A stretch of DNA of 49,074 bases from Bacteroidota bacterium (GTDB lineage Bacteria > Bacteroidota > Ignavibacteria > Kryptoniales > JAKASW01): the NCBI GenBank assembly GCA_021845665.1, contig JAJZVO010000032.1, positions 1 through 49,074 on the forward strand, read 5' to 3'. This document shows, piece after piece, positions 1 through 49,074 of the stretch. The notes below the pieces were generated by a model, which was not told the DNA's origin, searched no databases, and saw nothing but the letters and a program-made list of their open reading frames with translations. Made by a program: the position numbers and the translations under genes. Position 1 is the stretch's first letter; each line of letters begins with the position of its first letter.

Positions 1-30
1 GAACAGATGAAGAAAGATGTTTTGAACTAG
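1..30 (+). CDS. possible 3' end of a gene entering from the left
   Basis: Frame 1 is open from the first base and ends at a TAG at 28-30, giving a nine-residue tail (EQMKKDVLN). It would converge on the NtrC-type regulator, whose stop lies 25 bases further right. Nine residues cannot be assigned to a family, so this is only a plausible gene end. Confidence 0.25.
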   Translation, partial: EQMKKDVLN

Positions 31-55
31 GCAAAGACGAATCTACAAAAAATGC

Positions 56-1468
56 CTATCCATCTCTCAGCTTGGACAAATCGATCCCATGCTTTTTCAC
101 CAGGTTCTGTATCTGCCGTCTGTCGTATCCACTCGTCCTTGCGGCCTCCGAAATATTTCCGCCTGACTTCTCAATTAGGTTGAGGAGAAATTGTCTCTCG
201 AGATCCATCAGGACTTTTTCCGTCCTTCTCAACTTTTCCTTCTGCAGCTCTTCTTTCGTTGCCGGCACATGCTCGGTGAGAGGCCCGACTGACTCCCGGA
301 TTTCCGCAGGGAGGGAATCGATGGTTATCTGTCCGCCGCGCGCGAATATCATTGCCTGCAAAATAACGTTCTCCAGCTCGCGCACATTCCCGGACCACGA
401 ATGCCGTCTAAGGAGTTCCACCGCATCGGGATCAATTCCTGTGATACTCTTCTTTGCTGTATCTCCGTGCTTGGAGATGAAATGTTGAACAAGGAGTGAT
501 ATGTCCTCTTTCCTTTCGCGTAGTGGCGGAACATGCAGATAAACTACCTTCAGCCGGTAATACAGGTCTTTTCTGAACCGACCGCTTTCAACGTCATCCT
601 TGAGATTCCGGTTCGTCGCTGCGACGACTCGTGCGGCTGATTGCAGGAAAATCGTTCCGCCGACCCGCGTGAATTGCCGGTTTTCCAGGACGTGAAGAAG
701 TTTAACTTGCAGGTCGAGCGGCATCTCTCCGATCTCATCGAGAAAGATTGTGCCTCCTTCGGCCATCTCCAGTTTTCCACGCTTCATGTTCACCGCGCCC
801 GTGAACGCGCCCCGCTCGTGTCCGAAGAGCTCGCTCTCGAAAAGCTCGTGAGGGATAGCGCCACAGTTCACTTCTATGAATGGTCCTTCAGACCTGGCGC
901 TCATTCGATGAAGAGCCCTCGCGAACAATTCCTTTCCGGTTCCAGATTCACCTTCGATTAGAACTGAGGCGTCGGTAACCGCTACTTCTTTCACGAGTCC
1001 GATTAGCGACCGCATTTCCGAGTTGATCGTAATGATGTCCTGCGGAACCTCATATTCTTTCAGCCTGTCCTTTAATGACCGATTTTCCTGCAGCATCGAA
1101 CTGTACTCTACAGCCCTTTTAACAACCAGCTCCACATCTTCGATCTTGATCGGCTTGAGGATATAATCGTACGCGCCTGCTTTCATCGCTTCGACAGCGT
1201 TCTCTACGCTCCCGAACGCTGTCATTACCACAACGGGTATCCATTCGTATGTTGTCTTGACATACTTCAGAAGTTCAATTCCGGACATTTCGGGCATTTT
1301 AACGTCGGTAAGAATTGTATCGACGTGTTCCTTTTCCAGAACTCTTATAGCCTCAGCGCCATTTCTTGCCACCGGGACATCATACCTGTCCTGAAAGTTT
1401 ATCTTCAGGACTTTCCATGCCCGCTCCTCGTCGTCGACAATGAGCAGCTTCGGTTTCTCGGTTTTCAT
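56..1468 (-). CDS. NtrC-family sigma-54-dependent response regulator
   Basis: This 470-residue protein has the three domains of an NtrC-type activator. The receiver (about residues 5-120) carries the acidic pair D12/D13, phospho-acceptor D55 in LTDVKMP and K105. The AAA+ domain (about 145-390) has the Walker A GESGTGKE at 173-180, the GAFTGA sigma-54 contact loop and the Walker B FLDEIGE. A Fis-type helix-turn-helix closes the C terminus ([19 protein letters not shown]). By family knowledge it activates RNA polymerase-sigma-54 after phosphorylation. The histidine kinase gene lies immediately upstream with a one-base gap, so the two form a cognate pair. The target genes are not visible; no convincing -24/-12 promoter was found in the window by eye. 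Confidence 0.95.
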
Positions 1469-1469
1469 T

Positions 1470-3602
1470 TCAGGCGTATTCTTTCATGGTTTCGAATCTG
1501 ATAGTAAAGATTGTCTCACCCTTCCTGGAAACAATCCCGATTTTCCCTCCAAGAGCATCCGCGATGTTGTGGGAAATACTTAATCCCAGACCTGTACCAG
1601 TATCCTTTGTCGTATAAAAAGGCTCGAATACTTTCTCCCGGTTATCTTCGGATATCCCGATCCCGTTGTCGGAGACGGAGATTTCGAGACCTCCCTCTCC
1701 GGAATCCGCCGAAAAGGACACAATTCCATCGGTACAATCAAAATCGTTATCCGACTTGCACCTCTCTTTGATTGCCTCGACCGCGTTCATCCCTAAATTG
1801 AATATGAGCTGATAAAGGAGGTCGCGATCGGTTAACATGGTGGCGGAAGTGGGTCCGTGAGATATTTGCACGTCTATGTTTTCTGCCGTAGAAAGGATAG
1901 CTGCACGCACTTTTTCAAGGATCTCCTGCAACGAAACGTTCTCGTTCTTCGGAGATCTTAATTTCGAAAGGCTTAGAAAGTCCGTCAGTATCTTGTTAAG
2001 TCTGTCAGTCTCGTCCACGATGAACTGCTTAAGTTCTTTCTCCTCATCCTTGCTCAACTCCTTCTTCAGAAGAGTCTGTGCCGATGCCGACATGACGTTG
2101 AGAGGATTCCTGATCTCATGCGCGACACCAGCCGTAAGCTGCCCCAGGGAAGCGAGGTGCCGGATGCGAAACTCTTCCTGCTCCTTCTCGCGCATGTTAT
2201 CAATTGCAAGGTTCCGCTGATATGCGGTTGCAACTTCGTTAGCGAATATTGAAAGAGCGTCTATCATCTCGGCCGTGAATTCCTGCCCGGATTTTCTTAC
2301 CGAGATCGCCAGGACACCGATCATCTCGTCTGCCGAAAGCAGAGGAAAGAGAAGCCGTACGCCTTTGGATTCCAATATCGAGCACACCTCGCCGTCGATA
2401 TTCCTGCGGTCGATATCGTAGAACTCAACGGGCCGCTTTACACGTCGGAGGTGTTGAACAAGGAAACATCCGTCTTTGAGTTGCAGCCCGCCCGGCCCGT
2501 GCTTCCATTCTGAAAAACGCGGCTCTTCCGGACTACCACCTTTGAGAAGTATAAGCACATTCTGGATGTGGAATTGGCGCAAGAGGAAGGTTTCGACGCG
2601 GCGGAAGAATTCATCCGGCGGGAGGTAAATTGAGATTGCACGGGAGAAGGTGACCATATTATGGCGGTAACGGTTGAGATCTCGGCTCATGAGGTTATCG
2701 AGCGTTTTGCGTATTCTCGACTCGAGAGGTCGGATTAAAAGCACGAGTACAAAAACGAAGAGTGCGTTAGCCGCATAAGAGCTTATCTTCAGATAGTTCA
2801 GGAGTCCTTCCGTAACGGCCTGCACACCGAGGAAGTAGATTGCGAGGACGATGGATGATGCAAGCGAATATGCAACGCCGCCCCTTATCGTGCGCGGCGA
2901 ATCGAACATCCGGCCGCTGAGCACTGCCGCCGCGAAGAACCCGCTGACGACAAACGACAGGATTGTCGATGACGTGTAGAAGTACAATGTTGTCTGAGCT
3001 AACCGCTCCACGATGAACAGAAGCACCGAGAAGAAAAGATAAATCAAACCGCCGTAGAGGAATAGCCGGGCCCGGTGTTTTTGTGTGGTCGTTTTCAACT
3101 CAGGAATCTTCCTGATTATCACCAGCGAGCCCCACACAAGATACGCAAAGTAGGTTGCCAGCAGAGATATGGACTGGAAATCCTGCCGGATCACTATCCT
3201 GTAAAAGTAAACTGTTCTCGAACTGGAAAGCGAAATCAGTTCTATATGAAAATGCGGAAATGAAGAGACCAGAAAAGCTACCGGGATAAGAAATACGGCG
3301 ATATAGAAAAGCACACTGCCGGTTATTCTTGACGTGCTCCGCGGAAAATGGTAAGCGGAGATGACGTAAATTGCCGGAATAATAAATATGACCCGGTAAA
3401 GTAATTGGGTGGCAAGCGTCGCGCCTTCCTGGCTCCCGCTCGCCAGGATGAATATTTCCGAGATGTTCCATAGTGCAAAGCTCAGGACGAACGCAGAGAT
3501 CCACCGGTTGACTGCCGATTTAGGATTTCCGAAGAATATCACGAAAGCCATCGTCACGTTTATGACGAATGCTGCAACCGCAGGGAAGGAGTAGATGCTC
3601 AT
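1470..3602 (-). CDS. membrane sensor histidine kinase (N-terminal multi-TM sensor, GAF-like, HisKA, HATPase)
   Basis: I place the start at the ATG at 3602 (MSIYSF), which has a GGGGCGAG ribosome site; an in-frame start 14 codons upstream has none. The protein is about 710 residues. Roughly the first 300 residues hold some eight hydrophobic helices, like the 7TM-type N-terminal region of histidine kinases. A GAF-like segment follows (about 325-470). The dimerisation helix has the phospho-acceptor H495 in GVAHEIRNPLN. The ATPase domain has the N box (NLGMNAVEAI), G1 (DNGIGIS) and G2 (GTGLGLSIS). It should autophosphorylate on a membrane or intracellular signal and pass phosphate to the NtrC-type regulator encoded one base downstream. 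The signal is unknown. Confidence 0.93.
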   Translation of the reverse strand: MSIYSFPAVAAFVINVTMAFVIFFGNPKSAVNRWISAFVLSFALWNISEIFILASGSQEGATLATQLLYRVIFIIPAIYVISAYHFPRSTSRITGSVLFYIAVFLIPVAFLVSSFPHFHIELISLSSSRTVYFYRIVIRQDFQSISLLATYFAYLVWGSLVIIRKIPELKTTTQKHRARLFLYGGLIYLFFSVLLFIVERLAQTTLYFYTSSTILSFVVSGFFAAAVLSGRMFDSPRTIRGGVAYSLASSIVLAIYFLGVQAVTEGLLNYLKISSYAANALFVFVLVLLIRPLESRIRKTLDNLMSRDLNRYRHNMVTFSRAISIYLPPDEFFRRVETFLLRQFHIQNVLILLKGGSPEEPRFSEWKHGPGGLQLKDGCFLVQHLRRVKRPVEFYDIDRRNIDGEVCSILESKGVRLLFPLLSADEMIGVLAISVRKSGQEFTAEMIDALSIFANEVATAYQRNLAIDNMREKEQEEFRIRHLASLGQLTAGVAHEIRNPLNVMSASAQTLLKKELSKDEEKELKQFIVDETDRLNKILTDFLSLSKLRSPKNENVSLQEILEKVRAAILSTAENIDVQISHGPTSATMLTDRDLLYQLIFNLGMNAVEAIKERCKSDNDFDCTDGIVSFSADSGEGGLEISVSDNGIGISEDNREKVFEPFYTTKDTGTGLGLSISHNIADALGGKIGIVSRKGETIFTIRFETMKEYA

Positions 3603-3615
3603 CTCGCCCCTATCT

Positions 3616-3698
3616 AACCACAAAGGCCACGAAGAGAAGCACAAAGAGCACGAAGTGGAACGTATTCTATTATCATAGTCTTAGTGTCCTTTGTGGTT
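3616..3698. repeat. inverted pair of CACAAAG/CACGAAG dispersed repeats, left of the GxxExxY gene
   Basis: The arm at 3616-3630 (aaccacaaaggccac) is matched at 14 of 15 positions by the reverse complement of 3684-3698 (gtgtcctttgtggtt). Between them are further short units (cacgaag, cacaaag, cacgaag). Related tracts lie at 4156-4198, 7441-7507 and 8041-8085. Confidence 0.8.
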
Positions 3699-3716
3699 GA
3701 ATTGTTTCGAGTTGGT

Positions 3717-4091
3717 TTACCCATTGATTACTCTCCTGATTCCATCCTTCAGATACTTCACATTGAAGTTGATGAGCAAACCGAGTCGGCAGCCACTGAG
3801 CTTCAAGTAAGTCAGAATCTGGGCGAGGTGAACATCGTTTAGTGCTTCCACAGAATTGGTTTCAACCACCAGCTTGCTGTCCACGAACAAGTCAAGTCTG
3901 TATCCAACATCCAACTTCACATCGTCGTAAATCAGGGGCATAGGTTTTTCCTTTTCGACCGGAACGTTTGATTTCTGGATCTCATAAAACAAGCATTCCT
4001 TGTAAGCGGATTCCAGCAAGCCTGGGCCTAGTCTCTTGTGAACTTTAATCGCCAATTCAATTGTCAAATTTGAAAGCTCCTCGTCGGTCAT
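3717..4091 (-). CDS. GxxExxY-family protein (PD-(D/E)XK nuclease-like) with altered active site
   Basis: The start at 4091 (MTDEEL) is preceded by AGGAGGAGAGAG, much better than the ATG five codons upstream. The 124-residue product has the family signature GPGLLESAYKECL (GxxExxY) near the N terminus, then YRLDLFV and HLAQILTYLKLSG. Members of this family resemble small PD-(D/E)XK nucleases, and most carry an E-x-K motif at VVE(L/I)KAVE. Here the site reads VVETNSVE, so the lysine is Asn and catalysis is probably lost. The gene is a single unit bracketed by dispersed repeats on both sides. Its role is unknown even in intact members; here it may be an inactive remnant or a binding-only form. 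Confidence 0.88.
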   Translation of the reverse strand: MTDEELSNLTIELAIKVHKRLGPGLLESAYKECLFYEIQKSNVPVEKEKPMPLIYDDVKLDVGYRLDLFVDSKLVVETNSVEALNDVHLAQILTYLKLSGCRLGLLINFNVKYLKDGIRRVING

Positions 4092-4155
4092 CTCTCTCCT
4101 CCTCATTCTTTCTTATTAGAAAGTACACGAAGGGGATTGAATTATTAAACTTATT

Positions 4156-4198
4156 TCCTTTGTGCACTCGTGATTCCTCTTCGTGCACTTCGTGGTGG
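4156..4198. repeat. CACGAAG/CACAAAG dispersed repeat, right of the GxxExxY gene
   Basis: On the plus strand the tract reads as the units cctttgtgcac, tcgtg, cttcgtgcac and ttcgtgg. These are the reverse complement of the cacgaag/cacaaag units on the other side of the GxxExxY gene. The gene is therefore enclosed by copies of the same repeat family. Confidence 0.7.
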
Positions 4199-4212
4199 AT
4201 CTTTTTTTGGAC

Positions 4213-4241
4213 TTGACATCGCGTTTCTTTCGCATTAACTT
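4213..4241 (+). promoter_or_regulatory. candidate promoter of the TetR/FmdE/TauE/porin genes
   Basis: A perfect TTGACA at 4213-4218 is followed after 17 bases by TAACTT at 4236-4241. The TetR start codon lies 31 bases further on. The -10 box is imperfect, so this is a visual call that 5'-end mapping should test. Confidence 0.45.
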
Positions 4242-4243
4242 AG

Positions 4244-4261
4244 CAAGCAACCACTTACTTG
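4244..4261. promoter_or_regulatory. candidate TetR operator (palindrome over the transcription start)
   Basis: The 18-base palindrome CAAG-N-AA-N4-TT-N-CTTG begins two bases after the proposed -10 box and ends 11 bases before the TetR start codon. TetR regulators usually bind such palindromes over their own promoter, so autorepression is a reasonable inference. The sequence alone does not show binding. Confidence 0.45.
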
Positions 4262-4272
4262 TCAAGGCCTGA

Positions 4273-4875
4273 ATGAAGATGGAAAGAAAATCGACCGAAA
4301 TACGCCAGGAAGAAATAAGAAGAGCCTTCCTCGAACTTATCGACCACGAAGGTCTCCATAATCTATCTACGAGAAAGGTAGCTGACAAGGTTGGCGTCTC
4401 GGAGGGTGCGCTCTTCAGGCATTTCAAGTCCAAGCGTGCCATTATTCTTTCAATCATAGATGGGGTCGAAGATGTCCTCATGAAGTCGCTCCGCGCGGTT
4501 GCAACAGAGGATTCTTCCTCGGCTGATAGACTCTTTAAGTTTCTGTGTGTGCATGTCAGGTACCTGATTGAAAATAAAGGCATTACAATGCTTCTTTTTT
4601 CCGAAGCTGCGCACTCCAATGATCCGGAGCTCAAGGCCCGTATGCTCAAGATCCTCAATTCCCAGAAGCAACTGGCCAAGAAGATCATCCAGGACGGCAT
4701 CGTTGCGGGGGAATGGGATAGTTCGCTGCAAGTAGAAAACGTCGCCACGCTTTACATGGGAATCCCGATCTCCCTGAATATAGAGCTCATCCTGAGCCCA
4801 TACGGAGTAAATACTGAAAACTTCTGCAAGAAAATGATGTGCATTCTGGAGCGTGCTTTGAAAAAGTCGGCCTAA
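4273..4875 (+). CDS. TetR/AcrR-family transcriptional regulator
   Basis: The 200-residue protein has an N-terminal TetR DNA-binding domain (about residues 10-58). Its helix-turn-helix reads LSTRKVADKVGVSEGALFRHFKSK, split here as LSTRKVADKVGVSEG then ALFRHFKSK. The remainder is a helical ligand-binding domain with no recognisable ligand. It is the first gene of a co-directional set (gap of 61 bases to the FmdE-like gene, then 17 bases, then 7 bases to the porin). The likely job is to repress this set until an effector binds. A palindrome upstream (4244-4261) is a candidate operator. A second ATG two codons in is also possible as the start. Confidence 0.9.
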   Translation: MKMERKSTEIRQEEIRRAFLELIDHEGLHNLSTRKVADKVGVSEGALFRHFKSKRAIILSIIDGVEDVLMKSLRAVATEDSSSADRLFKFLCVHVRYLIENKGITMLLFSEAAHSNDPELKARMLKILNSQKQLAKKIIQDGIVAGEWDSSLQVENVATLYMGIPISLNIELILSPYGVNTENFCKKMMCILERALKKSA

Positions 4876-4936
4876 AAAAATTTGCCTGATCTCGTAAGTG
4901 ATTGATTACTAACTACTAATATCAAGGAGAATCAAG

Positions 4937-5605
4937 ATGTCGAACAAGGAAAATTCCCACAGCGGTAGGTTCACGGTACCAGATTGGCTCTTCGAATTTC
5001 ACGGCCACAAGTGCCCGTACTCCGTGATGGGATACCGAATGGGCGTCATCGCATTAAGAGAATTGGGAAGAGAAAAATGTTTCGATCACGACCTATTCGT
5101 CTTCTCGGAGATGGGCGTCGGACATCCGCAGGGCTGCATGCAGGACGGAATTCAAGCTTCAACTTCAGCAACGTTCGGAAAAGGGCAGATGTACAAACTC
5201 TTCTATGGAAAGGTCGGGGCGACGTTCTTCGATCCATCAAAAGGCACAGTCCGCCTCCTCTTTAAGAACGAATTCATGGACAAACTAGGGACTCATGAGT
5301 TCTTCAAGTTCAGGAAGCAGGGCATCGAGCCGTCCCAGGTCCCTGCTAACGTGGCACAGGGAGTCATCGATATGGTATTGAACGCGACTGAGGAGGAACT
5401 CTTCAAGGTTGAGCGTGTGCCCAACTTTGAATTCAAACCAGTTCCGGGCTCATTCAACAAGGCAAAGTGCGATGAGTGCGGCGAGTATGTTTTTGAAAGA
5501 TATCTTCGCTTGAAAGATGGAAAAAAAGTCTGCGTCTCTTGCTCAGGCAGGGAAGGTGAAGAGACGACTATTCACCTCCCGGACTTCCACGTGGGAAGAA
5601 GCTGA
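4937..5605 (+). CDS. FmdE-family protein with C-terminal zinc-ribbon
   Basis: The start has a clear AGGAG site. The 222-residue product resembles the FmdE family (named after subunit E of formylmethanofuran dehydrogenase). It has FHGHKCP (H22, H24, C26), the second cysteine in PQGCMQDGIQ, and TFGKGQMY, all hallmarks of the fold that holds a metal or cofactor. The C-terminal part has two CxxC pairs (KCDEC and VCVSC) expected to bind zinc. No other methanofuran-pathway gene is present, so participation in that pathway is unlikely. In bacteria, stand-alone FmdE proteins are often linked to molybdenum/tungsten or sulfur metabolism, but the function is not settled. The TauE/SafE exporter starts 17 bases downstream. 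Confidence 0.88.
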   Translation: MSNKENSHSGRFTVPDWLFEFHGHKCPYSVMGYRMGVIALRELGREKCFDHDLFVFSEMGVGHPQGCMQDGIQASTSATFGKGQMYKLFYGKVGATFFDPSKGTVRLLFKNEFMDKLGTHEFFKFRKQGIEPSQVPANVAQGVIDMVLNATEEELFKVERVPNFEFKPVPGSFNKAKCDECGEYVFERYLRLKDGKKVCVSCSGREGEETTIHLPDFHVGRS

Positions 5606-5622
5606 TACGAGGAACACTGAAA

Positions 5623-6402
5623 ATGGATATCAATAGCACTCTCTTAATGGCAATTCTTTTTTCTTTTCTCATTGGGTTTGTGTTCTCAATGTTTGGTCAG
5701 GGCGGCGGGTCGGTTTACTCGCCGCTGCTGATTCTCCTCAGCTATTCAGTTCTGATTTCCAGTTCCACCTCGCTCGTGCTGAACTTAATAACTTCGACGT
5801 CTGCTGGTTACATTTTCTATAAGAACAAGATGATCGACATGAAGGCCTCTCTTGCTTTTGTGCCAGGAATCATGGTCGGTGCCTTCGCAGGCGGGCTTTA
5901 CTCTAAATCGGTCAACACGACCATTCTGCTGTGGCTATTCGTCTTGTTCCTGGTTGCCGTGGGAGCACGTATGCTTTACTCATATTGGGAGAAACCGAAA
6001 GCTGAAGACAAATATCCATCCAATCTCTCGGCAGCTGCTTACGCCCTCATCGTGGTTTTCAGTATCGTCGTAGGAATCATTTCGGGGTTGCTCGGAGTCG
6101 GCGGTGGGATATTGGTCGTTCCCTTCATGACGAACGTCCTTAAGTATCCGACTAAGTCCGCAGCAGGTTCTTCGCACTTGATCATTTCATTCTCCGCTCT
6201 TGCTGGAATCATAGGACATGCTGCATCTCACCGTCTTGATTATCCGTTGATTGCGGCGACCGGCGTCGCCGTTCTCCTGGCTGGAAATTTAGGAGCGAGG
6301 TTCAGCCTGAGAGTGAAGCCTCGAATGATAAAGGCTGGACTCGGTCTCTTGATGTGGGCACTTTCTGCTCAAATACTGGTGAAGCTTCTTGGAGTTATGT
6401 GA
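5623..6402 (+). CDS. TauE/SafE (TSUP) family membrane exporter
   Basis: The 259-residue protein has about eight hydrophobic helices arranged as two related halves. Each half has a glycine-rich motif followed by a proline: FGQGGGSVYSP in the first and LLGVGGGILVVP in the second. This is the signature of the DUF81/TSUP family, which moves sulfite, sulfonates or other organosulfur anions across the inner membrane. It lies between the FmdE-like gene and a porin gene, with gaps of 17 and 7 bases. The set may therefore move one anionic compound across both membranes. The substrate cannot be read from the sequence. Confidence 0.9.
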   Translation: MDINSTLLMAILFSFLIGFVFSMFGQGGGSVYSPLLILLSYSVLISSSTSLVLNLITSTSAGYIFYKNKMIDMKASLAFVPGIMVGAFAGGLYSKSVNTTILLWLFVLFLVAVGARMLYSYWEKPKAEDKYPSNLSAAAYALIVVFSIVVGIISGLLGVGGGILVVPFMTNVLKYPTKSAAGSSHLIISFSALAGIIGHAASHRLDYPLIAATGVAVLLAGNLGARFSLRVKPRMIKAGLGLLMWALSAQILVKLLGVM

Positions 6403-6409
6403 GGCACGT

Positions 6410-7396
6410 ATGAAAAGAATCCTCATTTTGTTCGTTGTCTTAACTTGCGTAGAATCATCGCTCGCTCAGGAAAAAGTAACATGGAACGGCTACCTGCAGA
6501 CACGATTTTCAGACGACTTCCGTTCCAATACAGGTTTTTCAATAAGGAGAGCAAAACTCTGGGTTGGCGGACCGGCACCTTTTGACGCAAACATGCAATT
6601 TCATGTCCAGGGAATATTTCGGTACCAGACGAGCGGCACGTTCATGCTCCAGGATGTTTATGGAGAATACAAGATGCCGTTCGGTTTTGTGAGAGCCGGA
6701 CAGTTCGTGCCCGACTTCAGTTTAGAGCGAGCGCAAGGTGATGCTTTTATTCCGCTCATCGAAAGAGCCGCTGTCATAAATGCTCTTATTCCTTCGGGAG
6801 ACACTTACGCGCGCGACATCGGCGCGGAATTGGTGCTCGAACCGAAGGGGTCCGGTTTCCATACGAGCTTTGGGATTTACAACGGTAATGGTGGAAACAC
6901 AAAGTCTAATGAAGACAGACAGTTCCTTTATACCAACAGGACAACCTACGACATTCGCTTCACCGACAATCTCTCCTGGACCAACGGCTTCTCAGTTTCC
7001 TATCGGGACAAGAAGGACCTTTCTTTTCCGAGCATTCTTGGCAATGGAAAGACATTCAGCGGCACTGACTTTCGCTGGGGTCTTGAGTCGCATCTCAAAT
7101 CCAGGTCCTGGGAACTCCAGGGCGAGTACATCCAGGCCGACCTTGAGAATCAGAAATCTTACGGATACTACTTGTTCGGAGATTATGACTTAGACAGACT
7201 GAATGGAATCGTGTTATCCACGGAGAAGCTCCAGGTTGTAAATACATCGTATTCAAATGCACCATGGTACATTGTCGGCTACTCGCACTTTTTCAATGGG
7301 CAGAAATTCAAAGTGATGGTCGATGCCAGGACACAATACCTGAGCGACCGAACAAACTACGGCGGGACTGTGCAACTTCAGATGTTCTTCAACTGA
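6410..7396 (+). CDS. OprO/OprP-like outer-membrane porin
   Basis: The start at 6410 has GAGG upstream and gives a clean signal peptide (MKRILILFVVLTCVESSLAQ). An in-frame ATG seven codons earlier lies inside the exporter gene and has no signal sequence. The 328-residue product has alternating beta strands typical of a porin, with early WNGYLQTRFSDDF and IRRAKLWVGG, the pattern seen in phosphate-selective porins O and P. The C terminus ends in a short strand (TVQLQMFFN), as expected for barrel insertion. It follows the exporter gene by seven bases, so it is probably the outer-membrane pore for the same solute. Phosphate selectivity should not be assumed. Confidence 0.85.
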   Translation: MKRILILFVVLTCVESSLAQEKVTWNGYLQTRFSDDFRSNTGFSIRRAKLWVGGPAPFDANMQFHVQGIFRYQTSGTFMLQDVYGEYKMPFGFVRAGQFVPDFSLERAQGDAFIPLIERAAVINALIPSGDTYARDIGAELVLEPKGSGFHTSFGIYNGNGGNTKSNEDRQFLYTNRTTYDIRFTDNLSWTNGFSVSYRDKKDLSFPSILGNGKTFSGTDFRWGLESHLKSRSWELQGEYIQADLENQKSYGYYLFGDYDLDRLNGIVLSTEKLQVVNTSYSNAPWYIVGYSHFFNGQKFKVMVDARTQYLSDRTNYGGTVQLQMFFN

Positions 7397-7440
7397 AGAA
7401 AATCTTGGTTCCAACGAAAACAGCTAAAGGGAAAAAGACT

Positions 7441-7507
7441 TTAACCACGAAGGCACAAAGGCACGAACGAATTTGAGTATCTTTGTGTCTTCGTGTCTTG
7501 GTGGTTT
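7441..7507. repeat. inverted pair of CACGAAG/CACAAAG dispersed repeats
   Basis: The arm at 7441-7467 (units accacgaagg, cacaaagg, cacgaa) faces the reverse-complement arm at 7481-7504 (ctttgtgtcttcgtg, then tcttggtgg). It sits between the porin stop and the broken CDF gene and could form a long hairpin in RNA. A related tract lies on the other side of the broken CDF gene (8041-8085). Confidence 0.85.
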
Positions 7508-7533
7508 CACAGTTAACAGACGGGAATGCAAAA

Positions 7534-8012
7534 ATGGGACATGAACACAATCATTCGGCAGGCTCTTCAATGGCTCGTCTGTTCTGGGCCGGAATCCTCA
7601 ACATCGCGATCGCGATAGTGGAGTTTGTCGGCGGGCTCCTCTCAGGGAGCCTTTCGATAATGTCCGACGCGCTGCACAATTTCACAGATGCCGGCTTGGT
7701 CGGAGTGAGCATCGTCGCGCTGAAACTGGACGACAGACCCAAAGACCTGAACCATACGTTCGGACTTAAACGCGCGCAGATAATCGCGGCGATATTCAAC
7801 TCAGTCCTACTCATCCTGATCAGCCTTTTTCTGATGAAGGAGGCTGTCCAGCATCTGCTCCACTCGGCGCACGTCGAAGCGGGCGTGATTCGGTCGCAGA
7901 AACGACGAAATTACAGAGAGAAATCACGGGGAACCTCGGGGAGAAGTTCGGTATCAACCACGTCACGCTCCAGTTCGAGTGCCGACTGTGTGGAAGGAAG
8001 GAGCTGGTATGA
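7534..8012 (+). pseudogene. CDF (CzcD/ZitB-type) zinc/cation efflux transporter with internal deletion
   Basis: The ATG at 7534 opens a good CDF N terminus: a His-rich start (MGHEHNH), then NIAIAIVEFVGGLLSGSLSI, with the metal-binding SDALHNFTD motif. Similarity stops after HVEAG, near residue 117. A second frame, 7884-8012, encodes the CDF C-terminal end (EITGNLGEKFGINHVT, then LQFECRLCGRKELV and a TGA). About 150 codons, covering the later helices and most of the cytoplasmic domain, are missing at the junction near 7880-7890. The encoded protein cannot be a working transporter. The gene lies between two copies of the dispersed repeat. An assembly collapse is the alternative to a true deletion. 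Confidence 0.85.
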
Positions 8013-8040
8013 ACCAATTCCCTGTAGCTGGCTAAAGTGC

Positions 8041-8085
8041 TTTACCACGAAGGACACAAAGGGTTTACACGAAGGGCACAAAGGA
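8041..8085. repeat. CACGAAG/CACAAAG dispersed repeat
   Basis: Units accacgaagg, acacaaaggg, acacgaaggg and cacaaagg follow one another. The tract separates the CDF remnant from the RQC-like remnant. It is in the same orientation as the left arm at 7441-7467. Confidence 0.8.
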
Positions 8086-8109
8086 ATTAGGTTGTCAAGA
8101 CAAGGTTCT

Positions 8110-8556
8110 TCAGGCGCACCAGAAAACGGCAAGACTTATCACTCTCTCGAGATAACTCATGTCGGAAGGACCCGGGCCCGCCTCAATCATTTCATCAAAG
8201 CCTCGCAAGATCTCGATGGTGCAAGTATCCCTCTCGATTTCCCAGCCGCGCTCGGTGAATACCAAAACGGGAAGACGGTAGCTGTACTCGATCGCAAGGT
8301 AATGGTTTACTATCGCCCAGTCGATCTTTGCCGTTATCTCTTCGACAGTCAGGTCTTTGAAATACCCGTATGATGGATTCTTCTCAAGCTCATACTCGAG
8401 AATCTTCCTGTCTTTGGATACCTTGAGTATTATTGCCAGGATTCATCTCCCACCCGTCGCGATGATTGAATCAGCGCCCCTCAATATTGTCTTCAAATCA
8501 TCGATTGCAATTGTCCCGGCTTTCTGCGGGTCAAGGCGGTATTCGACTCTATTCAC
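8110..8556 (-). pseudogene. RQC-like winged-helix DNA-binding protein interrupted by one in-frame TGA
   Basis: Starting from a GTG at 8556, one frame gives about 37 residues (RVEYRLDPQKAGTIAIDDL, then RGADSIIATGGR), a TGA, and about 110 further residues in the same frame. These include KVSKDRKILEYELE, GYFKDLTVEEITAKIDWAI and YRLPVLVFTERGWEIE. The pattern GYF..L....I...ID..I.......YRLPVL..T..GWE matches the RQC-type winged helix known from RecQ-related proteins (I recall small families called RQC-minor). The gene starts 30 bases downstream of the SNF2-type helicase on the same strand, suggesting a helicase plus DNA-binding-partner operon. The stop could be a CGA-to-TGA mutation or a sequencing error. 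Confidence 0.75.
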
Positions 8557-8586
8557 TCTTCTTGACAAGGGGCAATTCTCGTGTTA

Positions 8587-11500
8587 TCAGCTGGACAATT
8601 CGCTCGATAAGCTAAACATCTCTCTCAATTCCCCGCTCGAAAGCTCGGTAATCCGCTTTTCAGCCGATGCAACGGTCAGTTCTGCCAGCTCTCTTTTCGA
8701 CTTCATCATCTCATCAATCTTTTCCTCGAATGTCCCGAGCGTGATGAGCCTGTGAACGGTCACGTTTCTGGTTTGACCGATCCTGTATGTCCTGTCGGTC
8801 GCCTGAGTCTCGACTGCGGGATTCCACCATAGATCGTAGTGAATCACGTTTGTCGCAGCGGTGAGATTTAGTCCGGTGCCGCCTGCCTTGAGCGACAGGA
8901 TCAATATCTTATGCGAATCCATCGTCTGGAATGTTTCCACCATCATGTCTCGCGTTGTTCTTGTAAGGCCGCCGTGTAGTAAAAGAGTATCTTGTTTCAT
9001 CTCACCCGTTATCATCTCGGCGAGAAGCCGCGCCATCTCCACATACTGGGTGAATATCAACACCTTTTCCTTCCTTGCCGCAATCTTGTCGAGTATATCG
9101 AGGCATCTCTCAGCTTTTCCGGAAAGCTCCCTTGTAGGCCGTCCCTTTTTCAAATAGTGAACCGGGTGATTGCATATTTGTTTCAGCGAAGTGATGAGCT
9201 TGAAGATCAAGCCCCTTCTCTCGATACCGTCGCTCTTTTCAATCTCATCCATTGTGCCATCAACTGTTTCCTTATAGAGCGAAGCCTGCTCTTTAGTAAG
9301 GTTGCAGTACTCATCAAACGCGATCTTTTCGGGGAGATCCGCAATAATGTTCCTGTCGGTCTTTAGCCGCCTCAGTACGAACGGGGTCGTGGCACGTTTC
9401 AGCGTCGCGATACATTCAGCGTCTCTGTATCTCTCTATCGGGATCGCATATCTCTTTTGAAACCCGTTTACCTTTCCTAAATATCCCGGGTTTATGAAAT
9501 CGAAGATACTCCAGAGTTCGGTCAGCCGGTTTTCAACAGGAGTCCCGCTCATGGCTACCCTGGATCTCGCTCTCAATGCTTTCACCGATCTCGTCTGATC
9601 TGTATCGGGATTCTTTATGTTTTGTGCTTCATCGAGCACCACCAGACTCCATTCATGATCGCTGAAAAGATCGATGTCGCGTCTCAGAGTTCCGTACGAA
9701 GTAATGATCGCGTCGGCCTGCCCGTTCCCAAACTCTCTTTTGTTGCCATGATAGATCGCGACTTTAAGAGTCGGGGCGAACCTTTCGCATTCTTTTTGCC
9801 AGTTGCCGATGAGAGTCGTGGGACACACCACCAGGGCAGAGTGTTGCAGCCTGTGTTCTTCCTTGAGTTTCAGCATGAGCGAAATGACCTGGATAGTTTT
9901 TCCGAGTCCCATGTCGTCTGCAATGCATGACCCGAACCCTTTTGTCGCGTTCGAATAAAGCCATCTGAAGCCTCTTTCCTGGTACGGCCTGAGTCCTGCG
10001 GTAAGTGCGGCAGGAGTGCGGACGTCTTCTACTGTGGTTATATCATCGAGAACTGTCCTTAGGGCATCGTCCGGCCTGAAAAGTGTACCATTCATTTCAC
10101 CCGTGAATGCAGACCTGATGACCTCCATCGCACTCAGTCTGGGGGGCGGGGAGTTCAGTTTGTCTATGACCGCTTTCGTTTCCTCAGGTGTCAGCAGAAC
10201 ATACTGGTTCTTGAAACTGACGATTCCTTTCGCGGAATTCACGAGCCGGAGGTATTCCGCCTTCGATACTGTCTCGTCCCCTAAAGCGATTTCCCATGAA
10301 AAATCAAGAAGCTTCTCCAGCGAAAGGTAGGACACTCCCTTTGCTTTCGAGGCAGCTCTCAGGAGTATTCGAGGAACTGCGAGATTCTTCAACTCTCTGG
10401 GAATAACCACCCTGATTCCAAGCAAATTCAAAATCCCGGATGTCTGTAGCATGAACTCCGCCATCTCTGCAGAATCCATGGGTAACGATTCCTTCCCTTT
10501 GCGATTCAGAATACGCATCAACACGGGCATGTACTCTCCAGCAATCGCAATCTGTCTTGTCACATCCGTTCTCACGATACGTGCAGGAACCGAGAAGATA
10601 GTCCCGGCGTCCAGAAAGAGGTCGGACAGATGGATTATCGGAGCCATCGGATCTTTTTTGTTTTCGACATCGATGTGAACTCTGAATCCGCCCTTCTTGT
10701 CCGTCTCGATCCTGATTACTGGAGAGAAGTCTCGCGAGCGTGCCGAAAGTCTCTCGAGCCAGTGGGAGACTGATTTTGCAGTTTGCTTCTCATTGAAACC
10801 GTCAGGCACATATGTGCTCCCGGCAAGGAAAGCATCAGCAATCTTATCGCGCGCAACAACCCCTGCATGCGTCTGAACTATATGAGTGATGAACAAGGAA
10901 ACGACCTCATAAGCACCTTTTTTTGTCAGAAGTCCCTTGTCTTCCTTTCTGAACCCGATATTAATAGGCATTAGCGATTCGAGATACGTCATCACATCTT
11001 TTATTTTGTCGTCGTTCAAAAGAGGGATGTACCTTATTGTGAAACTTCCATCTTCACGAATCCTCACATCCGGCATGAACGAAGACGAGCTGATAAGTGA
11101 GAGCGCGACTGATGATGCCGCATTGAGGAATCGAAATGAAGGCGTAACGCTCTCAGCCGGGGTGGAAAGGGGGAGTTGAAGCAGAAGCTCTACCAGATCG
11201 CCCAATCCGAGAAAAGTGCCGGCAATTTTCTTTATGGCTGCTTTCTGTTCGGAAAGAACTGGGATTGCCGTCGTGGCAGACTTTCCGCCGGGGAAATAGT
11301 CGTGGTGCGGATAGACGAACGGCTCGACAACTTGATCGAGGTGGGTTGCCCGTTTAGTCCGCTTTTCGGAGAAAATCAGACAGAAGTTTACGCCGTCAAG
11401 AGAGGGGATATCTTCGACTATGTTCAGCTCCTCGACCGCATGGGCTGCATTTCTGTATGCCTGAAGGAGCACTTTCCTGAAATCTCCATCAGGATAAAAA

Positions 11501-12195
11501 AGCGGAGAGGAGGGCAACAAAGAAACCAGCGAATCGATGTCCACGGGATGAAATGACAGGTCCGGGATCCGATCGAGTTTTCTCTCGTCTGCTTCTGCGG
11601 CACTCATGGGAACGAAGAGCTCTTGTGCTTCTTTTTCATTAGTCACCGTTATTCCCGCCGATTTGGTCAACACATCTGTCTCTATCCCATGAAGGTTGAA
11701 GAGGATGAACGGGTCTTTGTCAATCTCATTGCCGATTATGTAATAGACCGATGCAAGATGTTTGCAGGGATTCGCCCAGTCAGGACAGGAGCATGAAGCC
11801 TCAATTTCTTTCCATCTTTTCGGCAAAACATTCACATGGTTGTTGTCGAGTATTTCGAGAAAAGCTTCGGGCAATCTCCCTATGCTCAGCTCCGAAGAGA
11901 TAGCTGGGTTTGAAGCGATGCTCTCCTTTATCGTTTCGACCTCCTGCTTGTTAAATTTTTTCAGATGAATAATTATCCTGTACGGACTCGGCCTTGAACC
12001 CTGTACTTTAGCGAACACGTCCCCGTCTTTTATTTCTATCTCCCGGACGCTGCCGTTACGCGCATATCTCCTTCCTCTCGGCAGACGGTTTGTGTCGTAA
12101 TCTATCCTTTCCAAGGCATCGACCCAAGCGCTGCCCCACCACGTCTTACCAAACTTCCTCTTTAAGAGAGGTGGTCCGTCTGAAACCTCTTTCAT
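8587..12195 (-). CDS. SWIM zinc-finger / SNF2-family helicase fusion
   Basis: I prefer the ATG at 12195 (GGAG nine bases upstream) to the GTG five codons earlier. The protein is about 1,200 residues. The N-terminal section begins FGKTWWGSAWVDALE and has a SWIM zinc finger (CSCPDWANPCKH). In many bacteria this section is a separate protein encoded next to the helicase. A long middle region follows. The C-terminal third is an SNF2 ATPase: Walker A ADDMGLGKT, motif II DEAQ, SGTPVENR, then the second RecA lobe with LIFTQYVEMARLLA, LSLKAGGTGLNL and HRIGQ-like YRIGQTRNV. It is expected to translocate on double-stranded DNA and move or remodel bound proteins. The RQC-like remnant follows within 30 bases. 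Confidence 0.93.
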   Translation of the reverse strand: MKEVSDGPPLLKRKFGKTWWGSAWVDALERIDYDTNRLPRGRRYARNGSVREIEIKDGDVFAKVQGSRPSPYRIIIHLKKFNKQEVETIKESIASNPAISSELSIGRLPEAFLEILDNNHVNVLPKRWKEIEASCSCPDWANPCKHLASVYYIIGNEIDKDPFILFNLHGIETDVLTKSAGITVTNEKEAQELFVPMSAAEADERKLDRIPDLSFHPVDIDSLVSLLPSSPLFYPDGDFRKVLLQAYRNAAHAVEELNIVEDIPSLDGVNFCLIFSEKRTKRATHLDQVVEPFVYPHHDYFPGGKSATTAIPVLSEQKAAIKKIAGTFLGLGDLVELLLQLPLSTPAESVTPSFRFLNAASSVALSLISSSSFMPDVRIREDGSFTIRYIPLLNDDKIKDVMTYLESLMPINIGFRKEDKGLLTKKGAYEVVSLFITHIVQTHAGVVARDKIADAFLAGSTYVPDGFNEKQTAKSVSHWLERLSARSRDFSPVIRIETDKKGGFRVHIDVENKKDPMAPIIHLSDLFLDAGTIFSVPARIVRTDVTRQIAIAGEYMPVLMRILNRKGKESLPMDSAEMAEFMLQTSGILNLLGIRVVIPRELKNLAVPRILLRAASKAKGVSYLSLEKLLDFSWEIALGDETVSKAEYLRLVNSAKGIVSFKNQYVLLTPEETKAVIDKLNSPPPRLSAMEVIRSAFTGEMNGTLFRPDDALRTVLDDITTVEDVRTPAALTAGLRPYQERGFRWLYSNATKGFGSCIADDMGLGKTIQVISLMLKLKEEHRLQHSALVVCPTTLIGNWQKECERFAPTLKVAIYHGNKREFGNGQADAIITSYGTLRRDIDLFSDHEWSLVVLDEAQNIKNPDTDQTRSVKALRARSRVAMSGTPVENRLTELWSIFDFINPGYLGKVNGFQKRYAIPIERYRDAECIATLKRATTPFVLRRLKTDRNIIADLPEKIAFDEYCNLTKEQASLYKETVDGTMDEIEKSDGIERRGLIFKLITSLKQICNHPVHYLKKGRPTRELSGKAERCLDILDKIAARKEKVLIFTQYVEMARLLAEMITGEMKQDTLLLHGGLTRTTRDMMVETFQTMDSHKILILSLKAGGTGLNLTAATNVIHYDLWWNPAVETQATDRTYRIGQTRNVTVHRLITLGTFEEKIDEMMKSKRELAELTVASAEKRITELSSGELREMFSLSSELSS

Positions 12196-12429
12196 CTCAT
12201 CTGACTCCACTTAAGTGAGTGCTCAGCACGCCTGAGCGATATGCCATCCTGGTCCACCTGTACGTGGTGGTAAGGTTCTTGTCGTCAATGTCATTCGTTA
12301 ATTTCACTAATTCGCACAAAAGTGACAAGAACGTCGAATGGTATTGCAGGGGGGAAAAGAAGCGAATCAGTAACAGACAGAACAGGGAATCCGAAGGACG
12401 TTAAAGTCATTCCACGGCAACTGTGTCAG

Positions 12430-13127
12430 GCCGCCGGCTATGGTGACGTTGTTGTAAAATGTCGGCTGAGCTGCGGGAATAGATGCTTCCTGGGGAACGC
12501 CGACTCGGCCGACTGCGCCACCCGGACGGACAATGCTTAGCGCGGTCAACGTCGACTGTTCGAGACCGACACGCTCGAGAACAGAGTCAACACCAAGGCC
12601 GTGCGTCAGTTTGCGAACGTGCTCGACCGCCTCATCTCCTCGTTCGCTCACGATGTCGGTTGCACCAAACTCTTTCGCCGGAGCGAGCCGGTCAGGATGT
12701 CGTCCTAACATAATGATCTGCTCGGCACCGAGCCGACGGGCGGCAATTACTCCGCAGAGTCCAACGGCTCCATCGCCGACGACTGCTGCAGTCTTGCCTG
12801 GACCGACCTTCGCGCTTACCGCAGCATGGTGACCGGTCCCCATTACATCGGAGAGAGTGAGAAGAGATGGCATGAGTTGGTCATCTTTTCCAACTGGCAA
12901 TACAACTAGGGTTCCGTCTGCCTGTGGGACGCGCACGGCTTCTGCCTGTGCCCGACATCATTCATGCCAAAGAATCCCCCGAGAACGCATGAGGTGTGTA
13001 ATCCTGCGCGGCAGAAAACGCATGTGCCGTCTGAGAACGCGATCGGCGCGACAACGAGGTCGCCTTTCTTAACCTTGCGGACGTCGGCGCCGACAGCTTC
13101 GACTACGCCGACCAGTTCATGGTTATA
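12430..13127 (-). pseudogene. zinc-dependent alcohol dehydrogenase, decayed
   Basis: Two minus-strand frames encode successive parts of a medium-chain zinc alcohol dehydrogenase. The first part (from about 13127) has HELVGVVEAVGADV and the structural-zinc region CVFCRAGLHTSCV. After a frameshift near 12936 the second part gives RVPQADGTLVVLPVGKDD, LSDVMGTGHHAA, the NAD-binding VVGDGAVGLCGV and GRHPDRLAPAKEFGATD. The N terminus with the first catalytic zinc ligand is missing, and the C terminus stops after TIAGG and runs into unrelated sequence. The gene is therefore truncated at both ends as well as frameshifted. It is surrounded by non-coding DNA and is not part of any visible operon. Confidence 0.88.
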
Positions 13128-13163
13128 CTCGATAAGAGATTTCGGGCGATTGATTACGGCCAA

Positions 13164-13842
13164 GCAAAGCAGGATGTGATTCCGTACATTACCAATCTTT
13201 CTGCTTTGGATCTATGGTCAGCGGAGTTCTTCCAATCCATAACTAACGACAAATTGGCTATTCTTCCACCGACAGAATAATAGTGCTATCCAGCTCAGCT
13301 GTACCATGATAGGTGTTGTTCTAGTGGATGTTCCGCCCCGATTCAATGAAGTTGAATCGGGAAGCCTCGTCAACTTAGCTCTTTCCTTCCGATGTCGAAT
13401 ATTTGTCCGACTCTCTCCGCATAGGTGAACTATACCGTCGATGGCTCCAGTGCACCAGGACTCCTCGGTGAGAATGTCGTACATATCCGAATCAGAACAG
13501 CACAGATGTGCAATGCGGCTTTGGCCGTCGATTTCAGTCGTGGCTGCCGCGAGAATCACATCCGAATGTTCCGGCTCGGCGAAGCAAGCCACCACCACAT
13601 CCACCCGGCGCAATTCCCGGGAAAACGATTTGTGGCTCTATAATTGATCTAAGTGGTCGCGCCAGGAGCACTGATCAGCCACCCGCACACGACAGGGGCA
13701 CAAACGACTGCCTCCGGGTTGCCAATGCCTGACGGGAACACTAACTTATCAATGGTACATCAATCGGCGGCAGGTCGGTGTCTCGACTTTTGAACTGTAG
13801 TTGTGAATGTGAATTTAAGAATCGACAGCAGGAGGCAATATC
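13164..13842. other. gene-poor stretch with a hairpin at 13337-13361
   Basis: No family is recognisable here on either strand. A minus-strand open frame (13218-13613) exists but has no convincing ribosome site or motif. A perfect hairpin with ten-base arms (cccgattcaa / ttgaatcggg) is at 13337-13361. It is not followed by a T-run, so I do not call it a terminator. The last bases carry the AGGAGG site of the next gene. Confidence 0.5.
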
Positions 13843-15228
13843 ATGGTTGACGAAAGAATCCGCCGTTATCGCGACGCGGCACTGGCGATGAAAGATGGAC
13901 GATTCGAAGTCGATATTCCCACTGCCGGTGAGGATGAGGTTGCGAGGCTCGGAGAGGCCCTCCGCCAACTTGGAGCGTCGATGGAATCGAAGTTCAGCGA
14001 AATGAAGAAGCTATCGAAAGCCACCGAGGAAATTAACTCCGGCCTGGTACTGGACGACGTGCTCAATCACGTCTACGAATCTTTCAAAGGCATCATCCCG
14101 TTTGACAGGATCGGGCTCTCACTTATTGACGAGGATGGAAGGAGTATCCGGGCACGCTGGGCGAGGTCGGAGGCACCGCTTATGTACATCGTTAAAGATT
14201 ATTCTCAACCGCTTGAGGGGAGCAGCCTGAAACGAATCATCGAGACCGGCGAGCCTCGCATACTTAACGACCTCGAAACCTACCTGCGCGATCATCCTAA
14301 ATCGGATTCGACGAAAAGAATCGTAGCGGAAGGCATTCGATCCAGCCTGACCTGCCCGCTGATCGCAATGGGAAAACGCATTGGCGTAATGTTCTTCTCC
14401 AGTATGAAAGCTGATACTTACAGAGACCTGCACACCGAGCTTTTTCTGGAGATAGCCGGGCAGCTATCCTTAATAGTAGAAAAGGGAAGACTTTATCAGG
14501 AACTGCTCGAGCTGAACGAGCTTAAGAACAAGTTTCTCGGCATGGCGGTGCACGATCTGAGAAACCCGCTCTCTTCAATCAAGATGTCCGCGGAAATGAT
14601 GCGTGACGGCGATTTTGGGCCGGTAGGTGAAAGCATGGAAGAAGGACTGCGCATAATCGAACAGTCGTGCTCCGGCATGGTGACTCTGTTGGAGGACCTC
14701 GTCGATGTCAACGCTATCGAATCGGGACACCTCAGCCTTAACCGGGAACCGGTAAACCTTCCAGACTTTCTCGAAAGCTGCATCAACTTAAACAGACATA
14801 CCGCCAGGAAGAAATCAATAGAGATTAAGCTGAACATCGAAGGACAAGTTCCTGATCCTGTCATGGATCCGGAGAGGATGAAACAGGTCATGTTTAATCT
14901 GATATCCAATGCAATCAAGTACTCGAATCCTGAGTCAGACATCCTGGTACAGGCTTCGGATTGCGGAAAAGAAGTGCAAGTGTCGGTTGTCGATCATGGT
15001 CAGGGCATAGCAGAGGAAGAAATCTCAAAGCTCTTCAAAGCGTACAGCAGGACTAGTGCTCGTCCGACCGCGGGGGAAAAGAGTACAGGATTGGGGCTTG
15101 CCATAGTCAAACGGATTGTTGAGGCGCACGGTGGTCGCGTCTGGTGTACGAGCAAGCTCGGACAAGGATCGACATTCTATTTCACAATCCCTGTTGCCGG
15201 TCTGGAAACTTCGGAGCGCATAAAGTGA
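13843..15228 (+). CDS. soluble GAF-domain sensor histidine kinase
   Basis: The ATG at 13843 follows AGGAGG by seven bases. The 461-residue protein has no membrane segment. Residues 1-55 look HAMP-like (GEDEVARLGEALRQLG). A GAF domain covers about 60-215. The dimerisation helix has H237 in MAVHDLRNPLSSIKM. The ATPase domain has an N box (NLISNAIKYS), G1 (DHGQGIAEEE) and G2 (STGLGLAIVKRIVEAHGG). The HAMP-like start with no preceding membrane segment suggests it may derive from a longer membrane kinase, or that it senses in the cytoplasm. No complete response regulator is adjacent; a receiver-like stump (15331-15399) lies about 100 bases downstream, so the partner may have been lost. Confidence 0.93.
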   Translation: MVDERIRRYRDAALAMKDGRFEVDIPTAGEDEVARLGEALRQLGASMESKFSEMKKLSKATEEINSGLVLDDVLNHVYESFKGIIPFDRIGLSLIDEDGRSIRARWARSEAPLMYIVKDYSQPLEGSSLKRIIETGEPRILNDLETYLRDHPKSDSTKRIVAEGIRSSLTCPLIAMGKRIGVMFFSSMKADTYRDLHTELFLEIAGQLSLIVEKGRLYQELLELNELKNKFLGMAVHDLRNPLSSIKMSAEMMRDGDFGPVGESMEEGLRIIEQSCSGMVTLLEDLVDVNAIESGHLSLNREPVNLPDFLESCINLNRHTARKKSIEIKLNIEGQVPDPVMDPERMKQVMFNLISNAIKYSNPESDILVQASDCGKEVQVSVVDHGQGIAEEEISKLFKAYSRTSARPTAGEKSTGLGLAIVKRIVEAHGGRVWCTSKLGQGSTFYFTIPVAGLETSERIK

Positions 15229-15330
15229 GCACACTTTTCGGCGTCCGCAATTCATAACTTCCCGGATATCTGAGGGACGCCATGGGACATTTTCGAATAG
15301 GATGAGACTATAAGATTCAGGAGATCCCCA

Positions 15331-15399
15331 TCTGGTGTGGCGGCAATTTTGTTTGTCGAGGACGATGAAGAAGCTGCGGCATTTATACTTCAGAGCTGA
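15331..15399 (+). pseudogene. stump of a response-regulator receiver domain
   Basis: One frame reads AAILFVEDDEEAAAFILQS followed by TGA. The VEDDEEA block is the first beta strand and acidic pocket of a receiver domain. Everything downstream of the first helix is missing. Its position about 100 bases after an orphan histidine kinase fits a decayed partner gene. The match is short, so it is suggestive only. Confidence 0.5.
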
Positions 15400-15690
15400 C
15401 GTTCATCATATTGTTCTGTTCCACCTTGCCGACGAAGCCAATCCCCAATTGCATCGCTTGTCCCGTCATCTGTTTGTACGCTTCGTACTATTCAAGGTCC
15501 ATTATGTCCTCTGAATGTACAGCCGCATTTATCAGCATCTCCGTCAGCGTCAGTACATATTTGCTTCCCGCCTTACCACGGTTGGAGCTCTGACGGTCAA
15601 ACTCGCGGTCTATTCTGTTCGCCAGGTTTATCTTCTTCCCAATCCGGCCTATCAGAACCAGTCATGTCTTCCGTTCTTCCGTGTCAGTCG
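15400..15690 (-). pseudogene. possible transposase-like fragment with an in-frame TAG
   Basis: On the minus strand one frame reads GRIGKKINLANRIDREF, SNRGKAGSKYVLTLTEML and INAAVHSEDIMDLE, then a TAG and YEAYKQMTGQ. The spacing of the hydrophobic block, the H-S-E-D-I and the following acidic helix recalls the N-terminal part of IS1380-type transposases. That likeness is from memory and weak. No inverted repeats or target duplication were seen. It could equally be a remnant of some other gene. Confidence 0.3.
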
Positions 15691-16130
15691 TTCTTCTGTC
15701 CGTTCAAGCTTCAATCCCATCTCGACTTCTCTCCACAATTGTTCCTTTCGCACACATGGTGAATCTTAACCCCATCTCAATTTTCCAATCACTATGTCAG
15801 CAACGCTTCCTGCTACAGGAATTTACCCGATCGCCTCCCTCTTTTCAGCCCCTACTATTGCTCCCTATCGCGTCGTTAAGAAGTCCACTTGATTCCATTG
15901 GAGGTACATGCTACTTTCCTTTCGTGTCTGGTGCTTCGACTATCTGAGTTGATCGAAAATCGAAGTTTGTTATTATCAGAAGTCAGTTCGTTGCACGGTT
16001 TACCTACCTCCAAATATTAACGGAGTAGGGGACAGACTCATTCTCTAAACTATGCTTGTTCGATTTCAAAGAACAAGTGCGCAGCGTCGGGCAGAAATTC
16101 TTCTCTTCAGAAATTCATGAGGCAACCATC
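15691..16130. other. non-coding stretch before the T9SS glycoside hydrolase
   Basis: I see no supported gene in these bases. An in-frame upstream ATG for the hydrolase lies at 16056, but the signal peptide starts only at 16131. The upstream region of the hydrolase, presumably with its promoter, must lie here; no clear -35/-10 pair was seen by eye. Confidence 0.45.
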
Positions 16131-18128
16131 ATGAAACCAATGGTACTGGTTTTGCTTCTCGTAACGACAGTCTATGCAACGGGTCCCGTGATGCAAACCC
16201 CGCCCACATCTGGCCAGCAGTGGGAGGTCTATGAGCTTACATTTGCAGATTCAACATCCTATCCAAATCCATTCTGGGATGTGACAATCTTGGCCGATTT
16301 CACATCGCCGACCGGCGTCAATTATAGGATCCGTGGGTTCTATTACGATACTTTCACATGGAAAGCCCGCTTTGCACCCACCGAGACAGGGGAGTGGACT
16401 TTCGTCGTGAAGTATATGCGGACTCAGGACACCACTACATTCAGCGGTTCATTTTCCGTGACAAACGGCTCGAGTCATGGATTCATTCAAGTTGATCCTT
16501 CAAATACGAACATGTTCTCTTACACCGACGGGACCAGCTTTCTGCCGATCGGTGTAAACGGTCATACACCGGCTATAACTGCGGCATATCTCGGAATACC
16601 GGCGGGACCTCAGCAGGTTCCGGCGATGTGGGATTCGCTGCAAATCCACGGAGTCAACACATACAGGCTTTACATGTTCAACCAGGAGGCATTTAGCGAC
16701 TCGTTCTCCTGGAACAGCGATGAAGGAATGGCAAATCTTGTTTACCACACCGGCAGTCTGGATATGTACGATATTCGCTCCGGCAAGCTGATGGATAGGT
16801 GGTTTCAGCAGGCACTGGCGCACAATATTAATATTTATCTGAACATGTTTGTTCTCTTCGATGTCAGCGCGTATCCCTTCAGCACGTCGCCGTGGTCGTC
16901 GTCGAACGGTGGTCCGTTCACCAATAGCAATGCTCCGTACGCTTCGGCGAGCGGTGTGGGCGCGCAGTTGGAAAAGGACTATTACACGTACGTGGTGAGC
17001 AGATGGGGGGCTTACAGAAATCTGTTCGCGTGGGAATATAATAACGAGTACGGATATTACAGTATGCCTCCATGGATAGCCATGGTTGACAGTGTGATTA
17101 AAGCGAATGATCCGTACGGGCGTCCGCATTCAGTTTCGTTCTGGAACAATTCTTACAGCAGTACAAGCCCTGTAAATTCACTGGCCGGAATTAACGTGAC
17201 GGACGATCACCTTTATGCCTTTAACATGTGGAATGAATTCGACGTTGACTCGGCTGCGAATTCACAAAGCGTCGCACGCTACTTGCAGTACAAGAAACCC
17301 GTCATGTTCGGAGAATTCGGGAGCGGCGACCTGACTTACGGTCCGTCCTGGCTTGTATTCATCCGGGCAGGATACTGGGCAGCTTTCACAGGCGGGGGAT
17401 ACCCGATCTTGTGGTGGTGCGGTGATTTCAACACAACGGGATACGCGTTCAATAAGGCCGAGCTTGAACTGGTTACCGCTGCCAGCAGTCTTGCTTCGAA
17501 CCTCACTGCTCTTCCAACTTTGCATCCTGCCAATGGCATTACGGTCACGAACATGCCCTCATACATCCGCGACTACACTTTGCAGGGTGACTCTGACGTC
17601 GTGGTTTATCTCCGTTCGTTTATAAGTGATACCACTCAGGTCTCGAGCCTTTCATGCTCTTTGTATCTACACGGAGTTATTGGGAAGACCTGGAAAGCTA
17701 CCTGGGGCGATCCAGCTACAGGGGATTCTTTATCCGGTTCATCAGGTACAAGTTCAGGCGATACGTTGACGCTGTATGCGCCGCCATTTGAGGCCGATAT
17801 ACTCTTACATGTCAAGGTTGCAGGAACAGTTGCTGTTGTGAGCGCCGCTGAAAGCGGGACGGTTTCAAAATTCAGGTTGGAGCAAAATTACCCGAACCCT
17901 CTGAACCCCTCAACAATCATTAGCTACGACATTGCCCAGCCGTCACACGTATCGCTCATCGTTTATGACATACTTGGCAGGCAGGTCGAAACGCTTGTGA
18001 ACACCTATAGATCACCGGGTCGTTATCAGGTGACGTTCAATGGATCAAGGTTGCCAAGCGGAGTATACTTCTACAGATTACAGGCCGGCACATTCACAGA
18101 GACCAAGAAGCTTTTGTTGCTCAAGTGA
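16131..18128 (+). CDS. T9SS-secreted DUF5060/cellulase-like glycoside hydrolase
   Basis: The start at 16131 begins the signal peptide (MKPMVLVLLLVTTVYA); the in-frame ATG 25 codons upstream would bury it. Residues about 20-115 form a DUF5060-like beta-sandwich (WEVYELTF, GFYYDTFTWKARFAP, TGEWTFVVKY). A TIM-barrel region follows with the expected acid/base E306 in WEYNNEYGY and nucleophile E395 in MFGEFGSGD, as in clan GH-A enzymes such as GH5. The C-terminal 80 residues are a T9SS sorting domain (QNYPNPLNPST, YDILGRQV, GVYFYRLQAG, basic end). It is expected to cut a polysaccharide outside the cell or on the surface. The substrate is not evident. It is followed by a group II intron and no co-directional partner in the same operon. 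Confidence 0.9.
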   Translation: MKPMVLVLLLVTTVYATGPVMQTPPTSGQQWEVYELTFADSTSYPNPFWDVTILADFTSPTGVNYRIRGFYYDTFTWKARFAPTETGEWTFVVKYMRTQDTTTFSGSFSVTNGSSHGFIQVDPSNTNMFSYTDGTSFLPIGVNGHTPAITAAYLGIPAGPQQVPAMWDSLQIHGVNTYRLYMFNQEAFSDSFSWNSDEGMANLVYHTGSLDMYDIRSGKLMDRWFQQALAHNINIYLNMFVLFDVSAYPFSTSPWSSSNGGPFTNSNAPYASASGVGAQLEKDYYTYVVSRWGAYRNLFAWEYNNEYGYYSMPPWIAMVDSVIKANDPYGRPHSVSFWNNSYSSTSPVNSLAGINVTDDHLYAFNMWNEFDVDSAANSQSVARYLQYKKPVMFGEFGSGDLTYGPSWLVFIRAGYWAAFTGGGYPILWWCGDFNTTGYAFNKAELELVTAASSLASNLTALPTLHPANGITVTNMPSYIRDYTLQGDSDVVVYLRSFISDTTQVSSLSCSLYLHGVIGKTWKATWGDPATGDSLSGSSGTSSGDTLTLYAPPFEADILLHVKVAGTVAVVSAAESGTVSKFRLEQNYPNPLNPSTIISYDIAQPSHVSLIVYDILGRQVETLVNTYRSPGRYQVTFNGSRLPSGVYFYRLQAGTFTETKKLLLLK

Positions 18129-18234
18129 GTGCCAAGGTACACTGTCCTGTTTCTGTTCGGATGAAACGTTCAATACATTAAGTCTCTGCGGCTGTGTAGT
18201 GAGGAGTCGGTATATGGCTGGAAACGGTTTTATG

Positions 18235-18900
18235 CTAAGCGACTCGACAAAGTAGTCTGAAAGGACGCGACGCAAATGACCAGGTTGCAACAAAAGTGAA
18301 CGCACAGGTAGCCTCGTAAAGAGTAATGGGATGGACGAGCCTCTATTTTATAGGCGAAGTCAGCACTGTGTGCTAAGAGCAGAGGAAGAGCGGCACATGG
18401 CATCTCCGGGGTGCGAGCGGCGACATGGTCAGAAAGTGAGGAACGGGACTCGGGAAGTCCTCGCTGGCCTCTCCCAAGTAAGTTGGGAGAGAGAAGAGCC
18501 TTCGTATAAGGAAACGAAAGCGAAGGAAGCCGGCAGGTGCCGTTCACGGCATGCCGCATCATATAACAGAAATAATGTTGAAGCGGCAATGGCGGATGAG
18601 ACCATATTACTTATGATGAGTATGCAGCAAAAGATACTCGGAGGGAAGGGCCTCTGTTGACCTCATGGATTCAAAGAATGGACGAGACGTGTATTATCCA
18701 GAGATGGATTAGTAAACGCGTGTATTTGTTCAGGATGTTTGGATAATTCCGTCCCACCTATGGTGGTGTTAAGGTCCAAGAAAGCCGTATGAGGGAAAAC
18801 TTCATGTACGGTTTGACGAGGGGTCAAAGGAAACGGAGCGATGGTCAGCTTGAGCGGGACACTCGCTCGAGCCGATCAAAAATCACATCGTGTGATGTTC
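18235..18900 (+). ncRNA. ORF-less (degenerate) group II intron
   Basis: The core evidence is domain V at 18782-18814. It starts AAGCCGTAT with the AGC catalytic triad, closes on a GAAA-type loop, and ends GTACGGTTT. The two outer arms pair over eight positions and the inner arms over six, exactly as in group II introns. About 550 bases upstream the sequence has the look of a domain I start (gcgactcgacaaagtagtc, then several short helices). I place the 5' end near 18235 by eye; the usual GTGCG is not intact. No reverse transcriptase gene is present, so splicing or mobility would need a protein in trans. A hairpin (cccgaac/gttcggg) at 18906-18925 follows the intron. Boundaries are approximate. 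Confidence 0.75.
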
Positions 18901-19050
18901 GGCTTCCCGAACGTCCTGTTCGGGAAAAGAGATGAAACATTTAGGCTCACATGACCTGTACACCACCGCGCCCTTGTCTTACTCTACAGATACAGGTACT
19001 TCAACGGAAGTCCGGGTGGAGACAAATTTGAATTGAATTGAGGAGGTTTT

Positions 19051-19935
19051 GTGAAAAGTTTTGCACTGTTATTCACGGCATTCTTTGTGCCTTGTTGCGC
19101 TTTTGCCCAGCAAGTGAACCCCGTGTTATCAGCAACGAGGCAAGTTCAGAGTCAACACGGCGTTGTGCGCAAACCCGATATTTACTGGGCCGACACGAGT
19201 GACAATGCGCTTGTTGACGGGATTATGACCCTATTGAATAGAGCACAAACGGTGTTTGACGGGCAACTGGTTGCAAACAAGTCGCACTGGCGATATGTGA
19301 AGAACTCGTTCTTTCGAAACGGCGTAAGAAGAATTTACACTGTTTATACATTCCAGATTTTTCACTGGATCAAAGGTCCCACGGGGGGCAATGAAGTCTC
19401 CTTCTGGCAATGGGGAGGTAAAATCGGTGACACGCTACAGGTGGTGTCTTCTGCACCCTATTACCAGATGAATATGAGAGGTATCTATTTCCTTGGCAAT
19501 AGGAGGCCGAACACAAAATTGATATCTCTCGGTGTCGTGGACATTTTTGGCTATGGCCATGGTTCAACCGGAAGTGTAATGATAGGAGGAGGAACATGGA
19601 GAGTAAATCCGGAGTACTACGACAAAGTCCTGAAGGAATCGGCAACTGACACGACTGCATATCGGACGTTCATTCATCGGATGAAGCGCCATGACATACA
19701 CAATCCTTCGTTTTGGCCAAGCACAAAAGTCAGAACCATGCCAGCAGACAGCATCCATCCAATAATACTCAAAGAAATAATGTTTCAATGGAATTCAGTT
19801 TCTGGTGCAAGTAATTACGAAATCGAAGTTGCGACGGATGACAATATGCAAAATATTGTCGCTGATGGACTCTACCTGGAATATTATCAATCTGAAATTG
19901 ACGCTCTCCGCATCATACGGCGTGATGTGAAATAG
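19051..19935 (+). CDS. secreted protein, apparently truncated in a C-terminal FN3-like domain
   Basis: A GTG start at 19051 has GAGGAGG upstream and opens a signal peptide (MKSFALLFTAFFVPCCAFAQ). The middle has the pattern of a small beta-domain common in secreted FCB proteins (AQTVFDGQLVANKSHW, YTVYTFQIFHWIKG, GIYFLG). The last 50 residues begin an FN3-like domain (MFQWNSVSGASNYEIEVATD) but end after one and a half strands. The tail EIDALRIIRRDVK does not fit that domain and no T9SS sorting tail follows. I think the gene has lost its 3' end, about 100 or more residues. The protein encoded at 23528 is a distant relative in the middle domain. Function unknown. Confidence 0.75.
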   Translation: MKSFALLFTAFFVPCCAFAQQVNPVLSATRQVQSQHGVVRKPDIYWADTSDNALVDGIMTLLNRAQTVFDGQLVANKSHWRYVKNSFFRNGVRRIYTVYTFQIFHWIKGPTGGNEVSFWQWGGKIGDTLQVVSSAPYYQMNMRGIYFLGNRRPNTKLISLGVVDIFGYGHGSTGSVMIGGGTWRVNPEYYDKVLKESATDTTAYRTFIHRMKRHDIHNPSFWPSTKVRTMPADSIHPIILKEIMFQWNSVSGASNYEIEVATDDNMQNIVADGLYLEYYQSEIDALRIIRRDVK

Positions 19936-20521
19936 TACAAGGGCGCAGGGGACTCGGAGCAAATCGACATCTTCTCTTTCGTACCATGGTTTCCCGCCTC
20001 TCCTATTGACTTTATTCTTTGAACTGGTTATATAGCGATCAAAACGGTTCAATTGGACCAGGGTCATGTCCCCAGCGGGGGATTTCGGTATCGATAACGA
20101 AAGTCGTCACATTCAGCAGTACCTATCTGCGGTAACGGAAACCGGTAGAAGGAGATGCGATGCAAACGAACAAAAACAAAGTCACGCTACAATGGGGCCA
20201 AGTACTCTCACTTCCTATGTATGTTTCCTTTCATTGCTGGACCGGCTCATGATCTAAGACCTTGCGATTGATACATGGGAAACAATGGAAATCGCGATCA
20301 GAACAAACCGATGGAGCTTTGGAGAATTAGGATTCGATAACCTTCTTCGTCTCAATAGTTCTTTTCAAGTCTTGCCAAGTCGAATTCTTCAATCCGATAG
20401 CACACAATGAAAGGGTATCGACGGAGAGGCTAATGGCAATCAGACCTGTTCGAATTGAACTGCCTGCAGTTTGAGCTGAAAAATACTCAGGCGAGATCAT
20501 TAAGAATAAAGGAGAAGAACA
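19936..20521. other. gap with one possible 30-codon ORF
   Basis: A small plus-strand frame at 20160-20252 has a GGAG site and begins MQTNKNKVTLQWGQ. Thirty residues with no homolog I recognise are not enough to call a gene. The rest of the gap shows no motif. The AGGAG site of the next gene is at the right edge. Confidence 0.4.
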
Positions 20522-21106
20522 ATGAAAAACAAAAGCTTGGTTTTAGCAACTAACCTCCTGATTGGATTCCTCGTTAGCCCTTCAATGGCGACGACAAATC
20601 AACTAAAAAGCAATTCCGGTTATTTGTCCATTCACGCTGGCGGTTTCATTATCTCACAGAGTGGCTTTTCGAACACTTATGGGTCAAATCTCGGACCTGC
20701 TTTTGGTGTAGGATTGGGGCTCGCACTTACAACACACCTTTTCCTCTGTACCAAAGCATCTTACTTCACAAAGCAGGGAACTCCTTTGTGGGTTACCTAT
20801 GGATTCACAAACGGAAAATCCACGATCATTTCAGAATCTAGAAACGGATCAGCGAATTTCAGAGAATGGATACTTGATGGTGGCATGAAGTATGACTTCT
20901 TTATATCAAAACCGTACAACCTTGGACTTGAAGGCGGGATTACAGTCATCACATTTGCGGATAGGGCGAAGAGTGCAAATGGTCAAGATTCTTTCCAGGA
21001 CAATGGAGAGGGAGCTTTTGGCTTCTATGCTGGCTTAAGTCTGGAACGGCGCTTCAAACGAAATCCTTTTGCATTACTTAGGGCCCTCGTAGAAATCGGT
21101 GAGTGA
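20522..21106 (+). CDS. outer-membrane beta-barrel protein, possibly shortened
   Basis: The ATG has AAAGGAG upstream and a signal peptide (LVLATNLLIGFLVSPSMA). The 194-residue product shows alternating strand patterns and repeated aromatic ends (GYLSIHAGGFIISQ, FGVGLGLAL, YDFFISKPYNLGLEGGI, FGFYAGLSLERRF) typical of small OmpA/porin-type barrels. The last strand is poor (FALLRALVEIGE) and lacks a terminal aromatic, so the true 3' end may have been lost by frameshift. An AraC-type gene follows within 70 bases. Cargo or ligand unknown. Confidence 0.7.
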   Translation: MKNKSLVLATNLLIGFLVSPSMATTNQLKSNSGYLSIHAGGFIISQSGFSNTYGSNLGPAFGVGLGLALTTHLFLCTKASYFTKQGTPLWVTYGFTNGKSTIISESRNGSANFREWILDGGMKYDFFISKPYNLGLEGGITVITFADRAKSANGQDSFQDNGEGAFGFYAGLSLERRFKRNPFALLRALVEIGE

Positions 21107-21172
21107 ACCCTTTTATTTCTTGCCACGGTCCCTCGAAGTGTTTTCGGAAATAAGACCAAAAGGAAGGTGGGA

Positions 21173-21595
21173 ATGACGAAGGAAAAGAAAATGCTAGAAG
21201 AGACACGGTCTGATTTGCAGGGGAACGACATACGTTATATCAATCTGTCTCCAAACTACTGGGCTGACATTGGAAAAGGGATGATAGATAGGGAGTACCT
21301 GCGCTTGCGGAGCGTTAAGGAGATCGCCGCCTCTCTGGGAATATCAACCGGATACTTTCGAGACAAATTTCGGATGGCATATGGAATTACGCCAATGCAG
21401 TATCTTAGCCAGCACAAAATAAGGAAAGCCAAGGAACTACTCGCCAATCGTTCGGAGAAAATCTGCGATGTAGCCATTAAGGTTGGAATCCCCGACAGGA
21501 ATGTTTTCAGATCGACATTCAGAAAGTTTGTAGGAGCCACTCCTTCGGAATATCGGAACATGTCATTGACCGGCGAAAATAATCCGCGAAAGTGA
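21173..21595 (+). CDS. small AraC-family helix-turn-helix regulator
   Basis: The ATG at 21173 follows AGGAAGG; an in-frame GTG two codons upstream is less likely. The 140-residue protein is little more than an AraC DNA-binding domain. The first helix-turn-helix is SVKEIAASLGISTGYFRDKF and the second contains ICDVAIKVGIPDRNVF then FRKFVGATPSEYR. No sensor domain is present ahead of it; the first 35 residues are charged and unassigned. It lies right after a beta-barrel gene. A degenerate relative is at 23211-23364, again downstream of a barrel gene. Confidence 0.9.
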   Translation: MTKEKKMLEETRSDLQGNDIRYINLSPNYWADIGKGMIDREYLRLRSVKEIAASLGISTGYFRDKFRMAYGITPMQYLSQHKIRKAKELLANRSEKICDVAIKVGIPDRNVFRSTFRKFVGATPSEYRNMSLTGENNPRK

Positions 21596-21937
21596 TCCCA
21601 TTAGGTTGACTATGACTTCCGAAATATGGCTAACTTAACAGAGATGATGCTGTTTCATTCCAATGCGGTCTGAAAACAAACAGGTCAAGGCACTGGCCCG
21701 AGTTCATTAAGGCTTCGGTCACATATTGCAGACGAAGAAGCTCAGGGACATCCAATTGCGTATCTCGAATTTGCTGCCATGAGGTGCTCCGGCGATCCGG
21801 TAGGGAAGTCACGTAATCGTTACTCCTGAAATGATGAAGTGTTCATGAAATGGGAAGAAGTCTGAAGAAAGCTTATCCTTACTAACTATCTAGTGGCATC
21901 ATGACATAAACATTCACATGATGAGAGGAAATGCACT
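21596..21937. other. non-coding gap
   Basis: No open frame of interest, no clear terminator and no recognised repeat. The right edge carries GAGAGGA, the ribosome site of the next gene. Confidence 0.4.
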
Positions 21938-22699
21938 ATGAAGAAGATCAAAATGGATTTTAGGAAACACTCCGGCGGACGCTTATACCGTCGGTCGGGC
22001 TTCAGTGCCGGCACGGAGCCGCGGATTAAGACAAGAATTGCTCTTTCCCTCTTCTTGCTCTTTTTGTTACAGTTAAGTCTCGGCGGCTGTATCCCGGCCG
22101 GCGAGTTCTATACAGGCAAGACGCTTCGGCCGGGTAAGTTTGGACTGAGATTTGGCGGAGATGATTTACTATACACAAGCTCAAGCAAGGAAGGTCGCCA
22201 GGCAGGGATTTCGATCATCCCGTCGGTAGGCATGGCTATTGGGTTGCCCTTGAGGTTTGAGACGGACGTTCGGTGGTTCCCGGTCAATTTTCTGGAAGGC
22301 ACTCTGCGTGAACAACTGGATCCCAGGTCGTTTCATGACTTCGATGCCAGTTTGAATTTCAGTTACGGGGGGTATGTCGGTGAATATTCTTACGGTGAGT
22401 TGGGTGCAACGATGAGTCGGAATCTGAAGTCATGCGAGCCGTATGTCAGCTTCTCTCTTTTCCACACGGTCGGAAGAGCAAGCAGTAATTTGAATTTGAC
22501 ATACCATGGCTCCACAGTCCTAGATGTTTCCGATTACTTGATCCAAAGCATAAACGATGCCCGCTCACTTGAACTCGGCGTCGGGGTGCCGATTGGAAGG
22601 ACGGAAATCTATCCTGAGGTAGATTATATGTATTTTACGGGCGAGCCATCATTAAACATACTCAGCTTCGGTTTGGGAATACAGATTCATGTGAACTAG
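21938..22699 (+). CDS. outer-membrane beta-barrel lipoprotein
   Basis: The N terminus is unusual: about 30 charged residues precede the hydrophobic segment (IALSLFLLFLLQLSLGGC), whose lipobox LGGC puts the lipidated cysteine near residue 51. A later start closer to this segment is not available with a ribosome site. The rest of the 253 residues is a run of beta strands (GKFGLRFGGDD, GMAIGLPLRFETDVRWFPV, YGELGATMSR, LSFGLGIQIHVN) ending on a typical barrel strand. The fold suggests an outer-membrane protein of unknown role. The remains of an AraC gene lie about 510 bases downstream. Confidence 0.7.
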   Translation: MKKIKMDFRKHSGGRLYRRSGFSAGTEPRIKTRIALSLFLLFLLQLSLGGCIPAGEFYTGKTLRPGKFGLRFGGDDLLYTSSSKEGRQAGISIIPSVGMAIGLPLRFETDVRWFPVNFLEGTLREQLDPRSFHDFDASLNFSYGGYVGEYSYGELGATMSRNLKSCEPYVSFSLFHTVGRASSNLNLTYHGSTVLDVSDYLIQSINDARSLELGVGVPIGRTEIYPEVDYMYFTGEPSLNILSFGLGIQIHVN

Positions 22700-23210
22700 A
22701 GATTCGACGCCCTCTCCCTGATTCTATCCCATCAATTAGAACGGTGAGATTGATGGACATGAGGAGTCTAGCAGGATGCGGGGAAATCACCTCATCAGTA
22801 GGACTGTGGCAATCCATATCGAACTTCACAGTGGATGCCGTGCATGTGAAGGAGCTCTAAAGATAAGTGATGGAACTGGCCTAAAGGTTTGGCATCCAAA
22901 GATTCGAACGTGATCGCAACAAATCGGATAAGAAAATGAACGCATCACGCGTGCACTACACTAGATCGTGTATCTTGCCAGTGGTATTAGGCGCGTTCAC
23001 TCATGGACTCATTGGTTGTGGCCTGCAGAAGGAACTGGAGCCGCCGGTTTGCCTCAACACGTTGGACATCTCGAAAGAGGTGCGAACGGTCGGTCATGGG
23101 CTCGTTCAGTACTGGATCACAGCTTCCACCTCGCCGTAACTAAACATACTGATCTTCTCAAAAGGATCAGAGTGAACGGATAGAGAACGGTTACATCAAA
23201 GATAAAGAGC
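22700..23210. other. gap with no supported gene
   Basis: A 67-codon frame at 22936-23139 has a hydrophobic stretch ending LIGC that could be a lipobox, but no ribosome site and no sequence after it that looks like a protein. I therefore leave it out. Nothing else was seen. Confidence 0.4.
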
Positions 23211-23364
23211 GCCGCGTGCGATTCCGCATTACCTTCGCTTGGAATGGTCACTCAAGAACCAACAAGATTCAGCTTTTAGAGTCACCTTTAAAAAGTTGAC
23301 CGGCGTTGCCCCTCGGTCATATAGTAAGAAATTGTCGTCTGTTGAAAATGATGCTCGAAAATGA
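23211..23364 (+). pseudogene. remnant of an AraC-family DNA-binding domain
   Basis: The frame at 23263-23364 reads QDSAFRVTFKKLTGV, APRSYSKKL and NDARK then TGA. This is the end of an AraC domain, and it parallels the intact gene at 21173-21595 (FRKFVGATPSEYR...NNPRK). The preceding bases, one frame off, give CDSALPSLGM, the counterpart of ICDVAIKVGI. A frameshift separates them and the first half of the domain is gone. The two loci look like copies of one barrel-plus-AraC arrangement. Confidence 0.75.
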
Positions 23365-23527
23365 TCCGCGAAAATGGTGCATACAGATTGACAAGGCAGC
23401 GAGGTCTAAGGTAACTTGTGACATGATATGAAGCCACCACGTCACCGAAGGTGGAACGGAAGATTTAATTGGCTGCGTTCCCAATCGGCGGTCTAGTGGT
23501 TATAAATAGCATAAATGGAGGTGCCTT

Positions 23528-24271
23528 ATGGCAACAAAAACAATGATTCTGGTGTTCAGTTTCCTGACACTCGTTTCGTTTTCTAGCGCAAGGGCGCAAG
23601 TCAACCCGGTGTATCAAAGGATGGTGAAGAATGGATGGAGTTATCCTTTTGACAAGGGATTCAGAAAATTAACCCCAACTGAAATTGATTCCGAGTTCGT
23701 CAACAGTATGGGCTACAGCGCGGCCACAGTCTCAAGACTTAAAAAAGCGGGGATCAGAGTCGTGGGACGCTGGAAAAAGCGCGGACCTTGGGACAGCAAG
23801 TTATGGACAGCGTTGTCAGACTGCATCGTTATCGGGACTGTAGCCAAGATAGCTTTCCCAACGTGGGTAAGGCCGTTCTATCATTCTATAGTTTACGTAG
23901 AAGTCGACAGTTTCTTGAGAAATGACTATGGCCTCGCGAAAGGGCAGGTGGCAGTGTTGCAAGTATCCGGTCCATCAAGTACAGGGCTGATAGCTATCGC
24001 TCCTAACGAGCCCCGCTGGACTGTGGGTGAGCGGGTTCTATTATACCTCAGCGCAAGTCAATTGATAACATTCGCGGCCAACAACGATATGCCGAAGCTC
24101 TACAATCGTCTGATCAACAGCCCTAAGGTAAGGTTTCAGCTAATCGATAGCGAAGACATAAAATCCAACGGAGTGGTGATGAACCGAAAAGAAAAGAATC
24201 TTGATGAAGTAGTAAGCGAAGCCGATTCGGTTATGAAGATTATTGGCCACCGAATGCCTATAAATAGATAA
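23528..24271 (+). CDS. small secreted protein of unknown function
   Basis: GGAGG stands seven bases before the ATG. A signal peptide (MILVFSFLTLVSFSSARA) is followed by a 220-residue secreted domain. Its core has alternating strands: SDCIVIGTVAKIAF, HSIVYVEVDSFLRN, GQVAVLQVSG and VGERVLLYLS. This pattern recurs in extracellular proteins of FCB bacteria and matches the middle of the protein at 19051. There is no T9SS tail. The next gene (T9SS metalloprotease) starts 24 bases downstream, so the two are probably in one transcript. No catalytic residues are evident. Confidence 0.82.
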   Translation: MATKTMILVFSFLTLVSFSSARAQVNPVYQRMVKNGWSYPFDKGFRKLTPTEIDSEFVNSMGYSAATVSRLKKAGIRVVGRWKKRGPWDSKLWTALSDCIVIGTVAKIAFPTWVRPFYHSIVYVEVDSFLRNDYGLAKGQVAVLQVSGPSSTGLIAIAPNEPRWTVGERVLLYLSASQLITFAANNDMPKLYNRLINSPKVRFQLIDSEDIKSNGVVMNRKEKNLDEVVSEADSVMKIIGHRMPINR

Positions 24272-24295
24272 CACTAGGAAAGGGGCGTTAGAAGA

Positions 24296-27200
24296 ATGGA
24301 CTTGACAGAAGCAAAATTCTCATTCCTATTCGTCGCCTTGTTTCTCTTCTTGTCGCACAATGTACTAGGGCAATCTGTCTACAACTGGAACGGAAAGAAA
24401 TGGGCTGATAATTCCGCAACATACCACGTAAACACTGATCTCTCAATTGAAACGGTAACAAATCAGCAGTGGGCAGCAGCGATAGACTCAGCGGCAGTAG
24501 AATGGGATGGTGCCGGTGCCAATTTCCGATTTTTAAAGGGAGGCGATGTCACATACGGCGAGCAGGTCGTTCCAAGCCAGAATATCTCCGTGCTGGGATG
24601 GTACGCCACAGCAAATACTCAAACCGGCGCCTACACTGTTCCGTACGTCGATCCAAATGACACGAATGTCATTGTCAAAATGGAAACCTATTTCAACATT
24701 TACTATAGCTTCTCCACCAATCCTGGGGCTAGTGAAGTTGATATATGGTCTGAAGCTGCGCATGAACTTGGACACCGGCTTGATCTGGAGGACGAGACAT
24801 CGGATCCCAATGAGGTCATGTATGCATACGAAACGACCACTGATCATTATCTAGGCAGTGGAGACATAGCAGGGATCCAGAATATTTATGGCGCCGGGAG
24901 CTGGGTCGTCAATAGCGACGTCACGCAGAACGAGGGGTGGTATGGAAATGTCTCTGTGGAGCCGGATAACGGATCGGATTACATATATATAAGAAACAGC
25001 AGCACTGTGGAGATGTATGCAGGATGTAATGTAACACTAGGAGCCGGGATGACAATGTATGTAAACGCAGGTTCCCAGTTGATTGAGGACGGTGGCAGCC
25101 AGGCCATCTACGGGATAGGCTCCCAGATATTGTCGAATGGAGGCATAATTACGGGAATCGATAGCACCGGAGGCGGTGGGAATACTCCTCCTCCCCCAGC
25201 GGGTTTCGCGGCATCGGTGTCAGGCCAGAACGTGTTGCTGAAATGGCAACTTCCTGCTTTTTACGGCACGACGGACGTGACTTTAGTGAAAAACGGCAAT
25301 CCGATAGATTTAGGAAGTTCTGCGACCTCCTACACCGATGCTGGCGCAGTGTCCTCTCTGCCTGCTACTTATTCTGTGCAGTTCAGTGAATCTTCATCTC
25401 AGGAAAACATCGATGGAATATCTTACTCTGACACAATAAGTCTTGGCGTTGCCCCGACTACGGTAAGCACAGATACGACATGGTCAGGGACAGTCTATCT
25501 CGGCAGCAGTGTTACTATAAACAGCGGAAACACGCTGACGATCAGCCCCGGCACGACTGTCCTGATTGGTTCCGGGAATAGTATTACAGCCAACGGGTCG
25601 ATTGACGCAAATGGGTCCCCGGCTGGCGATATCTTCTTCCAGCAAGCCGTCCCTGACAGTGCCTGGAACGAGATCGATTTGAACAGCAACGGCAATCAGT
25701 TCACCGACTGTGTATTTGATGGAGGTACCGATAACGTTTACACAAGTCATAGCCAGGGAAACACGTTTACCGACTGCACATTCGAGAATGCGAGCGGTGA
25801 TGGCTTGCTGCTGGAGGGATCCGGATCGTCAATCGATAACTGCACCTTCGAGCATAACCAGTATGGAATTGTGCTGGGGTATGCAGGCCCCACAGCTTCT
25901 ATAGTCCAATCCACTATCAGCGATAACAGCGCTGTCGGTTTATATATGGCATCAGGAACCATTTCACAATTCACCAATAATGCTGTCGAAAACAACGGCA
26001 GCTACGGAATAGATATCGAAGGCGGCATTCTGTATATGGGGAACGGCACCAGCTATTATGACATAGGGAGCAATCCTGTGGCATCGAGTCCGACACAAGG
26101 CGCAGGTAAGAACCTGATCAACAACAATGGGTCCTCACAGATTTACGTAGATACCGGCGGAGAGGTTTACGTAGGCGATCTCCAGTTCAATGGAACGGAT
26201 TATTCACTTGGCGAAGGGTTCAACAGGGTGACGTCGTCAAGCACTTACTACATATATAACCTGGCGATGACCCAGACGTATGAGTCTGAGGAACAATGGC
26301 CGGTACCTGCGGCAGAGACTTACTGGGGAGGGAGCGTAGGGTCAGAAAACTTCTATGGGACCGTCGACTACAGTTACCAGCTGACAACTGATCCATCGCG
26401 AGGAGCAGGAGCTGGTACACCTCTACAGGATATTACGGCTCCGTACGAAAGCAAGCCCCCTGCGACCCTAATGACAGCCGCGATGGCTGCCAAGATATAC
26501 AAGGACGCACCTACATCGGGAGCGGGACAGTTCTTTGTGAATTTGAAGAATAATATGATGCAGGTGATAAACGCGATAGACAATCCTAAAACCGGCATGA
26601 CACGCCCTCGCCTCATAGGTTATCTTAGTTCTCTCTGTTCCTTCGACACGAACGACGTGACACAGGAGCGAAGTGCCGTTCACGATTTGATAACGAGCTA
26701 CTACAGAGAACTGACGTCGGGCAGCTTCACCGATGAGACGGATCGGCTTTGCAGTGAAGCAGCGCTGGTAGCTGAGGTACAAGATGAAGTGGCTTCGGGG
26801 AAGCTTGACAGTGCAGACGCTCTAATAAGTACATACGGCAAGTATGTCCAGAACAATGATAACCAACGTACGCTGCTGTTTAATCAGATGGAGATCGACC
26901 AACGGCACGGACAGGATGGAAGTGCGCTGGGAGTACTAAAGCAAATCGAAGGATTTCAGCCGGACTCCAGGCAGAAGAAGGGATACGAGCCGCCCGACTA
27001 CAGTGTAATTGCATCTCTGCTTGGTCAGGGAACCAGTATCTCGCGGAACAAAGAAGTTGCGAGCGTTCAGACTCAGGTTCCAACTAAGTTCGCGCTTCTT
27101 CAGAACTATCCGAACCCGTTCAACCCGACGACTACGATAGACTACGACCTCGCAACTCCGGCGAACGTAAGTCTGGTAGTGTACGACGTGACCGGCCAGG

Positions 27201-27361
27201 AGGTAATTGTACTGGAGAGTGGACAGGAGTCGACAGGAAGTCACTCGGCAATATTTAACGGATCGAGATTTGCGAGCGGAGTCTACTTCGTGCGTCTTGT
27301 AGCCCGGGGCCAGAACGGAAGACAGTACATAAAGACAATTAAGATGGCGATGATCAAGTAA
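24296..27361 (+). CDS. T9SS-secreted matrixin-like metalloprotease with beta-helix
   Basis: After a signal peptide (FLFVALFLFLSHNVLG) the 1,021-residue protein has a metzincin-type catalytic domain (about residues 30-205). The zinc site HELGHRLDLED begins at H156; the third ligand is D166, as in HExxHxxxxxD variants, and the Met-turn is EVMYAY. A linker with an FN3-like section follows (PPPPAGFAASVSG...). About residues 395-610 form a right-handed parallel beta-helix with repeated N-x-F/C-T/S-D-C (NTFTDCTFENASGDG, SIDNCTFEHNQYGI). A helical region then leads to the C-terminal T9SS sorting domain (QNYPNPFNPTT, YDVTGQEV, GVYFVRLV). It should be released or anchored outside the cell and cut proteins. 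The next gene, an O-antigen-ligase-like protein, starts 26 bases on. Confidence 0.92.
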   Translation: MDLTEAKFSFLFVALFLFLSHNVLGQSVYNWNGKKWADNSATYHVNTDLSIETVTNQQWAAAIDSAAVEWDGAGANFRFLKGGDVTYGEQVVPSQNISVLGWYATANTQTGAYTVPYVDPNDTNVIVKMETYFNIYYSFSTNPGASEVDIWSEAAHELGHRLDLEDETSDPNEVMYAYETTTDHYLGSGDIAGIQNIYGAGSWVVNSDVTQNEGWYGNVSVEPDNGSDYIYIRNSSTVEMYAGCNVTLGAGMTMYVNAGSQLIEDGGSQAIYGIGSQILSNGGIITGIDSTGGGGNTPPPPAGFAASVSGQNVLLKWQLPAFYGTTDVTLVKNGNPIDLGSSATSYTDAGAVSSLPATYSVQFSESSSQENIDGISYSDTISLGVAPTTVSTDTTWSGTVYLGSSVTINSGNTLTISPGTTVLIGSGNSITANGSIDANGSPAGDIFFQQAVPDSAWNEIDLNSNGNQFTDCVFDGGTDNVYTSHSQGNTFTDCTFENASGDGLLLEGSGSSIDNCTFEHNQYGIVLGYAGPTASIVQSTISDNSAVGLYMASGTISQFTNNAVENNGSYGIDIEGGILYMGNGTSYYDIGSNPVASSPTQGAGKNLINNNGSSQIYVDTGGEVYVGDLQFNGTDYSLGEGFNRVTSSSTYYIYNLAMTQTYESEEQWPVPAAETYWGGSVGSENFYGTVDYSYQLTTDPSRGAGAGTPLQDITAPYESKPPATLMTAAMAAKIYKDAPTSGAGQFFVNLKNNMMQVINAIDNPKTGMTRPRLIGYLSSLCSFDTNDVTQERSAVHDLITSYYRELTSGSFTDETDRLCSEAALVAEVQDEVASGKLDSADALISTYGKYVQNNDNQRTLLFNQMEIDQRHGQDGSALGVLKQIEGFQPDSRQKKGYEPPDYSVIASLLGQGTSISRNKEVASVQTQVPTKFALLQNYPNPFNPTTTIDYDLATPANVSLVVYDVTGQEVIVLESGQESTGSHSAIFNGSRFASGVYFVRLVARGQNGRQYIKTIKMAMIK

Positions 27362-27387
27362 CGAAGTCACTTGGTTGGAGTCGCGCA

Positions 27388-29361
27388 GTGCACAAATTCA
27401 AATTCAGCCCCCTTTACACCCCCTCTCTTCTTGAAGAGAGGGGGTTGGGGGGTGAGTTCGCCTCAAACGCAACCAAGTCCGAACGATCCTTTGCGAAAAT
27501 CTATCCCGTATACTTCCTTATTTGCGCGACTGCATTTGTAGTCGACCCGTTGTCTTATGCCCCTTACCAGGCTCCTGAACTTCTATTGTTGGTCGTTATC
27601 CCACTCGTCACTTTGGTGTTCGCTTGCCTGTACCAGATTGCCAGACGGCGAACCGTCGAGATTTCAGTTTCGATTATCGAGCTTCTTCTCATTGCAGAAC
27701 TTATCTGGGTAGTATTCGGCAATCTATTGCTGCTCATCCATACCGAAAACCTGCACTTGTTCTCTATGGTCGCCTTGATCATGGTTGTCTTTATCGCTCG
27801 TCAGGTTCATGCCGGGCAAGAAGAGACACCGGAGGACCGACAACCTTCAGAGATGAGATCCGCTCTTCGTCTACTTATAAGGACAATCTGGATAGTCGGT
27901 GTGTGCCAGGCACTTATCGGATTCGCCCAGTATTATGCCGTCTTCAGCTGGTTGCCCATAGGTACCGGCAAGACGCGAATGATCGGACTTATCGGCGCAG
28001 CAAACGGGTTTGGTACGATAATGGCCCTGGCGGTAATGGCTCTGATAATTGAATCAGCAGAAGCACGGCATTGGAAATCGAGAGTAACCTTCTTAACAAT
28101 AGCGCTTGTTCCTTTCGTTGCGCTTGTCTTGAACGGATGCAGAGGAGCCTTTCTTGCGTTGGTTGCAGCGGCAATCGTGTTCTTCCTGTCGAACGGACCG
28201 GTTCCGGGACGCGTAGGTCTCACTTCAAAAGAGAAAGCTCTATCCCTTTCCATCCTGAAAGAGGGACGAAGTCGCCGGAGGCTCGTCTTTGCAGCTGCCG
28301 TCGTAGTCGTATTCGGCGGCCTGTCAATCTATTTGTATCGCTATGACCTGCAGTCTTCTCTTGGCAGATTATTCGTCTGGAGAGTATCCGCTCCGATGTT
28401 CTTTGAGCACCCTATAAAGGGAGTTGGGTTGGGCAATTATTCGGTGAAGTACCTGGATTATCAGAAGGATTTTTTCAAGGACCTGGCAAACCTGCCGCTC
28501 GCATACAAGGCGTCAAACATGAAGCAGGCTTTGAGCGATTATGTGCAGGTCTTCTGCGAGACCGGGCTTGTCGGCGGACTCTTGTTCATGGCTACTATCG
28601 GAATTGCACTCTGGGGGTTCTTCAGCAGGAAGAATCACAGGATACTGATCGGCGCCGGTTCGCTTCTGCTGGTAATCTTAATACACATGGGCGTCGACAC
28701 TCCGCTTCGCATCGTTCCCGTTGCAGCTACTGTGGCCTGTCTGCTGGGGCTTGCCCCGGTTCCATCGAAGTGGATCCGGCATTTTCGGTTGACGCCGGCC
28801 GCACTGGGGATCGCCCTTCTGCCTGCATTACTGGCTGCATCAGTCTTCGTTGGAATTAAATGCGAACGGTATTATCAGGGACGCGTTCTCTGGTTCAAAG
28901 GATATGAGTTCGCCCGGCAGCACCGGTGGCAATTTGCAGCTCAGGAATATAAAAGAGCGCTTGCCGACCTTCCTCATGACGGCCAGTTGCTCTTTAATCT
29001 CGGCGCGGTTCAGATAATCGAACATTCTTACTCAGAAGGGATTTACCATCTCCAGGAAGCAAGGGATTCGTACAACGACAGGAATATTTACCTCAGCCTC
29101 AGCGAGGGATATCTTAGTCTGCACGAGTATGAGAAGGCGCAGCATTATGCCAGAGTTGCCCTCGCAATGTTTCCAAATCAGCTCTCTCCGCGCTTGATAC
29201 TTGCAGAGATCTATTACAGAACGGGGCGATTCGGTAAATCAAAAGAATCGCTCCGCAGATGCATTGACGGGGACACTTCCATCCGTTCCCATGAGGTGGA
29301 ACAAATTTCGGCAGCAGCACAGCGTTTGTGGGATCAATATTATGCATCCCGAACTCAGTAG
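27388..29361 (+). CDS. O-antigen ligase-like (Wzy_C) membrane protein with TPR tail
   Basis: The GTG at 27388 (GGAG nine bases upstream) is the only start with a ribosome site; the frame has no ATG before the second helix. The first 25 codons read through a palindromic dispersed repeat (27405-27456) and look like added sequence. About ten membrane helices follow (residues 30-490). The conserved Wzy_C block has NGCRGAFLALV, HPIKGVGLGNY and the loop motif DYVQVFCETGLVGGLL. The last 150 residues are soluble TPR repeats (FNLGAVQIIEHSYSEGIYHL, YARVALAMFPNQ). Family members polymerise or ligate O-antigen, or transfer glycans to proteins. The setting between a T9SS protease and carbohydrate-binding lipoproteins points to surface glycan work. 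The acceptor is unknown. Confidence 0.88.
   Translation: MHKFKFSPLYTPSLLEERGLGGEFASNATKSERSFAKIYPVYFLICATAFVVDPLSYAPYQAPELLLLVVIPLVTLVFACLYQIARRRTVEISVSIIELLLIAELIWVVFGNLLLLIHTENLHLFSMVALIMVVFIARQVHAGQEETPEDRQPSEMRSALRLLIRTIWIVGVCQALIGFAQYYAVFSWLPIGTGKTRMIGLIGAANGFGTIMALAVMALIIESAEARHWKSRVTFLTIALVPFVALVLNGCRGAFLALVAAAIVFFLSNGPVPGRVGLTSKEKALSLSILKEGRSRRRLVFAAAVVVVFGGLSIYLYRYDLQSSLGRLFVWRVSAPMFFEHPIKGVGLGNYSVKYLDYQKDFFKDLANLPLAYKASNMKQALSDYVQVFCETGLVGGLLFMATIGIALWGFFSRKNHRILIGAGSLLLVILIHMGVDTPLRIVPVAATVACLLGLAPVPSKWIRHFRLTPAALGIALLPALLAASVFVGIKCERYYQGRVLWFKGYEFARQHRWQFAAQEYKRALADLPHDGQLLFNLGAVQIIEHSYSEGIYHLQEARDSYNDRNIYLSLSEGYLSLHEYEKAQHYARVALAMFPNQLSPRLILAEIYYRTGRFGKSKESLRRCIDGDTSIRSHEVEQISAAAQRLWDQYYASRTQ
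27405..27456. repeat. palindromic dispersed repeat inside the coding start of the ligase gene
   Basis: The core 27419-27444 is a perfect palindrome: ccccctctcttct/tgaa gagaggggg arms of about 11 bases. Outer parts (ccccctttacacc / ggttggggggtgag) extend it. A related copy is at 39636-39677. Here it is translated in the first 25 codons of the ligase gene. Confidence 0.8.
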
Positions 29362-29392
29362 CGCCACAATGTTTTAAAACGGAGGATTACAA

Positions 29393-30478
29393 ATGTTGAA
29401 CTTCTCGGACAGTACGGAGGCCAGGATGCTTAAGCGCGTAATCATTTTCCTCCTTGCGTTTATCGTCTCCTCATTGGATATATCTTGCAGCCACAATTCG
29501 GCAAAACAAAATGGACTCTTACTCAGCGTAGACATGAGCAAGGAGCACGATTCCGGACAGTTCAAACCCGGGAAAGGAGACAGGCTTTATGTCGCCGGAA
29601 ATTTCAACGGCTGGAAGAAGTACCAGATAGCCATGACCGAAAAGAAAGGCAATTGGATCTATTCCGCAAATATCGAAAAGTATCTCGAGAAGACGGAAGC
29701 AGGCCTCCCGATAGACACTCTCCAGTTCAACTTTCTTATCAAGCCCGGGAAAGACCGCAGCGTCCCCAATCAGGGATGGGAAGAACTCGGCGCCCGCAAG
29801 ATGGCTGTATCGACCCTGGCGTCTGAAGCGCCTGTCTTTGTCTACGGTGAACGGTTCGATAACAAGGAACCATACGATGTGACATTTACCGTCGGCATGA
29901 GCAATGAAGAGACTCTCGGCTTCTTTAAACCTGGCAGGGGAGACGAAGTTGTGGTAAGCGGATCCTTCTGCAACTGGTCTTCGAAAGGAATACCGCTCGA
30001 TAATAAAGGGGACGGCATCTACGCACGCAAAATCTGGATAAGGCAAAATCCGAGACATCCGCTCGAATATAATTTCAGGATTATTCCCAATGCGAATGTT
30101 CCGCTCCCAAATTGGGGATGGGAAACCATCCCGATGCGGAAGACATCTCTTGATTCGCGTACCATCAAGCTTCCGTTTGCTGTGTTCAATAACATAAGGC
30201 GAGTCGCGCGTTTTGTCATCGGGACTTCGAAATGGCAGCGGAAGGGAGTCTTCAAACCGATGAAAGGTGACATCCTCCAGATCAAACTTCTTCTGGACGG
30301 CAAAGTCGACCTCTCCGATGAGCTGTTCCATGTCGACAAACATCGTTACGAGACTGCTCTCGAGATCCCGCTTACGGTCAGGAAGGTCAAGTGGCAGGTC
30401 GTCGAGGACATGAATAAAGACCTCACCCAGCTGAGGCGGGTCGCTGTCGGCCTGAACGGGGCGGTTATTACAAATTGA
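29393..30478 (+). CDS. lipoprotein with three tandem starch/glycogen-binding-like beta domains
   Basis: Two starts are possible: 29393 (GGAGG upstream) or 29426, which opens the lipoprotein signal (MLKRVIIFLLAF, lipobox DISC). From the second, the mature protein is about 330 residues. It consists of three related units. Unit 1 has MSKEHDSGQFKPGKGDRLYV and AGNFNGWKK; unit 2 has MSNEETLGFFKPGRGDEVVV and SGSFCNWSS; unit 3 has SKWQRKGVFKPMKGDILQI and is degraded. Units 1 and 2 share the later block PNxGWE...RK. The GNFNGW block recalls CBM48/CBM20-type carbohydrate-binding domains. It is probably anchored in the outer membrane and binds a glucan or similar glycan. The next gene overlaps its stop codon. 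Confidence 0.82.
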   Translation: MLNFSDSTEARMLKRVIIFLLAFIVSSLDISCSHNSAKQNGLLLSVDMSKEHDSGQFKPGKGDRLYVAGNFNGWKKYQIAMTEKKGNWIYSANIEKYLEKTEAGLPIDTLQFNFLIKPGKDRSVPNQGWEELGARKMAVSTLASEAPVFVYGERFDNKEPYDVTFTVGMSNEETLGFFKPGRGDEVVVSGSFCNWSSKGIPLDNKGDGIYARKIWIRQNPRHPLEYNFRIIPNANVPLPNWGWETIPMRKTSLDSRTIKLPFAVFNNIRRVARFVIGTSKWQRKGVFKPMKGDILQIKLLLDGKVDLSDELFHVDKHRYETALEIPLTVRKVKWQVVEDMNKDLTQLRRVAVGLNGAVITN

Positions 30479-33171
30479 TGCCACCTATGAAGAATCTCAT
30501 TAGATGTCTCCCGATATTCCTGTGCCTCTTGACACTTGCCGGCTGCGGGGAAAATGTATCGACTGAGGCCTATTATAATCTCGACAAGATGCCGCACGGA
30601 TTGGTCCTTCTGAACAGGTGGCAGATACTCGGCCCTTTTCCCGCAAATGGGAACACTCACTACATCGGCGTCGATAACCTGCGCCAGTTTGGACTCGACG
30701 AGAAGACCGTGACCTATGCCGAATTCACCAATATCCAGCCGAAAGACTCATCTGAAAGATTCATAAACCGGCTGTACACCTCGGACGATTATAAGACAGA
30801 TTTCAATAAGCTGTGCCATATTCCCGATTCGCTCGGGATAGCCGCTAATGTGTATTGTGCATGCATACTTCACTCGGACAGGCCGCGAAAACTGAAACTG
30901 AATTTCTCCAGCGACGACGGTTCGCAGGTCTGGTTCGATCACAAGCTCATCTATTCATCCGGCAGAATGAATGGAATAGAGTACTACCAAAATTACCTGA
31001 CCCTCAATATCAGCAAAGGCAATAACCTCCTTCTGGTCAAGGTGAACAACTTAGCGCTTGGCTGGCAAATGTTTGCCGACGTGGAGAAGGAGACGAAGTG
31101 GAGATTGGAAAGGTACCTGAAAACTTTCTCGGTCCGTTTCGGCCGCTACTACCTGCAGCGAAGCACTCTGACAGGAGACACCATCGAACTCAACAAAGAT
31201 CTGCCTTCCGACAGGTTTGGCTTCATTCTAAGGTCCCCGGTCGGAAAGACTATTCTCAGTGACTCCGGATCGAATGCCAGCAAAGCTATGTGGGTAGTTC
31301 CGGGTCTCAAGGACGGGCTCTACAGCACAACCTTTTACGATCGGCACCAGATATTCCACGAGGAGCTGTATAAAGGACACATTGTCAGGACAATCGGAAA
31401 TATTCTCAGGAAGTTGAAAGCGTTCCGCCTGACCGGCGACGAGAAAAATGATCTCGCTGCACTGAAGTTCCGTTTCTATCACTTGTTGGTGCCGAAGAAT
31501 ATGGGAAAGACTGTACACGACAAGCGCAACTGGGACAAGAAGATGATTTTCCTCTTCACAAACCTCCGCCGCTGTTATAGCAATCTAAGCAGGGGGTTTC
31601 CTATGAATCATGATGCTACAGGCGGCATGCTGCTCACTTACGTGTCGAAAATCGACGGCGGAGTCCAATACTATCAATTGTTTGTACCGAAACAATATCG
31701 GAAAGCCAACCCTCTGCCTCTTGTAGTCGAGCTGCCGGTGTATGTGCTCAGGCACAGCTCTCCATTAAGCACCTACAGGTTTGCAAACATTAGACTCTTC
31801 GGGCAGTTCGAGCATCTGGCCGATAAGTACGATGTCATAGTCCTTTCTCCCGACTGCAGGATTTTCGAGAGTGCAAACATGAATACAATTTCGGATGCGG
31901 CATTCTGGGAAGTACTTGCCAACGTGAGAAAATTGTACGATGTAGACACCACACGTTTATATCTCAGGGGTGCGTGTCTTGCCAGCATGATGGCAATGAG
32001 CCTCGCTGAAAAATATCCCGACAAATTCGCCGCGTTGGCGATGGTTTCGCCTCAGCTTAGTGTCTCCAGGATCGACAACATTTACTTGCAACAGAACGAG
32101 CCGCTGAACTACCTGAGGAATATCTCCAATCTCCCGACTCTCGATATACATAGCAGGCTCGACCATCACAGCCCGGTTAGCATAAGTGACAAACTATACG
32201 CGGACGTGACACAGCTGGGGTTCAAGCACTTCACCTACAAAAGACTCAGGTTCGAGTTCCAGAAATATTATTCATCGCCGTATCTGTCATATATATTCGC
32301 TTTCTTTCTCAAGCACCATCTACAACCAGGTCCCCATCAAATTTTCTTCTCTACCAGCGAAATGAGATATAGCAAGTCATTCTGGCTGACGCTGAATGAA
32401 ATTAAGTATGGGCAGGTCGCAACGATACACGCGAAAATTAGGCACGACACACTCAGAGTCGAAACGAGAAACATCCGGAGTTATACCATCAATCTGAAGA
32501 CCCTGCCATATCGCGAGGGAACTCCGCTTATCATTTATAATAATGACAGCACGGTCTTTGATGCATTTCCACATACGCAATCACTTACATTTGGAACCAA
32601 GCCTTCAGACTGTCTCTTGACCAAGAACCCTGAAATAGAAGGGCCGTTTGCCGATGTCTTCACCGTTCCGTTCGCTGTCGTCCCGGGCACGATCGGTAGT
32701 GCTCACGAGACTCAGCAAATGCGGGCTCTCGCCGATACAATCGATTCCTACTGGAAGGAAAGATACTACAGCGGTTGCAGGATAATACCTGACAGAGACG
32801 TGACCAGGAAGGCCATTGATCGCTACAGCCTCCTCCTTCTCGGTACACCGCACTCGAACCTTGTCTACAGGAGATTGGCAAGCCGACTGCCTATTAAGAT
32901 CACTCCCAACTCTGTACAAATTGCTGGACACGTAGCGGAAGGTTCGAAACTTGGTTTCTATTTCATATACCCGAATCCGGAAGACCGTCACAACTACGTG
33001 GCAATAATAGGATATAACAACCCCGGATTCATTTCGCTCGGATACGAGATGGACGGTCCCGTGAGGCGTTTCGACGACGTGAGCGATTACGGCTGGTATG
33101 ATTACAAGATTTGGAGCTCCGTGACCTTCCGAACCATCAAGTCGGGTTATCTCAACTTTTTCTGGAAGTGA
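30478..33171 (+). CDS. large lipoprotein with alpha/beta-hydrolase-like domain (Cys at nucleophile position)
   Basis: The ATG at 30478 overlaps the upstream TGA (TGATG), so translation is probably coupled. MKNLIRCLPIFLCLLTLAGC has a lipobox at LAGC. Residues about 40-210 include a PA14/beta-sandwich-like part (NFSSDDGSQVWFDHKLIYSSG). About residues 385-625 look like an esterase/dienelactone-hydrolase fold: YQLFVPKQYRKANPLPLVVE, then DTTRLYLRGACLASMMAM. The nucleophile elbow expected as G-x-S-x-G is G-A-C-L-A, with Cys500. A possible His is in RLDHHSP (563/564). The last 250 residues have a repeated block (LLLGTPHSNLVYRRLASRLP, YPNPEDRHNYVAIIGYN) seen with some such hydrolases. Substrate unknown. 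Confidence 0.78.
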   Translation: MPPMKNLIRCLPIFLCLLTLAGCGENVSTEAYYNLDKMPHGLVLLNRWQILGPFPANGNTHYIGVDNLRQFGLDEKTVTYAEFTNIQPKDSSERFINRLYTSDDYKTDFNKLCHIPDSLGIAANVYCACILHSDRPRKLKLNFSSDDGSQVWFDHKLIYSSGRMNGIEYYQNYLTLNISKGNNLLLVKVNNLALGWQMFADVEKETKWRLERYLKTFSVRFGRYYLQRSTLTGDTIELNKDLPSDRFGFILRSPVGKTILSDSGSNASKAMWVVPGLKDGLYSTTFYDRHQIFHEELYKGHIVRTIGNILRKLKAFRLTGDEKNDLAALKFRFYHLLVPKNMGKTVHDKRNWDKKMIFLFTNLRRCYSNLSRGFPMNHDATGGMLLTYVSKIDGGVQYYQLFVPKQYRKANPLPLVVELPVYVLRHSSPLSTYRFANIRLFGQFEHLADKYDVIVLSPDCRIFESANMNTISDAAFWEVLANVRKLYDVDTTRLYLRGACLASMMAMSLAEKYPDKFAALAMVSPQLSVSRIDNIYLQQNEPLNYLRNISNLPTLDIHSRLDHHSPVSISDKLYADVTQLGFKHFTYKRLRFEFQKYYSSPYLSYIFAFFLKHHLQPGPHQIFFSTSEMRYSKSFWLTLNEIKYGQVATIHAKIRHDTLRVETRNIRSYTINLKTLPYREGTPLIIYNNDSTVFDAFPHTQSLTFGTKPSDCLLTKNPEIEGPFADVFTVPFAVVPGTIGSAHETQQMRALADTIDSYWKERYYSGCRIIPDRDVTRKAIDRYSLLLLGTPHSNLVYRRLASRLPIKITPNSVQIAGHVAEGSKLGFYFIYPNPEDRHNYVAIIGYNNPGFISLGYEMDGPVRRFDDVSDYGWYDYKIWSSVTFRTIKSGYLNFFWK

Positions 33172-33259
33172 GATCGCCGTGAATGGTCATTGAAAGAGAT
33201 CTGTAGGAGAAAATCATACATCACGTTCTGTAACAAGACAAAACAAGGAGGATGATGCA

Positions 33260-34417
33260 ATGAAATCGAATATGGTTTGCTTGATGCTCGTTGTCATAGT
33301 TTCAATTCCCTTATGCCTCCGGGCGTCTCTTGCGCAGGGAAGAGGTCAGCAGATGCAGAGCGCTGGCATGGTTCGCGGAAGTCATCCGCTTTCAAATCGC
33401 CTGGCATCATCCAACAGGATAAAATACGTACGTGGTATAAGAGGGGAATGGATAGCCGTAGGGCATGACGGAAACATCTACTGTTCAAGAGGCAGCCAGG
33501 TATGGATGAAGAAGCCAAACGGAAAAGTACTCCCTGTCGCGGGGGAAGGGAGTCCGGGAAACACAGGCGACGGTGGCCCGGCCATCTACGCGCAACTGAC
33601 TTCACCTACAGGATTGGCCGTCGGACCGCATGGAAGTCTCTACATAGCAGATCTTGGCAATAATAATATTCGGCGCGTAAACAGTGCGGGAATAATTACC
33701 ACGGTAGCTGGAACGGGCGTCGCAGGTTTCTCAGGCGATGGTGGTCCATCGATTCATGCAGAACTCAAACACCCTATGGGGCTCGCCATCGGCCCTCACG
33801 GGAGCATCTACGTTGTTGACCAGGGGAATTCACGAGTCAGGAAAATAACTCCTTCGGGTACTATTTCTACTGTCGCAGGCGACGGCGTATGTGGCTTCAG
33901 CGGCGACGGCGGTCCGGCTGTGCATGCGGAAATGTCAAGTCCGATGGGGATCGCTGTTGATCGGCTGGGAAACATTTATATAGCTGACTGGGGAAACCGC
34001 AGAGTCAGGGAAGTCTCAGCGCACGGGATTATTACCACAATTGCGGGGAACGGCTATTGGGGTGATTATGTCCGCAGTGGAAACGGCGGGCCTGCCACAA
34101 GTGCCGAGCTAAGCGGTCCAAGAGATGTCACCGTTGGAAAGAACGGAGCCATTTATATCGATGATGATTGGGATGGCGCGATTCGGGAGGCTAGTCCCGA
34201 TGGGATACTGTCTACATTTGTTCACAAGCGGGAGCTCGGCGATGTCGGCCATGGGGCCATCGCCTGTTTGCCTGTGTCGTCTGCAATTGGCCCGCACGGC
34301 GACTTCTATTTTGCAGAGGAGCTGATTGGTGTCAGGCAGGTTTACTTTGGCCCGGAGGGATTAATAAGAGAAGTAAAAGTTGCCAGCTCACGTTCGCTTG
34401 CTAAGAAGGAAAACTGA
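33260..34417 (+). CDS. secreted NHL-repeat beta-propeller protein
   Basis: AGGAGG lies close to the ATG. A signal peptide (CLMLVVIVSIPLCLRASLAQ) precedes a 355-residue protein made of NHL repeats. At least four are clear, each with GDGGPA...A.L..P.G.AVG..G..YIAD.GN..IR.....G.I.TVAG. The third and fourth repeats (CGFSGDGGPAVHAEMSSP and GNGGPATSAELSGP) are nearly regular, and the last ones decay. Such propellers bind proteins, nucleic acid or sugars; none is shown here. It is 88 bases after the hydrolase gene on the same strand and may be the last gene of the run or its own unit. Confidence 0.88.
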   Translation: MKSNMVCLMLVVIVSIPLCLRASLAQGRGQQMQSAGMVRGSHPLSNRLASSNRIKYVRGIRGEWIAVGHDGNIYCSRGSQVWMKKPNGKVLPVAGEGSPGNTGDGGPAIYAQLTSPTGLAVGPHGSLYIADLGNNNIRRVNSAGIITTVAGTGVAGFSGDGGPSIHAELKHPMGLAIGPHGSIYVVDQGNSRVRKITPSGTISTVAGDGVCGFSGDGGPAVHAEMSSPMGIAVDRLGNIYIADWGNRRVREVSAHGIITTIAGNGYWGDYVRSGNGGPATSAELSGPRDVTVGKNGAIYIDDDWDGAIREASPDGILSTFVHKRELGDVGHGAIACLPVSSAIGPHGDFYFAEELIGVRQVYFGPEGLIREVKVASSRSLAKKEN

Positions 34418-34772
34418 TCGCCCGAGACCAAAGTCTCAGCCTAAGGAAAAGAAGCGTGGCCGGCGTTAGGATCAAGTTCCGCATGGCCGTGGCGGTTATC
34501 GACATAACTCAATAGCCCAGATGGACAGACTGCACCTGCACCGGGACCCGACAAGCAGCTAAGAAAGTGATCTAAACTTCTACTTTTGATGACGTCGACG
34601 GCCCATTTTTGCTGGCGACCGTATCTCGATATTGCAAACAACATCAGGTATAGCTTCGCCCTAACTCGCCTCAGCCGCTGTCGTACCGCAAACTGTTGTG
34701 AGCCATGCATGGCAGAATTACAACCGTGGTACCGTTATATGATGCACTTGGCAGGTATCAGTTCTTGATATT
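34418..34772. other. convergent gap
   Basis: It lies between the NHL gene and the tail of the permease operon. A short hairpin (gagac/gtctc) is at about 34423-34436, without a T-run. No gene or remnant was recognised, including any ABC ATPase. Confidence 0.45.
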
Positions 34773-36014
34773 CTATTCGTATCTCAAAGATTCGACCGGA
34801 TTAACGCTTGCTGCCCGCCGTGCGGGGAATACTCCCGCCAGCAGTCCTATCAAGGTTAAAGCGATCACCGTGAAGAGCATTATTCCGACGGATAGTACCG
34901 GCCTCCCCAGAAATCTTAAAGCTCCGCTGCTTGTGTTGAGAAGGCCAGTTGCCGCAACGACTCCCCAGGACAGCAGAAGCCCCGATGACCCTCCGATGAA
35001 TGAGATAAGAAGAGTCTCGAAGACAAACTGCCATAACACGTATGTCTTTTTCGCTCCCACCGCCAGCTTAATCCCGATCTCCGGTGTTCTCTCCTTCACG
35101 ACTACATACATAACATTGGCAACGCCGACTCCGGCTATCATTAGAGTGAATAGCCCGACTGCACCCAGAAAGATATCGAGTCCCAGTGTGATCTTCTTGA
35201 TCATCTCGTCGATCCTCATGGTATCGAACATGTTTATCGCGCGGTTGTCGGTCGGATCAAACCTGTATTTCGCCGCAAGAACTTTCCTGATGTCGCGCAT
35301 CATCCGGGCTTGAGTGCCAGGGTCGCCCCCTCTGATAAGAATCGAGTTGACATGCCTCTTTCCGTAAATAATCCTGAAAGTTGAACATGGTATTATTGCC
35401 CTCCAGGAATCCGGACCGTTGTTCATCGATGTCTGCAGTTTCTTTTCCATGATGCCGATTACCGTGAACGGAACGTTATCCAGCATTACTGTTTTCCCGA
35501 TCGGCTTCCTATCTTTGAAGAGGGCGCGGGCCACTTTCGGCCCGAGGAACAGGCTCCGCTTTCTGTACTTGATGTCGTTCTCATCGATGAAGCGGCCGCC
35601 GGCCTGCGGATACATCGTGCGCATAACCTCGAAATCCGGACCCGCTCCTTCGCATTCGGTCGTCATTTGTGTCTTGCCATACTGGATCTCCACATTCTTT
35701 TCGTATTCCGGGCTGATCAGGACGATATCCGGCACCGTCTCCTTTAACAGCGTGGCATCCGCTTCAGTGAGCCTTATCGGGCGGTCCTTTGGCAGACCGT
35801 CATACACTTTGCCGGTCTCGCCGCCGTACAGGATCACCACCCTGTTCCACGCATTTACCATCCCCTCTTCCATGGCGTCTCCGAATCCGGAACCGAAAGC
35901 CAGGAGCAACACTACCGAGAGTGTCCCCCAGGTTATCGCAATCAATGTCAGAGCGGTCCTCATCCTGTGGCTGCGCATATCCTGCAGAAACTCCTTGACC
36001 AGTTCGATCACCAT
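34773..36014 (-). CDS. MacB/FtsX-type ABC transporter permease
   Basis: The 413-residue protein has the FtsX/MacB permease plan. A first membrane helix (LTLIAITWGTLSVVLLLAFG) is followed by a large periplasmic domain (about residues 50-270). Three helices follow in the C-terminal FtsX domain, with the conserved MYVVVKERTPEIGIKLAVGAKK-like region (ERTPEIGIKLAVGAKK). Such proteins pair with an ATPase and use mechanical force to move lipids, peptides or antibiotics. It is 25 bases after a related permease, and the pair may form a heterodimer. The adaptor is the first gene of the set. No ATPase gene is adjacent. Confidence 0.92.
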   Translation of the reverse strand: MVIELVKEFLQDMRSHRMRTALTLIAITWGTLSVVLLLAFGSGFGDAMEEGMVNAWNRVVILYGGETGKVYDGLPKDRPIRLTEADATLLKETVPDIVLISPEYEKNVEIQYGKTQMTTECEGAGPDFEVMRTMYPQAGGRFIDENDIKYRKRSLFLGPKVARALFKDRKPIGKTVMLDNVPFTVIGIMEKKLQTSMNNGPDSWRAIIPCSTFRIIYGKRHVNSILIRGGDPGTQARMMRDIRKVLAAKYRFDPTDNRAINMFDTMRIDEMIKKITLGLDIFLGAVGLFTLMIAGVGVANVMYVVVKERTPEIGIKLAVGAKKTYVLWQFVFETLLISFIGGSSGLLLSWGVVAATGLLNTSSGALRFLGRPVLSVGIMLFTVIALTLIGLLAGVFPARRAASVNPVESLRYE

Positions 36015-36039
36015 GACGATTCGCCTTCCTGTGGACGCA

Positions 36040-37275
36040 TCAGTCTCTCAGACAATCCACGACGTTCAGGTTTGCCGCCCGGCGGGCGGGCATCATCCCC
36101 GACGTTATCCCTATTATGCCGAGCATCAAAATCGTTATCACTATCAAGGGTAAGGACATCTGCGGGGTCCCGACATATTCCTTCACGGGGATAAGCTGAA
36201 GAAGCGAAACGATTCCCCAGGCAATCAGAAACCCGATCGCCGCTCCCAATCCGACGATCATGAATGTCTCCGCAAAGAATTGAAGGAGTATCGTCGACTT
36301 CCTGGCGCCTACCGATCTCTTGACGCCGATCTCCTTCGTGCGTTCCTGGACAACGATAAGCATTATGTTGGCTACTCCGAGGCCGGCGACGCCGAGGGTG
36401 AAGCTTCCGATGATTCCGAGGAAGAGGGTGAACCCGATCGTGATATAGTCGAGTATCTTTTCGAAATCCGCCGTGTTCCAGATTTGAAGGGCGTCGTGGT
36501 CCGTCGGATCGAAATGGTATTCTTCACTGAGAGCCTGCCGCACCTCTTTCTCCACGAGCGCAGTCTCTGAAGCGTGTGCCGCCCTGTATACGATGTCCGT
36601 CAGATATTGAGTTCCGAAAAGGGCCGTATATGTCGGAGCGGGAATGAAGACTCTATCCGCGTCTTCAGTGTTATAGGAAGAATTCTGGACCTTCGGCAGC
36701 ATCACTCCGATCACGATGAACGGCGTAATGCCGATATATACGGTCTTGCCGACGGCGTTCTTATCGCCGAACAGGTAGTCCTTCACCCTGTTCCCGAGCA
36801 CCACGACCCGCTTCCTTCCTGCCACATCCAGCGTATCGATGAATCTTCCGCCCTCGGCGGGTATGATGTTTCTCATCTTTCCGTAAACGGGGTAAATTCC
36901 TGTAATACCCGGGTTCATTATGTTCGTCCCGTAACGAATCGGCGTTTTCGTTCGGATATACTCGGGACATATCTCGCTTATTTCCGGCACCTTCGCGCGA
37001 AGAACGGGTATCGCTTCTTCCGTAAGGTGTATCTCCCTTCCGATTCCGAACCCCTCGTAAGGCTTTGTAGTCTTGCCCGGAAAGAGGATCGAGATGTCCT
37101 CACCCATTCCGTGCATATTTACCATCGATTGTCTTTTGAATCCGAGTCCGACCGAAACCAGAACTACGATGGTGACGGTGCCCCAAATGATCCCGAACAA
37201 AGTCAGAAAGGTTCGCATCTTCTGGGCACGGATGTCGGCAAAAAACTCAGCGAGTAAGCTTGTCAGGGTCGCCAT
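36040..37275 (-). CDS. MacB/FtsX-type ABC transporter permease
   Basis: The 411-residue protein has the same plan as the preceding permease gene product: helix 1 (FLTLFGIIWGTVTIVVLVSVGLG), periplasmic domain, and C-terminal FtsX domain with VQERTKEIGVKRSVGARKS. The two are clearly related to one another. The gene starts nine bases after the stop of the adaptor gene, and both are read on the minus strand. Sequence does not show which substrate it handles. Confidence 0.92.
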   Translation of the reverse strand: MATLTSLLAEFFADIRAQKMRTFLTLFGIIWGTVTIVVLVSVGLGFKRQSMVNMHGMGEDISILFPGKTTKPYEGFGIGREIHLTEEAIPVLRAKVPEISEICPEYIRTKTPIRYGTNIMNPGITGIYPVYGKMRNIIPAEGGRFIDTLDVAGRKRVVVLGNRVKDYLFGDKNAVGKTVYIGITPFIVIGVMLPKVQNSSYNTEDADRVFIPAPTYTALFGTQYLTDIVYRAAHASETALVEKEVRQALSEEYHFDPTDHDALQIWNTADFEKILDYITIGFTLFLGIIGSFTLGVAGLGVANIMLIVVQERTKEIGVKRSVGARKSTILLQFFAETFMIVGLGAAIGFLIAWGIVSLLQLIPVKEYVGTPQMSLPLIVITILMLGIIGITSGMMPARRAANLNVVDCLRD

Positions 37276-37284
37276 TTTGTCATA

Positions 37285-38394
37285 TCACTGGATTTTGACG
37301 ACGGGCTTCTCCAGAACTTTCTCTCCGAGCGCTAGACCGGAGGTCACCTCTATGCTTATGGCGTCACTGATCCCCGTCCTGATGGCTAGTTCCACAGGCT
37401 TGTTTCGGTCCGATGGAACCCTGACAAATGAAGAGTCGTTCCTGAATGTCACCACGCGCTCGGGGATATAAAGAACGTCTGTCTTCTTTTGCGTGATGAT
37501 ACTGGCGTTCGCTGAATAGCCCGCCCGCAAAGTGATCTGTTTGGTATTTAGGATCGAAATCTCTACGGGAAATACCGCCGAGTTTTCCCTGGTTTCGCCC
37601 TGCAGCCATATTTTTGTAAGAGTCCCGCTGATGGTGTCGCCCGGGAGCGCGCCTATGCTTATCTCAGCGGGCATTCCAACTTTGAGGCTCCCGACATCGA
37701 TCTCATCAACAGTACCCTTGAATACCAGGCGGCTCATGTTTGCCATCTGCATCAGCACGGTCCCTTCCTGGTACGAGGTGAGAGGAATGACAGGGTCCCC
37801 GACTTCGACCGACCGGGTTAATATGTAACCTGTTATAGGTGCGTATATAATGGACCGGATCCTGGTATGGTCTATGGTAACCGATCCGGACACCATGAGT
37901 TGGAGCGATTCCTGTGCCATTTTCAGATGCAGCTCGGCCTCTCTGTATGCCATAACCGTGTTATCGTAATCCTGAGGCGAAAGCAGCGATCTCCGGTATA
38001 ACAGTCTCTGACGCCGTTCCTGGGCTTTGATGTTGTCGAAATCTACCTGGGCAAGTTCAACCTGCCGTTTGGCGTCAGCAAGTTCTACGGGTGTCGGGTC
38101 CGGCTTAACCTGTATGAGCGGGTCTCCTTCATGAACATACGATCCGACATCGACATAGAGTTTCCCGACAACTCCACTGACTCGGGACTTGATCGAGATT
38201 TCATTTTCCGGTTCGATTGTGCCGACGGCGAGAGCCTTTACCTCTATCGTTCCCCGCTTGACGGTAACGGCGGGCAAACTTGCCGGATTTTTCCCGGAAT
38301 CGGCTTTGATGACAAAGAATGCTATCAGGCTCAGCAACAATAAGGCTAATGCGCCGGATACCACCCACTTCTTTTTCCTCTTCTTCTTGGGCAT
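37285..38394 (-). CDS. HlyD/MacA-type periplasmic adaptor
   Basis: I take the ATG at 38394 (MPKKKRKKKW, GGAG upstream) because it places a basic end before a single membrane helix (GALALLLLSLIAFFVI). An in-frame GTG 25 codons earlier is an alternative. The 369-residue protein has a lipoyl-like hairpin (KSRVSGVVGKLYVDVGSYV), a coiled coil (KRQVELAQVDFDNIKAQERR through YREAELHLKMAQESL), and a beta-barrel/membrane-proximal region (VFKGTVDEIDVGSLKVGM). It would link the two permeases to an outer-membrane channel. Neither that channel nor the ATPase is in the window. Confidence 0.92.
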   Translation of the reverse strand: MPKKKRKKKWVVSGALALLLLSLIAFFVIKADSGKNPASLPAVTVKRGTIEVKALAVGTIEPENEISIKSRVSGVVGKLYVDVGSYVHEGDPLIQVKPDPTPVELADAKRQVELAQVDFDNIKAQERRQRLLYRRSLLSPQDYDNTVMAYREAELHLKMAQESLQLMVSGSVTIDHTRIRSIIYAPITGYILTRSVEVGDPVIPLTSYQEGTVLMQMANMSRLVFKGTVDEIDVGSLKVGMPAEISIGALPGDTISGTLTKIWLQGETRENSAVFPVEISILNTKQITLRAGYSANASIITQKKTDVLYIPERVVTFRNDSSFVRVPSDRNKPVELAIRTGISDAISIEVTSGLALGEKVLEKPVVKIQ

Positions 38395-38514
38395 TTTTCT
38401 GGTTCTCCAGTAAGCTTCGATGTTGATGTCCGAGCTTACGGGATCAGTGAAGATAGGTTTCAACTTCACGGGTTGTGGCGGGCATGATTACTCGTGAGAA
38501 AAAAAGCAGGACTG

Positions 38515-38824
38515 AGTTTTGATTTGACTTCTTCAATAACTCTAAGGCTAACCACACGTCGCCAAAGCGTCGGCTTCGCTCCGTTCGAACTCTTCGCACG
38601 TCAACCTCAACCCATTCAGCCGTCGTATCCTCAAATAGCGAATCCTGAATGGCGGGGTGTCCCTCTGCCGCATTTTCGACACCTAATCTCCCACCTTCGT
38701 CCATCTCGCCTAAGTACGAAACTACCCGTTGACGTGGACCTCGCTCAGTACGGTACGACTCAACGAGCGCCCAACAGTTGTGTGGCTTCCCGTCTTTCTG
38801 TACCCATATCTTTCGCAGAAACAT
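38515..38824 (-). pseudogene. IS1634-family transposase, N-terminal remnant
   Basis: The ATG at 38824 begins MFLRKIWVQKDGKPHN, then WALVESYRTERGPRQRVVS, YLGEMDEG and WVEVDVRRVRTERSRRFGD. This is the N terminus of IS1634-type transposases, which run to about 500 residues or more. After about 100 residues the frame leaves the family and ends, so the catalytic DDE domain is missing. It lies just upstream of the ABC adaptor gene on the same strand. No intact inverted repeats were seen. Confidence 0.85.
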
Positions 38825-38982
38825 GTCACAATTTACAACATCATGGTACGCCATATCAATAGGGTAGGTTTTCACTACACGGACTTTTCCACCCTAATCT
38901 GCCACCCCGAATCAAATCACCGCAAAAATATTTCTTCTACCACCCCAAGTGTCGAACTTGGGCTGATGCTGAATCAGGCTGC

Positions 38983-39581
38983 CTACCCTCGGCGCAAGCG
39001 ATGAAGTACCAGGATTTGGCCGTTCATGTCCGGCTGGTGTATCGTGCAAATGAATTTGTAAAGTCCCCGCTCGTGAAAGGTGAACACATACGGCCAACTT
39101 GATAGCTGAGGCAGCATAAGGTTCATCGGCGCCTTGCCATGCGGGCTCATTAGCTGGAAAGTGTGATAATAGTCCGGCTGAAGGTTCCAAAATCTGATTT
39201 GCGTCGGTTCATTCCGATGCACGGCGAAGAAAGCCGGCGACTGTCGTATTCCTCTCCAAATTTAGCAACGGTGGCCATCGGACCCGTTTCTTTGACCGCG
39301 ATGCGTTGCGCCTGGACCAAAATGCTTGTCCCGGCCTCGCCGGTTCGGGAAAGGCTGACTGCTTTTATGGCGGTTGCGTCGGCCAAAGACTCGATCCTAC
39401 GTTTGAAGGCATTGCTTTTTCTCGGTCCCGCTTTAGCGCCATGGTTCGCTGATTCTATCAGGACTTGCATTCCCCGCGCGTAGGCCCGACCTGGAATTGT
39501 GTCGATAACGACAAGGAACACTATGGCTGCAAACACTGCCGTGAGTAATCTATGGCCGGGAAATTTGTTTTGCGGTTTCAT
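38983..39581 (-). pseudogene. cupredoxin-domain protein split by one frameshift
   Basis: From the ATG at 39581 the first frame gives a signal-like segment (LLTAVFAAIVFLVVIDTI), a variable stretch and VKETGPMATVAKFGEEY. A single shift near 39230-39250 moves to the frame reading PAFFAVHRNEPTQIRFWNLQ. That frame continues to its end with the copper ligands: His in DYYHTF and Cys-His-Met in CTIHQPDM, as in plastocyanin-like cupredoxins. With the shift repaired, the protein is about 198 residues and periplasmic. The shift may be a real lesion or a sequencing error, because both sides are well preserved. The neighbour is an IS remnant. Confidence 0.8.
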
Positions 39582-40018
39582 GACGTACCTCGATCATTTT
39601 TCGAATAGCTCGTCCGTCAATTCCTTGGCTTTCTACTCACCCTCTCCTTCAAAAAAGAGAGGGGGGCGGGGGGTGAGTCAGGATGCAAGCACACGCAGCA
39701 TGATGAAGAGTATGCTGACCGCCTCTTTTCAGGATGCCACCGGCTTTGCCGGTGGTAGTTCACTCCACCCGGATGGGATCTACCGCAACGCACTCTCAGC
39801 AACCATTCATCTCTCCATCCACCTCTGAGACTCAGGAAGTGCAGGAAGAATTCCCGTCGGAGGTGTGGAAATATCGTCCTCTCATTCTTGGTCCCTACGG
39901 ATCACCCGTGAATTTCCATCTTGAAATTATGAGATAGTTGTCGCATCTTACTTAGACCAAGTATAAACAGCAAGCTAATCAGGCAAATTTCAGGCTAAAA
40001 GCACCACCGGAGATATAA
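39582..40018. other. intergenic stretch with two palindromic elements
   Basis: It holds the dispersed palindrome 39636-39677 and a perfect hairpin 39736-39754 (ccaccggc/gccggtgg). No supported gene lies here. CCGGAG, the site for the transporter GTG start, is at the right edge. Confidence 0.5.
39636..39677. repeat. palindromic dispersed repeat
   Basis: Arms ctcacc / ggtgag and ctctc / gagag enclose a short A-rich loop, with a G-rich right half (gaggggggcggggggtgag). It is the same type as the copy at 27405-27456. Confidence 0.75.
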
Positions 40019-41209
40019 GTGAGTCAAGTCATTGAAGATAGAAGAACCTCGTCGAGAATTTGGGAACTTTTAAGAATGTGGGGACCGGCATGGCTGGTCA
40101 TGATAGCGGACGTGGATGCCGCGAGCGTGATAACCGCGGCTGAGAGCGGGGCAGTCTACGGAACGAAACTCATCTGGTTCCTCCTGGTTCTTATCGTGCC
40201 GCTATACGTAATTCAGGAAGTCGCGGGAAGAGTCGGTGCCGTAACGAACAAAGGCCTCGGTGAGCTCATAAGGGAAAACTATAGCAGGAAGACCGCGATT
40301 CTCGCTTCCGTACCGATGGCGCTGGTTGACATAATCAGCTACATCGTAGAATATACGGGCGCCGCAATAGGCTTCGAGATCCTCGGTGTACCACCACAAG
40401 TGTCGGTTCCGACAATTTTCATCGCCCATGTGCTCCTTATTTACAAAAGAAAATATGTCCAGGCCGAGAGGCCGCTCCTCATAATCTCGATTGTCTTTTC
40501 GATGGCCTGTGTCGCGTCCGCGTTTCTCACTGCAAGAAAAGGAGTCGAGTTCACACCGTTTTACTTTTCGAGTTCTCCCAACTTTTTCTTTCTATTGGCG
40601 GCGAACGTCGGGGCGGTCATCATGCCCTTCATGCTCTTTTACCAGGCATCCGCAACGGCAGAAAAGGGAATCACTTCAAAGAGTTTATGGGCGGTGAGAC
40701 TTGAAACCGGCATAGGCGCCGCGGTCTCGGAGATCCTTATGGTCGCGATAGCGATTGCGGCGATCGGTATATCGGCGGGCTCCTTACAGTTCGCTTCTCC
40801 CGTCATTCTGTCGAGAGCCTTGTCGGGTATAGCCGGCAAGTTCGCACCGGACGTCTTTGCCCTCGGCCTTATCGCCGCGTCTTTCATTGCACTGATCGTG
40901 ATCTCGCTGGGTAGCAGCTGGGGCGTTACCGAGGCGATGGGATGGGGAAAGGAAAACTGGTTCAAGGTCTATATTATCGAATCCATACCTGCCGTGATAA
41001 TTCCTATGATTACACTGAACCTGATCAACTTGGCGCTAAGCCTGATGGTCCTTCAAATTGTCGTGCTCATAGGCCCGTCCATAATACTCGGATTCATATC
41101 TTCCGACAAGAAGCTTATGGGAAAGTATTCTCTCTCCGGGCCGAACAAGGTGCTGTACTGGTCCTTCCTGGTACTCATTTTCGCAACCGGTGTGATAAGC
41201 ATCCTGTGA
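40019..41209 (+). CDS. NRAMP-related divalent metal transporter with altered motifs
   Basis: GGAG precedes a GTG start by eight bases. The 396-residue protein has about eleven membrane helices and starts with the NRAMP-like GPAWLVMIADVDAAS. In classical NRAMP proteins this helix has the metal-binding D-P-G-N; here it is D-V-D-A. The helix-6 metal motif (A/M-P-H) is replaced by MPFMLFYQ, so the Met/Pro stay but His is Phe. The rest (GLGELIRENYSRK, ISYIVEYTGAA, SSWGVTEAMGW) supports the superfamily. By family knowledge such departures go with changed metal choice, for example Mg2+ or Mn2+, so I do not name the ion. A methyltransferase gene follows within 30 bases. Confidence 0.85.
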   Translation: MSQVIEDRRTSSRIWELLRMWGPAWLVMIADVDAASVITAAESGAVYGTKLIWFLLVLIVPLYVIQEVAGRVGAVTNKGLGELIRENYSRKTAILASVPMALVDIISYIVEYTGAAIGFEILGVPPQVSVPTIFIAHVLLIYKRKYVQAERPLLIISIVFSMACVASAFLTARKGVEFTPFYFSSSPNFFFLLAANVGAVIMPFMLFYQASATAEKGITSKSLWAVRLETGIGAAVSEILMVAIAIAAIGISAGSLQFASPVILSRALSGIAGKFAPDVFALGLIAASFIALIVISLGSSWGVTEAMGWGKENWFKVYIIESIPAVIIPMITLNLINLALSLMVLQIVVLIGPSIILGFISSDKKLMGKYSLSGPNKVLYWSFLVLIFATGVISIL

Positions 41210-41236
41210 CTCGTACATGTGTTACATTAAACTGAA

Positions 41237-41959
41237 ATGAAATCTCGATTACCCGACTACGGGACCGACGGCGACCCAACGGCCATGCTTCTCTCCCTGA
41301 TTGCATTTGTAATCGTGGATGCAATCCTTTTCCTCATTCATTCGCAAGTGTTCAAAGTGTTGGCCTGCCTGGTGCTGGCATCCGGGATGGCTTTTCTGTC
41401 CTTTGTATTCTGGCACGTGCTTTACATCAAGTTCGGCAAGCTCCGTCACAGGGACGCGATTCTGTCGCTGGTCGAATGGAAGGGTAACGAGACCGTCCTC
41501 GATGTCGGGACAGGACGCGGATTGCTTCTCATCGGGGCTGCAAAGATGCTGGGGAAGGGCAAGGCCATCGGGATAGACATTTGGAGAAGACAGGACATGG
41601 CCGGGAATGGACCCGAAGGGGTGTTACTTAACGCGAAGCTGGAAGGAGTCTCTGACAAAATAGAAGTCAGAGAAGAAGACATAAGAAAAACTTCGTTCCC
41701 GCCTGATTTTTTCGATGTGGTGTTCTCAAATCTCTGCCTTCACAATATTCCAAGTATAGAAGGAAGAGAGGCTGCGTGCCGTGAGATCGCTCGTGTCATG
41801 AAGCCGTCGGGGGTTGCGATCATATCGGACGGATTCCATACCAATGATTATCTCGCTGCCTTCACGAAGGAAGGGATGGAGGGGAAGATCATCAAAGGAA
41901 AATTCCTGTCGAAGTCATTCTGGCTGCACACGGTTGTTGCCGTGAAGAATGTACGGTGA
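41237..41959 (+). CDS. membrane-anchored class I SAM-dependent methyltransferase
   Basis: The 240-residue protein begins with two hydrophobic helices (LLSLIAFVIVDAILFLI and VLACLVLASGMAFLSFVF), which should hold it to the inner membrane. The rest is a class I methyltransferase. Motif I is VLDVGTGRGLLLIGAA, an acidic second strand is GIDIW, and the later DVVFSNLCLHNI fits motif IV. No substrate-binding motif identifies the acceptor, but a membrane anchor is compatible with a lipid or quinone. The gene begins 27 bases after the metal transporter and has no strong ribosome site. Confidence 0.88.
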   Translation: MKSRLPDYGTDGDPTAMLLSLIAFVIVDAILFLIHSQVFKVLACLVLASGMAFLSFVFWHVLYIKFGKLRHRDAILSLVEWKGNETVLDVGTGRGLLLIGAAKMLGKGKAIGIDIWRRQDMAGNGPEGVLLNAKLEGVSDKIEVREEDIRKTSFPPDFFDVVFSNLCLHNIPSIEGREAACREIARVMKPSGVAIISDGFHTNDYLAAFTKEGMEGKIIKGKFLSKSFWLHTVVAVKNVR

Positions 41960-42049
41960 GTACCCGATAAGGGAGGACAAATTCTGAGCCGGTCTCTTCA
42001 TGACGAATTTGTATTCAACGAGCTATTGTTCTTAATCCGGACCGATAGT

Positions 42050-42916
42050 TCAAACCTTCTCCGCGTATACCATCCGCTCGACGGGTGTCGAGCTTAGTCT
42101 GCGCCCCAAAGGCTTCAGATATCCGTCGGCGAGTTCATCGTACCCCCGGTCTTCGATGAGATTCCATCCGAATTTCATAAGGAAGTTCGGCAGTGTTTCC
42201 GGATCGAATGCGGAATGCCATATCCCACGCCGGACGAATCTTTTGTACCCGCTCTCCCAACCGTAGAAAGCTTTGCCATCGAAAAAATCCTTACGAACGT
42301 AAGTGAAAGCAAGCAAACTCCCTCTTGCGGCTTTTGAAAGAAAGTCGAACACTCCCTTAATTCCTTCCACGGTCAGATACTGAGTTACGGCTTCCATAAT
42401 GAAGAATGTTCGCCTGCTCGGTGAGTAACCGTGCGACGCGAGCGCAGAAGTAAGGCCTTCCCGGTCGAAATCAATCGGCACTAATTTCACATTGACAGGA
42501 ATCATCCCGAGAGCGCTCTGAAGCCGGGCTTCTTTTGCTCTGATATTTTCCGGCTGATCGATCTCCCAGACTGGTCTTTCAGATAAAAAAGGGAGTCTGA
42601 AATCCCTCGTATCGAATCCGGCGCCGAGGTTTACCACTGCTTCGGTCTTCCCGGCTGCGGCCGTGAGTATGTCGTCGATGTAGCGCTTCCTGCAAAGGAG
42701 GCCTCCCCAAATCCCGGGCTGGCCTTTTTCGCTGAGTCCTATGATCCACTCTCGCATCCATGTCGGTGTTAGTAGTCTGACGAAAGTCCTCGAACCAGCA
42801 GGAAGCATACGGTATGCGAGGTGATCGGTGATTACGCGTCGACCATCCGGATAGTATTGCTCGACAGCGATAATCGCAATCGGACCGATGCTGGTCTTTG
42901 CTGCGGCTCTTGACAT
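42050..42916 (-). CDS. leucine carboxyl methyltransferase-like SAM methyltransferase
   Basis: The 288-residue protein has the marks of the PPM1/LCM family (TIGR00027 type). These are the SAM-binding VVNLGAGFDTRDFRLPF and the acidic WEIDQPENIRAKEARL. A second block, RRTFFIMEAVTQYLT, is also characteristic. Family members are found across bacteria, and most have no known substrate. The gene stands alone on the minus strand between two plus-strand genes with no operon partner. The N terminus is a little shorter than many homologs. Confidence 0.9.
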   Translation of the reverse strand: MSRAAAKTSIGPIAIIAVEQYYPDGRRVITDHLAYRMLPAGSRTFVRLLTPTWMREWIIGLSEKGQPGIWGGLLCRKRYIDDILTAAAGKTEAVVNLGAGFDTRDFRLPFLSERPVWEIDQPENIRAKEARLQSALGMIPVNVKLVPIDFDREGLTSALASHGYSPSRRTFFIMEAVTQYLTVEGIKGVFDFLSKAARGSLLAFTYVRKDFFDGKAFYGWESGYKRFVRRGIWHSAFDPETLPNFLMKFGWNLIEDRGYDELADGYLKPLGRRLSSTPVERMVYAEKV

Positions 42917-43143
42917 ATAATGAATTTAATGAATGGCGATAGTTTCACAAATTTGTCGCAGACCCTGATTTCGGGAAACCGACCGGATCAAATGTCTCCT
43001 TCGTCTATCCGGTAGTTGAGTTGCAATGGAAAAAGCGTCGAGAGATATTTCCCGGCCAGCCCGTTACCGTGGCGTGATTCATGTAGTCATATCATAAGAG
43101 CCGCAAGTAACGGCAAAATCTTTAATGAGTAAAGGAGAAAAAG

Positions 43144-43515
43144 ATGAGCGAGACGATAGGTGCTTTGACGGGTTTTTTGGCAGTCCTACTGATTTGCGGC
43201 GGAATTCCGGCTGCATTGGTTGTGGCAAACTATTTCAGCCGGAAGGCCAGGCATGCGGAAAGACTTGCCATGATCGAAAAGGGGGTCGACCCTTCAACTT
43301 TCATGAGCGAGGAAACCTCTTCGAACACCGCCCTGATGTGGGGTATGCTAATTCTCGGAGTTGGACTGGGGTCGTTCCTGGGCTATATTCTGTCCGTGTT
43401 CACATCGATGTCACAGCAATACATTATGCCGGCATTAGCGCTCATATTCGGCGGACTAGGGCTGGTTGGATTCTTCATCTACCGGAACAAGAGCGAGGCT
43501 AAAAAAGCCGCTTAA
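43144..43515 (+). CDS. DUF6249-type small membrane protein
   Basis: AAAGGAG lies close to the ATG. The 123-residue protein has three hydrophobic segments (TGFLAVLLICGGIPAALVVANYF, GMLILGVGLGSFLGYILSV and the final IMPALALIFGGLGLVGFFIY). Between the first two is RKARHAERLAMIEKGVDPSTF, the charged block that I associate with DUF6249. The stop codon overlaps the ATG of the ECF sigma factor (TAATG), so the two are translationally coupled. This supports a role in sensing or in modulating that sigma factor, but that is an inference. Confidence 0.85.
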   Translation: MSETIGALTGFLAVLLICGGIPAALVVANYFSRKARHAERLAMIEKGVDPSTFMSEETSSNTALMWGMLILGVGLGSFLGYILSVFTSMSQQYIMPALALIFGGLGLVGFFIYRNKSEAKKAA

Positions 43516-44081
43516 TGGAAGAGTCCTATCTGCGGCTCGTCCTCGAAGGTGATGTGTCGAAGTTTTCATGGTTCATCGACAGGTACAAGAGGATGGCGTT
43601 TTCAATCGCGTATCGCGTCGTGAACAACAGGGAAGACGCGGAGGAAGTGGTACAGGACGCCTTCCTGAAGGCCTTCAAGTCGCTTGGGAAATTCAGAGGA
43701 GGCTCGAAGTTCTCGACGTGGTTCTACCGGATCGTCGTCAACACCGCGCTCACCAGGGTGCGTACTGCGACTCCGATGAAGGAATCTTTCGATGAGAATG
43801 CCGCGGACGAGTTTCTTGCAGAAAATGTCGAGTCCGCCTATCGCACGCTCGATCTGTCGGAACAAAAGAAACTCGTTAACGACGCGATGGACGAAATGAG
43901 CGTGGAGGACAGACTCCTTCTCACCCTGTACTACCTGAACGAGAACACGATCGAGGAAATCGCAGAGATTACCGGAATCGCCCGGGAAAATGTCAAGATG
44001 AAACTGCACAGAGCAAGAGGAAGACTGTACGCTATATTGAGCAGGAAACTTAAGTCCGAAATGAATTGGGTGCTGGGATGA
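43515..44081 (+). CDS. ECF-type RNA polymerase sigma factor
   Basis: The 188-residue protein is a full-length ECF factor. Region 2 has FIDRYKRMAFSIAYRVV and the promoter-melting block DAEEVVQDAFLKAFKSLGKF then FSTWFYRIVVN. Region 4 has the helix-turn-helix NTIEEIAEITGIARENVKMK and LHRARGRLY. It is coupled on both sides: its ATG overlaps the DUF6249 stop, and its stop overlaps the next ATG (ATGA). It probably directs transcription of a surface or stress set. No target promoter was identified. Confidence 0.95.
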   Translation: MEESYLRLVLEGDVSKFSWFIDRYKRMAFSIAYRVVNNREDAEEVVQDAFLKAFKSLGKFRGGSKFSTWFYRIVVNTALTRVRTATPMKESFDENAADEFLAENVESAYRTLDLSEQKKLVNDAMDEMSVEDRLLLTLYYLNENTIEEIAEITGIARENVKMKLHRARGRLYAILSRKLKSEMNWVLG

Positions 44082-44479
44082 ATCGTCCTGAAAATGATGG
44101 AGAGACGAGAGAGATACTCAGAAAGAGTCTCCTCGATCTGAGTGACCCCGAGTTCAACGCCGTAACTATGAAGAGAATTTACCGCGAAAGCCGGAAGCGG
44201 CGTATCGTGAGCAATCTTGCGACAAACCTTTTCATATTTGCCGTCATCGACACACTCATCCTGATGGCCGTTCGCGTGACCGGTCTTAGCGTGTTTGAAC
44301 TGTCTTACCGGGGCGTGAATTTACTGAACAGGGTTCTAGGTCAAGCCGCTGTCTTGAAGGAAGCCGTCAGTGAGAATGGCTTGGTAACATACCTGGTGCT
44401 GTCGATAGGCGGGATTGCCGCCTTACTCGCGATCATAGAGTTGAAATTGAATTCGCCGGACAGGTTTGAACAACGTTGA
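44078..44479 (+). CDS. small membrane protein, candidate anti-sigma factor
   Basis: The ATG at 44078 overlaps the sigma factor stop (ATGA), which is the natural start. The 133-residue product has a soluble N-terminal part of about 45 residues (TREILRKSLLDLSDPEF) and two hydrophobic helices (NLFIFAVIDTLILMAV and YLVLSIGGIAALLAII). Anti-sigma factors of ECF proteins usually have this layout: soluble sigma-binding head and membrane helix. The zinc-binding H-x3-C-x2-C motif is absent. I suggest anti-sigma function from gene order only. Confidence 0.75.
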   Translation: MNRPENDGETREILRKSLLDLSDPEFNAVTMKRIYRESRKRRIVSNLATNLFIFAVIDTLILMAVRVTGLSVFELSYRGVNLLNRVLGQAAVLKEAVSENGLVTYLVLSIGGIAALLAIIELKLNSPDRFEQR

Positions 44480-44771
44480 CGAATTTGGATTCGAAGTAAT
44501 AATTGAAATGTGAAGCAGAAAGAAGATGTCCATCCAATTTCTCAGCAGAAAATCGACCGGTCCAGGGCCCGATAGTGCAAAATCATGGGAACGCTGTCCT
44601 TGAAATTTTATCGACAGTCTGCTAAATATGATTCGCATCGGGGTGGAATGGCGAATCAGGTCTTCGAAAAGACAGATTCCATATAAACAATGAAGCGTCG
44701 CCCGGATCCTCAAGAGAGCATTTCGAAGCGCGAGTAGCACAGTTTTCAAACCATTAATAGCGGAGAGTTGC

Positions 44772-46007
44772 ATGAAAAACTTTACCCTTGCCCTGTTGAT
44801 CTCCCTCCTTTCTTTTTGCGGAAGCGCCTTCCCGCAAGTAACACAACATGACTCGGCAATATTCGTCAAACCGGCAAACGAGTTCTTCGATTCCATCGAG
44901 ACTTCGCTGAACAGGTTCTATCAGAAAAGCGACACGAATGCCGAACCGAGGAAAGCCATCAGCGTTGATTTCAGCCAGTACGATGCGCCCAATTTCATCA
45001 GCGACTTCAAACAATACTGGCACAACCCCACGATTTCCCAGGGAAACACCGGCACATGCTGGGACTTTTCCACGACTTCATTTCTAGAGTCCGAGGTATA
45101 CCGCCTGACGGGACGGAAGATGAAGTTCTCTGAGATGTATACCGATTACTGGGAATACGTCAGGAAAGCGATGGGCTACGTTCGCACGAGAGGGAAATCG
45201 AAGTTCGGACCGGGCTCCGAGGCGAACGCCGTTCTCGTCGACTGGGAAGAGTACGGCATCGTCCCGGAGAAGGACTACACCGGGCTGCTGAACGGCCAGC
45301 CGTTCTACGATGAAACGAAGATGTACAATGAAATGTACTCCTACCTGAAGTCGGTGAAGGCCCAAAACGCATGGAACCCTTCGATCGTGAAAAGTACGAT
45401 CGAAGCTATCCTCAATCATTACATGGGAACACCGCCGACGGAAATCATGGTCGACGGCAAGGAGATGACTCCGAAAGAGTATCTCAAGAACGTCGTGAGC
45501 TTGAATCTCAATGACTATGTTTCGCTGGTGTCCTTTGCCGATCGTCCGTACTACGAATGGACCGAGTACAACGTGTCGGACAACTGGTGGCACAGCAAGA
45601 ACTATTTCAATGTCCCGCTTAATGTCTTCATGGATGCAATCAACCACGCCGTTCGATCCGGGTATACCATGGCGATTTGGGGAGACGTCAGTGAACCCGG
45701 TATCTACGGCAATGCCGGCATAGCCGTTATCCCGAGCTGGGACATCCCGTCTCAATACATCGATGCGAACGCGAGGATATTTAGATTCTACAATCACACA
45801 ACCACCGACGACCACGGTATGCACCTGATCGGCTACTCGGTTAAAGACGGAAAGACCTGGTACTTGATAAAAGACTCCGACTCGGAATCGAGGAACAGCG
45901 ACCATCCCGGATACGACTTCTTCAGCTCGGACTATGTGAAGTTGAAGATGCTCGGCGTTATGCTGCCGAAGAGCGCGATTCCTGAAATCGTCAAAAAGAT
46001 GAAGTGA
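44772..46007 (+). CDS. secreted papain-like (C1B-type) peptidase
   Basis: The GGAG before the ATG and the signal peptide (LALLISLLSFCGSAFP) define the start. The 411-residue protein resembles aminopeptidase C/bleomycin hydrolase-type enzymes. The active-site Cys is C96 in QGNTGTCWDFSTTS, with the oxyanion Gln just before it. The catalytic His is H348 in DDHGMHLIGY. The usual Asn (KNSWG in papain) is replaced by Asp in YLIKDSDSES. The rest (SEMYTDYWEYVRKAMGYVR, GVMLPKSAIPEIVKKMK) fits the family in Bacteroidota. It probably trims peptides in the periplasm or outside. Confidence 0.88.
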   Translation: MKNFTLALLISLLSFCGSAFPQVTQHDSAIFVKPANEFFDSIETSLNRFYQKSDTNAEPRKAISVDFSQYDAPNFISDFKQYWHNPTISQGNTGTCWDFSTTSFLESEVYRLTGRKMKFSEMYTDYWEYVRKAMGYVRTRGKSKFGPGSEANAVLVDWEEYGIVPEKDYTGLLNGQPFYDETKMYNEMYSYLKSVKAQNAWNPSIVKSTIEAILNHYMGTPPTEIMVDGKEMTPKEYLKNVVSLNLNDYVSLVSFADRPYYEWTEYNVSDNWWHSKNYFNVPLNVFMDAINHAVRSGYTMAIWGDVSEPGIYGNAGIAVIPSWDIPSQYIDANARIFRFYNHTTTDDHGMHLIGYSVKDGKTWYLIKDSDSESRNSDHPGYDFFSSDYVKLKMLGVMLPKSAIPEIVKKMK

Positions 46008-46034
46008 CTTCAGTTTCTTATCTGGAGGACGATG

Positions 46035-46244
46035 ATGTTATCCACGGACCAGGCGTTGAACGTATCGAGGATAATCCAGCTGATGCTCTCTCCCGCGGTG
46101 ATGATATCTGGTTGTGCGCTTCTGCTCACAAGTTCCAACGGCAGATATACGACGGTGCTCGAGAGAATATGATTTATGATCGACGAGAGGAGACGCCTTC
46201 TGACTATCGCTGCCGGCGGAGACAAGGTCCCTGTCAGATTGTGA
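46035..46244 (+). pseudogene. DUF2721 family membrane protein, truncated with an in-frame TGA
   Basis: GGAGG at 46024-46028 precedes two ATGs (46032 and 46035). The frame reads ALNVSRIIQLMLSPAVMISG, CALLLTSSNGRYTTVLERI, then TGA (46170), and goes on in the same frame as FMIDERRRLLTIAAG before a final stop at 46242. The ML.PAVMIS..LLL..NNRY..V..RIR core is that of DUF2721 proteins. Only the first third is present. The TGA may come from an Arg CGA. The gene stood between the C1 peptidase and the DUF4434 gene. Confidence 0.75.
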
Positions 46245-46304
46245 GAAGACATAATAAACTAGTGCCGTTCATCGAATTACTTAAGGCAAGTCTTGGAGGT
46301 CAAG

Positions 46305-47675
46305 TTGAAACAATTGCTTATAGCATTGACAATCTTATCGGGCCTGTTCCTCATGACCACCGGAGTGGAAGCAAAACCTTCCCGCGAGCCAGCCATCGGG
46401 CTTACCCTCATTCCCCCATCGCCTGTGACAACCAGGATAAGGGAAGAAATCCGCGGAGCGGTGTGGAACCATTCTAAGGAAACCAGGAAATGCGAGGTGG
46501 CTATTTATCTCGACTCGGAGAAGTCCGGGGACATCCTCCGCAGCGATAGCTTAACCATCCCCGCGAAATCGGCAGCGGGAATAAGATATCTTTTGCCGAC
46601 AAAAGACAAAGCAGGCCATCACCGGATTATCATGGTGGTGAAGTCGGATGGAAAGGCAAGGCGCATCGAACAGGACCTTACGATCATTCCCTCGAAATTC
46701 CGTTCGACAGAGCGCATCGGGGGTGCATGGGTTGGAATTACTCATTGGAGCGAGAAGGAAGGAAGACACTGGAACGCACAGATCAAGAAGATGACGGATG
46801 AAGACTGGAGGCAGCTCGTCAGGGGAATGCATGGCGTCGGGATGAACGTGATCGTGATACAACAGGTGTTCGAGAACCAGGTCTATGATTACGAAGATTC
46901 GATTATCACCCAGCACGGCTACAAGGGTCTGGCTTACTATCCTTCAAAACTTTATCCGGGTCGTATGAAGATCACTGCAAGAGATCCGATAGGTGCGATA
47001 CTCACCGAGGCGGATAAGCTCGGGATGCATGTCTTCCTCGGCGTCGGGATGTACGCATGGTTCGATTACTCGCATGCTTCACTCGTCTGGCATGAAAAAG
47101 TGGCGAAGGAGCTCTGGGGGCTTTACGGGTACCATCCTTCATTTTACGGCTGGTATATCAGCGAAGAGGGAGACGGAAGCCTCGGAGACTCGACACACCG
47201 GAAGCAAATGGTGAGATTCTTCAGGGAGTTCACTCCTTATGTTCACAACATGGCACCGGGAAAGCCTGTAATGCTGGCGACGAACTGCTGGCATCTCCTC
47301 GGAGCACAAAGTACTTACCTGAAACTTCTTCCTAATGTAGACATCCTGTGCCCGTTTGCATTTGCACGCATGCCCAAGGGTGACGAGACGGGTGCTCAGG
47401 CCGCCGCTCTACTTGGGCGACTTTGTAAAGAAAGCGGTACACACATGTGGCTCGATATGGAAGTGTTTGTCTTCGACAAGGAGGGGGGACTGATCCCGCG
47501 CCCGATTTCCGGCATTATGAGCGACATGCATAAGTACACGAGATTTGAGAAAACACTCTGCTATCAGTATCCCGGCCTCCTCACTGCACCTGATGCGGCG
47601 GTCAGGCTGGGAGGTGAGCCCGCGGTCAAGCTTTATCTGGAATACCAGAAATACCTGGGGAGCTTGCCGAGATAA
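46305..47675 (+). CDS. secreted DUF4434-type TIM-barrel protein
   Basis: A TTG start at 46305 follows GGAGG by four bases and gives a signal peptide (LLIALTILSGLFLMTTGVEA). Residues about 30-130 form a beta domain (GAVWNHSKETRKCEVAIYL). The rest has the layout of the DUF4434 family, which is thought to be glycoside-hydrolase-like. Typical blocks are WVGITHWSEKEGRHW, GMNVIVIQQVFENQ, YGYHPSFYGWYISEEGDGS and TNCWHLLG. E and D residues in the SEEGDG and DMEVFVFD segments could be catalytic, but no enzymatic activity is established. It could act on a surface glycan. Confidence 0.85.
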   Translation: MKQLLIALTILSGLFLMTTGVEAKPSREPAIGLTLIPPSPVTTRIREEIRGAVWNHSKETRKCEVAIYLDSEKSGDILRSDSLTIPAKSAAGIRYLLPTKDKAGHHRIIMVVKSDGKARRIEQDLTIIPSKFRSTERIGGAWVGITHWSEKEGRHWNAQIKKMTDEDWRQLVRGMHGVGMNVIVIQQVFENQVYDYEDSIITQHGYKGLAYYPSKLYPGRMKITARDPIGAILTEADKLGMHVFLGVGMYAWFDYSHASLVWHEKVAKELWGLYGYHPSFYGWYISEEGDGSLGDSTHRKQMVRFFREFTPYVHNMAPGKPVMLATNCWHLLGAQSTYLKLLPNVDILCPFAFARMPKGDETGAQAAALLGRLCKESGTHMWLDMEVFVFDKEGGLIPRPISGIMSDMHKYTRFEKTLCYQYPGLLTAPDAAVRLGGEPAVKLYLEYQKYLGSLPR

Positions 47676-47710
47676 TTTGCAGACCATTTCGAATTAGAGA
47701 AGTGTTGTAG

Positions 47711-48427
47711 ATGGATAAGCATCTGAACCTTGACGGGGTAGTGATAGATGTCGTCGTCAAAAAGATCAGGAACATCCGCCTCGGCGTTTATCCTCCCGAT
47801 GGGCGGGTCAGGCTTTCGATACCCCATAAAATGAATCCTGAGATAGCGAAGGCGTTCGCGGTCTCGAAGCTCCCTTGGATAAAGAAACACCAGGCGCGGC
47901 TGAAAGGACTTGCGTACCATCATACACCTCGCGCATTTCTCGACGGCGAGATCCACTACATCTTCGGCAGGGAGTATACCCTCAAGATCGTTGAGAGCGG
48001 CGGAGCGGTTGGAGTGAAGTTGAACGGCTCGGACATCGAGCTTCAAATCAAGAAAAACACTGCTACCGCCGATCGAGAGAGGATAATGAACGAGTGGTAC
48101 AGGAATGAATTGAAGAGAGTTGTTCCTGTGTTGATGAGGACCTGGGAAAATAGGATAGGTGTTTCGGCTTCCGGCTGGGGATTAAGGTCGATGCGGACGA
48201 GATGGGGATCTTGCAACCCGAGAACTGGAAAGATCTGGATCAGTCTCGAACTCGCCAGAAGAGAAATGATATATCTGGAATATGTCATCGTCCACGAGCT
48301 CGTCCATTTACTCGAGCGGCATCACGACGAAAGCTTCAAGAAGTATATGGATCGGTTTATCCCGGATTGGCGGAGATACAGGGATGAGTTGAACTCACCG
48401 GTTAAGGAGGTGCAGAATGACGGGTAA
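47711..48427 (+). CDS. YgjP/DUF45-type (SprT-like) zinc metallopeptidase
   Basis: The 238-residue protein has the YgjP/DUF45 plan. The first 130 residues are mixed alpha/beta (VVVKKIRNIRLGVYPPDGRV). The zinc site is HELVH followed by RHHDESF, with WGSCN 36 residues ahead, as usual in this family. Family members are cytoplasmic and often adjacent to type I restriction genes, but none is present here. The ribosome site is weak. Function in the cell is not established. Confidence 0.9.
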   Translation: MDKHLNLDGVVIDVVVKKIRNIRLGVYPPDGRVRLSIPHKMNPEIAKAFAVSKLPWIKKHQARLKGLAYHHTPRAFLDGEIHYIFGREYTLKIVESGGAVGVKLNGSDIELQIKKNTATADRERIMNEWYRNELKRVVPVLMRTWENRIGVSASGWGLRSMRTRWGSCNPRTGKIWISLELARREMIYLEYVIVHELVHLLERHHDESFKKYMDRFIPDWRRYRDELNSPVKEVQNDG

Positions 48428-48979
48428 AAGGAGTATGAGGCAGCGCGGATGATTTGCCTGTCGGCGGCGCAGTCTTCGCAGCCCGGATGATGAAGATCGT
48501 TCTCCCGGCATTATGAAATGAATTTCCAGGAGACCCATCCAGCGAGGTATCGAACACCTGACCTGATGGAAAATTGGATAAGGAATGATGTACACGCAAG
48601 TGCTATTGTGGGAGTGAGCCGCTCCGCAAATTCTCAATCCTCTCGTTGATTCCAACTCACCGGGCTACGGTTCACATCGTATGTCACTTTGGCAATAAAT
48701 CCGGGGGAAGCATAGTACCGGGTATTTCGTGCCGGTATCGAGAGAGTATTCTCCCACCGCCGTTTCCCATCCAAAAGAATACCGCCCAGCCGGCCGCGCG
48801 GGCCTTTGAGCAATTTGCCACGCTGTTGCCTGGGAGGCACTTCTTTGTCTGCTACCTCTCCGGGCAAAGGAATTTCAGCTTCCCGAGTAACCGCTCAGTT
48901 ACAGGGCAAAGATAAGAAGAAAGATGAAGTGGGGGTCTGGACTCGTAGAGGGGGATTCTGTATATTTGAGGCAGAGACG
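48428..48979. other. gap with no supported gene
   Basis: A minus-strand frame at 48634-48867 is open but has no ribosome site or motif I recognise. Part of it (YYASPGFIAKVTYDVN) looks protein-like, so it may be a remnant. Nothing else was recognised. Confidence 0.4.
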
Positions 48980-49074
48980 ATGCCAGAGACAAAAAGGTTC
49001 TTAGAGACAGCGACGGAAGAAGATGTAGAGTTAGTACGGCGGATGATAAGAGAAGAAGGGGAAAAAGGGCGGAC
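48980..49074 (+). CDS. possible start of a gene running off the right edge
   Basis: An ATG at 48980 (GAGG about eight bases upstream) opens a frame that stays open to the end: MPETKRFLETATEEDVELVR then RMIREEGEKGR. The sequence is charged and helical. With 31 residues no family can be named. Confidence 0.4.
   Translation, partial: MPETKRFLETATEEDVELVRRMIREEGEKGR

Follow-up and report, generated by a model that had tools for sequence, protein, structure and literature searches.

Organization of the locus

The window, a stretch of 49,074 nucleotides from a Bacteroidota bacterium, contains six open reading frames between positions 23528 and 34417, all on the plus strand, facing a convergent set of genes:

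23528..24271, plus strand: gene 1, Sec-secreted protein of 247 aa that matches no library
24296..27361, plus strand: gene 2, matrixin-like M10 metalloprotease with a right-handed beta-helix and a T9SS type A sorting tail
27388..29361, plus strand: gene 3, Wzy_C/O-antigen-ligase-like membrane protein with C-terminal TPRs, a member of the TPR-ligase family
29393..30478, plus strand: gene 4, lipoprotein with three tandem CBM48/AMPK1_CBM-like repeats (AMPK1_CBM match in two stretches)
30475..33171, plus strand: gene 5, lipoprotein Cys-'hydrolase' (lipobox LAGC)
33260..34417, plus strand: gene 6, secreted NHL beta-propeller (NHL family match)
34773..38469, minus strand: two MacB/FtsX-type permeases and a MacA/HlyD-type adaptor, convergent neighbours

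The list of open reading frames confirmed the arrangement described in the sequence-only reading, six plus-strand genes with gaps of 24, 26, 31, about 0 and 88 bases, and the ATG of the hydrolase at 30478 overlaps the TGA of the lipoprotein gene. No convincing plus-strand terminators were found in the gaps of the locus, and the description of the six genes as one operon comes from spacing alone. PADLOC and PHROG searches gave no match, and a defence or phage origin was rejected. The intergenic region at 22.7-23.5 kb yielded no convincing small precursor peptide, and no signal-bearing small ORF lies upstream. The permease and adaptor genes are likewise found downstream in the syntenic sister species G012; we regard them as neighbours, and as putative members at most.

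The secreted protein and the T9SS metalloprotease

Gene 2 matches Peptidase_M10, Beta_helix and Por_Secre_tail, possesses the metalloprotease motif HELGHRLDLED, and ends in a type A sorting domain (TIGR04183, 39.8 bits against a cut-off of 23) that marks it as T9SS cargo. T9SS tails, like the relatives recovered, indicate a source within the Bacteroidota/FCB group. Gene 1, for which library searches returned no family, is restricted to the genus and, in three species, lies immediately 5' of the gene for the matrixin. The two genes form a genus-level pair, also present in G004, a genome without any ligase, and gene 1 is part of this protease module, outside the ligase module. The idea that gene 1 encodes an inhibitor of the metalloprotease resembling TIMP was considered from a sequence pattern only, with no library match, and is not claimed here.

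A TPR-Wzy_C protein without the ligase histidine

The Wzy_C domain of gene 3 is detected above cut-off (PF04932, E 2e-13). The protein retains Arg252 (codon 28141-28143) and Arg327 (28366-28368), positions kept in 94% and 100% of the TPR-ligase family, respectively, and in 10/10 controls. Leu382 (28531-28533) occupies the position of the acceptor-activating His of WaaL and PglL, which corresponds to H338 of E. coli WaaL and H349 of PglL (PMC3643930) and has been proposed to activate the acceptor (PMC10920833). This His occurs in only one of 35 TPR-ligase family members, as against 10/10 control Wzy_C proteins. In the tree, the TPR-Wzy_C family splits from the ordinary Wzy_C controls with 100/100 support, and the branch leading to gene 3 is long (2.15 changes per site). 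Judged by its sequence, gene 3 thus belongs to a TPR family separate from generic Wzy_C proteins. Because this family lacks the acceptor-activating His, the label 'glycan ligase' is doubtful for gene 3, and a protein annotated everywhere as 'O-antigen ligase' is probably not one.

A lipoprotein private to this genome

The triplication in gene 4 is genuine, the first two repeats being 34% identical (E 4e-19) and the third degenerate. Domains of this type are frequent among the T9SS proteins of this class. No relatives of the lipoprotein were found in G420, G421 or G463, which rules it out as a member of the conserved core; the triplicated protein is private to this genome.

These observations bear on an earlier proposal, that the ligase and the two lipoproteins process a glycan for the protease or attach one to it. 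Spelled out, it would make gene 3 an active O-antigen ligase or O-OTase that glycosylates the T9SS protease of the same locus, while the lipoprotein and hydrolase assist in glycan processing. In its favour, gene 3 has the Wzy_C fold and retains both Arg that bind the donor, a T9SS protein gene lies 5' of the ligase both here and in G012, and dedicated OTases often adjoin their targets (PMC3643930); moreover, the CBM48-like repeats may bind glycan, and CBM48-CE1 esterases are known structures. Against this stand the loss of the His in 34/35 family members, gene 3 included, the protease module without a ligase in G004, and the lipoprotein that does not accompany the ligase and hydrolase elsewhere. 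In addition, the protein adjoining the ligase in G012 is a beta-helix T9SS paralogue without a protease domain. The proposal is thereby weakened: we find it decidedly unlikely, and glycosylation of the T9SS protease in particular is not supported.

A Cys-'hydrolase' with an invariant D-x-H pair

Gene 5, which probably starts at the ATG at 30478 or 30487, consists of an N-terminal domain, an alpha/beta-hydrolase domain with weak matches to esterase/PHB-depolymerase families, and a conserved C-terminal domain. Its nucleophile elbow reads G-A-C-L-A (G-x-C-x-G-type), with Cys501 at codon 31975-31977, and is followed by a D-x-H formed by Asp563 (32161-32163) and His565 (32167-32169). An alignment of five relatives, with identities as low as 25%, shows all three residues to be invariant. 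Since the Ser is replaced by Cys and the canonical catalytic His by Phe/Tyr, the protein does not qualify as a serine esterase; G110 has a relative of the Ser type in which GxSxG and GH are intact. The full-length structure prediction (pLDDT 48) is of no use for active-site geometry. When the catalytic domain is predicted alone (pLDDT 56), the alpha/beta-hydrolase fold is recognised, with a placement of His565 that is too poor to interpret.

One may ask whether genes 3 and 5 are catalytic at all, or instead a pseudo-ligase and a pseudo-hydrolase whose part is to dock or chaperone secreted proteins. The catalytic His is lost across the ligase family, the hydrolase has undergone the two replacements above, and SurA-like and propeller partners are binding folds. 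Yet the strict retention of Cys501-Asp563-His565 and of the donor Arg would be needless in a pure scaffold, and we hold this reading to be quite unlikely.

The ligase and hydrolase recur as a pair

The sequence-only reading had suggested searching for the ligase, lipoprotein and hydrolase as a conserved trio across the FCB group. The ligase-hydrolase part of this trio does recur in distant bacteria, in whose genomes the lipoprotein has no relatives. Outside this genome, ligase and hydrolase occur together at five loci in three genomes (L018, L046, L047, L098 and L112/L019), several of which share one genome, such as the three in G463, and are non-independent. In three genomes with five loci between them, this one included, they are direct neighbours or lie one to two genes apart; in Breznakibacter (L112/L019) they lie on one contig and one strand, 17.5 kb apart. 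A full-length relative of gene 5 is found immediately 3' of the ligase in L018, and in G463 three copies of the hydrolase (L046, L047, L098) have as neighbours a ligase, a lipoprotein resembling SurA and a small secreted protein. The hydrolase-linked ligases occupy separate branches of the TPR-ligase tree, and the pairing therefore recurs without being inherited as one block. The conserved core, as defined by sequence comparison, is the TPR-Wzy_C protein and the Cys-'hydrolase'.

A widespread trio within the phylum of this genome is ruled out: among 395 sampled genomes, the Cys family occurs only in its own, and the next-best full-length relative is Ser-type. Nor was the full-length hydrolase detected in any of 12 genus mates. 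G012 retains the ligase and lacks the lipoprotein and hydrolase, and there the NHL propeller, which differs in type from DUF5128 and adjoins the locus here, is kept beside the ligase. The six genes are not one conserved system.

Could the locus then be a chance run of unrelated co-directional envelope genes, in which the gene 1-protease and ligase-hydrolase pairs are meaningful only separately? The patchy presence of the hydrolase and the way in which the modules come apart in G004 and G012 would fit this. Tight spacing without terminators, the persistence of ligase and NHL propeller together in G012, and the recurrence of the ligase-hydrolase pairing in three independent genomes argue against it, and we consider such a run unlikely.

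Transglutaminase and NVEALA-type loci of Bacteroidota

In Bacteroidota, TPR-Wzy_C loci carry transglutaminase-like enzymes, signal peptidase I, 6-bladed propellers, RND pumps and NVEALA-type secreted peptides. Transglutaminase-like genes are present in 17/30 family loci versus 0/10 control Wzy_C loci (p = 0.002). LepB (9/30) and 6-bladed propellers (8/30) are likewise missing from all 10 controls, differences that, for each of these two taken singly, are not significant by Fisher test, and RND pumps occur in 6/30 versus 0/10. NVEALA peptides adjoin the ligases in L104, L108, L109, L117 and L120; such peptides and their neighbourhoods are found in many Bacteroidota, including gut Bacteroides, and we found no mention of NVEALA in the literature searched. 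A comparable set in B. thetaiotaomicron comprises BT0662 (O-antigen ligase family), BT0664 (6-bladed propeller), BT0667 (signal peptidase I) and BT0669 (RND adaptor) (PMC10434189).

The Cys-hydrolase occurs where the transglutaminase is absent: none of six hydrolase loci has the latter, versus 18/29 others (p = 0.008). The Breznakibacter locus combines propellers, ligase, NVEALA-like peptides, RND, TolC and LepB with the Cys-hydrolase, without a transglutaminase. The transglutaminase form is also found in a genus mate (L060); signal peptidase I and a transglutaminase-like enzyme are present in genus mate G002.

A putative envelope system for secreted peptides

We give roughly even credence to the view that an envelope system not yet described, common in Bacteroidota and acting on a secreted (poly)peptide, is present here in divergent form, with genes 3 and 5, and possibly the NHL propeller, as its core. 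The usual Bacteroidota set would comprise a TPR-Wzy_C protein, a secreted cysteine enzyme (mostly transglutaminase-like), signal peptidase I, a 6-bladed propeller, an RND/MacA pump and small NVEALA-type peptides. From the observed family membership, gene association, exchange with transglutaminase, and residue losses and gains, we infer a substrate, donor, chemistry and direction. After export, a co-encoded (poly)peptide would dock, on the periplasmic side, onto the TPR domain of the Wzy_C protein, whose two Arg may still hold an undecaprenyl-diphosphate-linked donor. The outer-membrane Cys enzyme would then process or acylate it via a thioester intermediate, using the relocated D-x-H pair. 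The partner here is likely the beta-helix/T9SS protein just upstream, rather than its protease activity.

Some observations count against reading the locus in this way. The ligase branch is long, and LepB, an RND pump, a transglutaminase and an NVEALA peptide are all missing from the locus in this window; a PF14055 (NVEALA) search of G000 also gave no match. The His and Ser losses would suit inactive scaffolds too.

More tentatively, an extracytoplasmic system as yet undescribed, and widespread in Bacteroidota and related groups, may modify or anchor secreted peptides and proteins. Its membrane part would be a Wzy_C protein that has lost the ligase His and acquired TPRs, and its secreted enzyme slot would be taken either by a transglutaminase-like protein or by a new family of alpha/beta-hydrolases of Cys-His type, in which the catalytic His has moved. 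Should the pair act in the proposed way, the orphan NVEALA system would be tied to a membrane protein annotated 'O-antigen ligase', and C501, H565, R252, R327 and position 382 would be testable residues. Meanwhile, the annotation 'O-antigen ligase family protein' should not be equated with glycosylation in these genomes.

Comparison with known systems

Gene 3 shares with WaaL/PglL (Wzy_C, GT121) the Pfam Wzy_C domain and both conserved Und-PP-binding Arg (WaaL R215, R288), but differs in the missing His, the added C-terminal TPRs and a location away from LPS genes. The exosortase/PEP-CTERM O-ligases (TIGR03097) with PrsT TPR proteins similarly tie Wzy_C and TPR parts to a sorted secreted protein; the similarity of gene 3 to them is weak, below cut-off, no exosortase or PEP-CTERM proteins were seen at the locus, and the TPR of gene 3 is fused to Wzy_C. 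With PHB-depolymerase/CE1-like esterases (LC-Est1C 3wyd, 3doh), gene 5 has in common the alpha/beta-hydrolase domain and the position of the nucleophile elbow, whereas it has Cys for Ser, a replaced canonical His, an extra invariant His two residues past the Asp, and large N- and C-terminal domains.

With the NVEALA-type loci (PF14055) the locus shares a TPR-Wzy_C family protein (BT0662 being likened by annotation), a cysteine enzyme that is secreted, and a nearby efflux pump; its beta-propeller may be a counterpart of theirs, although it is an NHL in place of the DUF5128 type. It differs from them in lacking the NVEALA peptide and LepB, and in having the Cys-hydrolase in place of the transglutaminase; here the large T9SS protein is the only obvious secreted partner.

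The six-gene run and its modules

The six ORFs and the domains assigned to them by the sequence-only reading stand, and no obvious plus-strand terminator was found in the gaps between them:

23528-34417, plus strand, six ORFs with gaps of 24, 26, 31, about 0 and 88 bases
Gene 1, secreted protein with no match in any library searched
Gene 2, matrixin metalloprotease with a beta-helix and a T9SS tail
Gene 3, Wzy_C membrane protein with TPRs (TPR-ligase)
Gene 4, lipoprotein with CBM48/AMPK1_CBM repeats
Gene 5, esterase-like lipoprotein (Cys-hydrolase)
Gene 6, NHL propeller

The triplication proposed for gene 4 was also recovered, repeats 1 and 2 being 34% identical (E 4e-19) and repeat 3 degenerate. 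This CBM48/AMPK1_CBM-like domain is widespread among the T9SS proteins of the class; repeats of the same type also occur in a T9SS-tailed protein of the same genome (L002, G000:C75, 1402-3033).

The run divides into separate modules. Two other species of the genus also have gene 1 next to the matrixin gene: G012, where gene 1 is present in two tandem copies, and G004, which has no ligase. A broken reading frame splits the G012 matrixin gene into two ORFs (L058, 4615-7709); the gene 1 copies of this species are undamaged. Upstream of gene 1, the window contains short AraC-type HTH genes or remnants (21167-21595 and 23216-23364), and such genes or remnants also precede another, truncated copy of gene 1 in the same genome (L067, G000:C93, 642-1342), which suggests a duplicated and decaying cassette of regulator and secreted protein.

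The G012 locus is syntenic with the window (ligase 86% identical, NHL gene about 88% at the DNA level) and lacks genes 4 and 5. The exact position of these genes and of the missing NHL start is taken up by a group II intron-like stretch (L058, 14620-15074; matching Rfam D1D4-4 at E 4e-4, below the gathering score), and the first ~165 bases of the NHL gene are gone. The absence of genes 4 and 5 thus fits a deletion in G012; the two genes may instead have been gained in the window. A beta-helix T9SS paralogue without a metalloprotease domain directly precedes the G012 ligase, so any T9SS partner of the ligase would be shared between the two species in its beta-helix and sorting tail rather than in its protease.

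A ligase and Cys-hydrolase core

The Cys-hydrolase family is rare. A scan of ~85,000 species genomes returned two full-length relatives of gene 5, in a Bacteroidota MAG (L018) and in Breznakibacter xylanolyticus (L019), and profile searches added three copies, all in G463. Among 395 genomes sampled from the phylum it occurs only in the window's own, and in the Breznakibacter order in 3 of 393. The hydrolase lies directly downstream of a TPR-ligase in L018; all three G463 copies (L046, L047, L098) accompany a TPR-ligase, a SurA-like lipoprotein and a secreted protein of 131-139 aa; in Breznakibacter, 17.5 kb separate ligase and hydrolase on one contig and the same strand. For a gene of one to four copies among several thousand per genome, adjacency in three unrelated genomes would be far above chance, judging from gene numbers rather than a computed test. 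A remnant of the hydrolase N-terminal region, with a stop after ~66 aa (L125, G450, 4610-4810), sits in an NVEALA-like locus; the ligase there groups as sister to the Breznakibacter ligase.

TPR-ligase neighbourhoods

The TPR-ligase profile, clearly separated in score from ordinary Wzy_C proteins, detected ~30 loci in 19 of 247 genomes. Of these 30 neighbourhoods, 17 have transglutaminase-like proteins, 9 LepB, 8 DUF5128 propellers and 6 RND pumps, none of which was found in ten control Wzy_C loci; the enrichment is significant for transglutaminases (p = 0.002) and not for any of the other three alone. NVEALA peptides (PF14055) or look-alikes adjoin the ligase in several loci. The Breznakibacter set comprises propellers, ligase, NVEALA-like small peptides, DUF1573, a MacA-like adaptor, RND, TolC and LepB, followed by the Cys-hydrolase, with no transglutaminase. 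Hydrolase and transglutaminase never occur together (0/6 versus 18/29 loci, p = 0.008, the loci not being fully independent). Since hydrolase-linked ligases are scattered across the family tree, the enzyme slot has apparently changed occupant at least twice.

The genus mate G002 carries a transglutaminase-type locus (L060, 8568-18982) with a six-bladed propeller, a redoxin, a TlpA-like protein, a transglutaminase with an F5/8C domain, two NlpC/P60 proteins and a LepB-like protein. Given this locus, the neighbourhood patterns and the enzyme exchange, the window is best interpreted as an outlier of the same system, in which the NHL protein may fill the propeller role.

Active-site residues and proposed mechanism

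WaaL and PglL have two Arg and one His in common (PMC3643930). The TPR family retains both Arg (R252 and R327, window numbering), and almost all its proteins have Phe, Tyr or Leu at the His position (His in only 1/35, versus 10/10 controls). The only surveyed TPR-ligase with the His of the HN motif is in L099 (G474, 2113-4041), a contrast case for this loss. Gene 5 has Cys in place of the elbow serine, as has every relative examined. The CE1-like esterase LC-Est1C keeps the canonical His, as does a Ser-type relative in G110, whereas gene 5 has an aromatic residue there; an invariant His565 lies two residues past Asp563. Such a site fits a pseudoenzyme or a Cys enzyme whose His has been relocated; structure prediction confirmed the alpha/beta-hydrolase fold and was too weak to choose between them.

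The sequence-only reading had a glycan attached to the protease. This is possible but less likely, because the His shared by WaaL and PglL is missing from the ligase and the protease module is separable from it. Gene association, residue changes and enzyme exchange are observed features of these loci. In our preferred reading, whose donor, acceptor, order and chemistry we infer, the TPR domain of the Wzy_C protein would hold a co-encoded secreted polypeptide, the protein would still bind a polyprenyl-diphosphate donor, and the lipoprotein Cys enzyme would then process or acylate the held polypeptide.

Comparison with known systems

The folds are already known. The NVEALA-type neighbourhood, for which no described function was found in the literature library searched, is visible in public annotation, and BT0662-BT0669 of B. 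thetaiotaomicron have the same arrangement by gene names (PMC10434189). What is new is the ligase/Cys-hydrolase pair, the His loss throughout the TPR family (1 of 35 excepted) and the mutual exclusion of Cys-hydrolase and transglutaminase.
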